Of a stretch of DNA of 64,000 nt, positions 1-64,000 are shown piece by piece. The notes beneath the pieces are model-generated. The model was given only the letters and a program-made list of their open reading frames with translations. It ran no database searches and was not told the origin of the DNA. Each line of letters opens with the position of its first letter. Positions within the stretch are counted from its first letter, which is position 1. The position numbers were made by a program, and so were the translations under genes. The stretch is from a virus: IMG/VR virus record IMGVR_UViG_3300022908_000003, positions 1-64,000 of that record; one strand, 5' to 3'.

Positions 1-13
1 CTTCTTCAGAGTA

Positions 14-307
14 CTATAGAGCATTGCTTTTAAGATGGTACGAAAATCTAGGTTCCCCTCCGTTTATGAAGCCTTCGAAAATACTATCTATTTGGCATAT
101 TTGTCCTGTATCCCTTATAACTACAGTTTGCCCTTCAGAAAATTTTGGTTCCCTTTTCTCTTGTGAAGAAATCTCTACTTCTTTAGAGCAAGTACAAACA
201 TAGCTATCACACTTCACACAAAGCCCATTAAGGCCGTTATGAGGGCAGATAGTAGACCTATATTCGTCGTTATAAGCCTGCCCACATTTATTACAAGTTA
301 CGTACAT
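14..307 (-). CDS. Zinc-ribbon protein with C-terminal SH3-like segment
   Basis: 97 aa, function not recognised. The N-terminal half has CNKC, a lone Cys, CVKC and CTC, which fits a zinc-binding ribbon. The C-terminal half (FSEGQTVVIRDTG..., ending YHLKSNAL) looks like a small SH3/KOW-type barrel. The linker between them (SSQEKREP) is encoded by a diverged copy of the dispersed 26-bp element. The stop is TAG at 14-16. The start abuts the end of the gene at 307-627, so the two are probably co-translated. Confidence 0.6.
   Translation of the reverse strand: MYVTCNKCGQAYNDEYRSTICPHNGLNGLCVKCDSYVCTCSKEVEISSQEKREPKFSEGQTVVIRDTGQICQIDSIFEGFINGGEPRFSYHLKSNAL
147..173 (-). repeat. Dispersed 26-bp element, diverged copy
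   Basis: Gene-strand orientation inside the zinc-ribbon gene. It encodes the linker SSQEKREP. It has CAAGAGA in place of CCAGAGA and lacks part of the G run. Confidence 0.45.
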
Positions 308-627
308 TATATTCTCACTCTCTTACCTGGATTTCTTTCCATCCATTTAATTAAATCTTCTTGCCAAGGTTCTAACTTTACTTCGCAAATTTCTTTAATA
401 AACTCTATCAAAGAAATTTCATGTTTTAGATGGCAACCTTGTTTACATATCGGTAAATAACAATTACCATCTCCGTCTGTGTCTTTACAGTCAGCTTCTA
501 CCTCACTTCTTGTTAGCCTATTGTAAGGTCTAGACGGATCTAGATGCCTTTTTAGTCTTTCTACATTTTCTTCAGTTTCCTGGATAGGGGTCGTAGGTTC
601 GTTTGACTTTGAACTTTGGTTTTCCAT
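307..627 (-). CDS. Hypothetical protein
   Basis: 106 aa, not recognised. The N-terminal third is polar and probably disordered, followed by a Cys/His cluster (DGDGNCYLPICKQGCHLKH). The end LEPWQEDLIKWMERNPGKR resembles the LEPWQ...H.CERL stretch just ahead of the ATPase motif in this phage's own terminase. That resemblance may be chance. The gene overlaps its upstream neighbour by 56 nt. Confidence 0.55.
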   Translation of the reverse strand: MENQSSKSNEPTTPIQETEENVERLKRHLDPSRPYNRLTRSEVEADCKDTDGDGNCYLPICKQGCHLKHEISLIEFIKEICEVKLEPWQEDLIKWMERNPGKRVRI

Positions 628-958
628 TTTTTATTTCCTTAACTACTGTATTAATTGAAGGCTCTGGATTTGGCCCATATCTTTTTATAGCTTCAATATC
701 AAGTAGTTCTCTTATCTTTTCAAATAGATCACTTGGGTTTATAATACCTCCTAAAGACATGCCCTTACCATCTGAGACGTTTACAATTAGTCTACCCCCT
801 TCATGGTCTAAGCCAACATGTAGTATATCTATACTTTTTAGATAAACTATTTCATTAATAGGGTTAGGAGGTTCATCACTAAAGAAAATTTTAAACCTAG
901 GTGCTTCAAATCTAACCTTTGGGTAGTTTTCAGCAGGATCTTTCTTTTTAGCTGGCAT
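572..958 (-). CDS. Hypothetical protein with C-terminal basic tag
   Basis: 128 aa, not recognised. The middle has alternating beta-like segments (DILHVGLDHEGGRLIVNVSDG). The C-terminus carries GKPKFKVKRTYDPYPGN, one of the KFKVKR-type tags repeated across this phage. The first codons overlap the end of the gene at 948-1328. Confidence 0.6.
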   Translation of the reverse strand: MPAKKKDPAENYPKVRFEAPRFKIFFSDEPPNPINEIVYLKSIDILHVGLDHEGGRLIVNVSDGKGMSLGGIINPSDLFEKIRELLDIEAIKRYGPNPEPSINTVVKEIKNGKPKFKVKRTYDPYPGN

Positions 959-1328
959 CTTTTTTAGCCTTTGACTTTATATAGTCTATTACGTTATCAA
1001 AACCATGTCTTGATTTCTCAAGTTCTAATGCAATAAATTTACTTATCTCTTTCTCTACCTGTTCACTATCGCAGATAATTACAACTCCTACAGGCAGGGT
1101 AAAACTACAATGCATCTTGAGTTTATAATGTCTTGCCACATAGCCCATGGGTTCTGCCATGGCTGCATTTATCAAGATAGTATCTACTTCCAGCTTGCCC
1201 CTTTCTAAGTAGGCAGTGAGTATCTTAGTTACGATTTCATGACAAGCTTTAATCTGTTCTTCTAATTCAACTGCCTTTGCAAACGCTATTCTCTCTGCAT
1301 TAAAATCAGCTTCTTGGTATCTATCCAT
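948..1328 (-). CDS. Hypothetical protein
   Basis: 126 aa. The N-terminal half is predicted helical (ERIAFAKAVELEEQIKACHE). A central hydrophobic strand (FTLPVGVVIICDSEQ) is followed by a charged C-terminus. No family recognised. The start overlaps the end of the kinase gene by 8 nt, so translation is probably coupled to it. Confidence 0.6.
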   Translation of the reverse strand: MDRYQEADFNAERIAFAKAVELEEQIKACHEIVTKILTAYLERGKLEVDTILINAAMAEPMGYVARHYKLKMHCSFTLPVGVVIICDSEQVEKEISKFIALELEKSRHGFDNVIDYIKSKAKKDAS

Positions 1329-1872
1329 TTGTTTTTCCTTTCGACATTTGTTCTAAGAATACTTCTCGCTCTCTTAGTAGTTCTATACTAGGCCATAAGA
1401 ATGGGTCTTTAAAATCACGGTAATGGCATTCTTCTTTAGTTATTGGATCTAAACCAATAAACATCCTGTCAATAACATCTAGTAGATAATTTTGTCCTTT
1501 ATCTATTGCTCTATTCTTACATTCATATCTACTAGTATTAAAGCAAATAAACTGCCTTTCCCATTTGTCCGAAATCCATTCATCTCTCCCTCTTCTAGTT
1601 GTGTTGGTTGCATCAAGAATTACAGTGTCAAACTTTTCGAATAAAGCATTTACCATAATCTTTGCAGTAGCCCATACTAAAGGCTCTAAAGATGCAATAA
1701 AAGGAGTTGGGCCATACATAGCCAAGCGAATATCATCAGGACAAACTATAGTTGTAAACCTTCCAGTATAATTAGGACGATTATAATCTAAAGCACCTTC
1801 CATAATCTCCATAGCCTGTGTGCTCTTGCCTGATCTTGGAAGACCAACCATCATTATTAGTATCTTTTCCAT
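1321..1872 (-). CDS. P-loop polynucleotide kinase-like protein
   Basis: 183 aa. The Walker A motif GLPRSGKST lies at residues 10-18, and VILDATNTTRRGRDEW near residue 90 has the DxTN signature of AAA_33 / T4 polynucleotide-kinase-type 5'-kinases. Known relatives phosphorylate 5'-OH ends of RNA or DNA and often serve in tRNA repair. No phosphatase domain and no neighbouring RNA ligase are seen, so the substrate is open. Confidence 0.75.
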   Translation of the reverse strand: MEKILIMMVGLPRSGKSTQAMEIMEGALDYNRPNYTGRFTTIVCPDDIRLAMYGPTPFIASLEPLVWATAKIMVNALFEKFDTVILDATNTTRRGRDEWISDKWERQFICFNTSRYECKNRAIDKGQNYLLDVIDRMFIGLDPITKEECHYRDFKDPFLWPSIELLREREVFLEQMSKGKTNG

Positions 1873-1877
1873 TTATT

Positions 1878-2033
1878 CTACTTTCTGAGAATTACTATAA
1901 AACCATAAATAAAAGGACTAACTACAATACAAACTATAGCTATCAAAAACACAGCTGCTATAGTTTTCAATATAATATTGTCTACTCTCTCTTGTTCGTC
2001 TATTTCATCTACTTCGTTATATTCTTCGCACAT
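1878..2033 (-). CDS. Small single-pass membrane protein
   Basis: 51 aa, read directly from the minus strand. It has an acidic N-terminus (MCEEYNEVDEIDEQER) and one hydrophobic helix (residues about 22-46) ending ILRK. The stop TAG is at 1878-1880. It overlaps the 3' end of the gene at 2009-2305 by 25 nt. No family recognised. Confidence 0.5.
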   Translation of the reverse strand: MCEEYNEVDEIDEQERVDNIILKTIAAVFLIAIVCIVVSPFIYGFIVILRK

Positions 2034-2305
2034 GTTTCCATTAATCCTTTTGTAAGTAATTCGTGAGTTTCTACAGATTTCAAGATAGGCTCAAGCCATT
2101 GGAGTTCTGTGTAAGTAAAATGTACTTTACTACTTGCTCCCTCTTTAGTTATAAAACCCCATGCTCCAGGGCAGTAACCATAGATCGTAACACCAAATTT
2201 TACAAATAAAGCTTTCAACTCTTCTAGTCTCTGTAGTTTTTCGTGAGTAGGTACAATTTTTGGTTTGCCGTTATTCTCTGGTGAAAGATTTTCTGTGATT
2301 TTCAA
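2009..2305 (-). CDS. Hypothetical protein, TTG start
   Basis: 98 aa from a TTG at 2303-2305. AAGGAG lies 9 nt upstream, and the start overlaps the upstream TGA stop. The reading frame stays open further upstream, but that stretch codes for another small gene. The N-terminus contains ENLSPENNGKPK, encoded by a good copy of the dispersed element. The rest (about residues 20-98) looks globular and is not recognised. Confidence 0.55.
   Translation of the reverse strand: MKITENLSPENNGKPKIVPTHEKLQRLEELKALFVKFGVTIYGYCPGAWGFITKEGASSKVHFTYTELQWLEPILKSVETHELLTKGLMETCAKNITK
2262..2287 (-). repeat. Dispersed 26-bp element
   Basis: Gene-strand orientation, read in the frame that gives SPENNGKP near the N-terminus of the gene at 2009-2305. 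Confidence 0.7.
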
Positions 2306-2427
2306 TGTAATCTGCTCCTTAACTGGACATATAAAAGCATAAGAACTGCAATAATATAATGATACCAAACTGGTTCTGTATCTTCTTCACTGTCATAACA
2401 TGGTTGGTGGTATCTTTCAAGTTTCAT
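2302..2427 (-). CDS. Small membrane protein
   Basis: 41 aa, starting MKLERYHQPC, with one hydrophobic helix (YIIAVLMLLYV). The TGA stop at 2302-2304 overlaps the TTG start of the next gene, a coupling arrangement that supports both calls. No family recognised. Confidence 0.5.
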   Translation of the reverse strand: MKLERYHQPCYDSEEDTEPVWYHYIIAVLMLLYVQLRSRLH

Positions 2428-2692
2428 TAGATTTTTCTTTAATACCTTTAAGCACAGTATCTTTCTTAGGGCAACTGTCACACATTATAAAAGGTGGTGG
2501 TGGTTGGAAAGAAACAAGCTTCTTTATAGCTTCTTCGTTTATATCCTGTTGTTCTATTAAGGCACTTATAGTTAGTACAAGTTGTTCTTCACGTGTAAAG
2601 CCTTCGTGAGCAGATTTATTGTAACACTGTCTATAGAGGTTATTATGATTTTTGGCATATTCATGTAATTCTTCATAATCCTTAGTTATCAT
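2417..2692 (-). CDS. Hypothetical protein
   Basis: 91 aa, mainly helical in appearance. A PPPP run is followed by a CxxCPKK pair (CDSCPKK) near the C-terminus that could bind metal. Not recognised. It overlaps both neighbours by about 10 nt. Confidence 0.55.
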   Translation of the reverse strand: MITKDYEELHEYAKNHNNLYRQCYNKSAHEGFTREEQLVLTISALIEQQDINEEAIKKLVSFQPPPPFIMCDSCPKKDTVLKGIKEKSNET

Positions 2693-2957
2693 TAATTTCC
2701 TCTTGTGGTAGGTTAGTTTTCTTTACAGCTTCTTTAACCCCTTCTCTAGAGCCATTTATAACTATTAAAGCTTTGTCCGTGCCGTGCTTCAAAGATCTAA
2801 CTACCAATTCCAGCTTTGCTTTATCATAGATGTGTGAGAACTTATCATAGAAGTTAGGGACAAAATTAAAGCTAAATATATGGTTTATAATCCTTACTTC
2901 TTCTTCAGTAAGTTCTAGGTTTGTTGTAGCTTCTAGCTTAACGTTTGTTACTCTCAT
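2682..2957 (-). CDS. Hypothetical protein
   Basis: 91 aa from ATG 2957, chosen because AGAAGGT lies at ribosome-binding distance and the upstream zinc-ribbon gene ends at 2962. A longer frame reaches 3050 but lies inside that gene. The protein starts MRVTNVKLEATTN, similar in pattern to the basic tags. Not recognised. Confidence 0.55.
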   Translation of the reverse strand: MRVTNVKLEATTNLELTEEEVRIINHIFSFNFVPNFYDKFSHIYDKAKLELVVRSLKHGTDKALIVINGSREGVKEAVKKTNLPQEEINDN

Positions 2958-2961
2958 GTTT

Positions 2962-3177
2962 CTAATACCTTCTAAAGTTAGTACCTTGTGGGATGCCTCT
3001 TGTGGTGTAAGTTTTACATTTAGGACAATCCATAGAGTAAAAACTTCCATCTCTTTCCGAGTTTAATTTAACTGTACTTTTATCGGAAGCATCTAACTCC
3101 CACTTACAACCGCAATTCCTACACTCCCACTCCCCAACAAATGCAAAGTTCTTGTCTGCTTCTTTAGTTATTTTCAT
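2962..3177 (-). CDS. Zinc-ribbon protein
   Basis: 71 aa. It has two Cys pairs, CRNCGCKW near residue 19 and CPKCKTY near residue 51, in the spacing of a four-Cys zinc ribbon. It starts MKITKEADKN. Role unknown; phage ribbons of this size are often transcription or nucleic-acid adaptors. Confidence 0.6.
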   Translation of the reverse strand: MKITKEADKNFAFVGEWECRNCGCKWELDASDKSTVKLNSERDGSFYSMDCPKCKTYTTRGIPQGTNFRRY

Positions 3178-3493
3178 CTACTTCACTCCATTCAGGTTCA
3201 TTTAATATTTTTAGTATAACATCTCCATGGCAAGATAATGGCTTACAGAAGCAAATTAGATTACTATCCTCCTTAATTCTTTTAAGTGCCTCTATTATTG
3301 GTCTGTTGTTTCTCTGTATTCTTTTTCTAAGCCAAATCTCATATTTTTCAATTGCCTTTTCTCTGGTAGAGACAATATATTTAGCTTTAGTTCCGTGTCT
3401 ATGGCTGTATGGGTTTCCTAATGGTGATCCTCTACCTATGTATACGTCATTTCTAGTAGGAATGTAGTAACTACCTTTACGAACCACTTTCAT
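3164..3493 (-). CDS. DUF4326-like protein
   Basis: 109 aa. YIGRGSPLGNPYSH at residues 18-31, REKAIEKYEIWL in the middle, and LICFCKPLSCHGDVI near the end match the DUF4326 pattern (IGRGsplGNPf...CfCkP..CHGdvi). Members occur in phages and are biochemically uncharacterised. The STREK stretch coincides with an element-like sequence but also fits family conservation, so it may be ancestral. Confidence 0.75.
   Translation of the reverse strand: MKVVRKGSYYIPTRNDVYIGRGSPLGNPYSHRHGTKAKYIVSTREKAIEKYEIWLRKRIQRNNRPIIEALKRIKEDSNLICFCKPLSCHGDVILKILNEPEWSEVDENN
3351..3373 (-). repeat. Dispersed 26-bp element, partial
   Basis: Gene-strand orientation. It encodes STREKA in the DUF4326-like gene. Only the CCAGAGA-AAAGGC half is well matched. 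Confidence 0.4.
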
Positions 3494-3753
3494 TTGTAAA
3501 CCTTTACTGTGTATCTTCCAATAACCTTATAACGAGATCCAAACAGCCTTTTGGCTGCTGCTCTGGATATATCAATGTGGCTGCATCTATCCCGTACACG
3601 CAGCCTAATATGCTTTCCTGTCTTCTTATTTACAATGGTTATGGTAGATCCCAGCTTGTAGCTCTTTGGAGCAGCGCAGAAATAACCGGAATGCTTGTAA
3701 TAAGTTCCATCAGCTAAGAGAGACCCAGGTTGATAATAGTAAGTACAGACCAT
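3490..3753 (-). CDS. RlpA-like double-psi beta-barrel protein
   Basis: 87 aa. YYYQPGSLLADGTYYKHSGY, then KLGSTITIVNKKTGK, then LRVRDRC..IDISRAAAKRLFG follow the RlpA/DPBB pattern (yYg..G, lG..v.v.N..tGk, v.v.DR...iDlS.aAa..L). The acidic residue before the Ser/Ala helix (HIDIS) is kept. RlpA homologues are peptidoglycan-active lytic transglycosylases, and other DPBB folds bind sugars. No signal peptide is evident, so activity in the periplasm would need another export route. Confidence 0.65.
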   Translation of the reverse strand: MVCTYYYQPGSLLADGTYYKHSGYFCAAPKSYKLGSTITIVNKKTGKHIRLRVRDRCSHIDISRAAAKRLFGSRYKVIGRYTVKVYK

Positions 3754-3754
3754 A

Positions 3755-4060
3755 TTATAGTTTCCATATAATGAAGGAAAGCAAAGTAAAAATAGCTACG
3801 GCAATAAAAACTTCCATAACATCTTCATTTATTTTAATAGGCATTGCCCTCATTATCCCAACTCGTTTTAAGATCTTCTTTTCTTCTACCAGAGAAACGG
3901 GAACCTCAGTTTCTTCCGGTTCTTCCCATCTACGAACTATAATAGTGTTCCCATAGTGTGTTGTAGTTACAAACTCATAGCCATGATCATTATGTAACTT
4001 TTCTAGTTCTTCGCAAAAACGGTATGGTGCAACATTATTTATTGGCTTATATCTCCACAT
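3755..4060 (-). CDS. Hypothetical protein with C-terminal membrane anchor
   Basis: 101 aa. Residues about 1-75 look soluble, and the C-terminus (VFIAVAIFTLLSFIIWKL) is one membrane helix. The middle segment EVPVSLVEEKK is encoded across an element copy in the reverse orientation. No family recognised. Confidence 0.55.
   Translation of the reverse strand: MWRYKPINNVAPYRFCEELEKLHNDHGYEFVTTTHYGNTIIVRRWEEPEETEVPVSLVEEKKILKRVGIMRAMPIKINEDVMEVFIAVAIFTLLSFIIWKL
3881..3905 (+). repeat. Dispersed 26-bp element, reverse orientation
   Basis: A strong copy pointing against transcription (TTCTTCTACCAGAGAAACGG on the plus strand). It encodes VPVSLVEE on the other strand. Confidence 0.75.
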
Positions 4061-4461
4061 TATACATTACTCCTTGCACATTTCTTACACATATTAGTTC
4101 CAGCGGGTACTTCTATAAGTTGTTTTACTTTTTCGGTAGGAACTCCACATAGACATCTACTACTTAGCATACCTTCCCCATAGACTTGTGCAATATGGTA
4201 TTTATCTGTTGAATTATCTATAAATATCTGGCCTTCACGTGGACGCATCGGTAAAGGAACTGCCGTACCTAGCAACTCTGCACGTCTAAGTTCATCAGAT
4301 AATTCTAGTATCTGTCTTAGTGGTTTATTCAATCTAACAGATGCAAGATATACAATTAGTACAGCATCCATAAGTTGCTTTTGGGGTATCCCAAAATCTC
4401 TAGCTAATTTAGCAACTTTATCAGATAGTTCTAAGTCAACTTCTACATACGTTTTCATCAT
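4060..4461 (-). CDS. Hypothetical protein with C-terminal Cys cluster
   Basis: 133 aa. The N-terminal 50 residues are helical (LSDKVAKLARDFGIPQKQL) and resemble a ribbon-helix-helix or coiled segment. The C-terminal part has CLCG and CKKC, a probable zinc site. Not recognised. Confidence 0.55.
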   Translation of the reverse strand: MMKTYVEVDLELSDKVAKLARDFGIPQKQLMDAVLIVYLASVRLNKPLRQILELSDELRRAELLGTAVPLPMRPREGQIFIDNSTDKYHIAQVYGEGMLSSRCLCGVPTEKVKQLIEVPAGTNMCKKCARSNV

Positions 4462-4877
4462 AGATCCCCGTCTCTTATCTTCATTAGTATTCTACCGAGG
4501 TGGTTTTCACCTCTGCCGTTAGACATACCCCAAAACCTATCTGCCCAGGAATTAATTTCAACTATATTCTGATCCCCAGTTCTTTCTAACATTATGGTTA
4601 GATCATGGTTTTTCTTGAACTTCTGTATCACTAGGTAAGTCATTATATGTAGTTTATCAAGTTCGAAATTTTCAATAAGTTCAACAGTCTTACCTAGTTG
4701 CTTGACTTCAGATGGTGTAATATTCTGAAACAACTGCATTTCTTTTTTAGTCTTACATTTTGCTGCTTGATATGCATTTTCTACAGAATAAAATAATAGA
4801 CCCTTATATTTTATTGGATTGGTTAACACAAAGAAATTAGATAAGAACTTGTACTTGCCTATAAATGGGCCTATCAT
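4458..4877 (-). CDS. NADAR (YbiA-like) domain protein
   Basis: 139 aa, full length for the family. FLSNFF at residues 12-17, YSVENAYQAAKC near residue 30, and WADRFWGMSNGRGENHLGRILM near the end are the NADAR signatures (lSNf, sEh.yqa.K, W..vMWG...G.N.LG..LM). Characterised NADAR enzymes hydrolyse N-glycosidic bonds of ribosylated metabolites or remove ADP-ribose from guanine. A role in nucleotide repair or counter-defence is plausible here but not shown. Confidence 0.85.
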   Translation of the reverse strand: MIGPFIGKYKFLSNFFVLTNPIKYKGLLFYSVENAYQAAKCKTKKEMQLFQNITPSEVKQLGKTVELIENFELDKLHIMTYLVIQKFKKNHDLTIMLERTGDQNIVEINSWADRFWGMSNGRGENHLGRILMKIRDGDL

Positions 4878-7151
4878 TTAAACCACTCCCTCTGTCGTCT
4901 TAACTTGAAGGCGACTAAGTTTCTTTCGAGGCAGTAACTTACGTTCTTCAGGATAGTACAAAGGAACTCCTTTAACGCTACGATCTGGTTCATTTTCTGC
5001 ATTTACTACTCTTTCTCCGATAGTAGGAGGTGCTATCTTCTTTACTATTCTTATTTTCTTCTGTCTATCTCTAAACTGTACCTTAACCATTCCGTTTATT
5101 CTTCGTAAACCAGATGTAGCCCATAGCTTAGAAATATCTGAAGAAGGATAGTATTTCATAATAGGCGCGCCTCTCCCAGCAGGATTTTCAAATTTCCTAA
5201 TGAAGATAACACCTAATTCTTGGAGATCCTCTAACTGATCTCTTAGTGTAGACTTAGCTAATGAACAATCATCAGATAGTTCCTGTAATGTTTGTCCAGG
5301 ACTTTCCATAAGAGAGGCTATAGCTTCTAAATTAAACCCTACACATGTGTCTATTGCAACTCTTGAGAGAATACGATACTCAGTTAATCCAATAGACGGA
5401 GGGCTATTAATTAGAGAAAGCCCCATCAGGAGTTTCGTTAATTCTTTTGCAACTCTTGTGCCTACTTCTTCTTGTGGTCTGTATAGCAGTTTTCTTTCAC
5501 CTTTGAAATCTCTCTCTACCGTAGCTCTAAGTTTTGCTACGATCTGAGCTAAAGCAGATATTCTATCAATATCACTATCACTTATCTCAGGTACATCTTC
5601 TTCAAAGTTTACATTAACATCAAGGAAAGACCTAGCTATATCAATTAACTCTTGTCGAATAACTGCACCTTTACCTACAGATTTTATAGCTGCGCGTATA
5701 GGGTCACTATGATCTAAGTTGCATCCCTTTATGACATGCATCATAAGGAAACGTTCTCCAACTACAGAATTTCTTTCAGCATATATTGCTGGAGTAACTC
5801 CAGTAACTACATTGAAATGTGCTCTATATCTTCGAGTAATTCCATTGCCAAAAGGCTTCTCTACTTCCCCGTCATAAGCCCCTCTAAGTGTACCATATAT
5901 TTCTTCTTTACTTATTCTTGGCATTGATAGAATTTCTGTGAAATCCTTCAGAACAAGAGTTTTACCGTCTAGTGTTGGCAGAATACTTGGATCATGCCCC
6001 CCACCTTGCACAAACCCGCTCACAAGGGCATGAGGGGTCATTGTAGACATGAAATGGCAAGTAAGACAAGCTGATATACTTGTAAGCAAAGCGGTTTTAG
6101 CTGCCCCCGGTGGAGCAACAATATGCACCCATAACGGGTCATCTGGAATATTTGTGGATAACACTACTGCATAAATTACACGTAATGCATCTTCCAGGTC
6201 CGGGGTCATTTTAAGGAACTTGCGATAAACCGATAATACAGTTTTGAAGCTAGGCCGGTTTCCAGATTTAATTGGATTATTTTTAATCTGCTCTTGTTTT
6301 GCCTGGGCTTTTTCTTGATCTGATGAATACCTTGCAATAAGGGAAGAGAATTCTTTAAAATCTGGTTTTTCTTTGGTAATGTATTCACGTATGTCATAAC
6401 CATCCTGAGTTGTGGCTGGCCATACCAAGTGCAATACCTGTGCAGCACGATCTTTGATTTTTTCATAAACTCTTGCTTTACCTTTAGTTCCTGGACTATC
6501 ATTATCATAACACAGTACAACTTTCTTACCTGCTAGATATTCTGTCCATGCATCTTGCCAAGTTCCAGCACCAGGAACACCTAAAACAATTCCGGTTTCC
6601 GTTTCTCTGGTGAGAAAATCTCTTAAACAAATTTCATCCCATCTTCCCTCGCACAAGTAAACAGTATCGCTGTCATTATCTGATAAAGTTTCTAGACCAA
6701 ACAGTGAAACGCTAATAGAGGGTAAACCCTTTACTTGATCATTTAAATGGTATGTTAAAAGATTAATTAAAGCTCCTGCGGTATTCCTTACAGGAAGTAT
6801 ATATCTCCAACCATCATGCACTATTCCTTCTTTACGTAGAAGTTTTACATTCATGCCTCTATTGTCTGCAAGCTTCTTCATTGCTTCTGCTTGCAAACCT
6901 CTAGTTCTTATCTTCTCTTGGTACCATTCGTTAATAAATGTGTATGTGTTGCCTTTCTTAAAACATACTTTACATTCCCACATTGCTACAGTGGTTGTAT
7001 TAAAGTTAATGTAGAGTTTATTCCTTGCACCACAGAACAAGCATTCCCCATAGGCTTCATTACCTACTACTCGTTCTTCGTGGTAATCAAAGCCAAGAGA
7101 ACAGAAAGTTCTAAGCTTTAGCGGAACATCATTCTTTGATCTTGGCATCAA
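4878..7151 (-). CDS. Primase-helicase-like protein: zinc finger, TOPRIM, AAA-type ATPase
   Basis: 757 aa. An N-terminal zinc finger has CLFC and CKVC near residues 38 and 60. A TOPRIM domain follows at about 160-250, with YLCEGRWDE and VVLCYDNDSPGTKGK holding the acidic residues. An ATPase has APPGAAKT near residue 347 and VVGERFLMM, an arginine-finger-like sensor, near 455. A winged-helix-like part at about 610-660 includes LAKSTLRDQLEDLQELGVI. This domain order suggests it primes and unwinds at the phage fork. It differs from T7 gp4, whose helicase is RecA-type. Confidence 0.75.
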   Translation of the reverse strand: MMPRSKNDVPLKLRTFCSLGFDYHEERVVGNEAYGECLFCGARNKLYINFNTTTVAMWECKVCFKKGNTYTFINEWYQEKIRTRGLQAEAMKKLADNRGMNVKLLRKEGIVHDGWRYILPVRNTAGALINLLTYHLNDQVKGLPSISVSLFGLETLSDNDSDTVYLCEGRWDEICLRDFLTRETETGIVLGVPGAGTWQDAWTEYLAGKKVVLCYDNDSPGTKGKARVYEKIKDRAAQVLHLVWPATTQDGYDIREYITKEKPDFKEFSSLIARYSSDQEKAQAKQEQIKNNPIKSGNRPSFKTVLSVYRKFLKMTPDLEDALRVIYAVVLSTNIPDDPLWVHIVAPPGAAKTALLTSISACLTCHFMSTMTPHALVSGFVQGGGHDPSILPTLDGKTLVLKDFTEILSMPRISKEEIYGTLRGAYDGEVEKPFGNGITRRYRAHFNVVTGVTPAIYAERNSVVGERFLMMHVIKGCNLDHSDPIRAAIKSVGKGAVIRQELIDIARSFLDVNVNFEEDVPEISDSDIDRISALAQIVAKLRATVERDFKGERKLLYRPQEEVGTRVAKELTKLLMGLSLINSPPSIGLTEYRILSRVAIDTCVGFNLEAIASLMESPGQTLQELSDDCSLAKSTLRDQLEDLQELGVIFIRKFENPAGRGAPIMKYYPSSDISKLWATSGLRRINGMVKVQFRDRQKKIRIVKKIAPPTIGERVVNAENEPDRSVKGVPLYYPEERKLLPRKKLSRLQVKTTEGVV
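6594..6619 (-). repeat. Dispersed 26-bp element
   Basis: Gene-strand orientation inside the primase gene. It encodes FLTRETET between the TOPRIM strands. Confidence 0.65.
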
Positions 7152-7672
7152 ACATGCTCTTTCCAGATTACTTTATTAAACACGTCAACTAAATAATCTA
7201 TTACAGGTTCTAGTAACACCTTATCGGCATTTCCTGCTATATTAAGAATTTTTATATCGTTCATGACTATCCAAAGGGCAACTTCTTCAATAGGTCTAAG
7301 TTCTTCAGCATGTAATATAATATCTAATGATGGCTTGTAATAATCTCTTATTGCTCTTAGTGTACATAGTTCCCCTGGAGATTGAAAATTATATGCTAGT
7401 CTTATTGTACCATCCGAAGTTTGCACGTTCTTTCTGGTACGAGATCTGTAATCAGGGCAATCGTCTTCAAGGTGATATATTATTTTCTGTGAAGGTCTGC
7501 AACCATCCTTAGTTAAATAACCTTTAACAGTATGCCCACCGGTTTTTAAACCTACTCTTCTTGCTGCCATAAGCCCAGCTTGATCAACCCCAATTTGCCC
7601 TCCAGATATTACAGTTTCTAAATTATTATAGTTCCTTGTTAGAACTGGAGACTTCTTTATTTTGAACTTCAT
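7148..7672 (-). CDS. SLOG-fold / putative molybdenum-carrier-like protein
   Basis: 174 aa. After an N-terminal tag (MKFKIKKSPV), VISGGQIGVDQAGLMAARRVGLKTGGHTVKG gives the glycine-rich nucleotide-binding signature of the MoCo-carrier / SLOG group, though written here beyond the conserved core GGQIGVDQAG. LNIAGNADK near residue 150 is the second family motif. SLOG proteins bind nucleotide derivatives, and some sense defence signals. The start overlaps the next gene by 4 nt. Confidence 0.75.
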   Translation of the reverse strand: MKFKIKKSPVLTRNYNNLETVISGGQIGVDQAGLMAARRVGLKTGGHTVKGYLTKDGCRPSQKIIYHLEDDCPDYRSRTRKNVQTSDGTIRLAYNFQSPGELCTLRAIRDYYKPSLDIILHAEELRPIEEVALWIVMNDIKILNIAGNADKVLLEPVIDYLVDVFNKVIWKEHV

Positions 7673-8118
7673 TTATTAAGCCATTCTATAGGAGGATCTA
7701 ATATAGCTGTCATAACTTCAAAATGATAGAGATAATTTTCTTTTGTTGCATTTATAAAGTTACTAGCAGTGTTGTCAGCATCTTTACCAGAGAAAACTGC
7801 AACTGGCTTTGGGTCAATGTCACACATAGCTTCTTGCATAACAACATATACTGTTTCAGGTTCTCTTTCAATAATCTTAAACACCTTCATTACTTCGTTA
7901 AATCTAATAGGTGTTTCGGAAACTAGCTCTCCGTTATTATGAAGTATACTATAGAGTGCATTTGTATGCGTTGCACCTCCATATTCACCTCTATAATGAC
8001 TTGCCATCATTGCAGATATTTCACCAGTTCCACCCCAAACTAAATAAGTCTCTCCTTCTATTAATTCTTTTTCTGACTTAATCTCAACTAAAGTTGGATT
8101 TTCTATTAAGTTGCTCAT
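7669..8118 (-). CDS. Hypothetical protein
   Basis: 149 aa, not recognised. It begins with a segment like other small-protein starts (LVEIKSEKELIEGETYLVWGG), which looks like a beta-barrel strand pair. The remainder mixes helices and strands. VAVFSGKDAD overlaps a weak reverse match to the element. Coupled by 4-nt overlaps on both sides. Confidence 0.55.
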   Translation of the reverse strand: MSNLIENPTLVEIKSEKELIEGETYLVWGGTGEISAMMASHYRGEYGGATHTNALYSILHNNGELVSETPIRFNEVMKVFKIIEREPETVYVVMQEAMCDIDPKPVAVFSGKDADNTASNFINATKENYLYHFEVMTAILDPPIEWLNK

Positions 8119-8318
8119 GATACCCTCATATAGTAAATTCTACCAATATACTTAGAGTTATTTGGAGTTCTTATTATAAGAACTTGAATAAAATTTTTCC
8201 CTTCGTCTAATCCTTTAAAATAATCTATGGGGTTGGATCTGTGCATGTTTGCTTCAAATAATTCCCCAACTAAACAGGTGTTAAGACAAGTAGCTGAAGC
8301 TTCTATAGTTTCTGCCAT
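8115..8318 (-). CDS. Hypothetical protein
   Basis: 67 aa from ATG 8318, chosen because AAGGAG lies 8-9 nt upstream. The frame is open up to 8405, but only as a shadow of the winged-helix gene. Two Cys (SATCLNTCLVG) and a basic C-terminus are visible. Not recognised. Confidence 0.5.
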   Translation of the reverse strand: MAETIEASATCLNTCLVGELFEANMHRSNPIDYFKGLDEGKNFIQVLIIRTPNNSKYIGRIYYMRVS

Positions 8319-8319
8319 C

Positions 8320-8601
8320 TTAGTCAAACTCCTTGAAGAAAATGTACTCAACCCCCCCGCTTGCCTGGGTTGTCTTTTTTCTGGTGAGAAGACCAAATTT
8401 AACAAGCCGGTTTAAGCGTTGAAACATTGTAGTATGCCCTATAACCTCTCCTGTATTTTTGTAATGGTCTTCTACAATTTCTTTACAGCATTTACCTCGA
8501 CTAGTCTTAGGCATTACTCTAAATATTTGTTCAAGACGATCTGGAATATCTGTAGTTCCTCTACCGTCACAACAACGGCACTTTACTTTTACTACGCTCA
8601 T
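8320..8601 (-). CDS. Zinc-knuckle and winged-helix protein
   Basis: 93 aa. The N-terminal CRCCDGRG is a DnaJ-type half-knuckle. After it, HTTMFQRLNRLVKFGLLTRKK reads like the recognition helix and wing of a winged HTH. Probably a small DNA-binding regulator. LLTRKKTT is encoded by a weak element copy. Confidence 0.6.
   Translation of the reverse strand: MSVVKVKCRCCDGRGTTDIPDRLEQIFRVMPKTSRGKCCKEIVEDHYKNTGEVIGHTTMFQRLNRLVKFGLLTRKKTTQASGGVEYIFFKEFD
8368..8392 (-). repeat. Dispersed 26-bp element, weak copy
   Basis: Gene-strand orientation in the winged-helix gene. It lacks CTC before TGG and gives LLTRKKTT. Confidence 0.35.
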
Positions 8602-10853
8602 AGTTCTAATTTATATTCTCCTACTCCCCATGCTTTCTCTGTTACTGTTACTTCTACTGGCATTGGTACTTTCATTCTCCCTCCGTTGTCTTCCATAATA
8701 TTTACAATAGCTTTAGCAAAAGAAGGTTTGAAGTTCTTCTTGTCTCTCTCTATCTTAAGTTCATCATGGATAGTTAGAATAAGGTATGCTCCATGATTGT
8801 TCTTTGGTCCGAGAAACTCGTTGACACGAATTAGGCTATCCTTCATCATATCTGCTGCTGTTCCCTGGATCTTATACGACACTGCGCGATATGGGAAATC
8901 TCGATCTACTCGAAGCTTACGACCATATAAGGTATGAATGTAACCGTTCTTTTCAGCTTCTTTCTGTAGCTCACCCATATACCTCTTTAGCTCAGGAATT
9001 CTAGTATTGTATTCCTTATCGAAGATTTTTGCTTCTTTTAAAGTTGCATAGATCAAGTGAGTATATGAACCAGGCCCACCTCCAAATATTTTAGCATAGG
9101 TAATATGTTTACATCGCTGTCTTGCTAATTCCTTCTCTACAGATTTTTCTGCTAATACAATGTCATAATCAAATTGATCAAGCCACCACTCTACAATTTC
9201 TAGAACTTCTTTGGCATTTTGACCTTCGCCAAACTGAGCTATTTCAAAAGCCTTCTTTCTAGACCAATCAATTTCCTTCCAAACTTCCTTTACATGCTCA
9301 TTAGCAGGTTCTCGAAATAAATCTAGTGCCTGAATGACTGCCTTAAATGCAGCATCATTTCCTCTTCCTCCCCAAATTTGGTTAGACATAGCTTTAAATA
9401 AATCTTCACCAGAGAAAAGGGCATTTAGCATAACAGGGACTTGTGCAAGTTCTGCGAAAATCCTACCTTCCTGTTGCGAGAAGTCAAAGCCTAACCAAAG
9501 CTTGCCAGGACGCGGTACAAAGACCTTTGTTGAGGAATAAGACGCTGAGAGGCTTTTCTTTCCTCCTGCGCTTATCTGTTGCCCGTTAAACCCACCTTCA
9601 CCCCCTCCGCTAAATCGACCGGTACGAGTTCCACATTGATTAAATGACGGGTGTACCATAAACCTACCTGGACAGGCCGGATCTGGCATTAGAATTTTAG
9701 CAAATTTATTGAAGAAAAGACCTAACGTATGTTTAGCTGCACGATACTTTGCAAGTTCCTGTACAAAAGGAGAATGCATTAGTTCACGTAATGTATCTTT
9801 ATCGGCAGTTAGTTTCCCGGTCTTTCTATTACGTCGATCGGTTTCAAGACCTAACCCACCTTCTTCTGGTGGGAGATATAGTATTCTTAGAAGCTGTCTA
9901 CTGTCTGCTTTAAATACAGGAGTTTTCCAAGTCTTAGAAACTGTGCCATTCTTTAGTAATTTAGGCTCATACTTCTCCGGTGGAAACGGCTTCAGGTTTA
10001 ATTCTTCAATCATGTCTTGCATTTTGTTCATATGCACAAGAACATCACGCTTACATTTGATAGTTTCTTCTTTAAGAGATTTGGGGTCTATTCCAATACC
10101 GTGAAATTCCATAGTATTTACAATAGGCCATATTTTATTCATTTCCTTCCTATAGGTATTGTGTAAACTTTCATCACCAGAGACAATAGGCCAATAGAAG
10201 AGAAACAAAGCCATTGTTCTGAAGGTATCAAGCATACAGTATTTCTTGCAGCTATCATCATACTGATCAAAATACTTTGGTAGCCAATAATCTTCTTCGG
10301 TTTCTTCTCCAAGTTGAATAGTAAGCTGCCCTAAAGCTAATGCTCTTACATTATATGATCTTGCATGGTTTCTCCATCGCTTTACAAGATCTTTCAAATC
10401 CTTTTCGTCGTCATCAGGAATTTTAAGACGAACTTTAGAAAGCCACTTCAAGCCATAGTTCATTTCAAGAGTAAATGAAACTCTCGCACAAAATACAGTA
10501 TCGTGTATATTCAAAATACCAACAAGTTTGACAACATCAATGCCGCATTTTTTAAGCATTGCGCAGTCAAACTTGGAGTTATGAAATATTACACTGATAC
10601 CTTTTATTTTCAGAACTGAGATTATGTAACCAACATCTTCTTGGTTTACCGTTACTTCTCTGGTGAAAGGATTAACAGGCCATTGGCAATACCATCCATT
10701 GCCGTCTTCGTCGCACATTGAAATAGCAAAAGCAGCATCATTACCCCAATGATTTAAACCCGTAGTTTCTGTGTCAATTGCAACTAAATTACGGGGATTG
10801 AATAAATGATACTCCGACTTTATATGTCTAGTCTTCTTTATTCTTATTTTCAT
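8598..10853 (-). CDS. DNA polymerase, family A
   Basis: 751 aa. The N-terminal tag MKIRIKKTRH precedes a 3'-5' exonuclease domain (VAIDTETTGLNHWG near residue 24, IFHNSKFDCAML near 86). The polymerase domain has GTRTGRFSG, motif A as GFDFSQQEGR (near 460), motif B around KHITYAKIFGGG with AVSYKIQGTAADMM, and motif C as TIHDEL near 715. The 5'-3' exonuclease of cellular Pol I is absent, as in most phage enzymes. It is the likely replicative polymerase, acting with the primase-ATPase downstream. Confidence 0.95.
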   Translation of the reverse strand: MKIRIKKTRHIKSEYHLFNPRNLVAIDTETTGLNHWGNDAAFAISMCDEDGNGWYCQWPVNPFTREVTVNQEDVGYIISVLKIKGISVIFHNSKFDCAMLKKCGIDVVKLVGILNIHDTVFCARVSFTLEMNYGLKWLSKVRLKIPDDDEKDLKDLVKRWRNHARSYNVRALALGQLTIQLGEETEEDYWLPKYFDQYDDSCKKYCMLDTFRTMALFLFYWPIVSGDESLHNTYRKEMNKIWPIVNTMEFHGIGIDPKSLKEETIKCKRDVLVHMNKMQDMIEELNLKPFPPEKYEPKLLKNGTVSKTWKTPVFKADSRQLLRILYLPPEEGGLGLETDRRNRKTGKLTADKDTLRELMHSPFVQELAKYRAAKHTLGLFFNKFAKILMPDPACPGRFMVHPSFNQCGTRTGRFSGGGEGGFNGQQISAGGKKSLSASYSSTKVFVPRPGKLWLGFDFSQQEGRIFAELAQVPVMLNALFSGEDLFKAMSNQIWGGRGNDAAFKAVIQALDLFREPANEHVKEVWKEIDWSRKKAFEIAQFGEGQNAKEVLEIVEWWLDQFDYDIVLAEKSVEKELARQRCKHITYAKIFGGGPGSYTHLIYATLKEAKIFDKEYNTRIPELKRYMGELQKEAEKNGYIHTLYGRKLRVDRDFPYRAVSYKIQGTAADMMKDSLIRVNEFLGPKNNHGAYLILTIHDELKIERDKKNFKPSFAKAIVNIMEDNGGRMKVPMPVEVTVTEKAWGVGEYKLEL
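10643..10670 (-). repeat. Dispersed 26-bp element
   Basis: Gene-strand orientation in the polymerase gene. It encodes PFTREVTVN in a loop of the exonuclease domain. Confidence 0.6.
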
Positions 10854-11211
10854 AAACAGTTGAACACCTACTAAGCCTATTAGGATGAATTATTGCCAGA
10901 AGAGTATTTGGTAGCAGAAACTTAGACGAACTACATTTTATCTGAGTTGTATCTAGCAAACCAGAATTAACGATAGCTCTTTTCGCCTTTTCTGCTTGTA
11001 ACTCTAATTCAGCGAATATCGTTATTATATCCCCTCTGGATCTCACTCCTAAAAGGAATTCTGCAAATTTACCAGAAATGGTTACAATTTCTCCATTAAA
11101 GTCTAAATCTAGACTAGAAGCACTGTCTACACTTAATGGCTCAGGCTGTCTCAATTTATCAATAACTTCATCAAATTTTATGAAAGTTTCTCCATTTTCT
11201 CTGTAAGTCAT
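10828..11211 (-). CDS. Hypothetical protein
   Basis: 127 aa, not recognised. It begins MTYRENGETF, where DNA at 11184-11209 is a degenerate match to the dispersed element. The middle is beta/alpha (FNGEIVTISGKFAEFLLG). It overlaps the polymerase start by 26 nt. Confidence 0.55.
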   Translation of the reverse strand: MTYRENGETFIKFDEVIDKLRQPEPLSVDSASSLDLDFNGEIVTISGKFAEFLLGVRSRGDIITIFAELELQAEKAKRAIVNSGLLDTTQIKCSSSKFLLPNTLLAIIHPNRLSRCSTVYENKNKED

Positions 11212-11213
11212 TT

Positions 11214-11555
11214 CTACTCCTTTACTACTTCAGGATGGTGTTTATAGGCTCTAGCTATTCCTATAAAGATCTCTTCTGAGAATTGTATAATAGTATTTTC
11301 TGCTGGCTCAGGATTTTCACCATCAGTAAAAGACTGTATGCAAAGATAGCCTTCCGTGTCAATTATAACAGATCCGTCATTACTAGTATCTTTAGATTTC
11401 CATAACCTCACAGGGCCATCAAAAGTATTTATTGTAGTTAGTAACTCTAACTTTTCTTCATTAAGCTTTATATGGAATTTTTTACGTTTCCTTTCTGCTG
11501 CTCTAGCTTCTTTACGTATTCGTTTTGTTTCTTCACTTAGTTTCTGTTTTGACAT
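11214..11555 (-). CDS. Hypothetical protein
   Basis: 113 aa. A strongly basic N-terminal helix (KRIRKEARAAERKRKK) is followed by an acidic-to-mixed domain. No family recognised. The start is covered by the end of the small gene at 11533-11712. Confidence 0.55.
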   Translation of the reverse strand: MSKQKLSEETKRIRKEARAAERKRKKFHIKLNEEKLELLTTINTFDGPVRLWKSKDTSNDGSVIIDTEGYLCIQSFTDGENPEPAENTIIQFSEEIFIGIARAYKHHPEVVKE

Positions 11556-11712
11556 ATCGTTTTACTTTCCCATTTGAGTTGGCTATGCGGTTAAAGCATT
11601 TTTCACATAGCCCATTATATTGTTTTAAAGCTTTCCTAGGGCAAGGACATTTCAACGGTGGATTGTACCGGAAGTCTCTTACCCCAGGACAGTACCGAAT
11701 GTCATTGCCCAT
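11533..11712 (-). CDS. Small Cys-rich protein
   Basis: 59 aa, read directly. It starts MGNDIRYCPGVRDF, contains CPCPRK and CEKCFNR, and has a basic C-terminus (KVKRYVKTETK). The four to five Cys suggest a zinc-binding mini-domain. AAGGAA lies upstream. It overlaps the next start by 23 nt. Confidence 0.5.
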   Translation of the reverse strand: MGNDIRYCPGVRDFRYNPPLKCPCPRKALKQYNGLCEKCFNRIANSNGKVKRYVKTETK

Positions 11713-11723
11713 AGAAAATTTCC

Positions 11724-12164
11724 TTATACGGCTAGTTCAATAGAATGAAGTGTTCCACAAGAGTAGGCTTTTTCTACTGAGCTATTCCGCTCTTTATCTG
11801 TAACATCTACTGTTACAAAGTAGCAATTGCCTTCTTCATTAATGTCTGCCCCTATAAGTTTACCTTCTAGTTTCTCTCCGTCCACAAACGTTGCTACTAC
11901 ATTTTTCGCAAACATACTAACAACGTTATGCAGGGTAATTTCATTATAAGGTAATTGCGGTAACTTCTGTACTATAATGTTGTCAACATAAAGAAAATTA
12001 ACAGCACCTCCATCCTCTTCATCTTCAATTCCAACATACAACTGTTGTTTTACTAATTTACAGGATTGCAAAATCCCTGTTACTTTTGCACTTCCTGTAG
12101 CTACTACTCTCTTGCCAATAAAAGAAGCAAAAACTTGCATTAGGTGTGTATCTATTTTATACAT
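11724..12164 (-). CDS. Tandem Sm/SH3-like barrel protein
   Basis: 146 aa with two similar halves. FIGKRVVATGSAKVTGILQS...LYVGIED at about 14-48 and FAKNVVATFVDGEKLEGKLIG...CYFVTVD at about 85-122 both read 'G/N-K-x-V-x-A-T...G-x-L'. The pattern resembles an Sm-like or SH3 barrel repeated in tandem. No functional family is assigned. It may bind RNA, DNA or protein partners. Confidence 0.5.
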   Translation of the reverse strand: MYKIDTHLMQVFASFIGKRVVATGSAKVTGILQSCKLVKQQLYVGIEDEEDGGAVNFLYVDNIIVQKLPQLPYNEITLHNVVSMFAKNVVATFVDGEKLEGKLIGADINEEGNCYFVTVDVTDKERNSSVEKAYSCGTLHSIELAV

Positions 12165-12174
12165 TTGTTCCCCT

Positions 12175-13719
12175 TTAAATAGGTACTCCTGCGGCTTTCA
12201 AATTATTCTCAGCAGCTTGTTGTGCTTTGCTTTGTTCTTCCAAATCACCTATAGGAATTATAGAAGAAGGATCTACTGCTACAGGTCGCCTTCTAGATCC
12301 TCTCATAATCTGAACTACATGCTCAGGATTATTAAAACTCTTATAGTCAATTCCAGTATACTTACCTTCTATGACTTTATCACCAGAGGAAGGGTACTTC
12401 CTTTCGGCAATTACATTCTGTCCTTCAATAGCCTTTAGCTTTTCGTTTTGTTCTGTTGGTTCTGGATTTGCTATTGTTAGTTCTTCCTTGACTTGCTGAA
12501 TAACTTCAGGATCTATGCTAACCCCTGTTTCTTTCATTTTATCAACAATAGCATCTAGATCTACTTCCGAATAGTAATGATCTATTTCTACAATAGCTTC
12601 GTTATGCCAATAAGGATTTCCAACTATATTGTACTGCCAGGTTCCTAGTAAAGCATTATCCATTGGCATGTCAGAATATCTAATAGCCTGTATCTTGCCG
12701 GAAATATCGTAACCTGCCACCTTTACATTGTCATTTAAGTTATGCAGGGGGGCAGAGATTAGATCGTCTTCGTGAACTGCATCAGGATTATCTCTAGGTA
12801 AAGTGTATAACCATCCTTTTGGAACTCCTGTTAAATATAGCCCAACCTCATGTACAGGGTATGCCTCTAGAGGATTAATCTTATCAAATATTTTTTTGTG
12901 AGGGGTATTTGCCCTAACAACTACTAAATCATTTTCTTGGAACTTACTCTGATCCATGTTACGATTTGAAGCATAGGTTATGTTATTAAGACGTTTCTCT
13001 ATGTACTGTTTAGGATAACCTAACTCTATAAGTTTATCTAAAGTTTCTTTATAAAGCACACTAGAAACGTTAGTTCGTTCGCCTTGTGTTAGAGGCTGCT
13101 CATATGGAGCAGGAGGGTTTACTGCCTGATGCGCTCTTGGCTCACGCAGAGCCTCTTCTACGGCGGCATAAGGGGTATAGTAGATCCTTGTTACAGGTTC
13201 CCATTCAAACTTCTTTGGCGACGCTTCAGATGCGCTGTCAATCCACTTACCTACCTGAACATACCACCCGGAAGTAGTATGCTGCAAAACGCAGTTAGGC
13301 GCAATTTCTGCAAGTTTTTCAAGTAGGCTATCAAGACCCCCAACATAACTTACTGTAGTTCCTTCATGACTTGGATACTTTACAGGGTTAGCAACTTTTG
13401 CATTTTCTTCAAGATAAGCGGCTTTCTCACCATCATAACTAGAAGGGAATTGTAATTGTTTTGATTGTAAATGTACCTCTTCTGCTATCTCTTCTAGATG
13501 CGTTTTAGTAAGTCTTTCTACCAGAGAAGATGGCTTTGCAGATTTTGCAATAGAAGCTAATGTAGGTCCGCTATCCTCTTTTGTCTCAGGATGTACAGTA
13601 ATCTCTTTACCGTCTAGTTGCAGCTTTAACGGTCTGCTTGCAGTCTTGAAACCTGCTACATCAGGTACAACTACATTTTGTTCAAATTTTGTGGCAATTC
13701 TCTTCTTAATCTTAACCAT
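12175..13719 (-). CDS. Large hypothetical protein with N-terminal basic tag
   Basis: 514 aa, not recognised. It starts MVKIKKRIATKFE, the recurrent tag. Two regions resemble SH3-like barrels (NDLVVVRANTPHKK... and VIEGKYTGIDYKSF...). GWYVQVGKW in the middle and a helical, Gln/Ala-rich C-terminus are the other visible features. There are no catalytic motifs. It sits between SH3-like genes in the replication operon, so a scaffolding or fork-associated role is only a guess. Confidence 0.55.
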   Translation of the reverse strand: MVKIKKRIATKFEQNVVVPDVAGFKTASRPLKLQLDGKEITVHPETKEDSGPTLASIAKSAKPSSLVERLTKTHLEEIAEEVHLQSKQLQFPSSYDGEKAAYLEENAKVANPVKYPSHEGTTVSYVGGLDSLLEKLAEIAPNCVLQHTTSGWYVQVGKWIDSASEASPKKFEWEPVTRIYYTPYAAVEEALREPRAHQAVNPPAPYEQPLTQGERTNVSSVLYKETLDKLIELGYPKQYIEKRLNNITYASNRNMDQSKFQENDLVVVRANTPHKKIFDKINPLEAYPVHEVGLYLTGVPKGWLYTLPRDNPDAVHEDDLISAPLHNLNDNVKVAGYDISGKIQAIRYSDMPMDNALLGTWQYNIVGNPYWHNEAIVEIDHYYSEVDLDAIVDKMKETGVSIDPEVIQQVKEELTIANPEPTEQNEKLKAIEGQNVIAERKYPSSGDKVIEGKYTGIDYKSFNNPEHVVQIMRGSRRRPVAVDPSSIIPIGDLEEQSKAQQAAENNLKAAGVPI

Positions 13720-14182
13720 TTTTTCTTTCTTTATCCTTTGTTAGTATATCGGTTGTTTTATTCATAAAGTTTTCAAACTCTTCTTCAGAACCATTAAACA
13801 TAGTCTGTATTATAAAGAATTTAAATATATCAAATGTCCATGGTTTCATAGCCTCATTGGTTATGTAACTATTAACTAAATAGGCTAAACATCTTTCTTC
13901 GTTCTCTGTAAAAACTGTAGGAACAAAGAGGGTTTCCGTTTTCTCTGGTACAAGTTCTACTGTATCTCTTTGTATCTCTGTATGTCTTTCTTCTGGTGGC
14001 AGATGCCCTGATGTGTCTATTTCTTGCATTGCAACCCACTTTACTACGTACCCAAAATTATACGTAGTTTTTCCAAGTTCTCCTTGTACTTTAAATCCTT
14101 CAGGGTAGAGTGAAGTAGGTACTGACATTGCAATAACTTGCTTGCCTACATACTTTTCTAAATCTTTTACAGGAATTGGCAA
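13712..14182 (-). CDS. Hypothetical protein
   Basis: 156 aa. The N-terminal part (YVGKQVIAMSVPTSL...FGYVVKWVAM) is barrel-like. Residues about 80-90 (LVPEKTETLF) come from an element copy. The C-terminal half is helical (FENFMNKTTDIL). Not recognised. Confidence 0.55.
   Translation of the reverse strand: MPIPVKDLEKYVGKQVIAMSVPTSLYPEGFKVQGELGKTTYNFGYVVKWVAMQEIDTSGHLPPEERHTEIQRDTVELVPEKTETLFVPTVFTENEERCLAYLVNSYITNEAMKPWTFDIFKFFIIQTMFNGSEEEFENFMNKTTDILTKDKERKNG
13931..13955 (-). repeat. Dispersed 26-bp element
   Basis: Gene-strand orientation, frame giving VPEKTETL. It joins a barrel-like and a helical half, so it behaves as an inter-domain linker. Confidence 0.7.
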
Positions 14183-14183
14183 T

Positions 14184-14732
14184 TTACTTAACTCCTATGC
14201 TGCACATTCCAGCGCCATAAAGGTATACCCCCTTTGGTAGATCAGACCTTACATATATCATATCTTCTTCTGCTAGTGGATTTTTGTCTGCGAACTTAAA
14301 TTTATTGTTTCTGTTATCTAGAAACTCAAGAACTTCAACATTAAGTCTTGGAGTGACTTTAATTATAGTTCCTTTAGTTGTGGTTCTAAAGTAGATGTTC
14401 TTTCGGATTTGCTTTGGCTTGTTTGAAATATTCTCTTCTTTACCAGAGAGACGACCGGTTTCGGTTCCATGGGTTTTAACTAAATCGAATTCATTTCTTG
14501 TATTTACTCCAGTATCAGAATTTTGACGGGTCAGTTTCATAATTCTTTTTTCTTGCTCTGAAAAATCAAACTGTTCCACTATCTTAGCTAATTCTCCCGG
14601 TTTTAGATCTGATCTACCACCTATAGAAGTCTCTACTCCTATGTGAGCTATAGAGGCAACAGCAGAACTTAATCCAACTAACATAGCTGTCTTCCCTACT
14701 GATTGAGGTTTATTTACTTTAATTGTATCCAT
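14184..14732 (-). CDS. Hypothetical protein with a family-A polymerase-like motif
   Basis: 182 aa, first gene after a terminator. Residues about 86-100 (HGTETGRLSGKEENI) followed by QIRKNIYFRT match the conserved TGRLSS..PNLQ.....R..F block of family-A polymerases. The rest of the polymerase domain is missing. It could be a decayed polymerase fragment, a decoy or regulatory protein, or a chance match. The motif overlaps a reverse element-like sequence. No other function can be assigned. Confidence 0.5.
   Translation of the reverse strand: MDTIKVNKPQSVGKTAMLVGLSSAVASIAHIGVETSIGGRSDLKPGELAKIVEQFDFSEQEKRIMKLTRQNSDTGVNTRNEFDLVKTHGTETGRLSGKEENISNKPKQIRKNIYFRTTTKGTIIKVTPRLNVEVLEFLDNRNNKFKFADKNPLAEEDMIYVRSDLPKGVYLYGAGMCSIGVK
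14436..14465 (+). repeat. Dispersed 26-bp element, reverse, imperfect
   Basis: TTTACCAGAGAGACGACCGG on the plus strand. Its complement encodes TGRLSGKEE, so protein-level constraint is an alternative explanation. Confidence 0.4.
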
Positions 14733-14761
14733 TTTAATTGTCCTTTGAATGAGATCGTTAA

Positions 14762-14804
14762 ATAAAAAAGACGGAGCTACCTACCTAAGTAAATAACTCC
14801 GTCT
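14762..14804 (-). terminator. Rho-independent terminator
   Basis: On the minus strand a 7-bp GACGGAG/CTCCGTC stem with a 20-nt loop is followed by TTTTTTATTT. It lies just past the SSB-like gene and closes that transcript. Confidence 0.85.
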
Positions 14805-14814
14805 CATTTAGCAA

Positions 14815-16122
14815 TTAATCTTCGTTGTCATCTTCGGGAATGATGTTTACAATCTCACCAAATCCAACAACGTGTATTACTGCTCCTACCTTTACAGTGA
14901 CCTTTGAAGTAGCTTCGTTGATCTTAGTAACCTTACCCTTCAAGGTCTTCTTAGCATTCTTAGGGTCTGTGAACACAATTGTATTTCCTACCTCAAGTTC
15001 CTCTTCCTCTTCCTCTTCGTCTTCTTCATCTTCTTCGTCGCCGTCTTCAGTTTCCTCTTCGTCGTCATCTTCTGCATCTTCGTCTTCTTCATCTTCAACT
15101 ATTGCAGAAAGTTTAGAAACTTCTACTTCATCAAGGATGGGCTTCTTTGCAGTTCCTCCAACCCTGATTTTTGCGGTTTCGGTTGCTTCATCAATGGAGT
15201 GTATTGTACCGGTCTTGTCTTCTGTCTTAGCCTTCTTACCGATACCAGTTGTCACACTCCAAGAAACCTCTTGACCTACTTCAAATTCGGTACCTTCATC
15301 CTCGTCTTCTGTTTCGTCGTCTTCATCCTCTGCAAGTTCTGCAAAAGTTTTGGTAAAGGTCTTTGTCTTCTTACCTACCTTAACCTTGATAGAGACGGTT
15401 TCCTCTTCTTCATCGACGGCAGAAACAATTCCGGTAAGTTCCTCGCCATCCTCTTCAAAGGTAATTTCGTCGCCTACCTCACATGGCGCTTCTGTTTCGT
15501 CATCATCTTCAGGTTCCGGTTCTGGAGTTTTTGTAGCAGGCTTCTTAGCCGAAGAGGTACTTGATGGCTTCACTCCAGCTTTTGACTTCTTTGGGGTTTC
15601 GGTTTCTGCTGCCTCATACCCTTCTTGACGCTTACCTAGATTAAACCACTGTCGTGGCTCTGTATAATTTCCAGTAGCGGCGGTAGTTTTCAGCTTGAAC
15701 AGGAAGACCGGTTCTTCATCAAGACAATTCTGTAAAATTTCCTCAAACTGCTCAATATCCAAATCTGATGGGTCTTGATCTGTCATTAATCCAACTTGAC
15801 GTACAAGTCTTGGATTAAATTCACCATTATTGTCAAGAAGGAAAAGCCACTGAGGGTAAACTTCGTTTACATGATCACCTTCTTGGATAGCCCAAGATAG
15901 CAGAGCACCCCAAACTTTATCTTCATCGGGTAAATCCGCAGTATCTTTAGTAGGCTTGATCTCGAAAGCGGCAAACTTTCCGATATAGTCGCCGTCTTCG
16001 TAGACATTACCTCCACCCTTCTTAGCTGCCTCTACTGTCTGATCCCAATTCTCCTTTGCCTTTGCAAGGAGAGCCTTATAACCGGTAACTACTGCTGCTG
16101 TCTTTTTCTTAGTAACTGACAT
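14815..16122 (-). CDS. SSB-like (DUF669-type) protein with acidic repeat tail
   Basis: 435 aa. Residues about 35-165 (VYEDGDYIGKFAAFEI...WFNLG) resemble the phage DUF669/SSB-like OB domain. After a Lys/Pro/Ser linker come three SH3/KOW-like repeats, each with 'VGxxxxF/S...GxVxxIxExxxxxxVxVG', separated by Asp/Glu runs of 20-30 residues. An acidic tail is typical of single-strand binding proteins. Here it is greatly enlarged and mixed with folded repeats. It has its own leader with an element and its own terminator. Confidence 0.6.
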   Translation of the reverse strand: MSVTKKKTAAVVTGYKALLAKAKENWDQTVEAAKKGGGNVYEDGDYIGKFAAFEIKPTKDTADLPDEDKVWGALLSWAIQEGDHVNEVYPQWLFLLDNNGEFNPRLVRQVGLMTDQDPSDLDIEQFEEILQNCLDEEPVFLFKLKTTAATGNYTEPRQWFNLGKRQEGYEAAETETPKKSKAGVKPSSTSSAKKPATKTPEPEPEDDDETEAPCEVGDEITFEEDGEELTGIVSAVDEEEETVSIKVKVGKKTKTFTKTFAELAEDEDDETEDEDEGTEFEVGQEVSWSVTTGIGKKAKTEDKTGTIHSIDEATETAKIRVGGTAKKPILDEVEVSKLSAIVEDEEDEDAEDDDEEETEDGDEEDEEDEEEEEEELEVGNTIVFTDPKNAKKTLKGKVTKINEATSKVTVKVGAVIHVVGFGEIVNIIPEDDNED

Positions 16123-16171
16123 TGTTGTTTGTTTAACCTTTCGAGTTAAAGAGAGATTGTGAATTTAATAC

Positions 16172-16199
16172 GGTTGCCCGTTTTCTCTGGTACAGAAAT
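16172..16199 (-). repeat. Dispersed 26-bp element, intergenic
   Basis: Gene-strand copy in the gap between the Flp pilin gene and the SSB-like gene, 49 nt before the ATG at 16122. Confidence 0.8.
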
Positions 16200-16201
16200 C
16201 T

Positions 16202-16366
16202 TTACTGTAGGACATTTGAGGTGTCGTTGAGTTTGTTAGAAGCAGTGCCGCCTAGAAATCCCATGGCGGCTATTGCAACAACTCCGATAAGTGCAACAAG
16301 AAGAACGTATTCAACTATTGTTGCTCCGTCTTCATCCTGTATAAACCGATTGTAGAATGTTTTCAT
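16202..16366 (-). CDS. Flp/Fap-type (type IVb) pilin
   Basis: 54 aa, read directly from the minus strand. A short basic leader (MKTFYNRFIQDEDG) is followed by ATIVEYVLLVALIGVVAIAA, a membrane helix. GATIVEY has the prepilin-peptidase arrangement of Flp pilins: cleavage after Gly, then Glu at +5 and Tyr at +6. The length matches the family. Flp pilins form Tad adhesion pili in bacteria. No Tad secretion gene is present, so a host-supplied machinery or a different use must be assumed. The start directly follows the upstream TAA. Confidence 0.75.
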   Translation of the reverse strand: MKTFYNRFIQDEDGATIVEYVLLVALIGVVAIAAMGFLGGTASNKLNDTSNVLQ

Positions 16367-16504
16367 TTATCCTTCTTTTTTACTAGGATATAGTTTCTGT
16401 GCTTTCTTTAGTTCTGAGTTAGTTGGCAACCTGCGATTTTTTATAGTAAATCTAGCTATCCATATTGGATCTACTGATTGCAGCAGTTTACTTCTAAGCT
16501 TCAT
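16367..16504 (-). CDS. Small basic hypothetical protein
   Basis: 45 aa, starting MKLRSKLLQSVDPIW and ending LYPSKKEG. Rich in Lys/Arg. The stop abuts the pilin ATG (TAAATG), and GAAGGA within its end serves as the pilin ribosome-binding site. Not recognised. Confidence 0.5.
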   Translation of the reverse strand: MKLRSKLLQSVDPIWIARFTIKNRRLPTNSELKKAQKLYPSKKEG

Positions 16505-17422
16505 TTATTTTGCCTTGAATTTAGCCTTTCGCTCAGATAGTTTTGGTTTCCTTTTTAAGATAAACTGTTCTTCTTGTTCATTGTTGAAAGCGGCCATGAA
16601 GTTTTCAAAAGCTTCTTCTTTGCTTTCACCCATTGGAACAGCATGTACAATTTCTCCAGAAGTTGTAAGGAAATGCCCTTCTGCTCTATTCCCTCCATCT
16701 ATCGTCTGAGATCCTTCAATACAAAGCCATCTTTCCATTCCGAAGTAACCGTAGTAGATTGTTGCATCCGCATCACCTTTTATGAACAACCGTGCAGGTT
16801 CGCCCATGGTAGGAATTAGCTTATTATATTTAGCTCCAGTTTCTTCTTCGAATTCTTTGGTCTTTGCATGACTGATATATACAATTCCTCTACCAGTGGC
16901 TTTCAAGTCCATAAAAGGTTTCTTGAATTCCATTTCTACAAGGTCTTGTCCGCGTCGATAGGCAAGTTTCCCTTCATTTATACTCTTTTCATTGTGAAGT
17001 TCAAGAATATATCTAACGCAAAGAACATATGCAAGATCGGCAGTGTCTATTATGATATTCTCATATAGTTCACTACTGCAAATTTTCTCTACAATAGCCT
17101 TGAATTCTTCCCATGAAGACATGCTACCCTTTAGTGGTAATCTCTTGACTGACAGGTATTTAACTCCATCTTCAAATACAAGAAATAAACAATCAGGGAA
17201 CATGGATGCAAAACTACTCTTACCAATTTTCTCTTCACCATAAATGAGAAGGGTGGCACCACCCAAACTTGATACAGGTTCAGAAAATTCTGTAGGGAGT
17301 TCTATATCTTTTGCTCTGAAAATCACGGGTCGCTTACGTGCAGAAATTGCAGTAACGGGCTTTCGCTTTGTCGGCAGAGCAGCAGAACTTTTCCCGCCTG
17401 ATCGACGGTTGATTGTTGCCAT
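16505..17422 (-). CDS. RecA-like ATPase, Sak4 / AAA_24 type
   Basis: 305 aa from ATG 17422 (AAAGGT upstream). The frame is open to a TTG at 17494, but that stretch is leader. LIYGEEKIGKSS near residue 57 is the Walker A motif, and NIIIDTADLAY near 125 is Walker B. IVYISHAKTKE follows as a RecA-like strand. It belongs with the phage Sak4-type annealase/recombinase ATPases that work with an SSB and a RecB-like nuclease, both present nearby. It ends in a basic tail (KRKPKLSERKAKFKAK). Confidence 0.75.
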   Translation of the reverse strand: MATINRRSGGKSSAALPTKRKPVTAISARKRPVIFRAKDIELPTEFSEPVSSLGGATLLIYGEEKIGKSSFASMFPDCLFLVFEDGVKYLSVKRLPLKGSMSSWEEFKAIVEKICSSELYENIIIDTADLAYVLCVRYILELHNEKSINEGKLAYRRGQDLVEMEFKKPFMDLKATGRGIVYISHAKTKEFEEETGAKYNKLIPTMGEPARLFIKGDADATIYYGYFGMERWLCIEGSQTIDGGNRAEGHFLTTSGEIVHAVPMGESKEEAFENFMAAFNNEQEEQFILKRKPKLSERKAKFKAK

Positions 17423-17554
17423 AATATATTTACCTTTCGCTAATATAGAGACGTATCCTTGTACGCTTGTCCATATCGCTATGATAGTTGTCAAAGAGCC
17501 ATCAGGAAAATGCCCGGCACTATGGCCGTTCGGGGTTTCCTGCCGACACCTAAG

Positions 17555-17583
17555 AGTATATCACGTTCAACGGGCAATGTCAA
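17555..17583 (-). promoter_or_regulatory. Sigma70-type promoter
   Basis: Reading the minus strand: TTGACA, 17-nt spacer, TATACT, with TG one base before the -10. It fires leftward into the RecA-like, pilin and SSB-like genes with a leader of about 130 nt. CGTGATATACTCTTAG around the -10 is identical to the promoter at 59739-59767. Confidence 0.85.
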
Positions 17584-17663
17584 GGAGATTTCGAAAATTT
17601 CCGAAAAATTCTTTTTCTAGATGGGAAATGGACTGTTTTGTAGCCTAGCTTACCCTTATCCGC

Positions 17664-17891
17664 TCAGTACCTCCAAGTTTTAGTTACTAAATTAAATTCA
17701 TAAATCCTGTTATCTGTCTCAGGGTTATTAAAACCTGAAATAAACACAGCAGGTTCATGAATTCCATCTTCGCCTTTATCCACAGAAACTACAAGACCTA
17801 GCTCATCTCCCGTAGCATAAAGAGCTATCACAGATTTTACAGTTTCATCAGCATTCTCTAGAGCTAACTTGATCATTTCAAAGGCTGTCAT
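17664..17891 (-). CDS. Hypothetical protein
   Basis: 75 aa, one small alpha/beta domain (MTAFEMIKLALENADETVK, then VVSVDKGEDG and AVFISGF). Not recognised. It follows the nuclease gene with no gap. The 240 bp after it are gene-free and carry the promoter at 17555-17583. Confidence 0.55.
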   Translation of the reverse strand: MTAFEMIKLALENADETVKSVIALYATGDELGLVVSVDKGEDGIHEPAVFISGFNNPETDNRIYEFNLVTKTWRY

Positions 17892-17892
17892 C

Positions 17893-19107
17893 TTATACCT
17901 CTACTAGTTCAGGAAATACATGAAGACGCTTATGATAGTACCTAGCTTCGGCAGGGTTAGCACAAGCTTGTAAGAATTCACAAGGTCTGTTCCATGCTTT
18001 ACAAGAAGCTGTATTTCTAAAGCTATTCTTTGGGTTTTCGTTCTGCCATTCATAAAGACGTTCTAGGATATAGTCTAGATCGATATCACGATATTCTTCA
18101 ACATCTTTCCATGGGATTGATTGGGGATGCCTGTAGAAATAGTCATTAGGATTTTCTTTAATATGCTTATCAACTCTTGCAAAGAATTCAGGTAGCGTTT
18201 CGGGTTTTCTATAGTAGGTTCCGCTATATTCCTGCCCTGGTTTCTTTATTAGGTTGTATAAAACCCCTTTCGGCTTCTCTTTGTACACATACTCCAAAGC
18301 AAGCATGTACACCATAACTTGCAGTTCAAAACCAAGACGATCTAAAGTAACTTTATCTTTTATATCTCCTTTGGTCTTACTTTCGAATAACCACAATTCT
18401 CCATTTTTATTACGAAATACTCCATCAAATTTTCCACGAATTTGTATAGTAATTCCGTTTCGTAGCTTATAAGGCATAGAGAAGACTTGTTCTACAGCAA
18501 GCCAGTTCATATTAACGTCTGTCTTGTAGTGTTGGTAGTACCTCTTCAAGACAACATTACATAGACCATTGGTTTGCTGAAAAGACTGTTGATCTTTGAG
18601 ATCAAATTTCTTTAATTTCTTTACTATATCTAAGCTACTTGAAGTTAATACATGATCTATGGTCTGATATATAGTCTGTGTAGTAGATTGAACTTTATAC
18701 TTCTTACGATGAAGATACACCTTATCGAGAGTATTATGAAAATGATCCCCAAAATCTAATGCTGTATCAGGTCTTGTAGTTTTCTCAAGCCCTAGTATCA
18801 TCTTCCAATAACACTTCATAGGACAAAGCGCAAATAAAGCTATTGTAGACTGCGTAACCCCATCTCTCCCCATATCCCAGAAATTACGTAAATACTGTGG
18901 TTTCCCCGTTTTCTCTGGTGTAGAAATACCTGATCCTTTGCAAACTCTACAAGAACCACTACTAGAAGGATCTTCTCCTGTTCCTTCGCAGTATTTGCAA
19001 ACATCTTCAGGTATTTTTACCATTTTCGGTTTTTGATTTAAAAGGAAATTTAAATCCTTTGTTAAGTTGCTTGAAATCTGTTTCGATTTCAGTTTAATTT
19101 TTACCAT
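17893..19107 (-). CDS. PD-(D/E)XK nuclease (RecB/Cas4-like) with zinc knuckles
   Basis: 404 aa. Tag MVKIKLKSKQI, then CKYCEGTGE and CRVCKGSG knuckles near residues 39-62, then a linker STPEKTGKP made by an element copy. The nuclease follows: QSTIALFALCPMKCYW, LDFGDHFHNTLDKVY (catalytic His), LWLFESKTKGD (E-x-K), and LQVMVYMLALEYV, the QxxxY motif. C-terminal Cys (CKAWNRPC, QAC) may join CPMKC in an Fe-S site as in Cas4/AddB. Likely supplies 3' single strands for the Sak4/SSB pathway. Confidence 0.8.
   Translation of the reverse strand: MVKIKLKSKQISSNLTKDLNFLLNQKPKMVKIPEDVCKYCEGTGEDPSSSGSCRVCKGSGISTPEKTGKPQYLRNFWDMGRDGVTQSTIALFALCPMKCYWKMILGLEKTTRPDTALDFGDHFHNTLDKVYLHRKKYKVQSTTQTIYQTIDHVLTSSSLDIVKKLKKFDLKDQQSFQQTNGLCNVVLKRYYQHYKTDVNMNWLAVEQVFSMPYKLRNGITIQIRGKFDGVFRNKNGELWLFESKTKGDIKDKVTLDRLGFELQVMVYMLALEYVYKEKPKGVLYNLIKKPGQEYSGTYYRKPETLPEFFARVDKHIKENPNDYFYRHPQSIPWKDVEEYRDIDLDYILERLYEWQNENPKNSFRNTASCKAWNRPCEFLQACANPAEARYYHKRLHVFPELVEV
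18899..18927 (-). repeat. Dispersed 26-bp element
   Basis: Gene-strand copy giving STPEKTGKP between the zinc knuckles and the nuclease domain. Confidence 0.8.
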
Positions 19108-19821
19108 TTAACTTCCTTCCTTCTTAGTTCCCAAAACCTTTTATAGATTAATTGTAGTCTAGGCACATAAAGGTTATATGTGTGTGAGCCAATTCCTCCA
19201 TTTCGAAGAACATAGGAGGGATGTATAATTGTGTAGAGCTTTTCCTGACTTACCCCATAATCAAAAGGTACTATTGTATCTTTTAAATACAATTCAGCTT
19301 CTTTCCCTACACAGACTACTATAGTTGGTTTAAGAACTTTAATCATAGATCTTAGTCTAGGAAAGCAATTTATAACTTCTGAAACAGAAGGTGGTTTATT
19401 AGCTGATGAAGAAGGCTTTCCTTGATATGGTCTACAAGCTATTAAATTTGTTAAACCTATGGTAAGTCTTCCATACCCTTTACAAAACTGGCAAGCCTGA
19501 GTACCAATAGGAAAGCCATTATCAGCACCGGAACCATCACAGAAAGTACAGAAAGGCTGCGCATCCTCTATAGCTTGTCTGAGAAGCTTTCCAGCAGGGC
19601 CAATGAAAGGAAATCCTTCTAGATCTTCCACCAGACCCGGACCTTCACCTACCATTAAAATATCTACACCTTGTTTTGCTCCAAATGCCAAAACAGTTTT
19701 AGGTATTGTGTCTAATAAACACATGGTGTCTTGCAGTCTCTCCTATCTTACATTTAGTACAAGAACTCCATTCATCTTGAATTACTCTAAGACTTAGACG
19801 TTTAACGGGAAATTTTGCCAT
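19101..19821 (-). CDS. Uracil-DNA glycosylase (family 4/5-like), frame change near 19720
   Basis: Main frame (19724-19101): VDILMVGEGPG, FPFIGPAGKLLR, LTNLIACRP and TIIHPSYVLRN are UDG motifs. An inserted pair of knuckles (CTFCDGSG, CQFCKGYG) lies in the middle. The main frame lacks the N-terminal Cys pair of the Fe-S cluster. Another frame, from ATG 19821 with GGGAGGTGA 5-6 nt upstream, encodes MAKFPVKRLSLRVIQ and WSSCTKCKIGETARHHVF, exactly that missing part. A +1 shift near 19720-19730 joins them. It may be a programmed shift, a mutation or an assembly error. Confidence 0.75.
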
Positions 19822-20110
19822 CTAATGTCACCTCCCAATTCTCAGTCACATACCTACCATCTCCACGAAAGGTATTAATTATCTCAGAGATTTTCAGTTC
19901 CCCGACATCTAACCTTCCTAGAGTAAATTTAGTATTTGGATACATTACTTTCATGCACCCATGAACGTCTTGTATAGTTGCATTTTGATGCCATAGTAAT
20001 ACTCTTTGTTCACCTGGAAGATTAAGCAACCATGCGGTACATAGGCAAGACCTAATAGGTACAGCGCAACTATATCTTACTTTTCTCTTTCTATTTATTT
20101 TTACTTTCAT
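19802..20110 (-). CDS. Hypothetical protein with basic tag
   Basis: 102 aa, starting MKVKINRKRKVRYSC. The rest has three Cys and reads as a small alpha/beta domain. The final strand (ENWEVTLDGKISR) overlaps the start of the glycosylase gene by 20 nt. Not recognised. Confidence 0.55.
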   Translation of the reverse strand: MKVKINRKRKVRYSCAVPIRSCLCTAWLLNLPGEQRVLLWHQNATIQDVHGCMKVMYPNTKFTLGRLDVGELKISEIINTFRGDGRYVTENWEVTLDGKISR

Positions 20111-20323
20111 TATTAATTTCCTTTGGGTCGATAAAGACAGCTTCTATATTAGGCCAAAATGCATAAACAATAGTTTGGGATTCTATTTTATTCTGCATGA
20201 ACGTTTCTACATTTTTTAAAGGAAGTCTGCCTTTATAAAGTAAGTTATCGTTCTTTCTCCTAAGTTCAGATAATTTAATAACAACTTCTTTAGTTTGTTT
20301 TCATCAAATTTATCTGGTGGCAT
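20091..20323 (-). CDS. Hypothetical protein, needs a -1 frame change
   Basis: From ATG 20323 the frame gives MPPDKFDENK and then stops at 20216. Shifting -1 at GAAAACAAAC (about 20290) gives a smooth continuation, VVIKLSELRRKNDNLL... to QTIVYAFWPNIEAVFID and a stop at 20091, 77 aa in all. The downstream frame has no good start codon of its own. Function unknown. Confidence 0.4.
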
Positions 20324-20852
20324 TTGCTTTAAAAACTCCTTTAACAAATAATCCAATGCCTACTGCATCCGTTGCATGATCTCCATATTCCCATTTCTTA
20401 CAACCGATGCGTTGACGTATTCTATTTTCCACCGCATATTTAGTAAGCTGCCCTTTCCAAGATACAGGTACTAGAACAATTTTTGTACATTTAGTAAACA
20501 CTAGAAAAGTTTCTTGCAGTCTTCCTACCATTACAGCAAGTTTTACAAGATCGCTATCCCCACCGTCTTTACCAGTTGCGCAAGTCATACCTTTCTTCTG
20601 TCGAAAGAAGTTAGGTAACTCAATATAAACATCTACACTTATATTATTTTCTATTAGTGGAACTTCTTCAATAACTTCAATAAGTCTTGCTAGTATTTCG
20701 GATTGACGTAATGACCAATTAGTTTGTGTAGCTTTTGTAGTACTATGGAGAACTCCCGTTCTCTCTGGTAGTAGATCTTGTTTGTTACCAGAGAAAATGG
20801 CAAACCCCGTTCCTCCCAAACCTGGATCAATACAGATTATTTTATGTTGCAT
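20310..20852 (-). CDS. RuvC-like Holliday-junction resolvase
   Basis: 180 aa. ICIDPGLGGTGFAIF at residues 6-20 holds the first catalytic Asp, VYIELPNFF near 77 the Glu, and GDHATDAVGIGLF near 160 the Asp pair, as in the RuvC / phage resolvase fold. It probably resolves recombination or replication junctions before packaging. Residues 16-36 are encoded across two facing element copies, so the first catalytic loop leads into unusually DNA-constrained sequence. Confidence 0.8.
   Translation of the reverse strand: MQHKIICIDPGLGGTGFAIFSGNKQDLLPERTGVLHSTTKATQTNWSLRQSEILARLIEVIEEVPLIENNISVDVYIELPNFFRQKKGMTCATGKDGGDSDLVKLAVMVGRLQETFLVFTKCTKIVLVPVSWKGQLTKYAVENRIRQRIGCKKWEYGDHATDAVGIGLFVKGVFKANATR
20750..20776 (-). 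repeat. Dispersed 26-bp element, first of an inverted pair
   Basis: Gene-strand copy giving LPERTGV, a third reading frame compared with STREN and SPEKT copies. Confidence 0.75.
20783..20808 (+). repeat. Dispersed 26-bp element, second of an inverted pair
   Basis: Reverse copy 6 bp from the previous one (ACCAGAGAAAATGGCAAACC on the plus strand). Its complement encodes GFAIFSGN of the RuvC-like protein. Confidence 0.6.
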
Positions 20853-21061
20853 TATTTTGCCTTTAATATCACTCGTATTTTGTTTTCTAAGCTATTAATT
20901 TCTTCCGGTGTGAACCCCCATATGTCTTTCGCTCTTATTCTTATATTATGTATCTGTCTTTCCTGCACCTCTGGCATGTTATCAGGGGCAAACAAAAGTT
21001 TATGCAATATCTCTTGTTCTTTGCTATTAAATTCTATACTATCCATTGCTTCATTGTCCAT
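20852..21061 (-). CDS. Hypothetical protein
   Basis: 69 aa, helical (SKEQEILHKLLFAPDNMPEV, then EEINSLENKIRVILKAK). Not recognised. The stop overlaps the RuvC-like start by one base. Confidence 0.55.
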   Translation of the reverse strand: MDNEAMDSIEFNSKEQEILHKLLFAPDNMPEVQERQIHNIRIRAKDIWGFTPEEINSLENKIRVILKAK

Positions 21062-21257
21062 TAAGTTCCATTTCTGTTTGAAGGTTATATTCCCCTACTA
21101 CACAGACTTCTATTTTCTTTGCATCTGTTGCAAATTCTATAATAGCTTCAAGTAAGTCTGCTTCAGCATCCGTTAATTTTCTTACATCAGCATTTAATGT
21201 AACTGCTGGAAGAACTTTACCTTCCTTATCGGTTATCTGGTACCTATATTGTTTCAC
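21051..21257 (-). CDS. Hypothetical protein
   Basis: 68 aa, one alpha/beta domain (YQITDKEGKVLPAVTLNADV, then an acidic helix and strand). Not recognised. It overlaps the helicase end by 14 nt and the next gene by 11 nt. Confidence 0.55.
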   Translation of the reverse strand: MKQYRYQITDKEGKVLPAVTLNADVRKLTDAEADLLEAIIEFATDAKKIEVCVVGEYNLQTEMELNGQ

Positions 21258-22674
21258 GTTTTTCTATTCTCCTTTTCATTCTATCTTCCATTTTGCGAAG
21301 GAAGAGTTTACTGTTCATTATCTTATCTTGTACAGTCTCTATAACATCTTCATCTCTACTATCTTGCATAGCGAGGAAAATATAGAGAAGAGTATTTTTC
21401 TTTAGAGGGTGTACTATTCTATCCATGAACTGCGTCATTTGATCGCAACTAGGAACTACTGAATAAAATATCATTGTGTCAGATACAGACATGTCAACAC
21501 CATATTGAGCTACTTTTCGTATTTGAGATATAATAGCTCTACCTGGAGTTTTACAAGTAGTAAACCAGTTCTGTTTACGTTTTCTTTCTTCTCTGCTGTC
21601 TGCTCCAGTTAATGTGACACATGGGATTTTAGCTTTCTTTAGTCTTTTCTCAAGTTCAAAGATCTCTGCATTAAAATCGCAGCCAATTACTACAGGTTCT
21701 CCGGTAAGTTCGCCTTTGAGCAGAGTTATCAATTCATCAACCTTACCCGGCCATTTGAATACCTCTGCATTGGCTTCAAAACCACCGCAGACGCGAGAAA
21801 GCCATATTGAACGGGTTGTTGCCAGGTCCGTCTCTATTTCGCCCTTGTCCGTGTCAGCTACGAACAGGGTTTCTATCTTGTTGTACACCCTGCGTTGCTC
21901 TTGCGTCATTGGTACGTAGCGAATACTTCGAACAGCTTTCAAAGATCCAGCACCTACATCTTTTCGAGTTAATACAAAAGATTTACTATGAACTGCCTCT
22001 TTGATAAGCTTGTACTTACCGGGTAATAACTCCCATCCGCCCCATTCCCTTATATCAAAAAATTTAGCTCTATACTGCCAGAAGTCCGTACAACCCATGA
22101 AAGAGCCATGTAGAAACTTATATTGCTGAAATAAATCTAGCTCACTCTCTGTACGAGGTGAGCCGGAAAGAATAGACCTATGTTCTGCATCTCTAAAGCC
22201 AAGAGTGCATAGCTTACTAATCTTGGCTTTAGGATTTTTTATTACAGGACTTTCGTCAAGAATTACAATAAACCATGGCAGAAAGGAAAGACCTGGAGTT
22301 TCACGCAAACTATCGTAGTTAATTAACACCCATATAATCCTGCCCTTTTCCATATGGGCGCGATTAACTACCATTTCTGTACGCTTATCAAAAGTCTTTC
22401 CGTGAACTACAATGTACTCTTCTCCTTCCTCTTCTAGTTCTTTCTCCCATGTCGCAATAACGCTAGTTGGAGCTACAACCATTGCCGGGAAAGATCTGTT
22501 AGATTTTATTCTATAAGCTGCTCTGAACTTATCTTGTGCCCATCGTATTTTTGCAAGTGTCTTACCAAGTCTCATTTGCATAATACAGGCAGGGTGTGTA
22601 AATTTCTTACTCCAATCAAGATACTGTTTCTGTTGGGGTAGTAGCTTGCGTGTTGTCTTGACTTTGAATTTCAT
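21244..22674 (-). CDS. SNF2-type (superfamily 2) helicase
   Basis: 476 aa with tag MKFKVKTTRKLL. MQMRLGKTLAKI near residue 35 is motif I, VVAPTSVIATWEKE is motif Ia, IVILDESPVIKN near 137 is motif II (DESP rather than DEAH), and LSGSPRTESELD is motif III. The second lobe has VIGCDFNAEIFELEK and, near 400, QYGVDMSVSDTMIFYS with QFMDRIVHP (motifs V and VI). Phage SNF2-like helicases of this size act in replication restart or recombination. There is no accessory nuclease domain. Confidence 0.85.
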   Translation of the reverse strand: MKFKVKTTRKLLPQQKQYLDWSKKFTHPACIMQMRLGKTLAKIRWAQDKFRAAYRIKSNRSFPAMVVAPTSVIATWEKELEEEGEEYIVVHGKTFDKRTEMVVNRAHMEKGRIIWVLINYDSLRETPGLSFLPWFIVILDESPVIKNPKAKISKLCTLGFRDAEHRSILSGSPRTESELDLFQQYKFLHGSFMGCTDFWQYRAKFFDIREWGGWELLPGKYKLIKEAVHSKSFVLTRKDVGAGSLKAVRSIRYVPMTQEQRRVYNKIETLFVADTDKGEIETDLATTRSIWLSRVCGGFEANAEVFKWPGKVDELITLLKGELTGEPVVIGCDFNAEIFELEKRLKKAKIPCVTLTGADSREERKRKQNWFTTCKTPGRAIISQIRKVAQYGVDMSVSDTMIFYSVVPSCDQMTQFMDRIVHPLKKNTLLYIFLAMQDSRDEDVIETVQDKIMNSKLFLRKMEDRMKRRIEKRETI

Positions 22675-22804
22675 TAAGTCTTTCTTCCTCTGATTTTAAA
22701 ATTCTTAGTATCTCACGATAACCTAATCCAACAGAAGGTTCGCCGTCATAGACTAATAATTCCCTGTTACATATATGTTTTATCTTAGCTAGTATTTCTT
22801 CCAT
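22616..22804 (-). CDS. Hypothetical protein
   Basis: 62 aa from the second ATG (AAGGAA 8 nt upstream). It begins MEEILAKIKHICNRE, is helical, and has a polar C-terminus that overlaps the helicase start by 59 nt in another frame. Not recognised. Confidence 0.45.
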   Translation of the reverse strand: MEEILAKIKHICNRELLVYDGEPSVGLGYREILRILKSEEERLNEIQSQDNTQATTPTETVS

Positions 22805-22815
22805 TTTCATTTCCT

Positions 22816-23007
22816 TTATAAATCTTTTGCTTTTGTTAAAGATTTGAGGCTATACAGTGAAACCATAATTTCTACAGTAATATAGCCCTTGTCTTGTTCA
22901 ACAGACGTTACTTTTTGAATTAAATCCATAGGTTGTACTTCAAACTCTACTACATCCCCAACTTCTATTTCTGAGTTATAGAAATTTTTTCTATTCTTTG
23001 CTGCCAT
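22816..23007 (-). CDS. SH3-like small protein
   Basis: 63 aa. EVGDVVEFEVQPMDLIQKV followed by GYITVEIMVS reads as a five-strand SH3/KOW-like barrel. It sits between a zinc-knuckle gene and the helicase. Function not known. Confidence 0.5.
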   Translation of the reverse strand: MAAKNRKNFYNSEIEVGDVVEFEVQPMDLIQKVTSVEQDKGYITVEIMVSLYSLKSLTKAKDL

Positions 23008-23673
23008 TTATTTCCTTTTCACAGTTTTTACAGTACGTTTTGAAGAAACCGTTTTCTCTGGTGAAGAAACTATCAATTCCCCTGTTCCATCACAGGTTTT
23101 ACATTCTTCGTCTTTTCTGTCATCCCATCCAGAACCTTTGCAGACTTTACATTCTTTAGTGGTACTTAGTTGTTGTAGTTCATTAAGACTATCTTCACCG
23201 GCTTTCTTTGCTACTCTTGCAATAATTTTATGGTCTTCTTCGCTTTTTGTTATTCTTTCTTGTCTTGATAGTAACTTAATTTTTATAGGCTTTGTTTCTT
23301 CCTTTGGTTGTTGTACTCCTTTTGACAGAAGACCCAACCCTTTATCAGTGAGTTTGTATTTTCTACACCAGAAGTCTTGAAAACCTAATTGAGTTGCTTT
23401 CATATGTCCTAGATGTTCCAACACCCTTAGATCATTTACATCTATTTCTGTAGAAAATCTAACATTCTTGCTTGATAAAGCCATGTTGCAATCCATAGCA
23501 GTCATCCAAGAGTTACCTAAATATTTCCAAGCACTTACTGTATTTTTTAATCTTTCTGACCATGGAGTAAGAGGTGTTCCCATATGAAATGATTCTAGCA
23601 ACTCTCTAGGGTCTTGCGGTTCTTTAACTACTTCATCAGAAGGGGGGATTGGTTTTTTGATTTTTATCTTCAT
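23008..23673 (-). CDS. Zinc-knuckle protein with basic tags at both ends
   Basis: 221 aa. Tag MKIKIKKPIPPSDE, then a winged-helix-like region (VNDLRVLEHLGHMKATQLGF), an internal KPIKIKLLS, and a DnaJ-like pair CKVCKGSGWDD / CKTCDGTGE near 180-203. An element-encoded linker (SSPEKTV) and a basic tail KTVKRK follow. The knuckle-then-element order is the same as in the PD-(D/E)XK nuclease. Probably nucleic-acid binding. Family not recognised. Confidence 0.6.
   Translation of the reverse strand: MKIKIKKPIPPSDEVVKEPQDPRELLESFHMGTPLTPWSERLKNTVSAWKYLGNSWMTAMDCNMALSSKNVRFSTEIDVNDLRVLEHLGHMKATQLGFQDFWCRKYKLTDKGLGLLSKGVQQPKEETKPIKIKLLSRQERITKSEEDHKIIARVAKKAGEDSLNELQQLSTTKECKVCKGSGWDDRKDEECKTCDGTGELIVSSPEKTVSSKRTVKTVKRK
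23046..23070 (-). repeat. Dispersed 26-bp element
   Basis: Gene-strand copy giving SSPEKTVS directly after a CxxCxGxG knuckle. Confidence 0.7.
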
Positions 23674-23795
23674 ACTGTGTACATTTCTACAGCAATTATT
23701 ACAGAAACAATGGCAGCAGCAGTTGTAGGTCTAATTGATCTATCATATAGCCTGATCAATTTACGGTAGTTACGCATGGCCTTTGACCATTTCAT
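23670..23795 (-). CDS. Small membrane protein
   Basis: 41 aa, read directly. A basic start (MKWSKAMRNYRKLIRLYDR) is followed by one hydrophobic helix (AAAIVSVIIAV). The TGA overlaps the next ATG (ATGA). Not recognised. Confidence 0.5.
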   Translation of the reverse strand: MKWSKAMRNYRKLIRLYDRSIRPTTAAAIVSVIIAVEMYTV

Positions 23796-24022
23796 ACTAT
23801 TTCTGTATCCTCTTCTTCTGCAATAACAGCAACTATTTGATTACTTGAGTCATTAGTTTCTGCCATTTGTCTATGAGATAGTTGAGAAAACTTACCTCTA
23901 CCTATTATACTTTCTGCATTTTTAACAAGTGATTTGTAGACTTGAGTTTCTTCTACAACTTCAAGAAGAGTTCCTTCTTTAACGGTACCCTGTCCTGGTT
24001 TAATATGGTATATTGCATACAT
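23792..24022 (-). CDS. Hypothetical protein
   Basis: 76 aa. An N-terminal barrel-like strand set (IKPGQGTVKEGTLLEVVEET), a polar middle and an acidic end (AEEEDTEIV). Not recognised. It overlaps the small membrane gene by 4 nt. Confidence 0.5.
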   Translation of the reverse strand: MYAIYHIKPGQGTVKEGTLLEVVEETQVYKSLVKNAESIIGRGKFSQLSHRQMAETNDSSNQIVAVIAEEEDTEIV

Positions 24023-24023
24023 T

Positions 24024-24353
24024 TTATACAGGTACTCCTAACGCTCTCTTCATATTAGAGAAAATAGACATAGAACGAATTCCTTCGTTGTTGAACTTCT
24101 TTGCTTTCTTGCCACACAAAGCACAGTAGATACCTTCGCTGCACTGAGACACAGTGCCAAGCCTTATAGCATTATTAGACTTTTCTTCTGATAAATCTAC
24201 AGAAATCTTATGTGTTACCTTTAACTCCCAAATTTCACTACCGCAATGTGAACAAATTTTTGGTTGCCCGACTTCTCTGGTAGAAGAATTAACTACAGTC
24301 TTTCGCTTTGCAATTGAATGAGGTGTCTTATTCACCCGGAACTTTACCGCCAT
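24024..24353 (-). CDS. Zinc-ribbon protein
   Basis: 109 aa. Start MAVKFRVNKTPHSIAKRK, a tag-like stretch. SSTREVGQPK from an element copy then leads into CSHCGSE near 34 and CALCGKK near 77, a four-Cys ribbon with a long insert. Probably nucleic-acid or protein binding. It overlaps the first operon gene by 10 nt. Confidence 0.55.
   Translation of the reverse strand: MAVKFRVNKTPHSIAKRKTVVNSSTREVGQPKICSHCGSEIWELKVTHKISVDLSEEKSNNAIRLGTVSQCSEGIYCALCGKKAKKFNNEGIRSMSIFSNMKRALGVPV
24262..24288 (-). repeat. Dispersed 26-bp element
   Basis: Gene-strand copy, frame STREVGQP, between the N-terminal tag and the zinc ribbon. Confidence 0.8.
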
Positions 24354-24715
24354 TTCTTTTCTTCCTTCTTTCGCTTAATCTTGATCATGACTTTATGAGT
24401 GCTGCAATCTGGAGTAACTTCTGTTTTAGGTCTTTCTCGTTTGACCTTAAATTTTGGGGGTTCTGGATTTATTAATCTATCAATGTACTTTGTGGCTAAG
24501 TCTATACCTCTCCTTTCAGCTACACAGCCTTCTGCATTTTTTATGATACATATTGAACCTGCACCTTCTACAAGTTCAGTATATACTATTATCTTGTAGC
24601 CCCTGTAATAAAAAGTCTTCGCTTCGGTTTTGATTACTTGCTTCTCAGCTTCGCTTCGCATTCTATTATAAATTACAGAAGAGAGAGGCTTTTTCATCGT
24701 AGCAGCTTGCGGCAT
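24344..24715 (-). CDS. Hypothetical protein with two basic tags
   Basis: 123 aa, first full gene of the leftward replication operon. A small alpha/beta domain (YYRGYKIIVYTELVEGAGS, ICIIKNAEG) is followed by PPKFKVKRER and VMIKIKRKKEEKKWR at the C-terminus, the densest use of the tag. The start lies 1 nt after the leader ORF stop. Not recognised. Confidence 0.55.
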   Translation of the reverse strand: MPQAATMKKPLSSVIYNRMRSEAEKQVIKTEAKTFYYRGYKIIVYTELVEGAGSICIIKNAEGCVAERRGIDLATKYIDRLINPEPPKFKVKRERPKTEVTPDCSTHKVMIKIKRKKEEKKWR

Positions 24716-24716
24716 A

Positions 24717-24782
24717 TTATTTTCCTGTAGAAAATTTAGTTGCAGGTTTCAAGCAACAGTCGTTCGACACTTTATGAAGCAT
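24717..24782 (-). CDS. Leader ORF, 21 aa
   Basis: MLHKVSNDCCLKPATKFSTG plus Lys, then stop, read directly. A very strong AAAGGAGGTGA lies 7-8 nt upstream of ATG 24782. The stop is one base before the next gene. Both the ribosome-binding site and the start are enclosed by a 14-bp inverted repeat. Confidence 0.5.
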   Translation of the reverse strand: MLHKVSNDCCLKPATKFSTGK

Positions 24783-24815
24783 TAAGGCATCACCTCCTTT
24801 CTTGCTTGAAACCTG
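24743..24815 (-). promoter_or_regulatory. Hairpin around a strong ribosome-binding site
   Basis: CAGGTTTCAAGCAA and its exact complement (24743-24756 and 24802-24815) flank the strong ribosome-binding site and start of the leader ORF. The loop on the plus strand reads ATCACCTCCTTTCT-like, the complement of that site. A translation or attenuation switch for the operon is inferred. Confidence 0.5.
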
Positions 24816-24939
24816 TATTTTATTTAACGAGATCAGTTAGTTGGCGCTAAAAGATCTCTATCCAGACAAGGTACCCATGATCCGTTTATTGCTCTTGACC
24901 TGTGAGGCGCGTCAAAATCGCCCTTTCCCATGCCTGGGT

Positions 24940-24968
24940 ACTCTATTCTATCACAGGAGAACAGTCAA
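24940..24968 (-). promoter_or_regulatory. Candidate promoter of the leftward replication operon
   Basis: Minus strand: TTGACT, 17 nt, TAGAGT, with TGTGATAGA inside the spacer resembling the other two promoters. It would give a leader of about 150 nt before the hairpin at 24743-24815. The -10 is weaker (4 of 6). Confidence 0.55.
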
Positions 24969-25041
24969 GTCAAGCGGTTTTGACCTGTTTTTGACTATTT
25001 TTTCGAAAATTTTTAAAAATTTCTTGTCCGACCGTCATTCT

Positions 25042-25189
25042 GATTAAAAACGGGAAATTGAAGGGGGGTGTACCATAACTCAAGAATAGTAGACAACTAT
25101 AATCAGAGGGTAAGAATTAAAATTAAGTATCAATAAGTAACAACCTAAAAACCATAGGTACACCCCCCTCTGTTTACCCGTTTTTAATC
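25042..25189. repeat. Large inverted repeat, 33-bp arms
   Basis: Arms at 25042-25074 and 25157-25189. Each has GATTAAAAACGGG outside and AGGGGGGTGTACC inside as identical 13-mers, with a 7-bp centre where the arms differ. The 82-nt AT-rich middle has no ORF. It lies between the terminator of the late genes and the replication-operon promoter. A replication origin, or binding site for a dimeric protein, is possible. Confidence 0.65.
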
Positions 25190-25195
25190 GCAGAC

Positions 25196-25246
25196 ACAAA
25201 AAAGCCCTCAAACTATGTAATAAATACACAATTCAAGGGCTTTTCT
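25196..25246 (-). terminator. Terminator after the structural region
   Basis: AAAAGCCCT / AGGGCTTTTTT arms on the minus strand with a loop of about 27 nt and a T run, 26 nt past the last late gene. The A run on the other side could also make it work rightward. Confidence 0.7.
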
Positions 25247-25271
25247 GCACTGTTTTGACTTATTAAATTTT

Positions 25272-25727
25272 TTACGTAGTAGGAGTTTCTTCCTCTACTT
25301 TTTCTGTCTCTTCAGCAGCATTTTCTACAGGAGGTTCTTTTGTGTCAATAATCACTTTTCCGTCAACTACAGATACGTCTTTTACGGCTACCTGAGCCTC
25401 AGAGAGAGGCGGCAACTCCCCTGGAGGTAGTCCTACAGGTGAAGGTACTTTTATCATCGCAGGGAGTTCATGAAGCGGAATGTCTTTGATGTTCCCAAAC
25501 ATTCCTACCCCATCATCAATGAACTCTTTCAAAGCATCTTTAGTAAGCTTATCATAACCCTGCTGGAACTCGACAAATTTCGTCTCAAGCCCTTCAAAAA
25601 TAAGCCGAATTGCAACCGCATTTTCGCGGTGTTGGTTCTCAAGTTGAACAATTCGCTGTTTTAAAGCGATAATGTCATCTTCATACTGAGGTATGCTAAC
25701 TTCGATCTGTGAATTTAGTTCTGCCAT
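25272..25727 (-). CDS. Coiled-coil hypothetical protein
   Basis: 151 aa. An N-terminal coiled coil (DDIIALKQRIVQLENQHREN), a middle segment, then a Pro-rich and acidic tail (EEETPTT). Last gene of the late block. It might be a spanin- or tail-associated accessory, but no motif supports either. Confidence 0.5.
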   Translation of the reverse strand: MAELNSQIEVSIPQYEDDIIALKQRIVQLENQHRENAVAIRLIFEGLETKFVEFQQGYDKLTKDALKEFIDDGVGMFGNIKDIPLHELPAMIKVPSPVGLPPGELPPLSEAQVAVKDVSVVDGKVIIDTKEPPVENAAEETEKVEEETPTT

Positions 25728-25758
25728 GTGTTTTTTTCTTTCTGTCTACTATTTGCTA

Positions 25759-25785
25759 TTCTTCTACCAGAGAAAGCGGTACTTC
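25759..25785 (+). repeat. Dispersed 26-bp element, reverse, intergenic
   Basis: A strong copy (TTCTACCAGAGAAAGCGG) in the gap between two late genes, pointing against transcription. Confidence 0.75.
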
Positions 25786-26062
25786 AAGTCTGTACCGAAT
25801 TTTCTGTAGAACTCTCGGAAGTTATGTCTACCGGAGCAGCCATATTATCCATTTTTACTGTACTAGGTGAGTTAATTATAGCATGTACAACTTCGCTAGG
25901 TACAGTTCCATTAGCGGAGTTTACTGCATTATTTACTATTCTCTCCTGTGCTTCTTGATGTTTCTGAGATATTTTCAGTGCTGCGAGTATACCTCCTACG
26001 GTTGTGAATAGTTGGATAACCTGTTCCGGGGTCCAATGTAGTAGCCACTGCGTTAGCGTCAT
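25784..26062 (-). CDS. Holin-like small membrane protein
   Basis: 92 aa. WTPEQVIQLFTTVGGILAALKI at about 11-31 is one amphipathic to hydrophobic helix, followed by a charged coil (HQEAQERIVNNAV) and a polar tail. Size and layout fit class III-like holins or their regulators, and another membrane protein lies upstream. It overlaps the upstream frame by 134 nt. Confidence 0.45.
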   Translation of the reverse strand: MTLTQWLLHWTPEQVIQLFTTVGGILAALKISQKHQEAQERIVNNAVNSANGTVPSEVVHAIINSPSTVKMDNMAAPVDITSESSTENSVQT

Positions 26063-26480
26063 TTATTTCTCCTATTGTTAGTTCGAAAGCGGCTGTTACC
26101 ATATCTTTTGAAGGAAAGTCAGCATGTCTAAGAAATGTAAATATCTGATCTTGAGCTAAAGTAAGCATTACTGGGTTTTTCTTTATAATGTTTACTAAAG
26201 TAGATATTATACTCATACATGCTAAGGTATCTTCAAAACAATCTTTACCTTTCTCAATAGAGACATTAGCCTTTTGTACAGTCTCTATAAGTTCTCTAAA
26301 ATCTTCTTTAGAGAGAACTTCCATTTCATCTAATTCTGTCTTACCTTCTTGATGCCTTTCTAACTCTTCTTTTGCTGCTTTTTCTGATAGCTTATCGCCA
26401 AGTTTTTTTAGTAACCCCACTCCTAGAACCACTACACCGCCGACTATCTCATTCAGTTGCTCGCTTGATAAGACCATCAT
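25929..26480 (-). CDS. Hypothetical protein, possibly lysis-related
   Basis: 183 aa. It starts MMVLSSEQLNEIVGG with a short hydrophobic segment (VVVLGVGLL), then a long helical region. The last 45 residues (Arg/Thr/Ser-rich, YPTIHNRRRYTRSTENIS) lie in the 134-nt overlap with the next gene and look unconstrained. The gene may end earlier in other strains, or a frame change may join the two frames. Confidence 0.45.
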   Translation of the reverse strand: MMVLSSEQLNEIVGGVVVLGVGLLKKLGDKLSEKAAKEELERHQEGKTELDEMEVLSKEDFRELIETVQKANVSIEKGKDCFEDTLACMSIISTLVNIIKKNPVMLTLAQDQIFTFLRHADFPSKDMVTAAFELTIGEINDANAVATTLDPGTGYPTIHNRRRYTRSTENISETSRSTGENSK

Positions 26481-27027
26481 TAGATTTTATTACTTTCCTT
26501 ACTTCATCGCGTGATCGCTGTTTTCGCAATCTTATATAAGATGATCCAGAAGTAATTGTAAAAAATAGCATAAACTTCCATGTTAATGAATAGCTTACAC
26601 TACCCCACATAGAAATTGCCATTACTAGAAGTAACATAGTAATGACGAACATTAAGCTAGTTCTTGCCTTTATATTATCATTTACTAAAGCAGCTAGGTG
26701 GGCGATACTGATAGAGATTAATACTGTCATCCATAGAATATTAGCTTCATTTTCTGCAACACCTAGCTTAGTAAATAGGTTGAACATCCCATCATATACT
26801 CGGTTATGTGTACTTCCTGCGAAGTTGTTTAACATGTCACTGAACACAATTATTACAGCTAATACACTAGCTACTTCTACTAATTCTATATCCTTTTCCC
26901 AAAATAAAACTTTAATTCGAAATTTTAGAAAGTCATGTCTATCTACTGTCAAGTTAAGGAAAGATCTTAGTGAAGTATGCCTTACTCCATGAGCCTTATT
27001 ATCTGGTTCTAGATTTGGAACTACCAT
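26449..27027 (-). CDS. Multi-pass membrane protein
   Basis: 192 aa with about four hydrophobic helices (VEVASVLAVIIVFSDML, LWMTVLISISIAHLAAL, LMFVITMLLLVMAI, FMLFFTITSGSSY). Soluble basic ends flank them. Its position at the end of the late block beside the holin-like gene suggests a lysis role, but no family is recognised. AAGGAAATC lies before the ATG. Confidence 0.55.
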   Translation of the reverse strand: MVVPNLEPDNKAHGVRHTSLRSFLNLTVDRHDFLKFRIKVLFWEKDIELVEVASVLAVIIVFSDMLNNFAGSTHNRVYDGMFNLFTKLGVAENEANILWMTVLISISIAHLAALVNDNIKARTSLMFVITMLLLVMAISMWGSVSYSLTWKFMLFFTITSGSSYIRLRKQRSRDEVRKVIKSNDGLIKRATE

Positions 27028-27037
27028 TTGATTTCCT

Positions 27038-27934
27038 TTATATTAAGCCCCATTTAGACTGTAGATATGCTTCTACTTTATCTCTATCTGTTGAACTTAA
27101 AACCCCAGCATAGATTAAAACTTCACATAGATCTATTTCTGAAGCCCCGCCTGAGTCTGTAGAAAATAGAACACAGTTAGAAGTAGGAGTTGATATTACT
27201 GCAATAGATCTTGTGCTATGGTCTGTACTATTTATTCTGTAGTCAACGATTCCAGAATTGTCAGTTACAGTATATTGCTTTATATCTGTAGAAGAAGGAG
27301 CTTCACCACTCCATGTACCTGTGGAATGTCCTGATGCCTGGAAATTTAAGTCAGGATAATGTATATAGGGAACAAAACCGTTACTCCCTATATTTGTGCC
27401 TATACAGAATGGTTGGTAGTAATCCCCCGATACTGCATTATGTTTCATCACAAAAAATGAAGTAGAGTTAGAACTACTAGTTATACCAGAAGGAACCGCT
27501 GATGCTATAAGGGCTTTTAAACCACCTGTATTTCTTACAGTAGGTAGCCCGTTATATCCAACAGCTACATAGTCAGGGGCAGTAAAAGAACCAGGGACAA
27601 ATGATAAAGCATTTGGGCTTTGATCAGTCCATGTAGTAACCGGATCTCCATCTGATAGTCCTGTAATTAAATCAGATGCAACCCATAACTGACAGCCTGC
27701 AACATCGGTTAAAGGGTCAAAGAATATAGCATAAGAACCTAGTGCAATATTTGCCATCTGGTTAGTTCCAGTAGCATCTAACATAGATAACCAGAGACTA
27801 TCCTTAACTCCCGGCAGGCTCTTTAAATATATTTCTCCATAATTACTGCTATCAGGTACAGGAAGAGAAGAAACTTGATTTACTCCCCCACCAGAAGTAA
27901 AAGGTTCTATTTGAGATTTACGTATTTTAGACAT
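27038..27934 (-). CDS. Tail lectin-like (concanavalin-fold) protein
   Basis: 298 aa. LWVASDLITGLSDGDPVTTW with DQSPN near residue 85 and, at the end, EIDLCEVLIYAGVLSS with VEAYLQSKWGLI are the start and finish of the LamG-like module common in phage tail proteins and surface adhesins. The first 75 residues would anchor it to the tail tip. Probably a receptor- or glycan-binding protein, encoded right after the tail hub. Confidence 0.65.
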   Translation of the reverse strand: MSKIRKSQIEPFTSGGGVNQVSSLPVPDSSNYGEIYLKSLPGVKDSLWLSMLDATGTNQMANIALGSYAIFFDPLTDVAGCQLWVASDLITGLSDGDPVTTWTDQSPNALSFVPGSFTAPDYVAVGYNGLPTVRNTGGLKALIASAVPSGITSSSNSTSFFVMKHNAVSGDYYQPFCIGTNIGSNGFVPYIHYPDLNFQASGHSTGTWSGEAPSSTDIKQYTVTDNSGIVDYRINSTDHSTRSIAVISTPTSNCVLFSTDSGGASEIDLCEVLIYAGVLSSTDRDKVEAYLQSKWGLI

Positions 27935-27946
27935 AAATTTCCTTTA

Positions 27947-30265
27947 TTAAATATGGAAATAGGTAATCATTACGTTATCACCTGTTTTTGTTGGGTAAGT
28001 TACTAAAGTAAGTGTGTCAGATACTATAGTATAGTCCACTGTGTAATCCAGAAGAACACCGTTAAAATAAACAAACTCTGTGTCTGTCAATGGTGCATAG
28101 GATAAGGTTAAAACAGTATCTCCATCTGAAGCTATTGTAAATACTTCTCTAGTCGGAGAACCTGAAGTAACAATAGCTGCAACATCTGCAACCAAAGCAT
28201 CCTGAGTAGCTTTATCAGCATAGTAAGGTTGCGCAGGTTGTATGTAAACTTCTTGTGGAACTACGTCATCTGGATTTTGTAGAATAGAGACACATTTAAT
28301 AAGTACTGTTTGTCCTGCCAGAGAAGAGGCAACTGTAAATCTTGATACCCCCGCATCTAGTTTTACAAAAACATCTGTAGAAGTATGTCCTGTAGCAAGT
28401 GTTCCTCTTTGCTCTCTTAGAAAGGTCTGTAGAGTATAGTGATCAGACGAAGTAAAATCTGCTTCAGCAAAGCCTAATACTTCGTAGTTACTCGAATTAT
28501 CTACACTCTGGTCAAGCTGAGTAACTAATATGTATTCCCCATCTCCTGCTTTGACTTTAGCTTTAGATGTAGTCTCCAAACCAGTTCCGGGATTTATAAT
28601 AACATCTAATGTATTTACTATGTCAAATCCATCTGCATCAGGAGTATAGCTTGCAGAAAGGGTGCTTGCTACAGAACCAAATCCACCTTTATTTGTTAAG
28701 TTGCCTAATTTACTATAAGTGCTGCCACCATCAACTGACATTAAGACTACAGCACCTCTCCATAGTCCTGCAATTAAGTAAGCTGATCCTACTACATAAA
28801 TTCCGGTATTTGTGCTGTCATTGTTGCGGAGTTCTTTTCCAGACCATGCAAAGAATGTGGTAGGGGAAACAGGAACATAAACATAACCGCCACTTGGTAT
28901 TGATGGAGGTGCTGTCTGTATTAGTACATTTTCGTCATCGTTAACAAACTTCAAATCAATAGGACCGGGGGTACCTGTTTCAGCTTCAGTTACTCTAACC
29001 CTCTGTAGTGTACCTTCTTCGTCTATCTGAAGTAGTAAAACGTCTGAAGGAGTGAGTAAAGCCCATCTAGGAACTGCGCTACCTGAATGCCCAACACTTT
29101 CAACCCATCTTATGTATAAACTACGCTCTACAACTTTCTTTGCTTCAGCATCTTTAAGAACTAAAGGTAAATTTATACTCTCATAATTATTGTTTTTTGC
29201 TGATATTCTTATAGCTGTTTGAGTTGCAGACTGTAGGTTATTAGTAGTTGATAGATACCCTAGATCAATCTTCTTAGGTAGATTAATTCTATCAGGTCTT
29301 GTTGTAGTTAGCCTATCAGTAACGGCAGGACTTCCGCTATCAACTATCTGAGCACCTAAATCGTCCCAAGTTAAAGTACCTACTGGATCTCCACCTCTAG
29401 GTACAGCTTTTATAGTTCCATTTACGTCTATTAGATCAACATTATAGGCATCAAGTAGAGGCTGAACTGAAGACTTTGCATCAATTCTTGCACTCATAGT
29501 CATGCCTGTTATTTGAATATCTTCTACCAGAGAAATGTCAACCTGGCTTTCATCAATACCTACTTGAGTGAATATATCAAGGAATACATCGGATAAAAAA
29601 CAATCTTCTGTTTCTACTTCTATAGAAAAATTAGGAAGTGCATTTCCAAAATCAGATAGCTCCATATTTTCTATAACCATGTAGTTATAGCCTCTAAATG
29701 CTGGAGCATCTGTACCCGCTGGAACGTCATCTGTTGCTGCACTTGCTATTATTAAAGGGTCTGCATCTTGCGTTTCTGTACCAGGATAAAATCTAGGATT
29801 AATTCTATTTTCGTCCGAGGTATGTGAACTATCATACATTATAACATCATTAGCATATATCTTCTTTACTACATTAGTTGTGTTTCTATTGCCCTTACAA
29901 ACTAGCATAGCAAAAGATATAGTATATGAGTACACTGTAGTTGTTACGCTAGGTCCGCCGGAACCTCCACCGCCTTGAGATTGTTCAGTTTTATGTTCTA
30001 CAAGATTAGTACCCCATATGATAATCCCAGGTACTTTGTTATGCCCCCAGCACTGAGGTATAGAAGTTCCATATGAAGCTGTAGTAACTACAAGATCCGA
30101 AGTCCTGCCCATATCAGCGGTATGGTAATGAGTATTAGCTTGATCAATATAAGCTCCTACTGTAGAACCTATAGAAAAACCTAACATAGCTCCTTTAACA
30201 GCCCCACCAGGACCAGCTAATAAACCTCCAGCAACAGCACCAGCAACACCTAGAATTATTTGCAT
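27947..30265 (-). CDS. Tail tip / baseplate hub protein
   Basis: 772 aa from the ATG with GGAG 9 nt upstream. A TTG at 30280 and an ATG at 30274 are alternatives. A Gly/Ala-rich N-terminus (GVAGAVAGGLLAGPGGAV) is followed by IPQCWGHNKVPGIIIWGTN, as in GTA and siphophage hub proteins of the Phage-tail_3 group. A Gly-rich linker and beta-rich domains come next. The C-terminal 100 residues resemble a tail-fibre attachment segment. Directly after the NlpC gene, as in GTA-type tail tips. Confidence 0.7.
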   Translation of the reverse strand: MQIILGVAGAVAGGLLAGPGGAVKGAMLGFSIGSTVGAYIDQANTHYHTADMGRTSDLVVTTASYGTSIPQCWGHNKVPGIIIWGTNLVEHKTEQSQGGGGSGGPSVTTTVYSYTISFAMLVCKGNRNTTNVVKKIYANDVIMYDSSHTSDENRINPRFYPGTETQDADPLIIASAATDDVPAGTDAPAFRGYNYMVIENMELSDFGNALPNFSIEVETEDCFLSDVFLDIFTQVGIDESQVDISLVEDIQITGMTMSARIDAKSSVQPLLDAYNVDLIDVNGTIKAVPRGGDPVGTLTWDDLGAQIVDSGSPAVTDRLTTTRPDRINLPKKIDLGYLSTTNNLQSATQTAIRISAKNNNYESINLPLVLKDAEAKKVVERSLYIRWVESVGHSGSAVPRWALLTPSDVLLLQIDEEGTLQRVRVTEAETGTPGPIDLKFVNDDENVLIQTAPPSIPSGGYVYVPVSPTTFFAWSGKELRNNDSTNTGIYVVGSAYLIAGLWRGAVVLMSVDGGSTYSKLGNLTNKGGFGSVASTLSASYTPDADGFDIVNTLDVIINPGTGLETTSKAKVKAGDGEYILVTQLDQSVDNSSNYEVLGFAEADFTSSDHYTLQTFLREQRGTLATGHTSTDVFVKLDAGVSRFTVASSLAGQTVLIKCVSILQNPDDVVPQEVYIQPAQPYYADKATQDALVADVAAIVTSGSPTREVFTIASDGDTVLTLSYAPLTDTEFVYFNGVLLDYTVDYTIVSDTLTLVTYPTKTGDNVMITYFHI

Positions 30266-30798
30266 CTTTTCCATCTCCAAATGGAGTGAATGTTATCCCA
30301 CCATTCAGGGAGCATCGTAGTTTCTACAACTTTATTTAGACCTGTGGTATACCAGGCATGTATCACGGTTTTAAATTCAGTACAATATACTAGATGATGG
30401 TATATTCCAGTTCCTCTGATTAGAATAAGATCGCCAGGTAAAGGGGGTTCCCCGTTCTCTCTGGTAGTGAAATCATTCCAGGTGAGAACTTCTATCATAT
30501 CCGCAATTCCGTCTTTTCTATTGTAGAATTTTTTGTCTTTAACTTCTACTCCTAGATAACGAAGTGCTGCTACCATTACCCCGCCGCAATCTAAACCACC
30601 ATCAGGACCAACAACCCTACCTGCATGTTTAAATGGGGTTCCTATGGTAGATCTAACTGCATTTGTAAGTTCTTTTACTGTAAAAAATTGACTATCCTCT
30701 TCTATCCCGGCGGTCGGCCCGTTGTCAATAGATAGTTGTTGTCCGGAACATAGAGAAAGCCATGGAAGTTCGGAAGGTTGTTGAATTTCGTTCGACAT
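30256..30798 (-). CDS. NlpC/P60-type tail peptidase
   Basis: 180 aa as read. LTNAVRSTIGTPFKHAGRV near 46, GGLDCGGVMVAALRYLG near 67 (catalytic Cys) and IYHHLVYC near 132 (His) are the TIGR02219/NlpC pattern. The first 31 residues overlap the DUF2163 gene by 97 nt, so translation may start later, but no ATG is available. Likely cleaves peptidoglycan at the tail tip during entry. Confidence 0.75.
   Translation of the reverse strand: MSNEIQQPSELPWLSLCSGQQLSIDNGPTAGIEEDSQFFTVKELTNAVRSTIGTPFKHAGRVVGPDGGLDCGGVMVAALRYLGVEVKDKKFYNRKDGIADMIEVLTWNDFTTRENGEPPLPGDLILIRGTGIYHHLVYCTEFKTVIHAWYTTGLNKVVETTMLPEWWDNIHSIWRWKRCK
30446..30473 (-). repeat. Dispersed 26-bp element
   Basis: A near-consensus copy giving FTTRENGEP just before the conserved PGDLILIR strand of the NlpC protein. 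Confidence 0.85.
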
Positions 30799-31574
30799 GT
30801 TACACCTCTTCTATCACAACCTGCTTCTAAAATAACTGCATCTCCAACTGTTAAAGGAAATGGCATAGCTTCTTGTAATATAATAACTGCGGTAGAGCCT
30901 ACTTTAGTATGGATCTTTACTTCCATGTTTATATTGTAATTTTTACCACCACCATCAGCGATAGATTTAAATCTTACTAACCCATACTCATAGTACCCTG
31001 TGTCGTGAGTGTCATTAAATACTAAAGTTCTTTGGTTTGTTATTGAAGCTATTGTCCTACTGAATTGGTAATCTAGTAAATTTACTTTGCATTCATAGTC
31101 GCCAAGTTGGTTTACAGAACAAGAGCCAGCAACTACTCTTCCAAACTGTTGCGAACACTTTTGACCTATTGAATTAATTGGAACTGTAAAAGCTTTTTCG
31201 CCGTATTCTATATCTCCTATAGTTCCAACCATCTCTTTTATCTCACCTAGGCTTAGATCAAATGGATTTACTCTAAGAATAGTAACAACGGCATAATCGT
31301 ACCTACCGCCTCTTATGTCTTCTTTCTTTATATAATACTCGTCAATTGCTCCGAGAAAATCCATTTGATCTGTAGTTAGATCAGAATTAGTTTTTATTGC
31401 TGATGGGTCCATAGAAATTGCAGGAATGTAGATATCTCCATCATAGATTATCTCTTCATCCCAAGCAGTAAAGAATAAAGATACCCCATCAGTTCTTTCT
31501 ATTTTTACTAAGGTAGTTAAGGGTTGATAGGGCTGTCCTAGTAAAGCTATCATACCTGAGCTTGCAGATTTCAT
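30702..31574 (-). CDS. DUF2163 / TIGR02218 tail protein
   Basis: 290 aa. VKIERTDGVSLFFTAWDEEI at 23-42, then IYDGDIYIPA, the LTTDQMDF block, and the C-terminal CDRRGVTCRTKFNNLPNFHG with FLYVPDNN are the family hallmarks (GTA distal tail / phage BR0599). It connects the distal tail ring to the hub. It sits between DUF2460 and NlpC, the usual order. Confidence 0.85.
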   Translation of the reverse strand: MKSASSGMIALLGQPYQPLTTLVKIERTDGVSLFFTAWDEEIIYDGDIYIPAISMDPSAIKTNSDLTTDQMDFLGAIDEYYIKKEDIRGGRYDYAVVTILRVNPFDLSLGEIKEMVGTIGDIEYGEKAFTVPINSIGQKCSQQFGRVVAGSCSVNQLGDYECKVNLLDYQFSRTIASITNQRTLVFNDTHDTGYYEYGLVRFKSIADGGGKNYNINMEVKIHTKVGSTAVIILQEAMPFPLTVGDAVILEAGCDRRGVTCRTKFNNLPNFHGFLYVPDNNYLLTTGRPPG

Positions 31575-31584
31575 CTGACTTCCT

Positions 31585-32202
31585 TTAACTAGGTGGAGTG
31601 TATACTTGAACTTCTCGAACCTTTATACTATCCCAAGAGAAAATATCTATATCTGACTGAGAAGCATCTTGTTCGTCATTATCAAATCTAGCAGGAGTGT
31701 CAAAGTAACCAGACCATGTAAAGCCATGCCCTGTTTGGTCTGTAGTAAATGTGATAATACCTGTTGTTATATCTAATGACCAATTATCTGTAGACGGGAA
31801 AGCTATTCCATCTCTTATTAGAGTTATTGGTCTTTCCATATCTGGTTTCTTTATCTTTACTATCTCGCCAGATACTTTGCGTTTTATAGATAACTGAGCA
31901 GTAGTTGCAGTAGGGAAATATATTATAGGTTCGTTTACTGCAATATATTCTCTTTCGTTTCGAAATCTCCAAGATAGGTTCTTGCCCTTTACAGCAGCAA
32001 AGTGATTAGTTAAATTGTCTAGTTCCTCTTTACTTCTATCTGTCATGTTTAAAGTAAGTACCCAATACCCCCGGCTTCTTTGTGGAAACCGGGTTTCGTT
32101 GTTACTTGGATTTGATACAACAACGGTAGAATAACTAAGTCCACCGCTTGTACCAGAACTTAATCTTGGATCAAGTTGTATTTCTAGAAAGTCTGCGGAC
32201 AT
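31585..32202 (-). CDS. DUF2460 / TIGR02217 distal tail protein
   Basis: 205 aa. FLEIQLDPRLSSGTSGG at the start and ETRFPQRSRGYW with LSWRFRNEREY near 75 follow the family. Homologues form the distal tail hexamer below the tube. Located directly after the tape measure gene. Confidence 0.85.
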   Translation of the reverse strand: MSADFLEIQLDPRLSSGTSGGLSYSTVVVSNPSNNETRFPQRSRGYWVLTLNMTDRSKEELDNLTNHFAAVKGKNLSWRFRNEREYIAVNEPIIYFPTATTAQLSIKRKVSGEIVKIKKPDMERPITLIRDGIAFPSTDNWSLDITTGIITFTTDQTGHGFTWSGYFDTPARFDNDEQDASQSDIDIFSWDSIKVREVQVYTPPS

Positions 32203-32205
32203 TAG

Positions 32206-35200
32206 TTACCTCTTCCGTCTGATACCAAAGTTTTTAGCAATCTGCTGTCCTTGTGTTACTTTAGAAGATCTCATACCTCTTACATCAGGAGTGTTTACTA
32301 TCTGAGTAAATTTAACATTAGTTACATGTTGAATTGGGGTTTCCTCGCCTTCTCTGGTAGAAGATTTCCCGTAGCCCATTTTGCTTAGTGGAGTTACTGT
32401 ACCTGGTCTATCTGGAACTAGGAACTCAGGTTCGCCTCTTTCTCCTACAATAATTGGAGTAAGACCTGAATAATGCCCTCCATCGCCAAAGGTAGGAATA
32501 GGCCCATCAAATCCTGCTCCGAAAGGATCTCCATTAGATAATGGGCTTGCACTTCCTCCACTACCCCCCATTATCCCGCCAATTAATCCCCCTAACCAGG
32601 ACATACCGCCAGAGAAACCGGAACCACTGCCAATTTGTCTAGTTAGATATTGCATTAACTGTGACTGTAAATAATCTTGAGCCATCTTTGCAATAGTCTG
32701 TTTGAAGTTATTTGCAATTGTTCCGAATAACCTTCCAAATACATTTTGCAGATTATTCCCCATTCCATGTAGTTTGTCGTTAGTAATGTCTATCTGGTGT
32801 TGTATGTCTTTTATTCGTTGAGTGTAAGGATCTTGACCTGAAGCACCTTGACCATACTTATATCTATAAGATGCCTCTCCCATTTGTGCTTGTTCTAGTT
32901 GTTGTTTTAGATTATAAAGGTCTGTTTGGGCTTGTCCTTTAGCTTGTGGGTTAGGATTAAATGCATTAGTTATTCCCTCCATTATTCCACTACTAGTTCC
33001 TTGAGCTAGTCCTTGAAACATTTTTGCAAGTTCTAAGGTTGTGTTTGCCCTATCTATATTTTTCTTCCAGAAATCTTCCATGGTTTTTTCATCCATGTCA
33101 GTAGGAAGAATATAGTCCATAATGCGATTGCCATCTTTATCAAGAGTTACTTTTAGCTCTCTAAATCCGTTTAACCATTGATGGAAAGGATCTGTAGACC
33201 TTGCATCTAATAGTTGTTTCTGCATTCCATTGACATTAGAAATTAAAGCATCTTTAGCTCTTAGCGCATCTGCTTTATTTATAGAAGAAACTATGGAATT
33301 CTCATAATCCTTAATCATGAGATCTCCTTCAGTTCCCCAATACCTTCTAACGTTAGTTATTGCAGTCTTATTCTTTGTTTCCCATTCGAATACTGCATTT
33401 TCCGTGTCAGTATAAAGACCTGATAGAGAATGCTCAATACCTGATAGCTGTTCAGTTATGTCTCTTGTCTGAGATTGCATAAAGTCTTTACCAACTGCTT
33501 TGGCTTCATCAAGACCTTGCTTTCTAACTTTATTCTGTGTATCTACAAACTTAACAAAATCTCCAATATTATTGTAGTCAGAGCCAAATAGCTTTGCTAT
33601 CTGATCATTGTTAGTTTTATTCCATTGGTCTACGGCTGATTGACCCGCGTTGGAATTCTCTGGTGAGAATTTCCTATTCATTTTTTCTTGTAACTGCTTA
33701 CTTTGAAGGTCAATATTTCTATTTTGCTCATCAAGCCAATTTCTTGTATTATTTTGATCTGAAATATTACCAGAAGCTATTATTTGATCAAATGATGATT
33801 TGTACTGAGGATCATTTCTTGATATATGAAGTTTATTTATCAAGGCTTCTATTGCAATACGTGCGGCATCAGCTTGAGTTTTTACAGGAGCAAGGCTTTC
33901 GGATGCTTTTGTAGCCCATGAATTAGTTAGAGAATTTAGTTCCTCTAATGCCATGGTTTGCCGTGTAGCTTCTATTCTTGCAGATCTTTCGGCTTCTGTT
34001 AGAAGATCCCAGGTATCCGCACCTCCAGCAGCTTGTACAGCCGCTCTTGCTACTTCGTCTCCTGCATTCTTCTGAGCAAATGCAAGATCATGCATTGCCT
34101 TAGTATTTGCAATAACTTCTTTACGTCGATCAACAGAAGCCATTTTAGAAAGCATGTCTTGCTTTTGGCTATCAGACATTTCTTTCCATTCAGACAAACC
34201 TCCTTGAAGTTGCCCTATAGCTTGTCTTTTTAGTAAAGGAAGTGCAGAAATGTCATTTTCATCATTAAGCTTCTTGATAGATAATGCAACTCTATGAGCA
34301 CTTTCGGCAAGATCAGCTTGTTTAGCTTTATCTAGAAGAATATTCTTCTGCGAATTGCTAATTCCGTATAAGTCGCCACCTTCTTGTAGTTTTGCTAGTT
34401 CCTGATTTAAATGTACATGTCTTGTTTCAGTATCTACTTCTACGTTCTTTAGAAATATTACTTTATTAAGACCTTGTACTTCATTATCATATCTTTTTAC
34501 TAAAGCTTTTGCAGCGGCTTCAGCTGCTTTTTCTGCTTTCTTCTTTGCGTCGGCTTCTGCTTTAAGCTTATCTAACATGGCTTGATCTATGCCATGTGTT
34601 GTAGGCGGCATATTTGGAATTGCGCCGTCTCCATAAAGCTTTGCTTTAGCATAATCAGGATCAAAGTAACTCTGGAAATTATTTAATCCAAAGTGGTTAG
34701 TACCATACTGATCAAACCTATCTCCTTCTCTTCCTATCTCTGCTACATGCCCATAACTCTCATACTTACCTGTTTTCTTGTTATACTCATGCATTGCCAT
34801 AGTATGAGAAAACAAAGCATCACCAGGTTTTAGTACAGTTTGTCCTGGTATAAAAGGCTGTAGAACTCCAGCAGCTTGCATTGCTTTTTCTGTAGCAAAT
34901 GCAGAACCTTTGAATAAGTGATCAAAGATATGAGTACTTTCTTGTACCGTTACTCTGAATAACTCTTGGCAATGATGGTGATAATCTAGTGCTGTTTTAT
35001 CCATCTGCTTTCTTGCAGCAGTTGCAGCAATAGCACCTCCTAGATCCCCAGGAGTTGTTACATTTACTGTACCCGAACCAGCTTGATTATTTGAAGTAAG
35101 AGCATGTAAATTAGACGCTTGTTTAGCATAATCTGATTTCAGTTTATGCAGATCGAATATAGCTTGATCTAGATTTTTCTGTACTTCTGCTCTATTAGTA

Positions 35201-37902
35201 TCATCTGGAAGTCCTTTAGCTCTTAGGTTATCTGATTGAGTAAGCTGTTGATAGTAAGTTTGCTTTGCAGTTTCTCTGCCGGAGATGGTTTGGGCAATTT
35301 TGCCCATCTCAACTTCTATAGCTCCGCGAGTACTCTGCGCAGAAACTTCTTTCTGCATATTAACAAAGTTCTGTGCAGACTTTGCAGCTTGATCCTGAGC
35401 CGTCACCATTTCATCATAGCTATCTTTTAGCTTAGATAATTCGTATATTAAGCCCACAACAGCTAATGCCACAAGAGCTATAGGCCCGGCAGTTGCGCCA
35501 AGTGTTGCTAATCTTGCACCCCAAGTTAATGAAGCACCTGTAGAAGCTACCTGTGCTCCAGTTAAGGTAGTAATTCCTGTAGCAAGCTTTTTTACAATTT
35601 CTGTAGTGATAAGTAAACCGGCTCTAAGATCAATTGGAACCTTTAATCCAATAAGAATACCAGTTAGCTTATTTAGGATAGTTAAACCCCCAAGTACAGA
35701 AATCATATTCTGTATAGGTAGTGGCAATTTTTGGAATAAATCCATAAGGTTAGCAATGTATTTTGAAAAAGCTTCAATGCGAGGTAGCCAAGTCTCAAAT
35801 ACCTTTAATGCTCTTTCACCTACGGGTAGGAAATCCGCCTCTATACTGTTTACTAACCTTGCAAGTTGATTTTGAAAAGTCTTAGATTGCCTTTCAAATC
35901 CAATATCTACAGGATTTGCTACTTGCCCTTGTCTCATTTGCTCCAGGAAACGATAAGTGCTTGTATAGTCATCGGCACCTTTGTTCATAAGAACTGTAGC
36001 ACCGAGACCGCCTCTCTGAGCCTGGAGAAGTTTATTTATTGTATCAGTGTTACCACCTGAAACTGCTTTAATATCTCTAAGTACATTGTACAAGCCTCTT
36101 GCTGCAAGTCCTGCACCAGAGAAATCTTTTATTAGATCAATTCCCATTGATTTAGCAATAGGTTGAAGTAATGCAAGTTCTTTTCTAACTTCAGGAATAG
36201 GGTTTGCGATATGTGTAAGAATGCCACGAATTTGGGTGTCTGATTGCCCAATACTAAATCTTTGCTGTGTTAGTGCAGATAGTGCAGCTTGTACATCAGT
36301 TAATTTTACTCCATAAGCAGCAGCGGCCGCAGTTGCTTGACCTGTGCCAAGTACCCACTGTTCCATTTTAGCATTGCCACGTGCAGCAGCTTGATCAAGA
36401 ACACCCATTGTTGCATGGGCTTCTTCGCCTTTTAGATGGAAGACGTGCATGGTAGAAGCTAGTGCATTTGCTGTACTATCTACTTTAGATTGAGTTGAGA
36501 CAGCTTCTTTAGCAGCATCATTAAGTACATTGTATGTAAAAGCTGCTTGCTCATTTGCTGAAGCAGTTCTATCAATGTGGTTTCGAATACGCATATAGCC
36601 ATTTGATATATCATCAAAAACTGCACCAGTATCTTTACCAACTTTAATAGTCTGCTTTCTCATATCTTCAAGAGCAGCATCGGTCATTACTGCATTATTT
36701 GCAACAGCTGCGGTATTTGCCTGGAAGTGGCTAAATAAACCTGCTGAACCTGCTTCTATTGCAGTTACTACAGCAGCACCAGTACCTCCCATTCCTGCAA
36801 CTGCTCCAAGTGCAGAGAGTTGAGATCCTCTTGCTACCTGTGCAGCTTTTTCAGCTTCTACTCTTTGAGCCATTGCAGCAGCAGAAGTAGCTTGCGCTTC
36901 TTTCGCAGCAGCTACAATTAATGCATCAGCTTCTTTTTCAGATTGTACCCTAATTCTTGCAGTTTCTACAGCTTGTGCTCTTGCTTGACTATTAAATAAG
37001 GCATCGGCTTCTGCTCTCTCAGCATCTATAGTTCTTTCTACTTGTAGAAGTTCTGATGCAGCAGCTTTCCATTCAGAGCTATAAGCTTCATACTGAGTTA
37101 GTCTTTTCCTCAGATAAGCCATGTAAAGTTCTTGACTAATTAAGCCTTGATCGTATTCAAAACGAACTGTATTAAATATAGCAGCTTGCTTTTCTTTTTC
37201 TGCTGTGGTTCTTGCTTCTACTTCTGCCCTTGTTAATTGGATTATTTTCTCTGAAGCAGCTTGTTGCTGTTGCGCACTAGCTTGCGGAGAAGTTATAGTC
37301 TTCATAGCATTCTGCATTTGAAGATCTCTTATAACTTGTCCTGCATTTGCTCCGGCGGCTATTCTTCCAGCAGCAGCTAAATTTAATGCGGTTTGCTGCG
37401 TTGCAACTGCTGCGGCTCTAGCTGAAGTAATTTCAGCATTGGCCTTTTGTTCCGCGGAAATCCGTTCTCTCTGGTAAACATTCCATCTAGCTGAAGCATC
37501 TCTTATTAAAGCTTTATCATTTGCGTCTATCTCCGCTTGTAGAGACTTCTCAAGAGATGCTAACTCCGTTGCAGCTGCTTTCCACTCTGCTGTATATGAA
37601 GCGTAGGAAGACATTCTAGACTTCAAGAAAGCTTTATAATCTGCTGCGCTAGTTTGACCTGTCTTGTATTCGAATTTTGCTAAATTTGCTGCACCTCTTT
37701 CGAGTTCCTTATAGGTAGCTTCTAGCTTTTTACCCCCATTGGCAGTTCTAGTAAAGCTTTCTTCTATAGTTTTTGCAGCTTTATCAGCAGTGTTTGCAGT
37801 TTCGTTAATCCGTTGTTCAGCGCGAGATAGACGGCTTTCAAGTGCAGCCGTATCCGCGCTTATGACTGCCTTTAGTTGAGCAATTGTAACTTGATCTGCC
37901 AT
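32206..37902 (-). CDS. Tape measure protein with embedded peptidase-like domain
   Basis: 1898 aa. The N-terminal 340 residues are coiled coil with two similar units (FEYKTGQTSAADYKAFL / FEYDQGLISQELYMAYL). A TP901-type core lies at about 390-700 (MTDAALEDMRKQTIKVGKDT, YGVKLTDVQAALSAL). Hydrophobic segments follow at about 720-830. At about 970-1080, HCQELFRVTVQ, LKPGDALFSHT and YGHVAEIG resemble a CHAP/NlpC fold with Cys and His. The C-terminus has a Gly-rich stretch and GERGEPEFLVP. It sets tail length and may help in cell-wall passage. Confidence 0.9.
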   Translation of the reverse strand: MADQVTIAQLKAVISADTAALESRLSRAEQRINETANTADKAAKTIEESFTRTANGGKKLEATYKELERGAANLAKFEYKTGQTSAADYKAFLKSRMSSYASYTAEWKAAATELASLEKSLQAEIDANDKALIRDASARWNVYQRERISAEQKANAEITSARAAAVATQQTALNLAAAGRIAAGANAGQVIRDLQMQNAMKTITSPQASAQQQQAASEKIIQLTRAEVEARTTAEKEKQAAIFNTVRFEYDQGLISQELYMAYLRKRLTQYEAYSSEWKAAASELLQVERTIDAERAEADALFNSQARAQAVETARIRVQSEKEADALIVAAAKEAQATSAAAMAQRVEAEKAAQVARGSQLSALGAVAGMGGTGAAVVTAIEAGSAGLFSHFQANTAAVANNAVMTDAALEDMRKQTIKVGKDTGAVFDDISNGYMRIRNHIDRTASANEQAAFTYNVLNDAAKEAVSTQSKVDSTANALASTMHVFHLKGEEAHATMGVLDQAAARGNAKMEQWVLGTGQATAAAAAYGVKLTDVQAALSALTQQRFSIGQSDTQIRGILTHIANPIPEVRKELALLQPIAKSMGIDLIKDFSGAGLAARGLYNVLRDIKAVSGGNTDTINKLLQAQRGGLGATVLMNKGADDYTSTYRFLEQMRQGQVANPVDIGFERQSKTFQNQLARLVNSIEADFLPVGERALKVFETWLPRIEAFSKYIANLMDLFQKLPLPIQNMISVLGGLTILNKLTGILIGLKVPIDLRAGLLITTEIVKKLATGITTLTGAQVASTGASLTWGARLATLGATAGPIALVALAVVGLIYELSKLKDSYDEMVTAQDQAAKSAQNFVNMQKEVSAQSTRGAIEVEMGKIAQTISGRETAKQTYYQQLTQSDNLRAKGLPDDTNRAEVQKNLDQAIFDLHKLKSDYAKQASNLHALTSNNQAGSGTVNVTTPGDLGGAIAATAARKQMDKTALDYHHHCQELFRVTVQESTHIFDHLFKGSAFATEKAMQAAGVLQPFIPGQTVLKPGDALFSHTMAMHEYNKKTGKYESYGHVAEIGREGDRFDQYGTNHFGLNNFQSYFDPDYAKAKLYGDGAIPNMPPTTHGIDQAMLDKLKAEADAKKKAEKAAEAAAKALVKRYDNEVQGLNKVIFLKNVEVDTETRHVHLNQELAKLQEGGDLYGISNSQKNILLDKAKQADLAESAHRVALSIKKLNDENDISALPLLKRQAIGQLQGGLSEWKEMSDSQKQDMLSKMASVDRRKEVIANTKAMHDLAFAQKNAGDEVARAAVQAAGGADTWDLLTEAERSARIEATRQTMALEELNSLTNSWATKASESLAPVKTQADAARIAIEALINKLHISRNDPQYKSSFDQIIASGNISDQNNTRNWLDEQNRNIDLQSKQLQEKMNRKFSPENSNAGQSAVDQWNKTNNDQIAKLFGSDYNNIGDFVKFVDTQNKVRKQGLDEAKAVGKDFMQSQTRDITEQLSGIEHSLSGLYTDTENAVFEWETKNKTAITNVRRYWGTEGDLMIKDYENSIVSSINKADALRAKDALISNVNGMQKQLLDARSTDPFHQWLNGFRELKVTLDKDGNRIMDYILPTDMDEKTMEDFWKKNIDRANTTLELAKMFQGLAQGTSSGIMEGITNAFNPNPQAKGQAQTDLYNLKQQLEQAQMGEASYRYKYGQGASGQDPYTQRIKDIQHQIDITNDKLHGMGNNLQNVFGRLFGTIANNFKQTIAKMAQDYLQSQLMQYLTRQIGSGSGFSGGMSWLGGLIGGIMGGSGGSASPLSNGDPFGAGFDGPIPTFGDGGHYSGLTPIIVGERGEPEFLVPDRPGTVTPLSKMGYGKSSTREGEETPIQHVTNVKFTQIVNTPDVRGMRSSKVTQGQQIAKNFGIRRKR
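32338..32365 (-). repeat. Dispersed 26-bp element
   Basis: Gene-strand copy giving SSTREGEETP near the tape measure C-terminus. Confidence 0.75.
32606..32626 (+). repeat. Dispersed 26-bp element, reverse, short
   Basis: GCCAGAGAAACCGGAACC on the plus strand. Its complement encodes SGSGFSGG in the Gly-rich part of the tape measure. Confidence 0.45.
33647..33674 (-). repeat. Dispersed 26-bp element, weak copy
   Basis: Gene-strand copy giving FSPENSN. Only the ACCAGAGAA half is kept. Confidence 0.4.
37457..37480 (-). repeat. Dispersed 26-bp element
   Basis: Gene-strand copy read as VYQRERIS, the third frame, in the coiled-coil start of the tape measure. Confidence 0.65.
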
Positions 37903-37919
37903 ACCGTCTATCTCCGTCT

Positions 37920-38605
37920 CTAATCTTCGTAGTTTCTACGTTGTTTCTTTGGTTTTGATAAGTGCTTTTGTACTAGGTTGTCTGCCTTCTCGTATACTAT
38001 TGCCCATTCTCTCCATGATAAAGCTTCAGGTTCCTTTAGTAATTCAAAGACAGAACAATTTAATATCTTAGCCGCTCTTATTGTACGGTACTGGTGCGGG
38101 AGACTACCGTTAGATCCTCCACTAATGAAGAATTGGGCAATTTCCCGCTCAATGCCTTTGGGGGGTTCTTATGCTCATATACAGCAGAAATTACAGCATA
38201 AATGATTTCAGCTTGTACGTCGGCTTTCTTTACTCCTTCAGGAGTTAGAGGGATTGGGTCTCCATCATCATCACAAAGATCCCACTTAGCAACAAGCTTG
38301 CACATATTTTCTATAGAAGCTGCAAGAGGGCGACCAGAGAAAGTATCACTATTTCTAAGATCAATAGACGCCTCTTCAAATCCAGGCGTCATATGATATT
38401 TTCTGTAATAGACTTCCTCAAGGAATGGTTCATCTTCTCGCTTTGGTCTGCTTGCCGTTGATCCATCTACTAGTTCAAACTCTTCCATGATGATAGACCC
38501 ATCTAGATTTCGTTCATCACTATCTAGATAAACTTTAATAGGGCCAACAAGCTTATCTCTTAGATCTTTTGTACTTGCTTTCTTCTTTTTGGTCGTGGCT
38601 GCCAT
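37920..38605 (-). CDS. Tail assembly chaperone, frameshift product (GT)
   Basis: 228 aa if ribosomes slip -1 on C CCC CCA at 38165-38159. The first 147 or so residues are shared with the G protein. The shifted frame continues as KGIEREIAQFFISGG, RTIRAAKILNCSVFELL, WAIVYEKADNLVQK and ends at 37920, 18 nt before the tape measure ATG. This is the classic G/GT layout of long-tailed phages. The extension recruits the tape measure and tail tube during assembly. Confidence 0.8.
38078..38605 (-). CDS. Tail assembly chaperone, short product (G)
   Basis: 175 aa. A basic N-terminus (MAATTKKKKASTKDLRDKL) is followed by a beta/alpha middle and a helix (ADVQAEIIYAVISAVYEH) just before the slippery run. 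AAAGGAG lies 11 nt before the ATG. By analogy with lambda gpG it coats the tape measure during tail assembly. Confidence 0.75.
   Translation of the reverse strand: MAATTKKKKASTKDLRDKLVGPIKVYLDSDERNLDGSIIMEEFELVDGSTASRPKREDEPFLEEVYYRKYHMTPGFEEASIDLRNSDTFSGRPLAASIENMCKLVAKWDLCDDDGDPIPLTPEGVKKADVQAEIIYAVISAVYEHKNPPKALSGKLPNSSLVEDLTVVSRTSTVQ
38159..38165 (-). promoter_or_regulatory. -1 ribosomal slippery site
   Basis: Minus-strand heptamer C CCC CCA followed by AAGG. The zero frame reads AAC CCC CCA AAG and the -1 frame CCC CCC AAA GGC, so P- and A-site tRNAs can re-pair at all but one position. Confidence 0.85.
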
Positions 38606-38639
38606 TGTTCTAGTCTCCTTTACTGACTATTGTTTTACT

Positions 38640-38668
38640 GGTTTTCCGTCTTCTCTGGTAGAAGATTT
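38640..38668 (-). repeat. Dispersed 26-bp element, intergenic
   Basis: A strong copy covering the stop of the tail tube gene and the leader of the chaperone gene, 34 nt before its ATG. Confidence 0.8.
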
Positions 38669-41117
38669 ATAGAGCAGCTTGTGCAGTAATTGTTTCCATT
38701 ACTAAGTCGCCGTTTGTTTCTTCATCAGCAGCATAGAAATCATACATTCCTGCATAGAGATCATCGTCGTCTGTTAGATCCTGGTTTGATACATAACAGG
38801 CTAATGTAGTTTTGAAGGAATTATAGTAAGTGATCATTGTCACTGTTTCAATAGAGGAACCGGTTGCTACAAACTGTAAGTATCCTAGTGTAGACTGCTC
38901 CAGTGAAGCTAGGAACTTATCACTTTCAGAACCTACAGCTACAGTAATCTTTCCTCCGATATCTGCTTTCTTTTCTAGAATACCTCCTATTGTAGTATCT
39001 GCACTATTAATGAATAGCTTTGACTTGTACTTACCCTTTACCGAGAACTCAAGTGCTCTTGCTTGAAGGAGCTTACTTGTGCCTAGATCGCTAAATAGCG
39101 TGTTAGAGTAGAATATGTCAAAGTCTGTCATATTCATCAAGTTAGCTGGAACCAATGTGGGAGATGCAGTCAATGTAATAGGGTAATCAGGATATGCCCC
39201 AAAACCATTTATTGTATAGTCTGCTGTATTCTCATTGATAGTAATAGTCATATCGGTTGCAGTACCGAATGCCATTCTATCATTAGACCCCTGATTGTTA
39301 CCATACTCAAATGTCATTGTCTGCGGAGTGTCTACATTTCTGCTGTTCATCTTGTAGACACGTTTCTTTGAAAGCGTTCCAGGAGTTGTTAGTACTGGAG
39401 TAGCTGTGATAAGCATTGCAGCCCAATAAGGCATTACAGAATACCCAAGCTGTCCTGAAATGCTCCACTCAGCCCATCGCTTACCTCTTTGCTGCCCTAT
39501 TGCAGATTTTGTGCCATCATCCTGCGCAGTCTTTACGTTGTTCTGTCTCTTCGGAGGTGTAAAGGTTCCGTTTTTAATCCACTTATCGGATGCTACAACG
39601 GTACCCTGGGTAGAAGTGTCTTCAAGTCCAAATTGAAAACCTCTAAGTGTCTTTGATTTAAGCATTGTATTTCCATTCCTCAATATTATCGCAGAAACTA
39701 TGTTAGAAGCTGCGCCTTCTACCGTGCCATTGAAACCAGATACATAGTATTTGTATAGAGCATTAAATTCTATATTCTTATCTGTGTACGTTTCCGTATT
39801 CCACGGAACTGGATTTTTATTGATCTTATAAAAAACTCCAGGATTAATTGGATTTTTCTTATTCATCGAAAGGTAATGGTCAATTACTTCATCTTCGGAA
39901 AGCAATCGACCATACCAAGCAAAGTTTGATAAAAAGCCTGTGAAATATCCCGCACTATATCCAAGTAACGATTGCCCTATGTATATTCCTGGATTTTCTG
40001 CAAAGTCTCTAATAGATCCAAAACCTACTGGAGTTGTATATGTCACCAGACCGTTACAATAAACAACTATAGTTTGTCCAACCGGATCTGAAACTATTGC
40101 AATATGGTTCCAAGTGTCAGCAACCATACCTGTTACAATATCATCGTATATTACTCCAAATGCAAACATTTGTAGAATAGTTGAGCCATTCATTTTAAGC
40201 CCAAACCCTACACTCTCTATGCCTGCTGCTATCAAACCTCCTGCTGTAAAAAACCCACCACCAGAGCTACCAGACGGAGTGTTAATCCAAAATTCTAAAG
40301 TTATTGCAGAGTGCGTAGGTGTAAGTCCTGTACCAGAGAAATAGGAAACCCCATCAAAATAAACAGCACTTGGTTGGTTATCCGGTCCCTTTGATCTTCT
40401 TATAGTAGATCCAGTGGATACTAGGTTTGAATTAGAAATACTGTCTTTTGCATTTCCGAATGTATCATCTAATTTCCAGTAGTTTATTAAACCAAGAGTT
40501 TCTTCTACTTCCGTAGTATATGTGACATTTTTTCTATAGATATTAAAAGAGTAATTTAGATTACTACCAGAAGTTAGAGATAGGTTAGTTGGTCTTGTTA
40601 TATTTAAATCTATAAAATCAACATTCTCTTCAGCTTCTATGTCAGGCTCGTTTGGAGTTATAAGCAGAGGAAAAAAAGCAGAAGAAGGAATTGCTTGTAC
40701 AGATCTACTAGGACTAGACCAACTTATTGTTAAACCTTCTACAGAAATATTACTACTCTGAAAATAATAAACTTCTATGTTATACTTCTTGTTTGCAGTT
40801 GCAGAAAATGTTTTACCTGCTGAGAGGAATTCATCTCCATAATCAGGGCCACCAGAAGTAAAACTATCAAATATAATTTGACCATCTATTACTAGCTTTA
40901 CACCATCATGCCCTGCAAAGTATAAATTGTAGACTTCAGTAAAAGCAAAAGTAATAGTGCCTGTCCACTTTACACTATAGCTAAAAGTAGAAAGCCCTGA
41001 ACCTACTGGATTTGTTGCAAAATCTAAGTTAAGATTTGGATCTACTCTCGATAGCACATATTGCCCATCGGCTAATGTAGTTCCATTATAGTAGTTACCT
41101 AGAAGTCCATTAGCCAA
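38667..41117 (-). CDS. Major tail tube protein fused to N-terminal PA14 and LamG domains
   Basis: 816 aa from TTG 41117. Residues 1-140 are PA14-like (LLGNYYNGTTL, WTGTITFAFTEVYNLYFAG, GVKLVIDGQIIFD). Residues about 205-430 are LamG-like (LINYWKLDDTFGNAKDS, ITLEFWINTPSG, WNHIAIVSDP). Residues 485-816 look like a tube protein (ASDKWIKNGTFTPPKRQNN, AEWSISGQLGYSVMPYWAAML). An ATG at 39665 with GAGGA 11 nt upstream could give the 332-aa tube part alone. Position before the chaperones confirms the tube role. PA14 and LamG bind glycans. Confidence 0.75.
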   Translation of the reverse strand: MANGLLGNYYNGTTLADGQYVLSRVDPNLNLDFATNPVGSGLSTFSYSVKWTGTITFAFTEVYNLYFAGHDGVKLVIDGQIIFDSFTSGGPDYGDEFLSAGKTFSATANKKYNIEVYYFQSSNISVEGLTISWSSPSRSVQAIPSSAFFPLLITPNEPDIEAEENVDFIDLNITRPTNLSLTSGSNLNYSFNIYRKNVTYTTEVEETLGLINYWKLDDTFGNAKDSISNSNLVSTGSTIRRSKGPDNQPSAVYFDGVSYFSGTGLTPTHSAITLEFWINTPSGSSGGGFFTAGGLIAAGIESVGFGLKMNGSTILQMFAFGVIYDDIVTGMVADTWNHIAIVSDPVGQTIVVYCNGLVTYTTPVGFGSIRDFAENPGIYIGQSLLGYSAGYFTGFLSNFAWYGRLLSEDEVIDHYLSMNKKNPINPGVFYKINKNPVPWNTETYTDKNIEFNALYKYYVSGFNGTVEGAASNIVSAIILRNGNTMLKSKTLRGFQFGLEDTSTQGTVVASDKWIKNGTFTPPKRQNNVKTAQDDGTKSAIGQQRGKRWAEWSISGQLGYSVMPYWAAMLITATPVLTTPGTLSKKRVYKMNSRNVDTPQTMTFEYGNNQGSNDRMAFGTATDMTITINENTADYTINGFGAYPDYPITLTASPTLVPANLMNMTDFDIFYSNTLFSDLGTSKLLQARALEFSVKGKYKSKLFINSADTTIGGILEKKADIGGKITVAVGSESDKFLASLEQSTLGYLQFVATGSSIETVTMITYYNSFKTTLACYVSNQDLTDDDDLYAGMYDFYAADEETNGDLVMETITAQAAL
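40330..40353 (+). repeat. Dispersed 26-bp element, reverse
   Basis: ACCAGAGAAATAGGAAACCC on the plus strand. Its complement encodes YFSGTG in the LamG domain. Confidence 0.5.
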
Positions 41118-41122
41118 AATGG

Positions 41123-41150
41123 GGTTCCCCGTTCTCTCTGGTAGAAGAAT
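41123..41150 (-). repeat. Dispersed 26-bp element, intergenic
   Basis: Near-consensus. Its GGAACC end is exactly 5 nt before the TTG start of the tail tube gene, in place of a normal ribosome-binding site. Confidence 0.9.
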
Positions 41151-41155
41151 ACAAA

Positions 41156-41644
41156 CTATTCTTGGTAGTATTCCATTTCGTAAATACCGCCAAGATTTAT
41201 ATAGTCTGTGCCTTGTTGATTACTTGAGTATTTTATAAATCTGTTGTTTATACATGACATTATTCTTATATTTATTGTGCTATCGTCTGGATCTGTCCAC
41301 AACTCTTGACACTTAGGTCTTCCTGTATTAATATCAGTAATACCAGGCCAATGAAATGTTTCTTCAATTAAATTAGCTATAGGAGATAGTAGGGAGAAAT
41401 CTTCTCCGGCCATTACTGCTTTAATTTGTAGTAGCCATCTACCTTTCATCCTTGAACCAAAGTTACTGTTCATATTCTGTTGTGCAACAGTAACCACCAT
41501 TGCTGCTGGGGTTTGGTCTACTTTGTTACCACCTGAGATAATCTCTGAATAGAAATCAGCATTATTTATAGGCTCTTGTGACCATTTAGGATCTGTAGTA
41601 AGTTTCGTGTAGATGTATTTGGCTAACGTTGTAAGTTCGTTCAT
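41156..41644 (-). CDS. Tail terminator / completion protein candidate
   Basis: 162 aa. MNELTTLAKYIYTKLTTDPK at the start, AAMVVTVAQQNM and WLLQIKAVMAG in the middle. Size and place just before the tail tube gene fit the tail terminator (gpU-like) role. Assignment rests on position more than motif. Confidence 0.55.
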   Translation of the reverse strand: MNELTTLAKYIYTKLTTDPKWSQEPINNADFYSEIISGGNKVDQTPAAMVVTVAQQNMNSNFGSRMKGRWLLQIKAVMAGEDFSLLSPIANLIEETFHWPGITDINTGRPKCQELWTDPDDSTINIRIMSCINNRFIKYSSNQQGTDYINLGGIYEMEYYQE

Positions 41645-42153
41645 TATTTGAACTCGCTGAATGTAGAAAATTTAGCTTTCACAGATAAACCTTTATAGGC
41701 AACTCTTATTGCATTGCTTAGATAGGCTCTGTGGTTCCAGACAGCAGGAGTTAAGAAAGCTTGCGCGCCTCTATTTGGTGTTCCGTATTCATTAGGTTCT
41801 CCATGCTCTGCTCCTACTACTACCCATACTTCCATTGGATTTTCTGGAGCAATCGACGGAAAGAAATTATATCTCATTCCCGAAGTCATCCTAATACCTT
41901 TTGGAGTAGACCCTGCTGCTTTAGCTAAATCATATTTTTCCTGTGACTTAGATCTTGCTTCATCATAATCACTATGATCTTCACTAACTACGTATATGCT
42001 TTCTTTTAGATACTCTGTGTCAACAGGAGCAAGAGATTTTGCTTCGTCTCTTATACTTATTGCAGTCTCTAAGATAGCTGTCTTTGCAGCTGCATTAACC
42101 ATTGCAGTTATTGTTGTAAAACCACTTGTATCTAATCTAACTCTTTTTAACAT
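41644..42153 (-). CDS. HK97 gp10-like neck/tail protein
   Basis: 169 aa. AISIRDEAKSLAPVDTEYLKE near 32 and GEPNEYGTPNRGAQAFLTPA near 125 match the HK97-gp10 family (A..LAPVDTG.L..SI ... YG....PFL.PA). It links the connector to the tail terminator. Confidence 0.8.
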   Translation of the reverse strand: MLKRVRLDTSGFTTITAMVNAAAKTAILETAISIRDEAKSLAPVDTEYLKESIYVVSEDHSDYDEARSKSQEKYDLAKAAGSTPKGIRMTSGMRYNFFPSIAPENPMEVWVVVGAEHGEPNEYGTPNRGAQAFLTPAVWNHRAYLSNAIRVAYKGLSVKAKFSTFSEFK

Positions 42154-42543
42154 TTACTTTTCTTCAGCAAGTAAAGCTATATCAGTTTGCCCACTCTCTC
42201 TGGTAATATCTATAACCTTGTATCTTATTACTACACCAGAAGGATTGCCGCCGGAGGTTTCTACTTCGTCTCCTATTTTTACTATAGTAGTTCTAGGTAC
42301 ATATATTGTTCTAAGTACTTTCCTGTCTACTATATTATCTTCTTCTGTATCTGGTGTTGTAGTATTTATATCATCATCTACTTTACATTTAACAGATATA
42401 GGAGTAGCAAATCCTTTAGTAAATCCTCCTTGCCCATTAGACACTTTAGGTAAGAAAGAAAATAAAGTAAGATTGTCTTCAAAGGAAAGTTCTACAAGAG
42501 AAGAGAAATTATCCAACATAGCAGGAGTTACAAACCATGTCAT
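42154..42543 (-). CDS. Head-tail connector / stopper candidate
   Basis: 129 aa, beta-rich (TPISVKCKVDDDIN, IYVPRTTIVKIGDEVETSG, VVIRYKVIDITRE). It sits where the SPP1 gp16 / lambda FII-type stopper is expected. The strand ITRESGQT is encoded by an element copy. Confidence 0.6.
   Translation of the reverse strand: MTWFVTPAMLDNFSSLVELSFEDNLTLFSFLPKVSNGQGGFTKGFATPISVKCKVDDDINTTTPDTEEDNIVDRKVLRTIYVPRTTIVKIGDEVETSGGNPSGVVIRYKVIDITRESGQTDIALLAEEK
42185..42209 (-). repeat. Dispersed 26-bp element
   Basis: Gene-strand copy giving ITRESGQT in the stopper-like protein. Confidence 0.6.
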
Positions 42544-43293
42544 TTACATTTCTCCATGATCTCCAGGGTAGTAGCCTGTACCATCTGGAAGTGTAAAAGT
42601 CTTATGGCGGTTATTTGGAGATAATGGCCCTCTTGTCATTGTTATATCTTGGGATTGATCATTAACATAGGCATTTGCATATTCTGTTATTGTTGCCATT
42701 ATCAAACTTAATCCAAAATCCCACCATTGCTGTTCTAGACTTTGAACTACAGTTGATTTAGGACTAGAAGCAAACTGTAATGTTGTAGTTCCTTTCTTAA
42801 ATAGAAGCATTTCTCCAGTAGGAGATTTTGAACCTATGGCCGGTCTAACTTTGCTTGCTATTAGATAAGAAATTCCAGCATCATAGGCATCTTGATAACT
42901 TGTACTAAACGCCCAATAATCAGGCATATTAGAAAATACTTTTAACTGTGTGTAGATATCATTGAAGTATTTGTCTAAAGTTATATCAGATGGGGTTAGT
43001 TCACCTGTTCCTAGTAAAGTTCTTACAGCAGGGTAGACACTATTCCATGTAGCTACGAAGGTAAACGGATAAGTCTTTATTGAGTTATCTGAAGTAATCC
43101 ATTTCCAAACAGCTTTATGGTTTCCTCCCATAACAGGAGTGTAATCTATAGAAATTTTAAATTGAGAACCTTCAGGGGAGACAGTTGCTAACAAGTCCTG
43201 GTCAACTTCTCCATTAGGTTTCGTTACAGTTAAATATGCGGCAACTGCACTTGCAACTACCCTAGTAAAAGTTGTAGTTTCTTGTACTTGCAT
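42544..43293 (-). CDS. Head-tail adaptor candidate
   Basis: 249 aa from an ATG after GGGGAG. The frame is open to a TTG at 43308. An N-terminal beta domain (FTRVVASAVAAYLTVTKPNG, TFVATWNSVYPAV) is followed by a helical part (ITLDKYFNDIYTQLKVFSN, SYQDAYDAGISYLIASKV) as in gp6/gp15-type adaptors that dock on the portal. Assigned by place and helical pattern. Confidence 0.55.
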   Translation of the reverse strand: MQVQETTTFTRVVASAVAAYLTVTKPNGEVDQDLLATVSPEGSQFKISIDYTPVMGGNHKAVWKWITSDNSIKTYPFTFVATWNSVYPAVRTLLGTGELTPSDITLDKYFNDIYTQLKVFSNMPDYWAFSTSYQDAYDAGISYLIASKVRPAIGSKSPTGEMLLFKKGTTTLQFASSPKSTVVQSLEQQWWDFGLSLIMATITEYANAYVNDQSQDITMTRGPLSPNNRHKTFTLPDGTGYYPGDHGEM

Positions 43294-43309
43294 CATCTCC
43301 CCTTTCAAG

Positions 43310-43561
43310 TTACCCCCACGGGCTTAGATCATCTTTGTACTTCTCAGGAAATAAAACCTTGCCTGTTTCGTCAATCTCTTGCCCTCTTGCATTAATGAGA
43401 ATACCAGAGGAATTGTAAAGCATACCTCCCTTTACAGGACATTTATTGTACTTATGTTCCCCCTTCTCAAATGTGCCTGAGTGATTAAGTTCCTCCACTT
43501 CTGTAGCTTCTTCTCGCTGTCCAGGTATGTCACTTCTCTTTCTTACAATAGTTGCTGCCAT
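43310..43561 (-). CDS. Hypothetical small head protein
   Basis: 83 aa, directly after the major capsid gene. Polar, with KYNKCPVKGGMLYNSSGI in the middle and KVLFPEKYKDDLSPWG at the end. Not recognised. Confidence 0.5.
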   Translation of the reverse strand: MAATIVRKRSDIPGQREEATEVEELNHSGTFEKGEHKYNKCPVKGGMLYNSSGILINARGQEIDETGKVLFPEKYKDDLSPWG

Positions 43562-43602
43562 CTTTACCTTCTCCTTTTGTATTTAATCTGGTTTGTTTGC
43601 TT

Positions 43603-44715
43603 TTAATACGTTAGTGCAGGAGCTACATAAGTATTACCACCCATGTACCCAACAACCCCGTTAGTTCTCTCTTTGATGCCCATACCATATTCCCTTTCCC
43701 ATGCCTTAGCATAAAGAGGATGGCTTTCATCTTCAAACGAAACAAAGAGTTCCCCTGCATTTGTTGCAGCAGGGCCTCCATTTGTTCCCATCGGATTTGC
43801 TGCACGAATACGCCTTGCAATAGGAGCAGGGTTTCCCTTCATAAAGGCAAATACGTACCCGGCAGGCATCCATGGCTTAGTCCATACCGCTGCTCCCCGA
43901 AACCAACCTATCTGCCTATTGTAAATATCAATTTCATCAAGAACACCCTGCCCATATTCCTGATTAGCTGATTTAATTACAGTAGCATAAGTGAATGCCT
44001 TGAAATCTGCAAGAGCACTAATTGAAGTTTCATCTGAGCTAGAGATGAAAATAACTGCACTACCTCTGTTATAGTGCTCAATGACATTCTCTATTACAGC
44101 CCTTAACCAAGTATTCGTTACTCCATTAATTGCCATATAGTGAGTATGGGTAGTAGGGTCAAAACGTCGTCCATTCTGTCCTGGCGGTATTGGCAGACCA
44201 TCTGCATTTACCAAAGCCCTTACAGGGATTGGGAAAGCTTCTTGATGGTCTATTAGAGGATCTGTAGTAGAGTAATTAACTCCGGTAAATAAAGTCTTCT
44301 GTATATTATACTGCAAGAGCAGTACATCTCCAATAAGAACTTGATCTACTTGACCGGCAAGATCCGAAGGGCTATGGTTCTGCATGTACCTACGGTTCCA
44401 TGCAATAGCTGCTTGGTAATCTTTTAGTGGAAGTCCTATAATAGCTCCAGGCTTGCCCTTCTGAGCCTGCGGCGTTCCCATTTCATCCATTTCCTGAAAA
44501 CGAAAATTAGATGTAGTAGAACCATACATTGTAAGACGTTCTGTGGTATCTGTAACAAAATCCTTCAACTGATCTTGTACAAGAGCATTATAAGCATTTA
44601 GAGTTACTGCAACAGCATCCCATACTTTCTGCTCTCCAAAATCTATGATAGATTGAAAGTTTGCACCTTTAATAATATCATAAGAAGTATTTGTGCCAAA
44701 TGTATTTAGTGGCAT
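43603..44715 (-). CDS. Major capsid protein, HK97 fold
   Basis: 370 aa. An N-terminal helix (NFQSIIDFGEQKVWDAVAV) and a loop (RFQEMDEMGTPQAQKG) precede the spine-helix region (DLAGQVDQVLIGDVLLLQYN). The P-domain follows (WLRAVIENVIEHYNR, VIFISSSDETSI, PWMPAGYVFAFMKG). No prohead-protease-type delta domain is evident, and a separate scaffold gene lies upstream. The ATG is 5 nt after an intergenic element. Confidence 0.85.
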   Translation of the reverse strand: MPLNTFGTNTSYDIIKGANFQSIIDFGEQKVWDAVAVTLNAYNALVQDQLKDFVTDTTERLTMYGSTTSNFRFQEMDEMGTPQAQKGKPGAIIGLPLKDYQAAIAWNRRYMQNHSPSDLAGQVDQVLIGDVLLLQYNIQKTLFTGVNYSTTDPLIDHQEAFPIPVRALVNADGLPIPPGQNGRRFDPTTHTHYMAINGVTNTWLRAVIENVIEHYNRGSAVIFISSSDETSISALADFKAFTYATVIKSANQEYGQGVLDEIDIYNRQIGWFRGAAVWTKPWMPAGYVFAFMKGNPAPIARRIRAANPMGTNGGPAATNAGELFVSFEDESHPLYAKAWEREYGMGIKERTNGVVGYMGGNTYVAPALTY

Positions 44716-44720
44716 TTCGA

Positions 44721-44748
44721 GGTTCCCCGTTCTCTCTGGTAGTGAAAC
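44721..44748 (-). repeat. Dispersed 26-bp element, intergenic
   Basis: Near-consensus copy. The GGAACC end is 5 nt before the capsid ATG. Confidence 0.9.
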
Positions 44749-44754
44749 TAAATA

Positions 44755-45507
44755 TTAGTTACGAGCGAAGAAATAGGCTCTTACTGTGTCAATAGCAAAG
44801 CCCAAAGGCTGCTGTCCTGTAAGGGTGGGTGTATCAGACAACCCTCCCGGTACTGTCCCAGATAGGTAAAGATCTGCTCCAGAGGTTAGGTTTCCATCTG
44901 AAATACCTGCAATAAATGCATCATAAAGGCTCATTACTTCGCCCTTCTTGTATCTCTTTGGAGCGAAGCCCCTAACCTTCGAAGAAGCTTTCTCTGTACC
45001 ATCTCCGGCAGGCTGCCCAACAGTTGTATGCACTACAGAAACTCTAGCTGGAACTGCATCGCTGCTCTGTAGGTTTACATTATCTACAACAAATACAGGA
45101 AGTTCAAGAGCAGCAAATGCACCTGCTGCTGTAATTGTATAAGTTGGGAAAGCACCTGTTACAGTAACATTAGCTCCGTTTACTGTAGATAACGCTCTTA
45201 GTGCAGTCTGAATTGTTGCAGCACTTGCATTATACGGAATATTTACACCAACCCCCAAGTAACTCCATGGGGCATTACCCCCATTTGTATTACTGGAGAA
45301 AGTTACGGTCTGAACATCGTTAATACCGCCAGCAGCATTCACTTGGCTTTCTAGTGAACGAAGTACAAGACCTGTTGATGTAATATAACAAGCATCCAAG
45401 CCAGCAATATCTTCTCCAGCATATATATCACCAGATATAATATGATTGTGCGAAGGCACTGTAGTAGCTGGAGTTAAATCCTTAGAGGATTTTGCGATTT
45501 CACCCAT
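44755..45507 (-). CDS. Capsid decoration/stabilisation protein
   Basis: 250 aa. The outer parts (SHNHIISGDIYAGEDIAGLD at the start, GGLSDTPTLTGQQPLGFAID at the end) resemble DUF2190-type stabilisers. A central insert (INDVQTVTFSSNTNGG, ASAATIQTALRALSTVNGAN, PTYTITAAGAF) is an Ig-like module often found on phage head and tail proteins. Expected to sit on the outside of the capsid. Confidence 0.65.
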   Translation of the reverse strand: MGEIAKSSKDLTPATTVPSHNHIISGDIYAGEDIAGLDACYITSTGLVLRSLESQVNAAGGINDVQTVTFSSNTNGGNAPWSYLGVGVNIPYNASAATIQTALRALSTVNGANVTVTGAFPTYTITAAGAFAALELPVFVVDNVNLQSSDAVPARVSVVHTTVGQPAGDGTEKASSKVRGFAPKRYKKGEVMSLYDAFIAGISDGNLTSGADLYLSGTVPGGLSDTPTLTGQQPLGFAIDTVRAYFFARN

Positions 45508-45521
45508 TTATTTTAGTCTCC

Positions 45522-46118
45522 CTAGATCATCTTAGCGAAATTTTCGACATGGGCTTTAGCCCCATTAAGAACTTGCTCTTTTGTTGTCTTCCTGTCCTGT
45601 CTGCCACCTTCCATATTTGTTTTAGTTTCTTTTCCTCCTAAGTCTTCAGCAAGTGATTTTGCATCAGCTAGGTACTCTGCTTCAGTCTTGCCTTCAAGTC
45701 TAGAAGCATGTTTAATATCTAGCCCGCTATCTTTACAGGCTTTCTGTCTTAACTTTAAATCTTCATTAGCAGCTTTCTCTTTTCGTAGATCCTCTAATTC
45801 CTTAGCTAGATCATCTTTCTCTTTCTGAGTAAGTTCAAGCTGCGTTTTGATGTTCCCATCATCAATAGCCTTCTGTCTTTCAGCGTCTTGCTGTTCTTTT
45901 GTTTTGGCTTGTGTAATCTTGTTTCGTTCCTCTACCCTTGCAGCTTCAGCGGCTTCGGTTCGAGTTTTTGCGATAACCCCATCCATATATGATTTCTGTG
46001 CTTCAGTTAGTTCAGGAATTTCGGGTTCGCCTTCTCTGAAATAAAATCCAGGAACATCGTGAAAGTCAAAAATTGTCGGGGAGAAAGCCGTAAAAGGCTT
46101 GATGATATTCTTTTCCAT
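45522..46118 (-). CDS. Scaffold protein
   Basis: 198 aa. Long Lys/Glu/Gln-rich helix from about 40 to 125 (TKEQQDAERQKAIDDGNIK, LTQKEKDDLAKELEDLRKEK) as in scaffolds of SPP1/P22-like phages. Placed between the MuF-like and decoration genes. Confidence 0.75.
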   Translation of the reverse strand: MEKNIIKPFTAFSPTIFDFHDVPGFYFREGEPEIPELTEAQKSYMDGVIAKTRTEAAEAARVEERNKITQAKTKEQQDAERQKAIDDGNIKTQLELTQKEKDDLAKELEDLRKEKAANEDLKLRQKACKDSGLDIKHASRLEGKTEAEYLADAKSLAEDLGGKETKTNMEGGRQDRKTTKEQVLNGAKAHVENFAKMI

Positions 46119-46129
46119 TTTAATTTCCT

Positions 46130-46777
46130 TTAGTTTTCTTCGGAACCTACTTTATCAGAAGGTCCGGTTCTGTAGATCATAACGCATTTACAACGACTAA
46201 CACACTGTCTATTTCCTATAGGTATTAAAGTTCCTATTGTAACCCAACCCTGGTTTGTTGCTGTTATACAGTCGTCACAATGATCACTCCCACCTAGTAT
46301 ATTTCTTTCTTCAGTAGATCCTGAAGCTATTTCAATTTCTCTTTTTTCGTTTTCGTATGTTACTCTTGCTCCTTCCGCATACATCATTGCTCTAGAGACA
46401 TAAGTACCAGGTTTTGCTTCTCCTGTGTATATTTCTTTTGCAAATTCTTGTAGATAATTAAATTCACTTTCTAATCTGGTGGAAAGCCTTTGCCATTCTT
46501 TGTCTGTTGTATTATTCCAACCTCCGTTAGCAGCAGATACCATAACCATATGAAGAGGTTTAAGTTCTTCTACCATATTAATTTGCCATTCAGCAATAGA
46601 AGAATTGCCGGTTTGCATCTCTCTGGTAAATAACTTTATATTATTCGAAGCTACTTCGATAATTTTATCTAGTTCATTTCGAACCTCAACTCTACCTACA
46701 AATTTTCCTGTAGTAGTGTTATGATACCTTTTGCTTTTTGTGTTGTATGTAAAGTCATGAGGTGTTTGACGTGCCAT
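46130..46777 (-). CDS. MuF-like minor head protein
   Basis: 215 aa. The C-terminal GSDHCDDCITATNQGW and PIGNRQCVSRCKCVMIY is the Cys/His signature of the phage Mu gpF (MuF) domain. The N-terminal part is helical (VRNELDKIIEVASNNIK). MuF proteins ride inside the head near the portal. Shorter than typical members, with the N-terminus reduced. Confidence 0.7.
   Translation of the reverse strand: MARQTPHDFTYNTKSKRYHNTTTGKFVGRVEVRNELDKIIEVASNNIKLFTREMQTGNSSIAEWQINMVEELKPLHMVMVSAANGGWNNTTDKEWQRLSTRLESEFNYLQEFAKEIYTGEAKPGTYVSRAMMYAEGARVTYENEKREIEIASGSTEERNILGGSDHCDDCITATNQGWVTIGTLIPIGNRQCVSRCKCVMIYRTGPSDKVGSEEN
46610..46634 (-). repeat. Dispersed 26-bp element
   Basis: Gene-strand copy giving LFTREMQT in the helical N-terminal part of the MuF-like protein. 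Confidence 0.6.
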
Positions 46778-46985
46778 TTAACAACCTCATCATACTTATA
46801 TTAGTTCTATCTATAAAATACTTTATTGCATTATCTATATCGTCTAGAGATATCCTGCAAACTGTAGTTAATTCAATTTCACTCCAGAGAATAGGCAAAC
46901 CTCGTTTAACTCTTTGCCTGCGCTCTTGGGTTATCTGAGGGCTTTCTTTGTCCTGTTGTGTTGTTTGGTTTGACTTGTTTTGCAT
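46755..46985 (-). CDS. Hypothetical small protein
   Basis: 76 aa. A basic polar N-terminus (overlapping the portal end by 80 nt) and a helical second half (ISLDDIDNAIKYFIDRTN). Not recognised. It lies between portal and MuF. Confidence 0.5.
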   Translation of the reverse strand: MQNKSNQTTQQDKESPQITQERRQRVKRGLPILWSEIELTTVCRISLDDIDNAIKYFIDRTNISMMRLLNGTSNTS

Positions 46986-48516
46986 CTAGCTTTTGTTTCT
47001 CTATTGCAAGAAGATCTGCTTGTCTAGCTCTTATCTGTGCCTCAACATCTGTAGACATTCCTTTAAGCTTATCGTCTCCCCATCCTGCAACTCTTAGGAA
47101 AGTTTCTAGAGGCATTCCTGCATTTACTGCGGCTTCTGCGGCTTGCCAGAATGTAAGGTCTGTCATTGCTACAGATAATGGGTCTCTGTCTCCTGCATCC
47201 TTCCAAACAGCAGTTAGAAGAAGTTCTTCGTTAAGCCCTTCTTTATCATAGATATTTGCAAGTTCCATTGATCTATGGAACATCTCTATCCATGCCGGAC
47301 CTAAGCGCATTTGTCTATCACTTGTAGCACCATATATAGGTTTCTCCATTCTATATAACGCTTCGCCTGAAGGCCAATTCCCTGTGATAATTGCATTAGG
47401 TGTTCCTGTGTTTAAACATAAGGTATCTCTCTTACTTTCTAGAACTGCAATTAATCCATCTAATTTTGCACCTTCAATAACTCCCCATGCTGCATCTGCT
47501 TCATTTGCATGGTAATGTTGTCCGGGTCCGGTTTTAAGAGGTATAGTTTGATTTCTACTATTTTTCTTTAACTGGTACCCTTTGCTCCAAGTTCTTTGGA
47601 ATGCGGTAGTTCTTGAGGCGGCCATAATATCCCATTGCGTATCATTTACTTGATCTTGCCCTCCTATTATCCCACCAGAGAAAATGGAACTTCCATAATG
47701 TTCCTCTTCTCCTGGATTAGAATAATGAATAAATGGGATATGTTGTGGTTCACCTTCTGTATTTAATGTAGCAATGGGGATAGGTTCTTTACTTGTTTGT
47801 ATCCCGCCCATAGACCCAATAGGTGCTTCAGTAGGGAGTAAAAAAGGTACCCATCCTGTAATACCATTAGTGGAGAAGTATCTTTCTACTGCTCCTTCAT
47901 AATAGATGGTTCGTCGCTTACCTAGTGGGGTATTCCATTCCTTTACAGCATACAACATGTTTCCGTTCATGTCATAGCCTATAAAGACCCCACTTTTACC
48001 GTTCCACCATCTCTCTCTATTAAGCATGATCTTTTGTCTATCAAAATCATAGACGACCATTATACAGAAGTTACCGTCTCTTAGTGTAGCTCTTGTAGTT
48101 CTTTGCTGAAGATCAGGTATTCTCTTCATTTGCCAAAAGTCATCAAGCCAATCTTGTTCCTGTTCTCCTTGTACCGTTATCCTTTCAAGTACAAGTCTGG
48201 AAGAATGTTCTCTTAATATCTCTCCACAAATATTATCACAATAATTTTCATCACCAATAAGCCCTTGTAGAATTTTCTCCTGCTCTTGGCTTAGTGTATT
48301 ATCGTGATCCCCTTTAGCATATCTTCTATAGGTATCAAGATGTTGTATTGTGTCAATAACTTCGGATCTATCGATCTCTATTTGATCGTTTAACCCTGAA
48401 ACGCCGTCTGGTAGTTTGTTCAGCAGCTTCTCTCTGGCTTTTTGTGCTTCTTGGGAATTTACCGCTGTTTTTGGTTTTCTTATTGTAATCTTTTTCTTCC
48501 GTATAGCCATATTCAT
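46906..48516 (-). CDS. Portal protein, SPP1 gp6-like
   Basis: 536 aa. Tag-like start (MAIRKKKITIRKPKT), then LDTYRRYAKGDHDNTLS and LIGDENYCDNICGEILREHS with LVLERITVQGE, the N-terminal pattern of the Phage_prot_Gp6 family. The stem and crown helices follow. The C-terminus is Gln/Lys-rich (IRARQADLLAIEKQKL). The first about 50 residues are encoded in a 149-nt overlap with the terminase C-terminus. Confidence 0.85.
   Translation of the reverse strand: MNMAIRKKKITIRKPKTAVNSQEAQKAREKLLNKLPDGVSGLNDQIEIDRSEVIDTIQHLDTYRRYAKGDHDNTLSQEQEKILQGLIGDENYCDNICGEILREHSSRLVLERITVQGEQEQDWLDDFWQMKRIPDLQQRTTRATLRDGNFCIMVVYDFDRQKIMLNRERWWNGKSGVFIGYDMNGNMLYAVKEWNTPLGKRRTIYYEGAVERYFSTNGITGWVPFLLPTEAPIGSMGGIQTSKEPIPIATLNTEGEPQHIPFIHYSNPGEEEHYGSSIFSGGIIGGQDQVNDTQWDIMAASRTTAFQRTWSKGYQLKKNSRNQTIPLKTGPGQHYHANEADAAWGVIEGAKLDGLIAVLESKRDTLCLNTGTPNAIITGNWPSGEALYRMEKPIYGATSDRQMRLGPAWIEMFHRSMELANIYDKEGLNEELLLTAVWKDAGDRDPLSVAMTDLTFWQAAEAAVNAGMPLETFLRVAGWGDDKLKGMSTDVEAQIRARQADLLAIEKQKLDAKQVKPNNTTGQRKPSDNPRAQAKS
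47671..47694 (+). repeat. Dispersed 26-bp element, reverse
   Basis: CACCAGAGAAAATGGAACTT on the plus strand. Its complement encodes SSIFSGG in the portal protein. Confidence 0.5.
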
Positions 48517-50200
48517 CTACCCTTTCTTGGTATTGATATTCTTCCGGCAATTCCTGTTCTAATAAGGCTTCAGCAAGAATTATAGCTTCTTTATCTGTAA
48601 TAATTTCTTCATCATCAGGCTGTAAGCCCATTGTATCAAAATTCTCACCAGGAGGATTATCAATTGAAAGAGCTACTTCAGAATAAGCATCGGAAGAAGC
48701 ATCAACTTGATCTTTCTTTTTGCTATTAGGGAATTTCTTGTGCTCTGCAATATATGCAGTTGTCCAGTTAGTATCCTCGTCATCATCTTCTCTTTTAAAG
48801 TAAACAAGACGAACAAGGTCACTATTTACATACTGTGCCCAAGGATCTGCCCTAGTTTCTTTATCCCCATTACCTACAGGTTTAATAACTGCATTAAATC
48901 CTTTTAGTAATTTCCTAAAGGAGATTGCTTGATCAATACCGGCCTGTGCAGGATCTTGAGGCATTCTTACAATCATGTCAGGATAACGGTATCTATCCAT
49001 CTGAGCAGTTAGTAGGATAATGGCATTTCTCTTTGCAGGTTCTTCTCTAAATCTCTTAACATCAAGGATATAGATTAGATCGTCTGTGCCAAGAGCCATT
49101 AAGACCCCTACTGTATAGTCTCCTGATAAAGTTCCTGCAATATCCCAAGCCCTACAGACTTTAACAAACTTTACAGGCGCTCTAGGAATTATTTTAAATT
49201 TACTAATCTCAAATGTTGTACCATCAGGGTTAGAAGGTTTACCTTGGAATTGTGCAAGCCATGTTATACTATCTTTTTTACGTTCTCTGTAGTAACCTGG
49301 TTGTTTTGCTTTACGAGGTGAAAGATACTCTCCTATCTCTCTGCCCATAGGATCAGGACCGCCTACTTCCGGCCTTTCGTCTCCATCCCACTGAGCACGA
49401 TAGGAAAGTAATTCCCATACTCCGTCTTGGCTTTTTAAACCTTCTGATCTAATTAATTCACCAATATAATCTTCTTCGTTATATCGGTGGAACATTACAA
49501 CTACATTAGTTTCTTCATCAATACGAACTTTAGCATTACCTATCCAGAATTCCCAGGTTCTATCCCTAATTGCAGGACTTGCAGCATCTTGACTTGAAGC
49601 ATAAGGGTCATCAATTATAAGATCATCGGCACCTTCACCAACAAATCCGGTTTGAAGTCCTAAAGCTTTTAAAGAAGCTTGACCATCTCTATAAGCTAAT
49701 CTGGCTCTTGTAGCAAATTCATCTGCACTTGCTCTTGGGTCAATATAAAGTTCTTTTCTGTTTTCAAAGAAAAGTTCCTTATATTTTACTGTCAGCATAA
49801 TGTCTCTATTGATCTTAGTAAATTTAGTTGCATGATCAATATTATAACATGCTTGTTTAATACGTCTACTAGGACTATGCCCTAATAAATAGGCAGGTAA
49901 TCTCTGAGAAACTATAACAGAGCCACCATGTTGAGGTGGTTTATGTAGCAGAATTCTCTGCCCTCTCTGGTAACGAAGTTTCTCTAACCGTTCGCATATA
50001 TGTATCTGCCATGGCTCAAGAATAAGCTTAGAAGTTGTTTCTACGAAATCTTTTAAAGATAGAGCAGTGGGATCATCTTCTAAAACTTCTGTTACGTCAT
50101 TAGACATTAAAAGTCTTTGTAGTTCTTTTAATGAAGCCTGATATAAACTTTCATTTGGGCCATGTTCAAAACTTACCTGCCTTGTTGTAGTAAACCCCAA
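48368..50200 (-). CDS. terL: Terminase large subunit
   Basis: 610 aa from TTG 50200 (AAAGGAG 7 nt upstream). The ATPase has LLHKPPQHGGSVIVS near 84-98, where Gly replaces the usual Walker A Lys, and DDLIIDDPYA near 200 as Walker B/Glu. The nuclease has CRAWDIAGTLSGDYTVG near 350 and KKKDQVDASSDAYSE near 525. The C-terminal 50 residues are basic and overlap the portal gene, ending RRRFRVKRSNRDR, a form of the recurrent tag. It packages DNA into the prohead. Confidence 0.9.
   Translation of the reverse strand: MGFTTTRQVSFEHGPNESLYQASLKELQRLLMSNDVTEVLEDDPTALSLKDFVETTSKLILEPWQIHICERLEKLRYQRGQRILLHKPPQHGGSVIVSQRLPAYLLGHSPSRRIKQACYNIDHATKFTKINRDIMLTVKYKELFFENRKELYIDPRASADEFATRARLAYRDGQASLKALGLQTGFVGEGADDLIIDDPYASSQDAASPAIRDRTWEFWIGNAKVRIDEETNVVVMFHRYNEEDYIGELIRSEGLKSQDGVWELLSYRAQWDGDERPEVGGPDPMGREIGEYLSPRKAKQPGYYRERKKDSITWLAQFQGKPSNPDGTTFEISKFKIIPRAPVKFVKVCRAWDIAGTLSGDYTVGVLMALGTDDLIYILDVKRFREEPAKRNAIILLTAQMDRYRYPDMIVRMPQDPAQAGIDQAISFRKLLKGFNAVIKPVGNGDKETRADPWAQYVNSDLVRLVYFKREDDDEDTNWTTAYIAEHKKFPNSKKKDQVDASSDAYSEVALSIDNPPGENFDTMGLQPDDEEIITDKEAIILAEALLEQELPEEYQYQERVDEYGYTEEKDYNKKTKNSGKFPRSTKSQREAAEQTTRRRFRVKRSNRDR
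49958..49978 (-). repeat. Dispersed 26-bp element, weak copy
   Basis: Gene-strand match giving RYQRGQR just upstream of the terminase ATP motif. Could be chance. Confidence 0.3.
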
Positions 50201-50229
50201 AACGTATCTCCTTTAAATTTAACATCCAA

Positions 50230-50267
50230 AACTAGGAAGATGAAAACCAGAAAACACCTTCCTAGTT
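50230..50267. repeat. Inverted repeat in TerS-TerL gap
   Basis: AACTAGGAAG and CTTCCTAGTT, 10-bp arms with an 18-nt loop, just ahead of the terL start. Confidence 0.55.
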
Positions 50268-50325
50268 CTGATTGCCAGAAGGTAAAGGAGATCGAAAACC
50301 CTTCCGACAATTATAAAATCTTTTA

Positions 50326-50382
50326 AGGAACCGTAGTAATTAAGCTGGAGAATAAACGCTTAGTGTTTTTACTACGGTTCCT
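50326..50382. repeat. Inverted repeat in TerS-TerL gap
   Basis: AGGAACCGTAGTAA and TTACTACGGTTCCT, perfect 14-bp arms with a 29-nt loop, just past terS. Either a terminator-like structure or a packaging-recognition site. Confidence 0.6.
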
Positions 50383-50412
50383 AGCGTCTGCCCTTTGGCA
50401 GTAGACACCCCT

Positions 50413-51243
50413 TTAACTTGGTTCGGCTAATTGTAATTGCTGGCTTTCTCTTGATTTTCCAATTAGTTTACCAAGTGCACTACCTATACTTGCTGTGAAA
50501 TGGTTTTCGTATTTTATATCAATGCTTGTTACAGGTCTACCCGTATCAATATCAACTAGTTTGTATTTTCTAGCTAAAAGAGAATGATGAGCTTTTATAC
50601 TATCTCTTGCTGCTGCTGCAATTCCTATAATAAGTGCATCTACTTGCTCCCCTCTTAGAAGTAATCTTAATTCTTTCTCTCGTTTACTTCCAGTTTCGGT
50701 AAGCTTTCGTTTATGCTCACTCCATGCCCTTATTTCGTTCCAGGTATCTTTCTCACTAATCCCGGAATTAACAATATTAATTAAACTACCTAAAAACTCT
50801 TCTGTTATCTTCTCTTGGTCATTTTCCAGGTAGTAGGTTAATTGAGATATTTTTAGTTTAAGATCTTTCCATGCAGCATTACTGAGATCTTGCCCTAGAC
50901 TTTTTTTTAACTGAGAAATTTTAGTGTCTGTTAGGGCAATTTCATGATCTGTAGATAACTTGTCTTCATCAGCTAGAGCAGCATTCATATCTGCTCTAAG
51001 ATACTGAGGCATTGTTTCAGAAGTTTTTAAACTTTTTGCAGCATAGTGAGTAATGCCTTTTGGTGCCCTATCTCCATGTTTACGACATCTACCACAAGTA
51101 CCTAAAATAGTTACTTGGCAACGTCTCTCCGGTTCTCCAGGTCTACGTATAATACCGTTACAAATAGCCTGCCCTTTATCGTTGTAGGCAAATACCTTCT
51201 TCCCATTAGAAAGTATTTCAAGTGGTTTTTCTTTTATAGGCAT
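50413..51243 (-). CDS. terS: Terminase small subunit candidate
   Basis: 276 aa from ATG 51243 (AAAGGAGGT upstream). A longer frame to 51375 lies in the endolysin gene. CQVTILGTCGRCRKHGDRAPKG near 38 is the Cys/His 'HG..APKG' block seen in proteins next to phage terminases. Helical core segments follow (ALTDTKISQLKKSLGQDL, EKITEEFLGSLINIV). Position directly before terL supports the call. Homology alone is modest. Confidence 0.6.
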   Translation of the reverse strand: MPIKEKPLEILSNGKKVFAYNDKGQAICNGIIRRPGEPERRCQVTILGTCGRCRKHGDRAPKGITHYAAKSLKTSETMPQYLRADMNAALADEDKLSTDHEIALTDTKISQLKKSLGQDLSNAAWKDLKLKISQLTYYLENDQEKITEEFLGSLINIVNSGISEKDTWNEIRAWSEHKRKLTETGSKREKELRLLLRGEQVDALIIGIAAAARDSIKAHHSLLARKYKLVDIDTGRPVTSIDIKYENHFTASIGSALGKLIGKSRESQQLQLAEPS

Positions 51244-51270
51244 TTGCCTACCTCCTTTAAATTTATTTGA

Positions 51271-51299
51271 AGTTCCCCGTTTTCTCTGGTAGAAGAATA
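51271..51299 (-). repeat. Dispersed 26-bp element, intergenic
   Basis: Near-consensus copy in the short gap before terS, 27 nt before its ATG. A separate ribosome-binding site lies in between. Confidence 0.85.
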
Positions 51300-51301
51300 C
51301 C

Positions 51302-51808
51302 TTAGAAATTATGGCATCTTTGAAAATGCATGGGATCTTTTCTGCCTTTATAGTCTGCACCCCAAAAGAAGCCATGTTTCTTAAATGCAGCTACTAATTC
51401 AGGTGGTTGTTTTGTTCTGTCCTTAGATCCAAGTGGGTTTTGTGCTACATTTATGTCAATAGCTAAGCCCCATGAGTGAAAAGATAATTTGGGATGTGCT
51501 GTATTCTCTGTACCTCTTACGTCTCTAAAGTTATAAGAGCCACCACAATCATTAATATACTTATTGTAGTTGCCAAATATGTCATGCAAAGCAGTAGTCA
51601 TTGCTATATGCGCTTTAACATGAATTAGTTGTCCATTAGACAGAGTATGAGGAAGATTTATTAGGTAGTCTTCCTCGAAGTTATCTTTTCTAGGATCTCC
51701 ATAGTTTTTGTATAGCTCTGCATAGGAAGAAGGAATTGGAACTAAACCCCAATCAACTCCCTTAATTTTATTTGGATTTTTCGGGTCAATATCAGCAATA
51801 GTTGCCAT
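51302..51808 (-). CDS. Endolysin, M15 peptidase (L-Ala-D-Glu type)
   Basis: 168 aa from ATG 51808 (GAGGTAG upstream). HPKLSFHSWGLAIDINVAQN near 110-129 and DPMHFQRC near 159 give the His-x(6)-Asp...His zinc site of M15/VanY-type phage endolysins such as T5 Lys. It cuts the peptide stem of peptidoglycan. No signal sequence is present, so it would need a holin, possibly one of the membrane proteins at 25784-27027. Confidence 0.85.
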   Translation of the reverse strand: MATIADIDPKNPNKIKGVDWGLVPIPSSYAELYKNYGDPRKDNFEEDYLINLPHTLSNGQLIHVKAHIAMTTALHDIFGNYNKYINDCGGSYNFRDVRGTENTAHPKLSFHSWGLAIDINVAQNPLGSKDRTKQPPELVAAFKKHGFFWGADYKGRKDPMHFQRCHNF

Positions 51809-51860
51809 TTTATCTACCTCTAGTTTTATTATTTTTGATCTAAGAGAAACTTTGCGCTTA

Positions 51861-51899
51861 TAGCTTCTATCCTGCAACTCGAAAGGAGAATAGAAGCTA
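51861..51899. repeat. Short inverted repeat between tail-side gene and endolysin
   Basis: TAGCTTCTA and TAGAAGCTA, 9-bp arms with a 21-nt loop, just past the SGNH gene. Possibly an RNA-processing or termination hairpin. No T run follows. Confidence 0.4.
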
Positions 51900-51910
51900 G
51901 TTTGCGTCGA

Positions 51911-53974
51911 TTAATAGGTTAGTTTTGTCTTCTTTAATGTATTAAATATCATTTCAGAAGAAGTGTTAAACCTATAGTGTGTTCTTACCGGTATTGATAC
52001 ACTAGGATTTAGCGCAGAGTTTATTGCAGATACTATAGCAGGGTTTACATCAATAGCAGCTTTTGCAGTGTTTTGGTGTATTCCATCCCCACTTGCCCAT
52101 GTATCTTGCCCTCCCGCGGTTACTCCGTCTGTAACATAGGAAGGAAGATCTACTGCAATTGTGTTGCTATCTGCTGCCTGTACAACTCCTTGCTTAACCT
52201 GTGTCCATTTAAAGTCACCGCCAATAGGCTGTAAGAAAATTATCTTTGCTAGTGGTGCAGCGGCTCTTAGAGCAGGGATAAATGCAGCTACAGAAGCAAC
52301 TACATTTGCATCAGATGTACCGTGAAGCCAATCATTTGTGCCTTCATTTACTACAATATAGTCTGGTGCAGGTGAGAATGCCCCACTTACTAACCTGCTT
52401 ACTCCTGCCCAATGTTTATTCCATGCACTATTTGTGTCATCTCCAGGAACAAATAGTGCTGGAACATTATAAGCAGCTAACCACCTAAACCCTTGCCCTC
52501 CCATTGGAATTAATCCAACTTCACAACCTAATGCTTTTGCAACCGCTTCTACATGGTTGTAATAAGGGCTTGGGATACTTGTTCCTTCTATGCCGTCTGC
52601 TGGATTTAATGCAATACTATCGGAATACCATAAAAGTCTTTTTGATAGTAGAGCATAAGCTCCTATAGTTTCTCCGGTATCTATGTTTATACCGGTTATT
52701 TTTATTATAGAAGGCGGTGGGTTAGCTGTCCATAGATCGGCTGTACCACCTCCAAATTGGGATCTCCAATATATTCTTACAGTGTGAGCAGAGTTCCAAA
52801 GTCCTGAACTCATAAGAACTATAGAAGTAGTTGCATTTGTTATGTTTGTGCTAACGAATGCTCTTTCGTCTACGCTATATATTATTGTAGAAGATCCTGC
52901 CGATGCTTGTAAGCCACTAAGATCAAGTAGTAAAGTGCAGTTACTACCGGAGAATGTAAACTTAGAGTGCCAATCAATGTCATTACTTTCTACACTAGTA
53001 GTACTTGTTATATGTGTAGCGTAAGGAGAAAGACCTGCTTGAAAGTTTGCATTACTAATTGCAACAGATAGGTTTGTGTTATTTTCAGTATAGATCTGAG
53101 TAAAACCTGTACCTGTATCTGCTGCTGCAATTCCGCATTGACCTGCGGACTGTATTACAGAGTTTGTACCTGTGGTTATTGTAGATGATACTCTTCCTGT
53201 ACTGTTTCCTGAGACAGTTAAAGGAATATGTAAGCCAGCAGAAACTCTATATACTGTATATGTTATAGTAGTTGGGTTTGTTCCAGAGGCACTTGATAAG
53301 CATTCAATTACATTTGTTGAAGACGCAGCCCAATTTGTACTTGAAACACTTGTCTCAACTCCTTGCAAACAGTGAAATACCTGTACTTGGAAAGTTGTAC
53401 TACCATTCCATATTCCCACTATCTTTACATAGTCTGTATTATCTACATATCTAAGAAAAGCTAGAGTAGGTCTATATGAAGTTGCAGGTAAAGCAGCAGT
53501 TTTTACATATTGACTGTTATTTAGTACATTTTCTGAGCTAGGTCTAAGTAACGGTGCATCTCTCTGGCGAACTATGCTTTCACCATTAGAGTGATTATTT
53601 ACTGTATTTGTAGTAAATGTAATAGATGTGCCAGCTATTGACTGTATTTGCAGTGCTTCTGCATTTGCGGTTCCTGCACCTACTATATCTACTTCTCCAA
53701 CAACTCTAGAAGTTGCTGAAGTATACACTATTACATTTGTTCCAGCAGTAGTAGCTCCATTTACAGTTGTACTGCCTATAGTTGCTACTGTTTTTGTAGA
53801 AACTATAGCTCCAGAAGTTGTAGTATACTGCCCCCAGGTGTCAATCCATCCATTACCTACTGCTCCCGTACCTGAAACCACATGATCTATAATTTTACTA
53901 GCATTTGTAGTTACTGTAGGAACAAAAAGAAGTAGAAATAACAGGTTTGCTTTTACAGCTAATTTTAGTTTCAT
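51911..53974 (-). CDS. Secreted SGNH/GDSL hydrolase
   Basis: 687 aa. Residues 1-25 (MKLKLAVKANLLFLLLFVP) form a Sec signal peptide. Residues about 30-430 are Ser/Thr-rich beta structure. The hydrolase lies at about 440-650: LLWYSDSIALN holds the nucleophile Ser, MGGQGF block II, VVNEGTNDW block III, and SGDGIHQN the Asp-x-x-His pair. Such esterases remove acetyl groups from surface glycans and are common on phage tail spikes. A cleavable signal on a phage structural protein would be odd, so secretion from the infected cell is possible. Confidence 0.65.
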   Translation of the reverse strand: MKLKLAVKANLLFLLLFVPTVTTNASKIIDHVVSGTGAVGNGWIDTWGQYTTTSGAIVSTKTVATIGSTTVNGATTAGTNVIVYTSATSRVVGEVDIVGAGTANAEALQIQSIAGTSITFTTNTVNNHSNGESIVRQRDAPLLRPSSENVLNNSQYVKTAALPATSYRPTLAFLRYVDNTDYVKIVGIWNGSTTFQVQVFHCLQGVETSVSSTNWAASSTNVIECLSSASGTNPTTITYTVYRVSAGLHIPLTVSGNSTGRVSSTITTGTNSVIQSAGQCGIAAADTGTGFTQIYTENNTNLSVAISNANFQAGLSPYATHITSTTSVESNDIDWHSKFTFSGSNCTLLLDLSGLQASAGSSTIIYSVDERAFVSTNITNATTSIVLMSSGLWNSAHTVRIYWRSQFGGGTADLWTANPPPSIIKITGINIDTGETIGAYALLSKRLLWYSDSIALNPADGIEGTSIPSPYYNHVEAVAKALGCEVGLIPMGGQGFRWLAAYNVPALFVPGDDTNSAWNKHWAGVSRLVSGAFSPAPDYIVVNEGTNDWLHGTSDANVVASVAAFIPALRAAAPLAKIIFLQPIGGDFKWTQVKQGVVQAADSNTIAVDLPSYVTDGVTAGGQDTWASGDGIHQNTAKAAIDVNPAIVSAINSALNPSVSIPVRTHYRFNTSSEMIFNTLKKTKLTY

Positions 53975-54777
53975 GGGCTAACCCTTCCGAAAGTTCCATA
54001 ATTAGCTATAGTAGCTTGTACAGATGCAGGAGTATAGGTGAAAGATCCATTTACCTGCCCGGAATTTCCTATATAAAGGTTAGCTCCGGATAATGACCAT
54101 TTTACGCCTACCGAGTTAGCCGGTAAAGTTCCTCCAGCAAGTGTAGTTAATGTAGTCGCAGAAGTTATACTATATGTAAAATCTGCTGCTAGTTGAACAC
54201 CGGCACTATCTACATAAAACCCTTTTAATGTAGCTGTTCCTGATGTAGATGCAAGAACATATGTAGATAGTGCCGGAGCAGATTGAACTACTACTACAGG
54301 AACTCCAGAGGCATTACCTTGCACACCTATAAGAGTTGTTGCTGCTGTTCCTGCTGAAGATTGTACATTAGTCTGATTAGCTGCTGTAGAAGCTCCAGTA
54401 GGTAAAGGAACAGAGGCTAAGCTTACAGGTTGAGTTGCTTGCCAAAATGTACCGGACACAGGCTGTACACTTTGCCAGAAAGTACCTGTAACTCCTACAT
54501 TAGACCATGTACCTCCTTGATACATTGTACCTTTTAGTAAGGTCTGGTCTGATTGGGTTACAGCACCTCCACCTCCACCGCCCCCTCCACCAACTGAATT
54601 AGGATCTAGAGTTATCCTGCCTGAAGTGTCTACAACAATAGGTCTAGAAACACCTGCTGGGTCTGTTCCTTGTATTACTGTAGTATCTGCTAATAAACAA
54701 GGCATAGACAGATAGAAAACAAAACTTGATAGTAATATAGGAGTTATAAGTCTTTTACCATAGTTTTTACGGTACAT
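53971..54777 (-). CDS. Secreted repeat protein, possible tail-spike partner
   Basis: 268 aa from ATG 54777; a TTG at 54792 is upstream. Residues 1-32 (KRLITPILLSSFVFYLSMPC) are a signal peptide, perhaps a lipoprotein-like Cys. A nine-Gly run follows near 70, then VTGTFWQSVQPVSGTFWQAT, a tandem motif found in phage structural proteins. The remainder is beta-rich and low in charge. It overlaps the hydrolase gene by 4 nt, so the two are made together. Confidence 0.55.
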   Translation of the reverse strand: MYRKNYGKRLITPILLSSFVFYLSMPCLLADTTVIQGTDPAGVSRPIVVDTSGRITLDPNSVGGGGGGGGGAVTQSDQTLLKGTMYQGGTWSNVGVTGTFWQSVQPVSGTFWQATQPVSLASVPLPTGASTAANQTNVQSSAGTAATTLIGVQGNASGVPVVVVQSAPALSTYVLASTSGTATLKGFYVDSAGVQLAADFTYSITSATTLTTLAGGTLPANSVGVKWSLSGANLYIGNSGQVNGSFTYTPASVQATIANYGTFGRVSP

Positions 54778-54782
54778 TTTTA

Positions 54783-54808
54783 GGTTTGCCAACCTCTCTG
54801 GTGAAAGA
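54783..54808 (-). repeat. Dispersed 26-bp element, intergenic
   Basis: Diverged copy (GGTTGGCAAACC in place of the G run), ending exactly 5 nt before ATG 54777. Confidence 0.65.
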
Positions 54809-54873
54809 TAGTGTGCCGCCGAGCGAAGCGAGGCGGGTGTCCTATAGAAAATATGAATAGAAAATATACTATT

Positions 54874-55197
54874 CTATTTCGTTTCGTCCGCAGACTTAGT
54901 AGGCTGCATTAAATCATAATTCTCTAGGAAATCCTCTTCAGACATTACGGAGTTTCCATTACCTTCATCTCCGAACATAATAATGTAATCGCCATCCTTT
55001 AGATCCATGGCTTCTCCAGAAGAATTTTCTACAGTATAGTAAGTCATCGTTACCTTGCCTGTAGAAATATCTGTGATCTCGTTTGTCTGTACGCAATCAG
55101 GCCATGACTTAGGTTCCTCTACTTTAAACTGAACTGCTTGTACAGGTTCTTGCTTTGGTAGATAGTTTGGAAATAGTTTCTTGGTGTTGTTTGCCAT
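54874..55197 (-). CDS. Hypothetical protein
   Basis: 107 aa. PVQAVQFKVEEPKSWPDCVQ and DLKDGDYIIMFGDEG recall the small phage family of the gene at 55482-55730, so the two may be distant paralogues. Function unknown. Confidence 0.55.
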   Translation of the reverse strand: MANNTKKLFPNYLPKQEPVQAVQFKVEEPKSWPDCVQTNEITDISTGKVTMTYYTVENSSGEAMDLKDGDYIIMFGDEGNGNSVMSEEDFLENYDLMQPTKSADETK

Positions 55198-55203
55198 TGT
55201 TAT

Positions 55204-55458
55204 TTAATCTTTCTGTATTATATTTACTAGTTGATCTCCAAGCTGTTTAGAGATCTCTTCATCTGTCATTGAAGAGTGTGCTTCTAGTTCTACTTCAACT
55301 GGTGCAGTAAGTGTGGCTATCCAACCACCTTCTTCGGCGTCGAAATGTATTGAGCAGCCGGTCACTGGAAGAGGATGTTCTGACCCATCTTTCTTTATTA
55401 AAGTTACTGCACAAGTATAGGGTTTCAAATACTCTCCTGTAACTTTGATTTTGTCCAT
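55204..55458 (-). CDS. Hypothetical protein
   Basis: 84 aa, beta-rich (YTCAVTLIKKDGSEHPLP, WIATLTAPVEVELEA) with a helical end. Starts MDKIKVTGEYL. Not recognised. Confidence 0.5.
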   Translation of the reverse strand: MDKIKVTGEYLKPYTCAVTLIKKDGSEHPLPVTGCSIHFDAEEGGWIATLTAPVEVELEAHSSMTDEEISKQLGDQLVNIIQKD

Positions 55459-55481
55459 TGGTTCTGGTTTTCCTTTGGCTT

Positions 55482-55730
55482 TTATTCTACTAGTTCATAT
55501 GTTGCTTCAAATATGTCTGGTTTACAAGGGTATATTTCGCCCTTAACACCTTTTATAATAAAGTCACCAATTTCTCCGCGCATAGTTCCTTCTAAAGTTT
55601 TAATTTCGCAATGTGTTTCATAAGTGACTATATTATTTTTAGTAACTTCATCACAAAACCACTCAGGTCTATCGTCTGTCCAATAGCGGAAAGCTTCTAT
55701 TACTACAGGTTTCTTACGATACTTAGGCAT
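55482..55730 (-). CDS. Small phage protein of the 'KYRKKPVVIEA' family
   Basis: 82 aa. MPKYRKKPVVIEAFRYW at the start and GDFIIKGVKGEIYPCKPDIF near 56 are the hallmarks of a widespread, uncharacterised phage family (RKKPVVIEA...GDwIIkGv.GE.YPCKPDIF). Role unknown. Confidence 0.75.
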   Translation of the reverse strand: MPKYRKKPVVIEAFRYWTDDRPEWFCDEVTKNNIVTYETHCEIKTLEGTMRGEIGDFIIKGVKGEIYPCKPDIFEATYELVE

Positions 55731-55753
55731 TCTCTGATTTCCTTTAGTGTAAA

Positions 55754-55863
55754 TCGGGAGGGAAGGGTTCGAACCTTCATGTAGAGAGTATAGTAAACTG
55801 ATCAGAGATCTATAGTGTCTCAGCCAAGTGCTCTTGGTGCATTGCCGATTATGCTACCTCCCG
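55754..55863 (-). tRNA. tRNA-like gene with abnormal anticodon region
   Basis: Acceptor CGGGAGG/CCTCCCG, D-arm GCAT/ATGC with GG in the loop, and T-arm GAAGG-TTCGAAC-CCTTC are perfect. The region between D- and T-arms is about 59 nt, with CCAAG/CTTGG closing only a 4-nt loop plus a second imperfect hairpin. The isotype cannot be read. A defective tRNA, an unusual class II tRNA or a mimic are options. No CCA is encoded. Confidence 0.5.
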
Positions 55864-55884
55864 GTGTTTGTTACTGTAGGTAAT

Positions 55885-55963
55885 TTGGGTGGAAAGGTCT
55901 CGAACCTTTACCGACTACGCGGAAAACCCGTCACGCCGTTCTACCTGTTAAACTACACACCCA
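55885..55963 (-). tRNA. tRNA-like gene, isotype uncertain (possibly Lys-UUU)
   Basis: Acceptor TGGGTG/CACCCA with a bulge, D-arm GTTT/GAAC with AGGT in the loop, and T-arm AAAGG-TTCGAGA-CCTTT are good. The anticodon arm does not form a clean 5-bp stem with a 7-nt loop. One weak fold gives a loop GTTTTCC with anticodon UUU. No CCA is encoded. 22 nt from the other tRNA-like gene. Confidence 0.5.
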
Positions 55964-55969
55964 TGTTAG

Positions 55970-56818
55970 TAAATTTTCTACAGGGGGTAGTTTCTAAAAT
56001 AAATTTTCAAAATTTAATAGAGTTCCTCCCCCTCCCGGCTTCATATGAAAAGGTGCCTACCCCCCCCCCCTGCCCTTAGTGTATTTATTGCACTAATTCT
56101 GCTCAGTGGTTGATGGCTTACTGTATTTTCTTTAGTAGATCTCCCTATACATTCCATACCCCTATACATTCATGTCTTAGTGTAGTAAATATACTAAAGA
56201 AAATACAATAGACTAGCTTGTAATAGTGATGATTACATGTTATTACAGGAATTGCAGTTGGGTAGATACTATATCGAACCATATCAGATTATATCACGAT
56301 ATACCGGGCTATACCGTTGTATTAACTATGATACAGCCATTCCCTCAGTGTATACCGCTATGGTTTCCAACTACCTATACATAGTCTGTAGTGAGTTGCA
56401 TTGTACGCTCAGTCTGCCTATCTGTCAAGATTTTACTACCAAACTACCAATAACTATCATTATCTGTCAAACCTACCCTTATACATCTATTCTCCTTGTC
56501 CCTACGTTGACCGTACAGAGCGTTTACCGGTCTCTCATGACTTCTACCTCATTGTCCATCTAAGCATGTCTACACAACTGAATTTAATACGGTTTAGTGG
56601 CTATTTGCATCTCATAGAAGCATAGAAAAATTTTTTAATATTCCCTGCCCTTCCTGCCCTTCCCTCTACCCAGCTAACCATATCTCAGCTATGTCCTAAT
56701 CCCTGTCACAAAAAAAAACCACACAACTCGAATGAGTTGCATGGCTTGATTAACTACGTTCCTACTACCTGGGTTAGATCTCTATTGGCCTACCTGGGTT
56801 AGATCTCTTTATTTTTTT
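55970..56818. other. Gene-free region, candidate origin or regulatory region
   Basis: About 850 bp without a credible ORF. It contains a poly-C run near 56063, a 15-bp inverted repeat (GTATTTTCTTTAGTA at 56123-56137, complement at 56192-56206), many TATACC/ATATC words at 56265-56390, and an 18-bp direct repeat TACCTGGGTTAGATCTCT at 56766 and 56791. Iteron-like AT-rich content suggests an origin, but this is inference. Confidence 0.45.
56708..56744 (-). terminator. Rho-independent terminator
   Basis: Minus strand: CCATGCAACTC, loop ATTC, GAGTTGTGTGG (11-bp stem, one mismatch) followed by nine T. It ends the small-gene transcript 75 nt past the gene at 56819. Confidence 0.85.
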
Positions 56819-57151
56819 TTATTCTACATCCGCTTTATTCATAACCTTACCTTGTTGCACTTCATCGTCACCCCGTAATATCTTACCTTCTTCTATATCG
56901 CCATTAGCTAAGATAGTTTGATTGGCTACATACCGGCTTAATCTGAGCGCATGAGTTGCGAGTATATCGCATTCCTCACTTAGATCTTTCGTTGGTTCTA
57001 TAACTTCATCTCTATCACGAGCTAATTTTTTTAGTAATTTAGTTTCTTTTACATAGAGTTTTGCAATCTTAATTGCCTGTCCTAGTGTGAGCAGAAGAAG
57101 TGTTTTAACTTCGCTATTCGGACTTGCTAGTAATTTCTTTTCAATCTTCAT
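56819..57151 (-). CDS. Hypothetical protein
   Basis: 110 aa, helical (LLTLGQAIKIAKLYVKETKL, DILATHALRLSRYVANQ), acidic C-terminus. Starts MKIEKKLLAS. Not recognised. It ends a leftward run of small genes. Confidence 0.55.
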   Translation of the reverse strand: MKIEKKLLASPNSEVKTLLLLTLGQAIKIAKLYVKETKLLKKLARDRDEVIEPTKDLSEECDILATHALRLSRYVANQTILANGDIEEGKILRGDDEVQQGKVMNKADVE

Positions 57152-57174
57152 TTTAATTCTCTCCTTCGGATAAT

Positions 57175-57387
57175 TTACGCAAACAATTCGAAAATTATTC
57201 TACTTTGTACATTGTCTTTTGACTTGTAATACTGAATTACCTTAGCTTCTCTTGTTTCTGTTCTAATAAATTTACCCAACTTTTCATTTCCACTCGGATA
57301 ACTAACAAGTTCCCATGTTTTCCCGTCTCTATGTAATTGTTCTAAAGTTATACGAACTTCATATTTTCTAGCATTTCTAAATTTCAT
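57175..57387 (-). CDS. Small protein, paralogue 1 of 3
   Basis: 70 aa. MKFRNARKYEVRITLEQL, then WELVSYPSG, LGKFIRTETREAKVIQYYK and RIIFELFA. It shares its order of motifs with the genes at 57690-57908 and, more weakly, 57413-57655. Function unknown. Confidence 0.6.
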   Translation of the reverse strand: MKFRNARKYEVRITLEQLHRDGKTWELVSYPSGNEKLGKFIRTETREAKVIQYYKSKDNVQSRIIFELFA

Positions 57388-57412
57388 TTGAGTGTATCCT
57401 TCGGATGGTTAG

Positions 57413-57655
57413 TTATTTCTCTACAACGGTAAACATAATACGATACAATATACAATCAGCGTTTACTTTTCCTACATTGTTATATTTCTTGTAATGGTGC
57501 CATTCTTGATAAGTTGTTGTTTCACTCCAATTGTACTTACCTATATCTAGTTTATCTAACTCATTTTCCGGCACTTCTACATATTCGTCATTCTCATTTA
57601 AAACCTGTACAATGACCTTAATTTTTTGCTGTTTTCTGATTGCCTTGATTTTCAT
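57413..57655 (-). CDS. Small protein, paralogue 2 of 3
   Basis: 80 aa. MKIKAIRKQQKIKVIVQVL at the start, LDIGKYNWSETTTYQEWHHY in the middle, YRIMFTVVEK at the end. The most diverged of the triplet. Its start matches the basic tag pattern. Confidence 0.55.
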   Translation of the reverse strand: MKIKAIRKQQKIKVIVQVLNENDEYVEVPENELDKLDIGKYNWSETTTYQEWHHYKKYNNVGKVNADCILYRIMFTVVEK

Positions 57656-57689
57656 GGTTTATCCTTTTCTTTCTACTAAGCTAGTTAAT

Positions 57690-57908
57690 TTAAATAAACA
57701 TCTCAAAAACTATTCTGTACATAGTTCCGTCTTTATGTTGATAGTATACGTCTACTCGACTGTTCTCACTTCTAATTATATGGTTAAAGTCTCCTAACTC
57801 TAAACTATCTGAGGGATATTTTATATCTTCCCATATCCCGGCGTCAAAATTAATACACTTCTGTAAGGTTTTTGTAATTTCTACCTTCTTAGCCTTTTTG
57901 TATTTCAT
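57690..57908 (-). CDS. Small protein, paralogue 3 of 3
   Basis: 72 aa. MKYKKAKKVEITKTLQKC, WEDIKYPSDSLELGDF, then RSENSRVDVYYQHKDG and YRIVFEMFI. About one third identical to the 57175 protein by eye. Confidence 0.6.
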   Translation of the reverse strand: MKYKKAKKVEITKTLQKCINFDAGIWEDIKYPSDSLELGDFNHIIRSENSRVDVYYQHKDGTMYRIVFEMFI

Positions 57909-58112
57909 TTAGTTTCTATATCCTTTTTTCTTCTTGCCGTTTGACCGTGCGATTTCCTCAAAAGATTGTACTTTCTGTTCTGGAATTTCTTCTCCTTTCT
58001 CGTTGCCTGTGCCTGCATTTAATCGGTTATTGATTATTGCTACCGGTCCCCCTATAAACAACGGTAACAAAAAACACAATATAATCGCTAACGGGTCTTG
58101 ATACCATTCCAT
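57909..58112 (-). CDS. Small membrane protein
   Basis: 67 aa. One hydrophobic helix (LAIILCFLLPLFIGGPVAII) near the N-terminus, then an acidic-to-basic soluble tail ending KKKKGYRN. Not recognised. It overlaps the next gene by one base. Confidence 0.55.
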   Translation of the reverse strand: MEWYQDPLAIILCFLLPLFIGGPVAIINNRLNAGTGNEKGEEIPEQKVQSFEEIARSNGKKKKGYRN

Positions 58113-58381
58113 TATACTAATTCCTTTCGAGATCTAAGAGGTAAACTCATGCATGTTTGACCTTCTTCGCGTCCATTGTACTTGCATAAGTTCATTGTAT
58201 TCTTTACCCAATCATAAGAGGGTAATTGATCATATTCAATTTTCCCGTTAGCTCCAAAACAATCGGTATTTCCTCCCGGTGTCCACTTCCGATGGAATAA
58301 GCTTTCATGAGTAAATAAACTTGGATTTCCATCTTTTGTTGAGAGCATATGCATTGCAATTTTGAAATTGGCTAAGTTCAT
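58112..58381 (-). CDS. Hypothetical protein
   Basis: 89 aa from ATG 58381, whose A is shared with the upstream TAA (TAATG). Segments such as FHRKWTPGGNTDCFGANG and three Cys suggest a compact fold. Not recognised. Confidence 0.55.
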   Translation of the reverse strand: MNLANFKIAMHMLSTKDGNPSLFTHESLFHRKWTPGGNTDCFGANGKIEYDQLPSYDWVKNTMNLCKYNGREEGQTCMSLPLRSRKELV

Positions 58382-58845
58382 TATATTTTCTCCGACCATG
58401 TTTCTACTCGAAATTCTCGCTTAATACCTTGCTGGAAAGTTTGGTACTTTCCTCTATCTTGATTGGCATTCTGTATTCTGCGATAATTACGATATGCAAA
58501 ATACCATGCCCTTCTCAGACTAAATTGAGTTGATTTATCGCCATTCTTTTGATTGTAAACTAAAGCAAATGTACATACCGGGTAATCGCCATAGCTGCCC
58601 CAATTGATATAAAGATCTATATTTACAACATCAGGATAAACGCTATAACGAACGTTCTTTATATCTTCTCCACGGCATTCCAGCTTAGTTGTAAACGGGT
58701 TATTATCACGGTTCCCAAGTCCGTTTATATGCCTGGCAAGTCTATTTTCTGCATTGAGAGGAAAGCACAATAAATGCGACGCAATATAATGGCTATTACG
58801 GTATTTTTTAGCAAGTTCGTTTTTAAGCTTAGTTGATGTTTTCAT
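58381..58845 (-). CDS. Hypothetical protein
   Basis: 154 aa. Helical N-terminus (TKLKNELAKKYRNSHYIASH), then YSVYPDVVNIDLYINWGSYG and an Arg/Tyr-rich stretch (LRRAWYFAYRNYRRIQNAN). Not recognised. No catalytic motif seen. Confidence 0.55.
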   Translation of the reverse strand: MKTSTKLKNELAKKYRNSHYIASHLLCFPLNAENRLARHINGLGNRDNNPFTTKLECRGEDIKNVRYSVYPDVVNIDLYINWGSYGDYPVCTFALVYNQKNGDKSTQFSLRRAWYFAYRNYRRIQNANQDRGKYQTFQQGIKREFRVETWSEKI

Positions 58846-58846
58846 T

Positions 58847-59044
58847 TTAATTTACCTTTGCATAACATGCTGCATAGATCATAGAATGAGTAATATTAGA
58901 AGCTTGTATGCTCACTCCTGTTTTAAGTTCCGTACAAGTATAATTTACCCTTAACGCATTTCCGAAACCTGCATAAAGGAAGAATGTAGTTAGTTCAAAG
59001 GTTACAAACTTACCCTTGTACGGAACTGTAATAGTAGACGGCAT
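58847..59044 (-). CDS. Hypothetical protein
   Basis: 65 aa, beta-rich (TITVPYKGKFVTFELTTFFL, LRVNYTCTELKTGVSIQ). Not recognised. It shares one base with the upstream gene. Confidence 0.5.
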   Translation of the reverse strand: MPSTITVPYKGKFVTFELTTFFLYAGFGNALRVNYTCTELKTGVSIQASNITHSMIYAACYAKVN

Positions 59045-59247
59045 TATTTTATTTCCTTATCAAAACAAAAAGCAATAGCAACAAGAGTTGCAATTCCAAA
59101 TATAATTGTACCAAAAAAGTACATTCCCTGGATTGCAACAAGATTGGAGTAGCTAGGCGAAAACCGGTTAATAACTCCAATGACACTAAGCATATGCACA
59201 AAATATGCAGTAATAAGCGCAAGTAACAGAGCAATGACTATTTTCAT
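59044..59247 (-). CDS. Two-helix membrane protein
   Basis: 67 aa from ATG 59247 (AAGGATAAC upstream). Helices at 1-20 (IVIALLLALITAYFVHML) and 41-60 (FFGTIIFGIATLVAIAFCF). A second ORF in another frame here is a shadow. Function unknown. Confidence 0.55.
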   Translation of the reverse strand: MKIVIALLLALITAYFVHMLSVIGVINRFSPSYSNLVAIQGMYFFGTIIFGIATLVAIAFCFDKEIK

Positions 59248-59257
59248 TATGTTATCC

Positions 59258-59353
59258 TTATACCTTATACTGAGCATAGTAAAATGCAAAACTTGCAAAC
59301 ATAAACGCAATTGCGCCAATAGAAAGACCTAAACATGACCATGCAAAATCCAT
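59258..59353 (-). CDS. Very small membrane protein
   Basis: 31 aa, read directly: MDFAWSCLGLSIGAIAFM, then ASFAFYYAQYKV. AAGGAG lies 9 nt upstream. The leader AGGAGTTCACACAATGG is the same as that of the gene at 59434-59703, which argues both are translated. Confidence 0.5.
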   Translation of the reverse strand: MDFAWSCLGLSIGAIAFMFASFAFYYAQYKV

Positions 59354-59433
59354 TGTGTGAACTCCTTGTATAAAAGTCTAATTGACTTACCATAACCTAT
59401 TAGACCAAATACTAATAGGCTATTGCAAATAAA

Positions 59434-59703
59434 TTAGAAAACACAATTAATATAAATATTGTTAGTATTATACCCTAGTTCAATACCGTATACCTTATGT
59501 GTTTTACGAAAATTACATACCCGGTATGTTGCCTTAACTTTATATTCAATTTCTTCTCCGCATTTATTGCAGCAAATTAAATCAATATCAAATAATCCCC
59601 ACTCCATTAAATCTTCATCATAAGCTTCTATAACTCTCGTTTCAAACACATGTCCGCATTTGCAAACATCCGATACCCTAACTCCAAAACCATCAGGCAC
59701 CAT
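59434..59703 (-). CDS. Zinc-ribbon protein
   Basis: 89 aa. CKCGHVFE near 14 and CCNKCGEE near 44 give a four-Cys ribbon. The C-terminus is beta-rich. First gene behind the promoter at 59739-59767, so probably made early. Possibly a transcription factor or host-takeover adaptor, but this is a guess. Confidence 0.6.
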   Translation of the reverse strand: MVPDGFGVRVSDVCKCGHVFETRVIEAYDEDLMEWGLFDIDLICCNKCGEEIEYKVKATYRVCNFRKTHKVYGIELGYNTNNIYINCVF

Positions 59704-59738
59704 TGTGTGAACTCCTAAACTAAAGTAAATCTACTAAG

Positions 59739-59767
59739 AGTATATCACGGTCTGCATAGTATGTCAA
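59739..59767 (-). promoter_or_regulatory. Sigma70-type promoter
   Basis: Minus strand: TTGACA, 17 nt, TATACT, TG one base before the -10. About 30 nt upstream of the zinc-ribbon gene. Shares CGTGATATACTCTTAG with the promoter at 17555-17583. Confidence 0.9.
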
Positions 59768-60207
59768 GCACTTTACTAAATTTTCTTTAGTCCCGGTTCC
59801 AAAGTCCCGTTCTTTCTGGTAGAAGAAATCATGCCCGATAACTTCCATTGTATTCTTTACACTTACTCAGTAAGTCCCTAGAATGGCTGTTTACAGCACA
59901 AGTCTAAGCAATTCTCTGTCCCTGTAATCCATAGAAACTCTGATAGTTACGTACTTTGTCTACTATGTTTCTTATCTATAGAAAATCCTATACGAACAGA
60001 TTTCAACATCAAAACTGCGTTTATGTAGACATAACTCTATACCTTCTACGTTCGCCGTAGCAAAAAGTCAACGTACAATCACCCCAAAACCTTTATTGAA
60101 CGCGTCTCCGTGCGTTCTACGGTCAAATAGAGGTACTACAATCCGTTCGCTCAAACAGCCATAACCGAACAAAGACCGTTTTCACCATACCCAGGTACCC
60201 GGACATG
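59768..60207. other. Gene-free stretch
   Basis: About 440 bp upstream of the promoter at 59739-59767 with no credible ORF. It holds one element copy. Nothing else convincing is seen. Confidence 0.4.
59803..59829 (-). repeat. Dispersed 26-bp element, intergenic
   Basis: Gene-strand copy with five extra bases between GGTTCC and the rest. Upstream of a sigma70 promoter rather than next to a start codon. Confidence 0.75.
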
Positions 60208-60240
60208 AAAAAAGACCGGACTGCATGAAGCAATCCGGCC
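60208..60240 (-). terminator. Rho-independent terminator
   Basis: Minus strand: GGCCGGATTG, loop CTTCATG, CAGTCCGGTC, then six T. 40 nt after the gene at 60281. Confidence 0.85.
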
Positions 60241-60280
60241 TATCTCTGATTTTTATGATCTAACTACCTCGCGGTGGAAC

Positions 60281-61225
60281 TTATGCTGCCTTTTTCCGTA
60301 CTACAATTTTCTTCCCTGTAGTTGTCGGAACCTTTGCTGCACTTACCGGTTTTGTAGCAACTGCAACAGGTACGCTTGTGCTAGTTGCAGTTGCTATCTT
60401 CTTTTTGGTTGGCTTAACTGCGTTTACATCAACCGGTAAAGTAACCTTTCCACCATCAAAATCAAACGTATGACCTTCCAGTACTGAATTGCCTTCAGGA
60501 GCGTCAACACATAATCCGGCTTCTACCAAATCAGTTGTTGCAAAATATTCAAACCGGAACTTTGCAGGAAGTCCGATAGTTCCCCTTGAAGAAAGACTAT
60601 ATACTGTAGCTTCTTTAGTGAAACAACGAACTACGGCGGCAAGATACAATCCAACTGCCGAAGTAGAGAACGGGTGATTTTTGCAATGAATTACGGCATG
60701 GTCCCTGCTACCGCGCGCATTACCTAGACTTGAAATAGCATAAGCTAATTCAGAAACTTTATCGCCAAAACCATGAATAACTTCGCCGCCATTAAACCGC
60801 GTATTATCACGCCCGGTCTTTTCGGTCTTTGTCGTTGTAGTCTTTGCAGGTACATTCGCAGTTTTGCCGTTCTTACTGGTAGAAGATTTAGTATTATCTT
60901 CTGCCTGTATCTTTGTACGAGCAGCCCGAACTTTTGCCATCTTATCATTAATCTCTTGTTGTGCTTTATTCGCCCCTACGTTCGTTTTTACGGCAGTTGA
61001 AGTCTTTGTCGGGACTTCTGCCTTAACTGCCGTTTCGCCTTCATTTGTCTGAGCTATTTCTTTTGCCTTCGCAACTCCACGGATACCCTTACCTAGTGCC
61101 GAAGTTCCGCACATAATCTTCCATAGCTTAGTATCTGCATCTACTATAAGCCGATATTTCCCCTTGTCTCCAATTGCTGCAAGGTTTCCGGTAGTTGCGT
61201 CTTTCTTGAAAGTGAGTTCTGCCAT
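60281..61225 (-). CDS. Hypothetical Lys/Thr-rich protein with a central folded domain
   Basis: 314 aa from ATG 61225 (AAGGAA upstream); the open frame reaches 61276. A short beta region (KYRLIVDADTKLWKIMCG), a long Lys/Thr/Ala linker containing SSTSKNGKT from an element copy, and a domain at about 150-250 (FGDKVSELAYAISSLGNARG, AVIHCKNHPFSTSAVGLYLA). A second linker follows, ending GKKIVVRKKAA. Not recognised. Composition suggests an abundant nucleic-acid or capsid-associated protein. Confidence 0.55.
   Translation of the reverse strand: MAELTFKKDATTGNLAAIGDKGKYRLIVDADTKLWKIMCGTSALGKGIRGVAKAKEIAQTNEGETAVKAEVPTKTSTAVKTNVGANKAQQEINDKMAKVRAARTKIQAEDNTKSSTSKNGKTANVPAKTTTTKTEKTGRDNTRFNGGEVIHGFGDKVSELAYAISSLGNARGSRDHAVIHCKNHPFSTSAVGLYLAAVVRCFTKEATVYSLSSRGTIGLPAKFRFEYFATTDLVEAGLCVDAPEGNSVLEGHTFDFDGGKVTLPVDVNAVKPTKKKIATATSTSVPVAVATKPVSAAKVPTTTGKKIVVRKKAA
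60861..60888 (-). repeat. Dispersed 26-bp element
   Basis: Gene-strand copy with one change in the core (CCAGTA), giving SSTSKNGKT in a disordered linker. Confidence 0.65.
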
Positions 61226-61506
61226 TGTGTTTTGTTCCTTTGATCTAACTAAATTTATTTTGGTTTTTGGTTTCAAACATTGTATTTGGATTAATGTTTG
61301 CTTTAGTTAATTTAATGTAGTGTCAAATTAACTAATTCAAAGATTAATATACTGGTAAGGGTAGAAAGTATTTTTTACCTCGCCATCTTTTAAAGTTACG
61401 AATTGACTTTGCTATACTATCAAAGTTGTTTTCATGAATGGCACAAACAACAAAATAGCTTGACCGTTCGCTATTCCTTTCCATCCGTCTTAACATGTTA
61501 AACCAC

Positions 61507-61536
61507 ATACTAGCATACCTCAGTTCCTATTGTCAA
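61507..61536 (-). promoter_or_regulatory. Candidate promoter
   Basis: Minus strand: TTGACA, 18 nt, TAGTAT with TGC before the -10. The -35 lies in the last codons of the gene at 61520. It would drive the 61225 gene with a long leader of about 270 nt (61226-61506), in which nothing else is seen. Confidence 0.55.
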
Positions 61537-61867
61537 GATCTCTTTCGGCAAAATATCCCCAATTACCTATAAATATTTCTCCTGTCTCATAGCAGAACAT
61601 AAGAGTAGCTATGTATGGATCTCCTGTGTTTAGGTACATATATTGCCTATTTCCCAACTTAGGCAACCTAAAACTAAGATTTTCAATACCATAAGTCTCT
61701 AACAGTTCATTACATTTTCGAAACTTATTTGTAGTAGGTGATTTTTTATCTTCCAAAACCTTTCTAACTAACTTGGCAGTAACTTCCGGAGAACGGTCAA
61801 GCTTGTTTAGCCATTCAAGACCGTTTAAAATCCCTTTGACCGTCGGAACTCTTAATTCATTTGCCAT
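61520..61867 (-). CDS. Hypothetical protein
   Basis: 115 aa from ATG 61867; the ATG at 61888 is an alternative. Helical N-terminus (TVKGILNGLEWLNKLDRSPE), beta end (YIATLMFCYETGEIFIGNWG). Not recognised. Confidence 0.55.
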   Translation of the reverse strand: MANELRVPTVKGILNGLEWLNKLDRSPEVTAKLVRKVLEDKKSPTTNKFRKCNELLETYGIENLSFRLPKLGNRQYMYLNTGDPYIATLMFCYETGEIFIGNWGYFAERDLDNRN

Positions 61868-61937
61868 AGGTATTTTCTTCCTTCTCATAAGAATCTATGT
61901 AAGCTTGTTTCTTTTCGTCACTCCATCTAGGGTCTAT

Positions 61938-62060
61938 TTACGGGTTCCAATCGTAAGCTTTATGATTTGCCCCATGATTAGCGCATTGTTCTAAAGTTAT
62001 CTCGTTTGAATCTGCATTATAAAACCTTCTCCATGTTTCTGAAAAATAGTTTACTGGCAT
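61938..62060 (-). CDS. Small hypothetical protein
   Basis: 40 aa, read directly: MPVNYFSETWRRFYN, then LEQCANHGANHKAYDWNP. The A of ATG is shared with the upstream TAA (TAATG), a coupling seen several times here. The 50 nt beyond its stop hold no gene. Confidence 0.45.
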   Translation of the reverse strand: MPVNYFSETWRRFYNADSNEITLEQCANHGANHKAYDWNP

Positions 62061-62449
62061 TACACTAATTCCTCTAATTCTTCTCTTGTCATGTAATCTC
62101 CGTTGTCAAGCTGAGTTAATCCTAAATTGAACAAAGCGTCCATGCGCCAATACTCTGTCATAGGATTAGTAACAAAGTCTAATTGTTCTTTTGTGTAATC
62201 TTCAAAATATTCTGCATCTGTATCACCCGGCTTTAAGAAAAGAATGTCAAGTAACTCAGCCGCAGAATATTTGCTTAACGGTCCCTCCTTGCACAATGGA
62301 GAAGGTTTGTAATCACTTCCCTCAAATATTGTTGTATCTTCTAACCTAAGTTCATATTTGACTTTATTAGAGTTATTGACATAATCCATTGAGAGTATCA
62401 ATTGATTGCCAAGAGTATAAGCTTGTAACGTAATACTATTTATTGTCAT
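62060..62449 (-). CDS. Hypothetical protein
   Basis: 129 aa. Beta start (ITLQAYTLGNQLILSMDYVN), then an acidic helical part (AELLDILFLKPGDTDAEYF). Not recognised. Confidence 0.55.
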   Translation of the reverse strand: MTINSITLQAYTLGNQLILSMDYVNNSNKVKYELRLEDTTIFEGSDYKPSPLCKEGPLSKYSAAELLDILFLKPGDTDAEYFEDYTKEQLDFVTNPMTEYWRMDALFNLGLTQLDNGDYMTREELEELV

Positions 62450-62670
62450 TACTTTGTTTCCTTAGGATTTTCTAAAGTAAAGTTTTTATAGTTTTGTTCC
62501 GTAATGTAGTCAAACGCATATAGCCCAAACTTAATAGGTATCTTAAACCTTGTTAGATCTCGTTTCCATGTAATAGTTCTTCCATTGCGCCGCCATGTTC
62601 TTACCTTACCTTTACTATCTGTAAAGTAAAAATAATCTGCTTTTTTGTAATCTTCTATCGGTTTACTCAC
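62449..62670 (-). CDS. Hypothetical protein
   Basis: 73 aa. DYFYFTDSKGKVRTWRRNGR-like beta hairpin (residues 12-31) and KRDLTRFKIPIKFGLYAF. Not recognised. One-base overlap with the next gene. Confidence 0.5.
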   Translation of the reverse strand: MSKPIEDYKKADYFYFTDSKGKVRTWRRNGRTITWKRDLTRFKIPIKFGLYAFDYITEQNYKNFTLENPKETK

Positions 62671-63097
62671 TAAAATAGTTCCTTGTTTCTTCTTCCGTAG
62701 TTAATTGAAAACTTGCATTCTGTTTATTGTATTTTTCCTCACAGTAGTGGTAACTATGGTCACAATACTCGTTAAACTCTAAGCAATACCATTCCACACT
62801 GTCTCCAAAAACTGAAGACTTTGTATTAAATCTTCCTAAGTCTGTAGCCATCTCTATTCCGTTTTGACGAATGCCAATAGCTATTGTGTTAGGTAATTCA
62901 GGAGTAGCTATAATCTCAGTATAACAAGCTACTATATCCCCATGATACCTAACCGGGCACGAATGATTATTAATCAATTCGTGGTATGCTTGCAAGATGT
63001 TTGCTACTCTTGAATTACATACATTATTATCAACTAATTGAATGTACATACAATCTAGAAAGAACGGTACATTTTCTAATGGTTCTTTGTGGTTCAT
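62663..63097 (-). CDS. Hypothetical protein
   Basis: 144 aa. Mixed fold with Cys/His-rich C-terminal half (EWYCLEFNEYCDHSYHYC). Possibly metal-binding. Not recognised. Confidence 0.55.
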   Translation of the reverse strand: MNHKEPLENVPFFLDCMYIQLVDNNVCNSRVANILQAYHELINNHSCPVRYHGDIVACYTEIIATPELPNTIAIGIRQNGIEMATDLGRFNTKSSVFGDSVEWYCLEFNEYCDHSYHYCEEKYNKQNASFQLTTEEETRNYFSE

Positions 63098-63098
63098 T

Positions 63099-63506
63099 CT
63101 AGTAAATCCTTTCCATCATGCTACCGGCCCAATGAGCTAAATTCTCAAAACCTGCATTCTGTATTTCTTCCTCAGTAAATATAGACTTAGCAAGAACATA
63201 CATTATCTCATGTGGCTCAGAAGTCCTATAAAACCATCTATAACGTTTCTTCTCTGAAAACAAACATAGAATATGATCAGTTATATTTCTTATCCTAGAG
63301 ACTTTACCAGTTCCTTTTTCTACTGTCCTACATATATTATTTTCTACTGTTTCCGAAACAAGAAATGAGAAAATAAGTTGACCTTTACTATTTGATCTAT
63401 TTTTATGCTGGAATGCAACAATAGTCGTATAAGGTGTTACTAGATTTTTTAAACTATCTATTGCGCTAAGTCTATCTAATTCTCTTTGCTGTTTAGTCTT
63501 TGCCAT
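63099..63506 (-). CDS. Hypothetical protein
   Basis: 135 aa. Basic N-terminus (KTKQQRELDRLSAIDSLKNL), a beta middle (GQLIFSFLVSETVEN) and helical end. Not recognised. Confidence 0.55.
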   Translation of the reverse strand: MAKTKQQRELDRLSAIDSLKNLVTPYTTIVAFQHKNRSNSKGQLIFSFLVSETVENNICRTVEKGTGKVSRIRNITDHILCLFSEKKRYRWFYRTSEPHEIMYVLAKSIFTEEEIQNAGFENLAHWAGSMMERIY

Positions 63507-63700
63507 TATCTACCTTTTATTTTTCCTTCGCAAGCTAATGCATGAAATATAGCATAACCTAACTTTTCGGCGGCGAGTATATAATTTAAATTAGATTTCA
63601 CTTCCTTACCATAAGTAACAGTAAATTTAGTCTTACTATCTTGTGTTACAGTAATTGGAAATCCTGCTAATTCCGTTTCAAATATTTTAGTCTTTACCAT
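63506..63700 (-). CDS. Hypothetical protein
   Basis: 64 aa from ATG 63700, preferred over 63712 because it overlaps the upstream TAA (TAATG). MVKTKIFETELAGFPITVTQ begins a small alpha/beta domain ending EGKIKGR. Not recognised. Confidence 0.5.
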   Translation of the reverse strand: MVKTKIFETELAGFPITVTQDSKTKFTVTYGKEVKSNLNYILAAEKLGYAIFHALACEGKIKGR

Positions 63701-63867
63701 TAAATCCACCATACCTCATAACCATAAACTAACATAGAGTAATCTAGTGTAGAAACTTCTTCTTTCTCTATGAGTTCACAATAACGAATTGTGAAGCGGT
63801 TGATAGATCTCTTTTTATTGTTTTGTCGATTTAACCGCATTTTACGCGGTTTGTTTTTTGGCTTCAT
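63700..63867 (-). CDS. Small basic protein
   Basis: 55 aa, read directly: MKPKNKPRKMRLNRQNNKKR, then a compact C-terminal part ending GYEVWWI. Very basic N-terminus, so perhaps nucleic-acid binding. Its ATG is exactly 5 nt after an element copy and no ordinary ribosome-binding site is seen. Confidence 0.5.
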   Translation of the reverse strand: MKPKNKPRKMRLNRQNNKKRSINRFTIRYCELIEKEEVSTLDYSMLVYGYEVWWI

Positions 63868-63872
63868 TTTCC

Positions 63873-63901
63873 GGTTTCCGTTATTCTCTGGTAGAAGAAA
63901 T
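63873..63901 (-). repeat. Dispersed 26-bp element, intergenic
   Basis: Strong copy 5 nt before ATG 63867 (gene-strand end CGGAAACC). Confidence 0.85.
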
Positions 63902-63903
63902 CT

Positions 63904-64000
63904 CTATTCCTCAGTATAGATTATAAACCAATTCCCCATAAGCTTCGTTCTTCGTTTTAAATAAGACTTTGTACAAGTTAACGAACTACTTTCCTTATCC
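63904..64000 (-). CDS. Partial gene, cut by the window edge
   Basis: C-terminal 31 residues of an open frame (SLTCTKSYLKRRTKLMGNWF, IIYTEE), stop TAG at 63904-63906. The start lies beyond the window. No function can be given. Confidence 0.4.
   Translation of the reverse strand, partial: DKESSSLTCTKSYLKRRTKLMGNWFIIYTEE

Follow-up and report, generated by a model that had tools for sequence, protein, structure and literature searches.

A lone Flp prepilin gene among the recombination and replication genes of a siphovirus-like phage, and Flp pilins in other viral contigs

A siphovirus-like phage, represented by a 68,053-bp IMG/VR virus record whose positions 1-64,000 (37.8% GC) form the window analyzed here, carries at 16202-16366 on the minus strand a gene whose 54-aa product is a Flp (type IVb) prepilin by every sequence test run. 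Judged from its sequence, this pilin could be cleaved by a host prepilin peptidase and built into a pilus. Its family membership, the anatomy of its maturation site, its lone occurrence and the recurrence of such genes in unrelated phages are demonstrated, and superinfection exclusion is the leading candidate for its function.

The prepilin and its gene unit

The complete product of the ORF is MKTFYNRFIQDEDGATIVEYVLLVALIGVVAIAAMGFLGGTASNKLNDTSNVLQ, which divides at the cleavage site into the leader MKTFYNRFIQDEDG and the mature part ATIVEYVLLVALIGVVAIAAMGFLGGTASNKLNDTSNVLQ. The leader comprises residues 1-14 and ends on Gly14, and the mature part runs from A15 to Q54 (40 residues), beginning A-T-I-V-E-Y with Glu19 at +5 and Tyr20 at +6; the preliminary description, which had placed a 54-aa ORF with a Gly-then-ATIVEY site exactly here, was confirmed from the sequence. 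Its assignment of the protein to the Flp/Fap family also held, as Pfam PF04964 (Flp_Fap) matched residues 8-49 at 35.7 bits (E 7.7e-9), above the curated cut-off of 32.2. Gly14, Glu19, Tyr20 and Leu22 do not vary across an alignment of 21 sequences, the window pilin with 20 phage and bacterial pilins, and the alignment profile matched the Caulobacter PilA structure 8u1k at E 2.4e-14, compared with E 0.26 for the pilin sequence alone. The pilin has a single hydrophobic helix, with its peak window at residues 21-39. Structure prediction, which the preliminary description had called for, yielded an AlphaFold2 model with one helix over residues 2-53 and pLDDT >90 across the mature part; as modeled, the protein is short, one-helix and without a globular domain, as in Flp/Fap pilins. 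A Foldseek search of the model against the PDB returned 0 matches, a single helix being an uninformative query. The codon-position GC of the gene (0.56/0.33/0.36) is like that of the adjoining phage genes. A six-frame search of the whole record recovered the same place, 16202-16366, independently, and found no second Flp gene.

Caulobacter PilA has a 14-residue leader and a mature start at Ala15, and its Glu19 hydrogen-bonds to the backbone of neighbouring subunits (PMC11067988). The window pilin resembles Caulobacter crescentus PilA (8u1k, 8u2b, 8ucr) in its 14-residue leader ending on Gly, its Ala15, Glu19 and Tyr20 and its single helix, with 14 of 40 mature residues identical. However, its mature part has 40 rather than 45 residues and another C-terminal exposed half, and it is encoded by a phage that lacks Tad machinery.

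The pilin gene is the third of four genes on the minus strand, in the order Sak4, a 45-aa ORF, the pilin and an acidic 435-aa protein. Together these are a probable single transcription unit, a candidate operon that is backed by consensus sites in the DNA. The first gene (16505-17494) encodes a Sak4-like ssDNA annealing protein/AAA_24 ATPase (PF13479, 107.6 bits; phrog_124, E 2.8e-28), which probably starts at the ATG at 17422 and not at the listed TTG, because a ribosome-binding-like GAAAGG precedes 17422. The 45-aa ORF (16367-16504) has no assigned function and matched nothing in Pfam or PHROGs; its ATG comes immediately after the Sak4 stop, and the pilin ATG directly follows its own TAA, so that TAAATG stands at both of its ends and the tight coupling described earlier for the pilin is real. 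After a gap of 79 bp, in which no significant stable leader structure was found between the pilin and the downstream gene (z = -1.1), comes the gene for the highly acidic 435-aa protein (14815-16122; 115 D/E, 49 K/R), which has no assigned function and only weak family matches in Pfam and PHROGs. A promoter-like site lies upstream of Sak4 (17583-17555, minus strand; TTGACA, 17 nt, TATACT; 11/12 matches, with TG before the second hexamer), and a terminator-like hairpin of 17 pairs with a T tail follows the 435-aa gene (14805-14768, minus strand). Both are consensus matches only, of kinds found 7 times for promoters against 5.2 expected from shuffles and 3 times for terminators against 2.2. The acidic protein contains extended runs of D/E together with small, basic, beta-like segments that recur along it (KVKVGKKTKTF, KIRVGGTAKK, KVTVKVG); a relationship to the 181-aa gene that follows Sak4 in L004, a distant relative, was considered and rejected for want of any similarity.

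The preliminary description had spoken of a phage replication operon, and the Sak4-like annealing protein, a family A DNA polymerase, a helicase, an exonuclease and a primase are indeed encoded on the same strand. Membership of the pilin in an early-type replication/recombination unit is supported, and because the operon is of the early type, a part in host takeover fits better than a virion role. Elsewhere the record holds portal, major capsid protein, terminase and tail genes, including a GTA-like tail-tip module at 27947-32202 in gp12 to gp15 order (DUF2460, Gp84_N/BR0599, NlpC/P60, Phage-tail_3/Rcc01698_C). Its tail proteins are matched most closely by phages that infect Caulobacter, Rhodobacter, Brevundimonas and others; comparison of tail and terminase relatives by host places this module in phages of several phyla and so points to no single host. 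Neither a tyrosine integrase nor a serine recombinase was detected. The TadA-type/T2SSE ATPase (PF00437) and the A24 prepilin peptidase (PF01478), the markers of a Tad locus, have no match anywhere in the record, which extends the earlier remark that no tad gene is present here. A small ORF at 3490-3753 resembles, by eye only, an RlpA-like double-psi beta-barrel protein.

A short tag in which basic and hydrophobic residues alternate marks the start or the end of many of the phage's DNA-handling proteins; examples are MKIKIKKP, MKIRIKKT, MKFKIKKS and MKFKVKTT at the start and ...KFKVKR and ...RRFRVKR at the end. It occurs at the N-termini of the products of 7148-7672, 8598-10853, 17893-19107, 19802-20110, 21244-22674, 23008-23673 and 24024-24353, and at the C-termini of those of 572-958, 24344-24715, 16505-17494 and 48368-50200. 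By a pattern that was set after the tag had been seen, 10 of the 81 ORFs predicted on the minus strand start with the N-terminal form, compared with 3 of 312 Met positions inside ORFs (Fisher p 1.4e-5). It is possibly a docking tag, with the acidic 435-aa protein perhaps as its partner.

Relatives and recurrence of phage Flp pilins

In a scan of 84,980 species genomes, the closest bacterial pilins came from Armatimonadota, Acidobacteriota, Actinomycetes and Limnohabitans and shared 43-53% identity with the window pilin in the best segment; at no more than 53% identity, the gene was not taken recently from any of the species sampled. When viral contigs were scanned with the pilin, Sak4, terminase, tail protein and polymerase, no close sister of this phage was detected. 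The check in sister phages suggested by the preliminary description could be made on three distant Sak4 relatives (L002-L004, 26-28% identity), whose records contain no Flp gene. That description had also named a missing profile match combined with stop-codon loss in relatives as grounds for refuting its reading; a match exists, and the relatives are simply without the gene. Eight reference phages whose tail or terminase genes are related likewise have no Flp. Its absence from phages that share the GTA-like tail-tip protein and infect Caulobacter, Brevundimonas or Ruegeria counts against the reading preferred below.

Outside these relatives, lone Flp pilins are recurrent. A degenerate DNA pattern for the G-A-x-x-x-E-Y motif picked 39 IMG/VR stretches, and Flp scored above the family cut-off in 34 viral records besides that of the window; a second pattern, of GQG type, picked 23 stretches. 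PF00437 and PF01478 are absent from all Flp-bearing viral records tested, which among the GQG-type records means G004. Some of these contigs are certainly phage, and others may be prophage flanks. Among the former, G019 is a 147-kb myovirus with tail sheath, head protease and capsid proteins and a lone Flp pilin, and G015 is a T4-like phage with a type II topoisomerase and baseplate proteins, in which two different tandem pilins of 51 and 56 aa, overlapping by 4 bases, stand among a run of small genes (L092:8173-8495). In G036 the pilin is flanked by a terminase and an antiterminator, and in G012, G025, G027 and G041, which are similar to it in sequence, the pilin is likewise on the terminase side. 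L015 was tried as a window-like relative and rejected, as its match is weak (12.2 bits) and it groups with the GQG-type matches.

In four further phage types, represented by L121/L128/L132, L123, L138 and L134, the Flp segment forms the C-terminus of a 151-205-aa protein (L123:10-552; L138:10381-10935, minus strand; L128:31-486; L134:5529-6146, minus strand) with three further predicted membrane helices. The cleavage site is intact in these fusions as G|QGxVEY, where x is L or M, and against PF04964 the L123 protein reaches 40.6 bits, the others 20-31 bits, which is below the cut-off. A terminase large subunit is nearby, identified by profile in L123 and L132 and by eye only in L134 and L138. 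L117 has an unfused version, in which a free 50-aa pilin adjoins a three-helix protein that matches S-holin weakly, at 16.1 bits. To call the three-helix proteins holins would be to go by topology and position, as no curated holin family scores above its cut-off with them.

The window pilin is no closer to other phage pilins (22-41% identical) than to bacterial ones (35-44%), values that span only about 50 residues and that suggest separate captures by the different phages. Searches by tblastn of 50,697 phage records with five queries (the window pilin, one bacterial Flp, two viral Flps and one fusion protein) gave nothing at E up to 10, or up to 1 for the fusion, and PHROGs and NCBIfam contain no matching Flp family. 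Because a sphingomonad-type pilin query matched 90 plasmid records as a positive control, the absence of this pilin type from cultured phages is probably real; the window pilin query had only 6 weak plasmid matches, so its negative result in phages is the weaker one.

Candidate roles of the phage pilin

That the pilin alters or jams host pili to stop further adsorption is a quite possible reading, which we adopt tentatively. The pilin would be made early, co-transcribed with the Sak4 recombinase gene, and would insert into the host inner membrane, where the host prepilin peptidase would cut it after Gly14. The mature pilin would then join the host Tad pilin pool, and as a foreign 40-residue subunit it would co-assemble with the host pilin or compete against it, leaving the cell with altered pili, with fewer of them or with pili that do not retract. 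Most likely, the gain for the phage would be that the infected cell no longer adsorbs pilus-using phages. Since the phage has no pilus machinery, the pilin can only act in a host with Tad or similar pili, and we assume a Tad-positive host; with at most 53% identity to any bacterial pilin found, it may not fit the pilus of a given host. Tad pili serve as a phage receptor (PMC11067988), and type IVa pilus dynamics are governed by minor-to-major pilin stoichiometry, according to the available part of PMC13249403. D3112 gp05, DMS3 Aqs1, Pf4 pVII and QDWS Gp21 are phage proteins known to bring about exclusion by shutting type IV pili down (PMC11436027). The outcome proposed here is the same, with pili lost or altered and superinfection excluded; however, those four act on PilB, PilC/PilJ or PilA/PilB expression and none is itself a pilin subunit, unlike the product of the window gene.

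Lone Flp genes in unrelated phages are expected if such pilins act on host machinery, and their recurrence also counts against a mere passenger, that is, a host gene acquired by chance and retained without benefit. A 54-aa product is a small load, and no near relatives were found that would show maintenance or purifying selection. Nevertheless, we regard such a passenger as very improbable, as the frame, the invariant residues and the phage-like codon-position composition are all intact, the gene is embedded among closely packed genes, and the lack of any bacterial pilin above 53% identity excludes a recent capture from the sampled species. Equally improbable, in our judgment, is that the Flp helix serves lysis or its timing as a small membrane protein, possibly triggered by prepilin peptidase cleavage, and not in pili. 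This would suit the four phage types with Flp C-terminal to three-helix proteins beside the terminase, and the free pilin of L117 next to its neighbour with the weak S-holin match, but the window pilin belongs to a unit of replication type at a distance from the genes for tail and lysis and has no holin-like neighbour, and the three-helix proteins themselves fall below the curated holin cut-offs. Candidate membrane proteins of the window phage itself are encoded at 25929-27027.

The remaining explanations keep the pilin at the host surface or its sensors. An extra or variant subunit might change the adhesion or biofilm of infected cells or lysogens while leaving other phages unblocked, which we consider unlikely. 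In the available parts of the sources, Flp family type IVb pilins are listed, with no functional test reported there, for the Vibrio harveyi prophages phi345 and phiGANI1709, as an adhesion factor (PMC12482185), and for phiLM21-like prophages of Sinorhizobium meliloti (PMC12429752). They share with the window phage a Flp pilin gene in the phage genome, but they are prophages in which the pilin is listed as an adhesion or accessory gene, whereas the window phage has it in an early-type recombination/replication unit and has no detected integrase or serine recombinase. The latter makes lasting lysogen conversion unlikely, and the co-transcription of the pilin with replication genes points to transient use in the course of infection. 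It is also quite unlikely that the phage pilin, by adding to the pilin pool of the inner membrane, imitates retracted pilin and so pushes a motile, non-replicating host into DNA replication, as proposed for PilA/PleC in Caulobacter. PilA binds PleC at its transmembrane region, and cells that have lost pilA are late in c-di-GMP synthesis and in differentiation (PMC10790692, citing Del Medico et al. 2020); an action of recycled pilins on PleC has been proposed (PMC11067988). The window pilin retains the N-terminal mature residues, the most conserved part, and its gene shares a unit with a DNA-recombination gene. However, the PilA-PleC effect is known for Caulobacter only, and the window pilin is closest to non-alphaproteobacterial pilins.

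Prepilins as a possible phage strategy

Interference with host pili may be one instance of a recurrent strategy, in which phages that are unrelated, virulent as well as temperate, would each acquire a prepilin for the host peptidase and Tad machinery to process, with poisoned pili or a signal as the result, and in which fusion to a three-helix membrane protein could place some of these proteins under the control of cleavage; we hold this broader idea to be possible but somewhat doubtful. The other IMG/VR phages (G015, G019, the G036 group and L123/L138/L128/L134) share the Flp domain, but their gene neighbourhoods differ and some of their pilins are tandem or fused; the terminase-side and multi-helix-fused pilins suit a role as pilus decoy less obviously. 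No description of a phage-encoded pilin acting on Tad pili was found in the literature searched, a body that leaves most subscription journals outside.

Few type IV pilus systems are as widespread as Tad pili, which phages use as receptors and which also sense surfaces. If a phage subunit enters the pilus, this would be a new form of receptor control, exerted by a building block and not by a motor inhibitor. Collectively, the recurrence of lone Flp genes in unrelated phages and the fusion of some of them with membrane proteins point to a wider use of prepilins by phages, one that has apparently not been described.

Follow-up and report, generated by a model that had tools for sequence, protein, structure and literature searches.

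How does a virus come to carry a large adhesin in the same reading frame as its putative tail tube protein, and what would such a gene make? The question is raised by an 816-codon open frame on the minus strand of the window (the 64,000-nucleotide stretch analysed here, part of a 68,053-base virus record), which runs from a TTG at 41117 to a stop codon at 38667. The earlier note had read it as 480 residues of PA14- and LamG-like sequence ahead of a 332-residue part in one frame. This is confirmed: 484 N-terminal residues precede 332 others, and the Pfam PA14 and Laminin_G_3 profiles both match above their cut-offs. The gene and its signals are laid out as follows (L092 and L138 are loci of two related uncultured phages, described below).

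41127 to 41146, minus strand: leader of the long frame, TTCTACCAGAGA plus a GGGGA Shine-Dalgarno, the same as that of the major capsid gene
38667 to 41117, minus strand: long open reading frame, PA14 + FN3 (with LamG apparently nested) + putative tail-tube region, 816 aa, TTG start
40701 to 41114, minus strand: PA14 domain, aa 2-139 (Pfam PF07691, 1.2e-14; solved PA14 6qe7, 2.4e-29)
40497 to 40631, minus strand: FN3-like domain, first part, about aa 163-207 (match to the L138 FN3 protein once LamG is excised)
39870 to 40496, minus strand: LamG/concanavalin-A-like domain, about aa 208-416, apparently inside FN3 (Pfam PF13385)
39690 to 39869, minus strand: FN3-like domain, second part, about aa 417-476, ending ..EGAASNIVSA (homology to L092 5200-5982)
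39677 to 39681, minus strand: GAGGA, Shine-Dalgarno of the internal start (-6.8 kcal/mol with the anti-Shine-Dalgarno)
38667 to 39665, minus strand: putative tail-tube region, 332 aa, with its own ATG at 39665 (stand-alone gene in L092 and L138, about 50% identity; GC3 step)

The PA14 profile scores 54.8 bits against a curated Pfam cut-off of 24. The solved domain that it resembles (6qe7) belongs to RsgI3, a bacterial anti-sigma factor and not a phage protein, and the two differ at one motif, the window reading GHDGVKL where 6qe7 has TDDGVRL, with His-Asp instead of Asp-Asp. We take this position to be the usual calcium-binding DcisD motif, which matters for PA14 domains of the calcium/glycan-binding type; the PA14 of the window is without the first Asp, and the Asp-Asp motif is thus not found there. 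The sole significant match to the N-terminal part, a PA14 on a gut contig, was rejected as a tail relative since the reading frames around it look like a bacterial glycosidase locus. Further along, Laminin_G_3 (PF13385) matches aa 268-411 at 1.7e-13, with 51.4 bits against a curated cut-off of 27.6; the outer LamG boundaries (about aa 208-416) were placed by eye.

The identity of the 332-residue part comes from its neighbours.

43603 to 44715, minus strand: major capsid protein (tblastn to annotated capsid proteins, 24% identity, 2e-6)
41644 to 42153, minus strand: tail completion/Neck1 protein (phrog_5, 2e-8)
41156 to 41644, minus strand: tail terminator, by position and gene order
38078 to 38605, minus strand: tail assembly chaperone, G-like, 175 aa, adjoining the tube downstream, with a -1 frameshift site
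37920 to 38168, minus strand: T-like extension, in the -1 frame after CCCAAAG, with a similar extension in both relatives
32206 to 37902, minus strand: tape measure protein, 1898 aa (Pfam PhageMin_Tail, 1.2e-12)

The succession of Neck1, terminator, fused gene, frameshifting chaperone and tape measure is the same in three lineages, and on this ground the 332-residue part is likely to be the tail tube. No better tube candidate is found among the other genes between capsid and tape measure. The tube-like domain of the earlier note thus stands as a position in the gene order, while sequence comparison and structure prediction did not confirm it: there is no match in Pfam, PHROG, NCBIfam or the PDB, AlphaFold gave a pLDDT of 30 both for the tube alone and together with its two homologues, and hhalign found no match to R5C/RDJL1-type tube proteins or between the two halves of the tube. 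Phage matches returned by tblastn were dismissed as chance. As for the neighbours, the Neck1 gene also has an HK97-gp10_like match, which lies under the cut-off, and the terminator-position gene has no family match. A slippery -1 frameshift is a hallmark of the G/GT tail assembly gene pair, according to Xu et al. (2004) as cited in PMC6316719. In both relatives, a slippery CCCAAAG or CCCTTTG and a similar -1 extension come before the tape measure (L092 7070-7845; L123 5610-6143), and a -1 frameshift joining the G-like chaperone to the T-like extension is probably kept in all three lineages.

Three other features of the window were observed. The middle of the tape measure holds a Cys/His-containing stretch that resembles, by eye, an NlpC/P60- or CHAP-type peptidase; a similar stretch occurs in L123, and that of the window has no Pfam match. 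Near the terminase, on the minus strand at 51911-53974, a 687-aa protein has a GDSL lipase/esterase domain (3.2e-9) and is possibly a surface-polymer esterase. Two Rfam tRNA matches, also on the minus strand, lie at 55754-55863 (41.1 bits, 110 nt) and 55886-55962 (30.9 bits); both are over the gathering score and absent from the ARAGORN output.

Short-pattern scans of IMG/VR recovered relatives of the tube from two independent viruses. The first is present in three records (L091-L093), with about 49% identity, and the second in two (L123 and L138), with about 51%. GTDB genome scans yielded no relative, and 50,697 phage records held no protein like the fusion. In both relatives the tube is a stand-alone gene.

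L092: tail terminator 3657-4163; adhesin reading frames 4169-5197 (342 aa) and 5200-5982 (260 aa); tube 6001-6996
L138: tail terminator 3828-4307; FN3 protein 1978-3813; tube 932-1933

These loci have the gene order of the window, with an FN3-bearing protein immediately before the tube. They differ from it in that adhesin and tube are separate and in that the adhesin domains are others, Pfam finding neither PA14 nor LamG in those of L092 and L138. The L138 protein between terminator and tube is FN3-rich (611 aa; fn3 match 4.8e-14), and its tube-proximal FN3 is related to that of L092 (1e-7). The second adhesin frame of L092 opens with RQLGLIVSA-type repeats and contains FN3; it starts at a TTG right behind the stop codon of the first, and the tube follows in the same frame, one TAG and 18 bases on. 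Stop-codon readthrough was considered as a conserved device and set aside, as the FN3 frame and the tube are in frame with each other in L092 and, by coordinates, out of frame in L138.

The FN3-like domain of the window itself has no Pfam match. Once LamG is excised, however, the window sequence matches the FN3 protein that precedes the tube in L138 (E 7e-4, in a tiny set), and its ..EGAASNIVSA is the homologue of the ..ESGPSNIASA that closes L092 5200-5982, so that SNIVSA stands against SNIASA just before the tube. Because of these resemblances, LamG appears to have been inserted within an FN3 domain in the window, and FN3 appears to be the constant neighbour of the tube across the window and its relatives.

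As the genes are separate in both relatives, fusion is most simply taken to be the derived state, in which the former start of the tube gene survives. The starting state would be a separate adhesin gene (PA14, then FN3 with LamG inserted) directly before the tube gene; the loss of about nine bases, stop codon included, would have joined the two in frame, and the ribosome-binding site and ATG of the tube gene would have been retained within the fused frame. The DNA alignment with L092 fits such an event: the window has a 9-nt in-frame gap covering the L092 TAG stop, and homology flanks this gap on both sides, running through the ribosome-binding site and the ATG. The fusion is seen in one genome only, and resting as it does on a single metagenome contig, it might be a sequencing or assembly artefact hiding two genes that are truly separate. 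This is very improbable, as the gap is clean and set in homologous sequence, and as no stop interrupts the 484 codons upstream. Codon composition also changes along the gene. GC3 for tube and adhesin is 0.34 and 0.22 in the window, 0.36 and 0.21-0.25 in L092, and 0.75 and 0.58 in L138, and in each of the three lineages the GC3 of the tube is closer to that of the capsid gene than the adhesin GC3 is. Because the best-fitting break, the statistical optimum, falls at codon 378 rather than 484, this difference is a broad contrast and no sharp marker of the junction.

What would the retained start do? ATG 39665 is codon 485 of the long frame. It had been pointed out earlier as a possible internal start with GAGGA upstream, and the comparisons bear this out: the Shine-Dalgarno is above chance, and the homologous tube start in L092 coincides exactly (MLIAKTMRGFQIGLE against MLKSKTLRGFQFGLE). 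The L138 tube starts four residues upstream of the homologous codon (MATN-MLIGKKLRGFQFGLE). The GAGGA has a spacer of 11 nt, and a second GGA one of 6 nt. Among 236 other in-frame internal ATGs, two (0.8%) have a Shine-Dalgarno of equal strength, and of the 62 gene starts used, 79% have a site that is no stronger. As 4.8% of the synonymous ways to code the linker would be equally strong, selection on the internal site, apart from ancestry, is weakly indicated; a recent fusion could have left this Shine-Dalgarno behind as a remnant. The RNA structure there is not notably better than in shuffles, and sigma-70 promoter-like matches that could serve the short form are no more frequent than by chance. 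A protease might instead cut the fused protein into adhesin and tube after synthesis, which would restore the two-protein state of the relatives; given the internal start such a cut is unnecessary, and we consider it highly unlikely.

The start of the long product looks real, because its leader is common to the major capsid gene: it has a GGGGA site at -5.7 kcal/mol and the leader CTACCAGAGAGAACGGGGAACC, at equal spacing in both genes. The leader includes a dispersed element. When up to one mismatch is allowed, TTCTACCAGAGA has 15 matches in the window where 0.47 are expected, among them 38652-38663, 41135-41146, 51283-51294 and 63885-63896; it also stands before the capsid gene near 44740, and it is often followed by AACGGGAACC. 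In L092 the element is spelled TTCCCAGAGA, with 5 copies in 20 kb against 0.04 expected, and in each of the three lineages a version of it comes straight after the stop codon of the tube gene. The domains, the gene order, the fusion, the conserved start and both ribosome-binding sites are supported by sequence.

Such a leader would also suit a gene that makes the long product only, every tube subunit carrying the 484-residue adhesin and ATG 39665 being an ancestral leftover. Lambda and the p2-like 936 phages do decorate every subunit, with a far smaller domain (PMC6669499, PMC8718954). Against this, the internal Shine-Dalgarno compares well with the gene starts used and is not weaker than that of the L092 tube (-6.8 against -5.6). 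Moreover, TTG generally initiates less well than ATG. Exclusive synthesis of the long product is therefore rather unlikely, and two products, the short one more abundant, are favoured. A minority of long subunits would agree with the TTG start set against an ATG with a stronger Shine-Dalgarno, and with the step in codon composition; even so, the leader that the long form has in common with the major capsid gene speaks against a strict minority, and this form need not be rare.

We infer from this the existence of both products, their ratio, their co-assembly and their binding, and the following model can be proposed. Translation from TTG 41117 would yield a long subunit of 816 residues, and translation from ATG 39665 a plain tube subunit of 332. 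The short product would build most of the shaft, and the long ones would co-assemble with it through their tube part, displaying PA14, FN3 and LamG outside; this display would give multivalent weak binding to cell-surface polymers. That nested starts yield two products in this way, mostly plain subunits with adhesin-bearing ones co-assembled on the shaft, all arising from a gene fusion, is a reading whose chances we put somewhat above even. The position of the adhesin is a difficulty. In T5 and lambda the N-termini of the tube protein form contacts between rings, and the YSD1 tube minus its N-loop stays monomeric (PMC8718954), so a large N-terminal domain might hinder tube assembly. The long product could then sit off the shaft, in a single place such as one end ring, or as a separate fibre beside a tube of short subunits only. 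N-termini near the ring interfaces would agree with this, and the adhesin is a separate protein in the relatives, so that covalent decoration of the shaft is not required; yet a covalent fusion most simply places the adhesin on the tube, and an off-shaft location is improbable. The shaft model thus remains the preferred one. The earlier interpretation is supported in part, namely for the two domains PA14 and LamG, for the position of the tube and for an internal start. To that note are added the FN3 domain, divided by LamG and adjoining the tube, and the leader that the long start has in common with the major capsid gene.

Tubes of two subunit lengths are known elsewhere. In SPP1, gp17.1* carries an FN3 extension, is a non-essential minority form (3:1), and is made by a +1 frameshift at the C-terminus (PMC6316719, PMC8718954). 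As predicted for the window, one gene region gives two tube proteins that share the tube part, with FN3 in the extra part; in the window, however, the extension is N-terminal, would depend on two starts, and adds PA14 and LamG. TpeX of the 936-group lactococcal phages puts a carbohydrate-binding module on a portion of the tail-tube subunits, and binding to host cells was shown with GFP fusions (PMC6669499). It too is a tube protein extended by a carbohydrate-binding-type domain, a likeness drawn from its description, and for the window such binding would be expected by inference; the TpeX extension is C-terminal, frameshift-made and a different binding module, whereas that of the window is N-terminal. 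Lambda gpV, T5 pb6 and YSD1_22 likewise have an added Ig-type domain outside the tube, as one small C-terminal domain per subunit and with no second product (PMC8718954). The window gene shares with dual-length decorated tubes an extension with Ig/FN3 or carbohydrate-binding-type domains, which in its case are PA14, LamG and FN3. Because this extension is N-terminal and in the same open frame, and neither C-terminal nor reached by a programmed frameshift, we do not place the gene in the SPP1 gp17.1*/TpeX class; it would function similarly but come about by a different genetic route.

Decorated shafts are therefore already known, the described cases compared here being C-terminal and made via a frameshift or present on every subunit, and no report joining PA14 or LamG with a tail-tube fusion was found in the literature searched. 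That the ratio of plain to adhesin-bearing subunits is set by two nested in-frame starts, and that N-terminal PA14/FN3/LamG decoration of a shaft arose from gene fusion, is put forward tentatively, with odds slightly short of even. If true, mixed tubes could be reached by a second genetic route, with an N-terminal extension that has three adhesin-type folds and is under start-codon control. The FN3 adhesins encoded separately in the relatives would then be expected to act as decoration proteins that bind the tube, and the persistence of the unfused state in these viruses suggests that unannotated FN3 proteins beside tube genes may be shaft decorations.

Follow-up and report, generated by a model that had tools for sequence, protein, structure and literature searches.

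A long, orientation-biased sequence element repeated throughout a phage genome and set before four of its start codons

Four genes of a bacterial virus carry the same sequence of about 26 nt exactly 5 nt upstream of their start codons, raising the question of whether this element serves to start genes or answers to something else. The stretch of DNA in which we analysed it (the window) comprises bases 1-64000 of a 68,053-bp virus record. Because bases 1-181 of the record match bases 67873-68053 at 98.9% over 181 bp, with two differences, the record is probably near complete with redundant ends; the match suggests terminal redundancy or a circular map. Nearly all genes lie on the minus strand, and about 91% of the genome is coding. 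Pfam and PHROGs recognise genes for capsid, portal, terminase and a GTA-like tail and, in replication and repair, for DNA polymerase A, primase, a PD-(D/E)XK nuclease, an SNF2 helicase and UDG. Searches with TerL, DNA polymerase, tail and capsid proteins found no close relative in IMG/VR or among GenBank phages.

Several other features of the genome deserve record. Two regions, each about 1 kb long, lack a convincing gene (about 55731-56818 of the window and 64944-65960 of the record). The first contains two Rfam tRNA matches on the minus strand, at 55754-55863 and 55886-55962, both missed by ARAGORN; the former is 110 nt long and has about 40 extra bases between its anticodon and T arms. The phage also encodes a Flp/Fap-type pilin of 54 aa (16202-16366, minus strand; Pfam PF04964, E 7.7e-9), and a copy of the element directly follows the stop codon of this gene.

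Element copies upstream of start codons

An earlier note on this DNA had placed the element 5 nt before four starts, and the minus-strand sequence bears this out exactly: it reads ACCAGAGAGAACGGGGAACC-TCGAA-ATG at 44715, ACCAGAGAGAACGGGGAACC-CCATT-TTG at 41117, ACCAGAGAGGTTGGCAAACC-TAAAA-ATG at 54777 and ACCAGAGAATAACGGAAACC-GGAAA-ATG at 63867. The longer distances that it gave for two other copies, 27 nt at terS and 34 nt before 38605, are also correct; in both cases the element lies farther off and a strong, separate Shine-Dalgarno site is present (-12.2 kcal/mol at 51243 and -8.0 kcal/mol at 38605). The product of the gene at 41117, taken earlier for a tail tube protein, is instead a protein with PA14 and LamG domains, according to its domain matches. 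The gaps at 41117, 44715 and 63867 measure 36-39 nt, just enough for the element and a few bases, and several of the gaps of 30-61 nt contain a copy. A GC-rich hairpin that lacks a T-run, CCGCCTCGCTTCGCTCGGCGG, stands just upstream of the copy at 54777 (about 54815-54840, minus strand).

The arrangement is more regular than chance placement predicts. Of 25 sense copies, four are found no more than 10 nt from a start (0.42 expected, P 8e-4). When the seven sense intergenic copies are placed at random in their gaps, four equal distances have a P of 1.4e-3, or 2.2e-3 with short gaps limited to 3-11 nt; these two values are post hoc estimates made on inferred start codons.

We then considered whether ribosome binding could account for these positions. 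That the four starts have no normal ribosome-binding site apart from the element, as had been claimed, is literally so, but the element's own GGGG run pairs at two of them. Predicted anti-Shine-Dalgarno pairing is -5.7 kcal/mol at 44715 and 41117, where the element's GGGGAA lies 7 nt before the start, -3.5 kcal/mol and thus weak at 63867, and -6.5 kcal/mol but badly spaced at 54777, where the pairing stretch is about 15 nt upstream. The value at 44715 and 41117 is at least as strong as that of 60% of the phage's genes, most of which have an ordinary AAGGA-type site and no element. The GGGG run at the major capsid and PA14/LamG starts can act as an ordinary Shine-Dalgarno sequence, while the Shine-Dalgarno argument is weak at 54777 and 63867. 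On the simplest reading, an element required for other reasons fills the gap, and the start codon is placed for it to double as ribosome-binding site; this last step has weak support at two of the four starts.

Distribution through the genome

The element has the consensus TTCTTCTACCAGAGA-N2-ACGG-N2-AACC, with a strict core, ACCAGAGA, and variable flanks. The 68-kb record contains 40 exact copies of the core versus 2.2 expected, and a gapped profile search returned 38 copies at 8 bits or more versus 0.35 per shuffled genome; at about 40 copies, the density is roughly one per 1.6 kb, genome-wide (Table 1). Coding sequence holds 31 exact cores, 17 sense and 14 antisense, where shuffling of synonymous codons gives expectations of 1.6 and 0.85, and coding copies of the element occupy frames 0, 1 and 2. 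A protein-level repeat is rejected because all three frames are used.

Core sites number 27 on the minus strand and 16 on the plus strand. Profile copies follow the gene strand at 25:13 overall and at 16:2 among strong copies (at least 18 bits). Sense copies, which recur about every 2.5 kb along the gene strand, are more evenly spaced than by chance (CV 0.51 vs 0.95, p 3e-4), and antisense copies are not (CV 1.05). Non-coding bases make up 8.5% of the genome, yet 7 of 27 sense copies are intergenic (p 0.006). Intergenic copies also come closer to the consensus than copies within genes (p 0.0016), a difference to be expected of a nucleic-acid signal under coding constraint. Within genes, sense copies do not cluster towards the 3' end, where the next gene would be served. 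Two copies within the RuvC-like gene form an inverted pair, 8 nt apart (20754-20806).

The four start-adjacent copies are, then, genuine but form a minor part of a signal that spans the genome. The view of the element as mainly a start-codon feature does not survive a count of about 40 copies, most of them in coding sequence and about one third on the opposite strand.

Outside this genome, viral and cellular contigs contain no more than isolated single matches to the element. An IMG/VR search with element patterns gave two of these, in unrelated-looking contigs, and three matches in genome contigs, each single, isolated and at about chance level, led us to reject a host repeat. None of the papers searched prints the sequence.

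Table 1. Copies of the element and their setting (window coordinates)
Feature	Position	Strand	Remarks
Copy 5 nt upstream of major capsid start (44715)	44721..44747	-	23.6 bits; MCP by phrog_3990
Copy 5 nt upstream of PA14/LamG protein TTG (41117)	41123..41150	-	30.6 bits, best copy
Copy 5 nt upstream of signal-peptide-like protein (54777)	54783..54809	-	19.6 bits
Copy 5 nt upstream of 55-aa basic protein (63867)	63873..63899	-	21.6 bits
Intergenic copy, 27 nt upstream of terS start 51243	about 51271..51298	-	terS as called in the earlier note; separate strong Shine-Dalgarno
Intergenic copy, 34 nt upstream of 38605 start	38640..38666	-	separate strong Shine-Dalgarno
Intergenic copy, just past Flp pilin gene	16172..16199	-	
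Copy within NlpC/P60 gene	30446..30472	-	sense, frame 0
Copy within coding sequence	24262..24289	-	sense, frame 0
Copy within RuvC-like gene	20754..20776	-	frame 2; inverted relative to next copy; gene label by eye, no Pfam match
Antisense copy, partner in inverted pair	20785..20806	+	
Copy within 1898-aa gene (likely tape measure)	32339..32365	-	
Copy within PD-(D/E)XK nuclease gene	18900..18926	-	frame 2
Copy within coding sequence	2262..2289	-	frame 2
Copy within coding sequence	13931..13954	-	frame 2
Variant copy within coding sequence	60862..60887	-	ACCAGTAAG
Variant copy in doubtful 42-aa ORF, probably intergenic	59805..59827	-	ACCAGAAAG
Intergenic antisense copy	25758..25779	+	
Antisense copy within coding sequence	3881..3903	+	

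Start signals, promoters and other repeated sites

By analogy, the element resembles the SAS of mycobacteriophages, stoperators and phage nick sites; because none of their definitions fully fits, we do not file it under any of them. The SAS of cluster K mycobacteriophages are 13 bp long, have an AGGAG core and are confined almost entirely to gene starts within the non-structural half (PMC3203893), and a survey of eight genomes placed 6 of 125 motifs within ORFs (PMC12699233). Like SAS, which end 3-7 bp before starts, the element is a short asymmetric repeat at the position of a ribosome-binding site, mostly in one orientation and in relatively wide intergenic gaps, with a possible Shine-Dalgarno contribution. 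It differs in its length of about 26 nt, in lying mostly within genes, in its many reversed copies and in spanning the whole genome. Its consensus does not match the 13-bp SAS consensus GGGATAGGAGCCC, and whereas virtually all SAS copies are close to starts, typically at 3-7 nt, only 4 of 25 sense copies are so placed here.

A dedicated, SAS-like translation-start element, recognised by a factor or by the ribosome, with internal copies as decoys or secondary sites, would explain the four exact spacings, the lack of any other Shine-Dalgarno sequence at these starts and the intergenic excess of sense copies. We nevertheless consider it unlikely, given that starts account for only 4 of the roughly 40 copies, that 31 cores lie within coding sequence on both strands, and that most genes start from an AAGGA-type site alone. 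What stands of the earlier proposal that the element acts in translation start is the non-random spacing and, at 44715 and 41117, a GGGG whose distance from the start and pairing energy are both ordinary for a Shine-Dalgarno sequence, and a modest start-linked role is plausible; as a general function it is contradicted by the 31 coding cores.

The same note had offered a promoter or +1 region of a short-leader mRNA, for which we found no support. The surroundings of the copies are not enriched in -10 or -35 hexamers, and neither an RNA polymerase, including the phage-encoded single-subunit enzyme that T7-like promoters require, nor a sigma factor was recognised in Pfam scans or in the best 25 of 50 PHROGs families. 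A promoter read by an RNA polymerase that is phage-modified or went unrecognised, dispersed in sense copies as in T7-like phages and giving short-leader mRNAs, would suit the element's position before the four starts, the largely sense orientation of its strong copies and a density of one per 2.5 kb or so on the gene strand. We judge it quite unlikely, as antisense copies are clearly in excess and sense copies are not concentrated at gene 3' ends, in addition to the missing hexamers and polymerase.

Nor does the element behave as a structured RNA. RNAalifold gives no pairs and hence no consensus fold or conserved secondary structure, no Rfam family matches at the element, and the full element shows no folding advantage of its sense strand over the antisense. 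A two-hairpin RNA element suggested by eye (ACGG-GCAA-CCGT at 16191, GAGAAC-GGGA-GTTCTC at 20769) was rejected, its stem score (z 1.3) being not above background and neither a sense-strand folding advantage nor an RNAalifold structure being seen.

The stoperators of cluster A mycobacteriophages such as L5 are 13-bp repressor sites found in promoters and short intergenic spaces (PMC9283540, PMC6550527). The element shares with them more than 20 asymmetric sites genome-wide and an orientation that may be tied to transcription (16:2 for strong copies, 25:13 for all), and it differs in that most of its copies are in coding sequence, with 7 of 27 sense copies intergenic. It is improbable that the element is a stoperator-like site at which a bound phage repressor would halt transcription elongation: asymmetry, dispersal, orientation bias and several copies in short gaps recall the cluster A sites, but neither an integrase nor a known repressor family turned up among the proteins scanned, including the best 25 of 50 PHROGs families, genes contain most copies and about one third are reversed.

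Very improbable is a mobile or proliferating short repeat, inserted and tolerated in gaps and protein linkers, which would fit the near-identical copies at 44721 and 30446 and the often linker-like peptides at coding copies (e.g. SSTREVGQPK, STPEKTGKPQ), but not the even spacing, the combination of a strict core and variable flanks or the occurrence in every frame, which point to selection on the sequence, nor the copy in the RuvC-like protein, which fits without insertion as judged by eye rather than by alignment; protein alignments across copies are too weak to tell insertion from in-place origin.

Two further comparisons are with sites known at the DNA level. The nick sites of T5, phiKMV-like and tf phages are likewise dispersed, oriented, DNA-level sites with a defined consensus, which in phage tf is 9 nt long and present in 14 copies on one strand only (PMC3517423). 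The element is longer, more degenerate and found on both strands (27 minus and 16 plus core sites), and the defining trait of phage nick sites is a ligase-repairable nick in virion DNA.

The DNA uptake sequences of Haemophilus and Neisseria occur in genes and on both strands. They are short and over-represented genome-wide (PMC1939737), and to that extent the element is like them, a short over-represented sequence throughout a genome; it differs in that theirs are host chromosomal, and we found no host or other genome with multiple copies of the element.

A proposed genome-wide recognition sequence

Our preferred reading, to which we give an even chance, takes the element for a recognition sequence that acts across the genome, is most likely read as DNA and doubles as a ribosome-binding site in short gaps. 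From the observed number, excess, orientation, spacing, frames and pairing energies we infer this DNA-level reading and dual use, as well as the possible reader and molecular role. Because copies occur on both strands within genes, are evenly spaced and are free of frame, the sequence appears to be read as DNA throughout the genome. It would be under selection as a nucleic-acid sequence, with a preferred though not exclusive orientation along the gene strand, and this orientation bias suggests a directional process. The putative reader would be a protein of the phage or host acting over the entire genome, with nicking, recombination, replication, packaging and a transcription roadblock as candidate processes. 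In a short intergenic gap the element would take the room of the ribosome-binding site, and the downstream start codon would then be set where its G-run serves as a weak to ordinary Shine-Dalgarno sequence. We propose that the 5-nt spacing recurs because of this dual use, with no dedicated start function.

Several observations count against a recognition sequence read as DNA. Our searches yielded neither a reader protein nor a relative that would show conserved copy positions. An RNA-level function could underlie the orientation bias, although it would not account for the antisense copies. Sequence downstream of the core folds somewhat better than its own shuffles (z -3.3), an excess that is probably only the composition of the CGG..CC consensus. 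Finally, dual use does not strictly call for a spacing as regular as the exact 5 nt observed (P about 1e-3).

More tentatively, the element may represent a previously undescribed class: a long (about 26 nt), orientation-biased and evenly spaced phage DNA address within coding regions, in all frames, whose putative reader would process or mark phage DNA and which would secondarily provide the ribosome-binding site of some genes. Its distribution also counsels that copies of a motif elsewhere be counted before start-adjacent motifs are called translation signals. If the proposal is true, selection has kept a long DNA signal evenly spaced through a virus genome at visible protein cost, comparable to bacterial Chi sites or uptake sequences though built on a far longer motif, and its reader, once found, would reveal a DNA-handling system in the phage.
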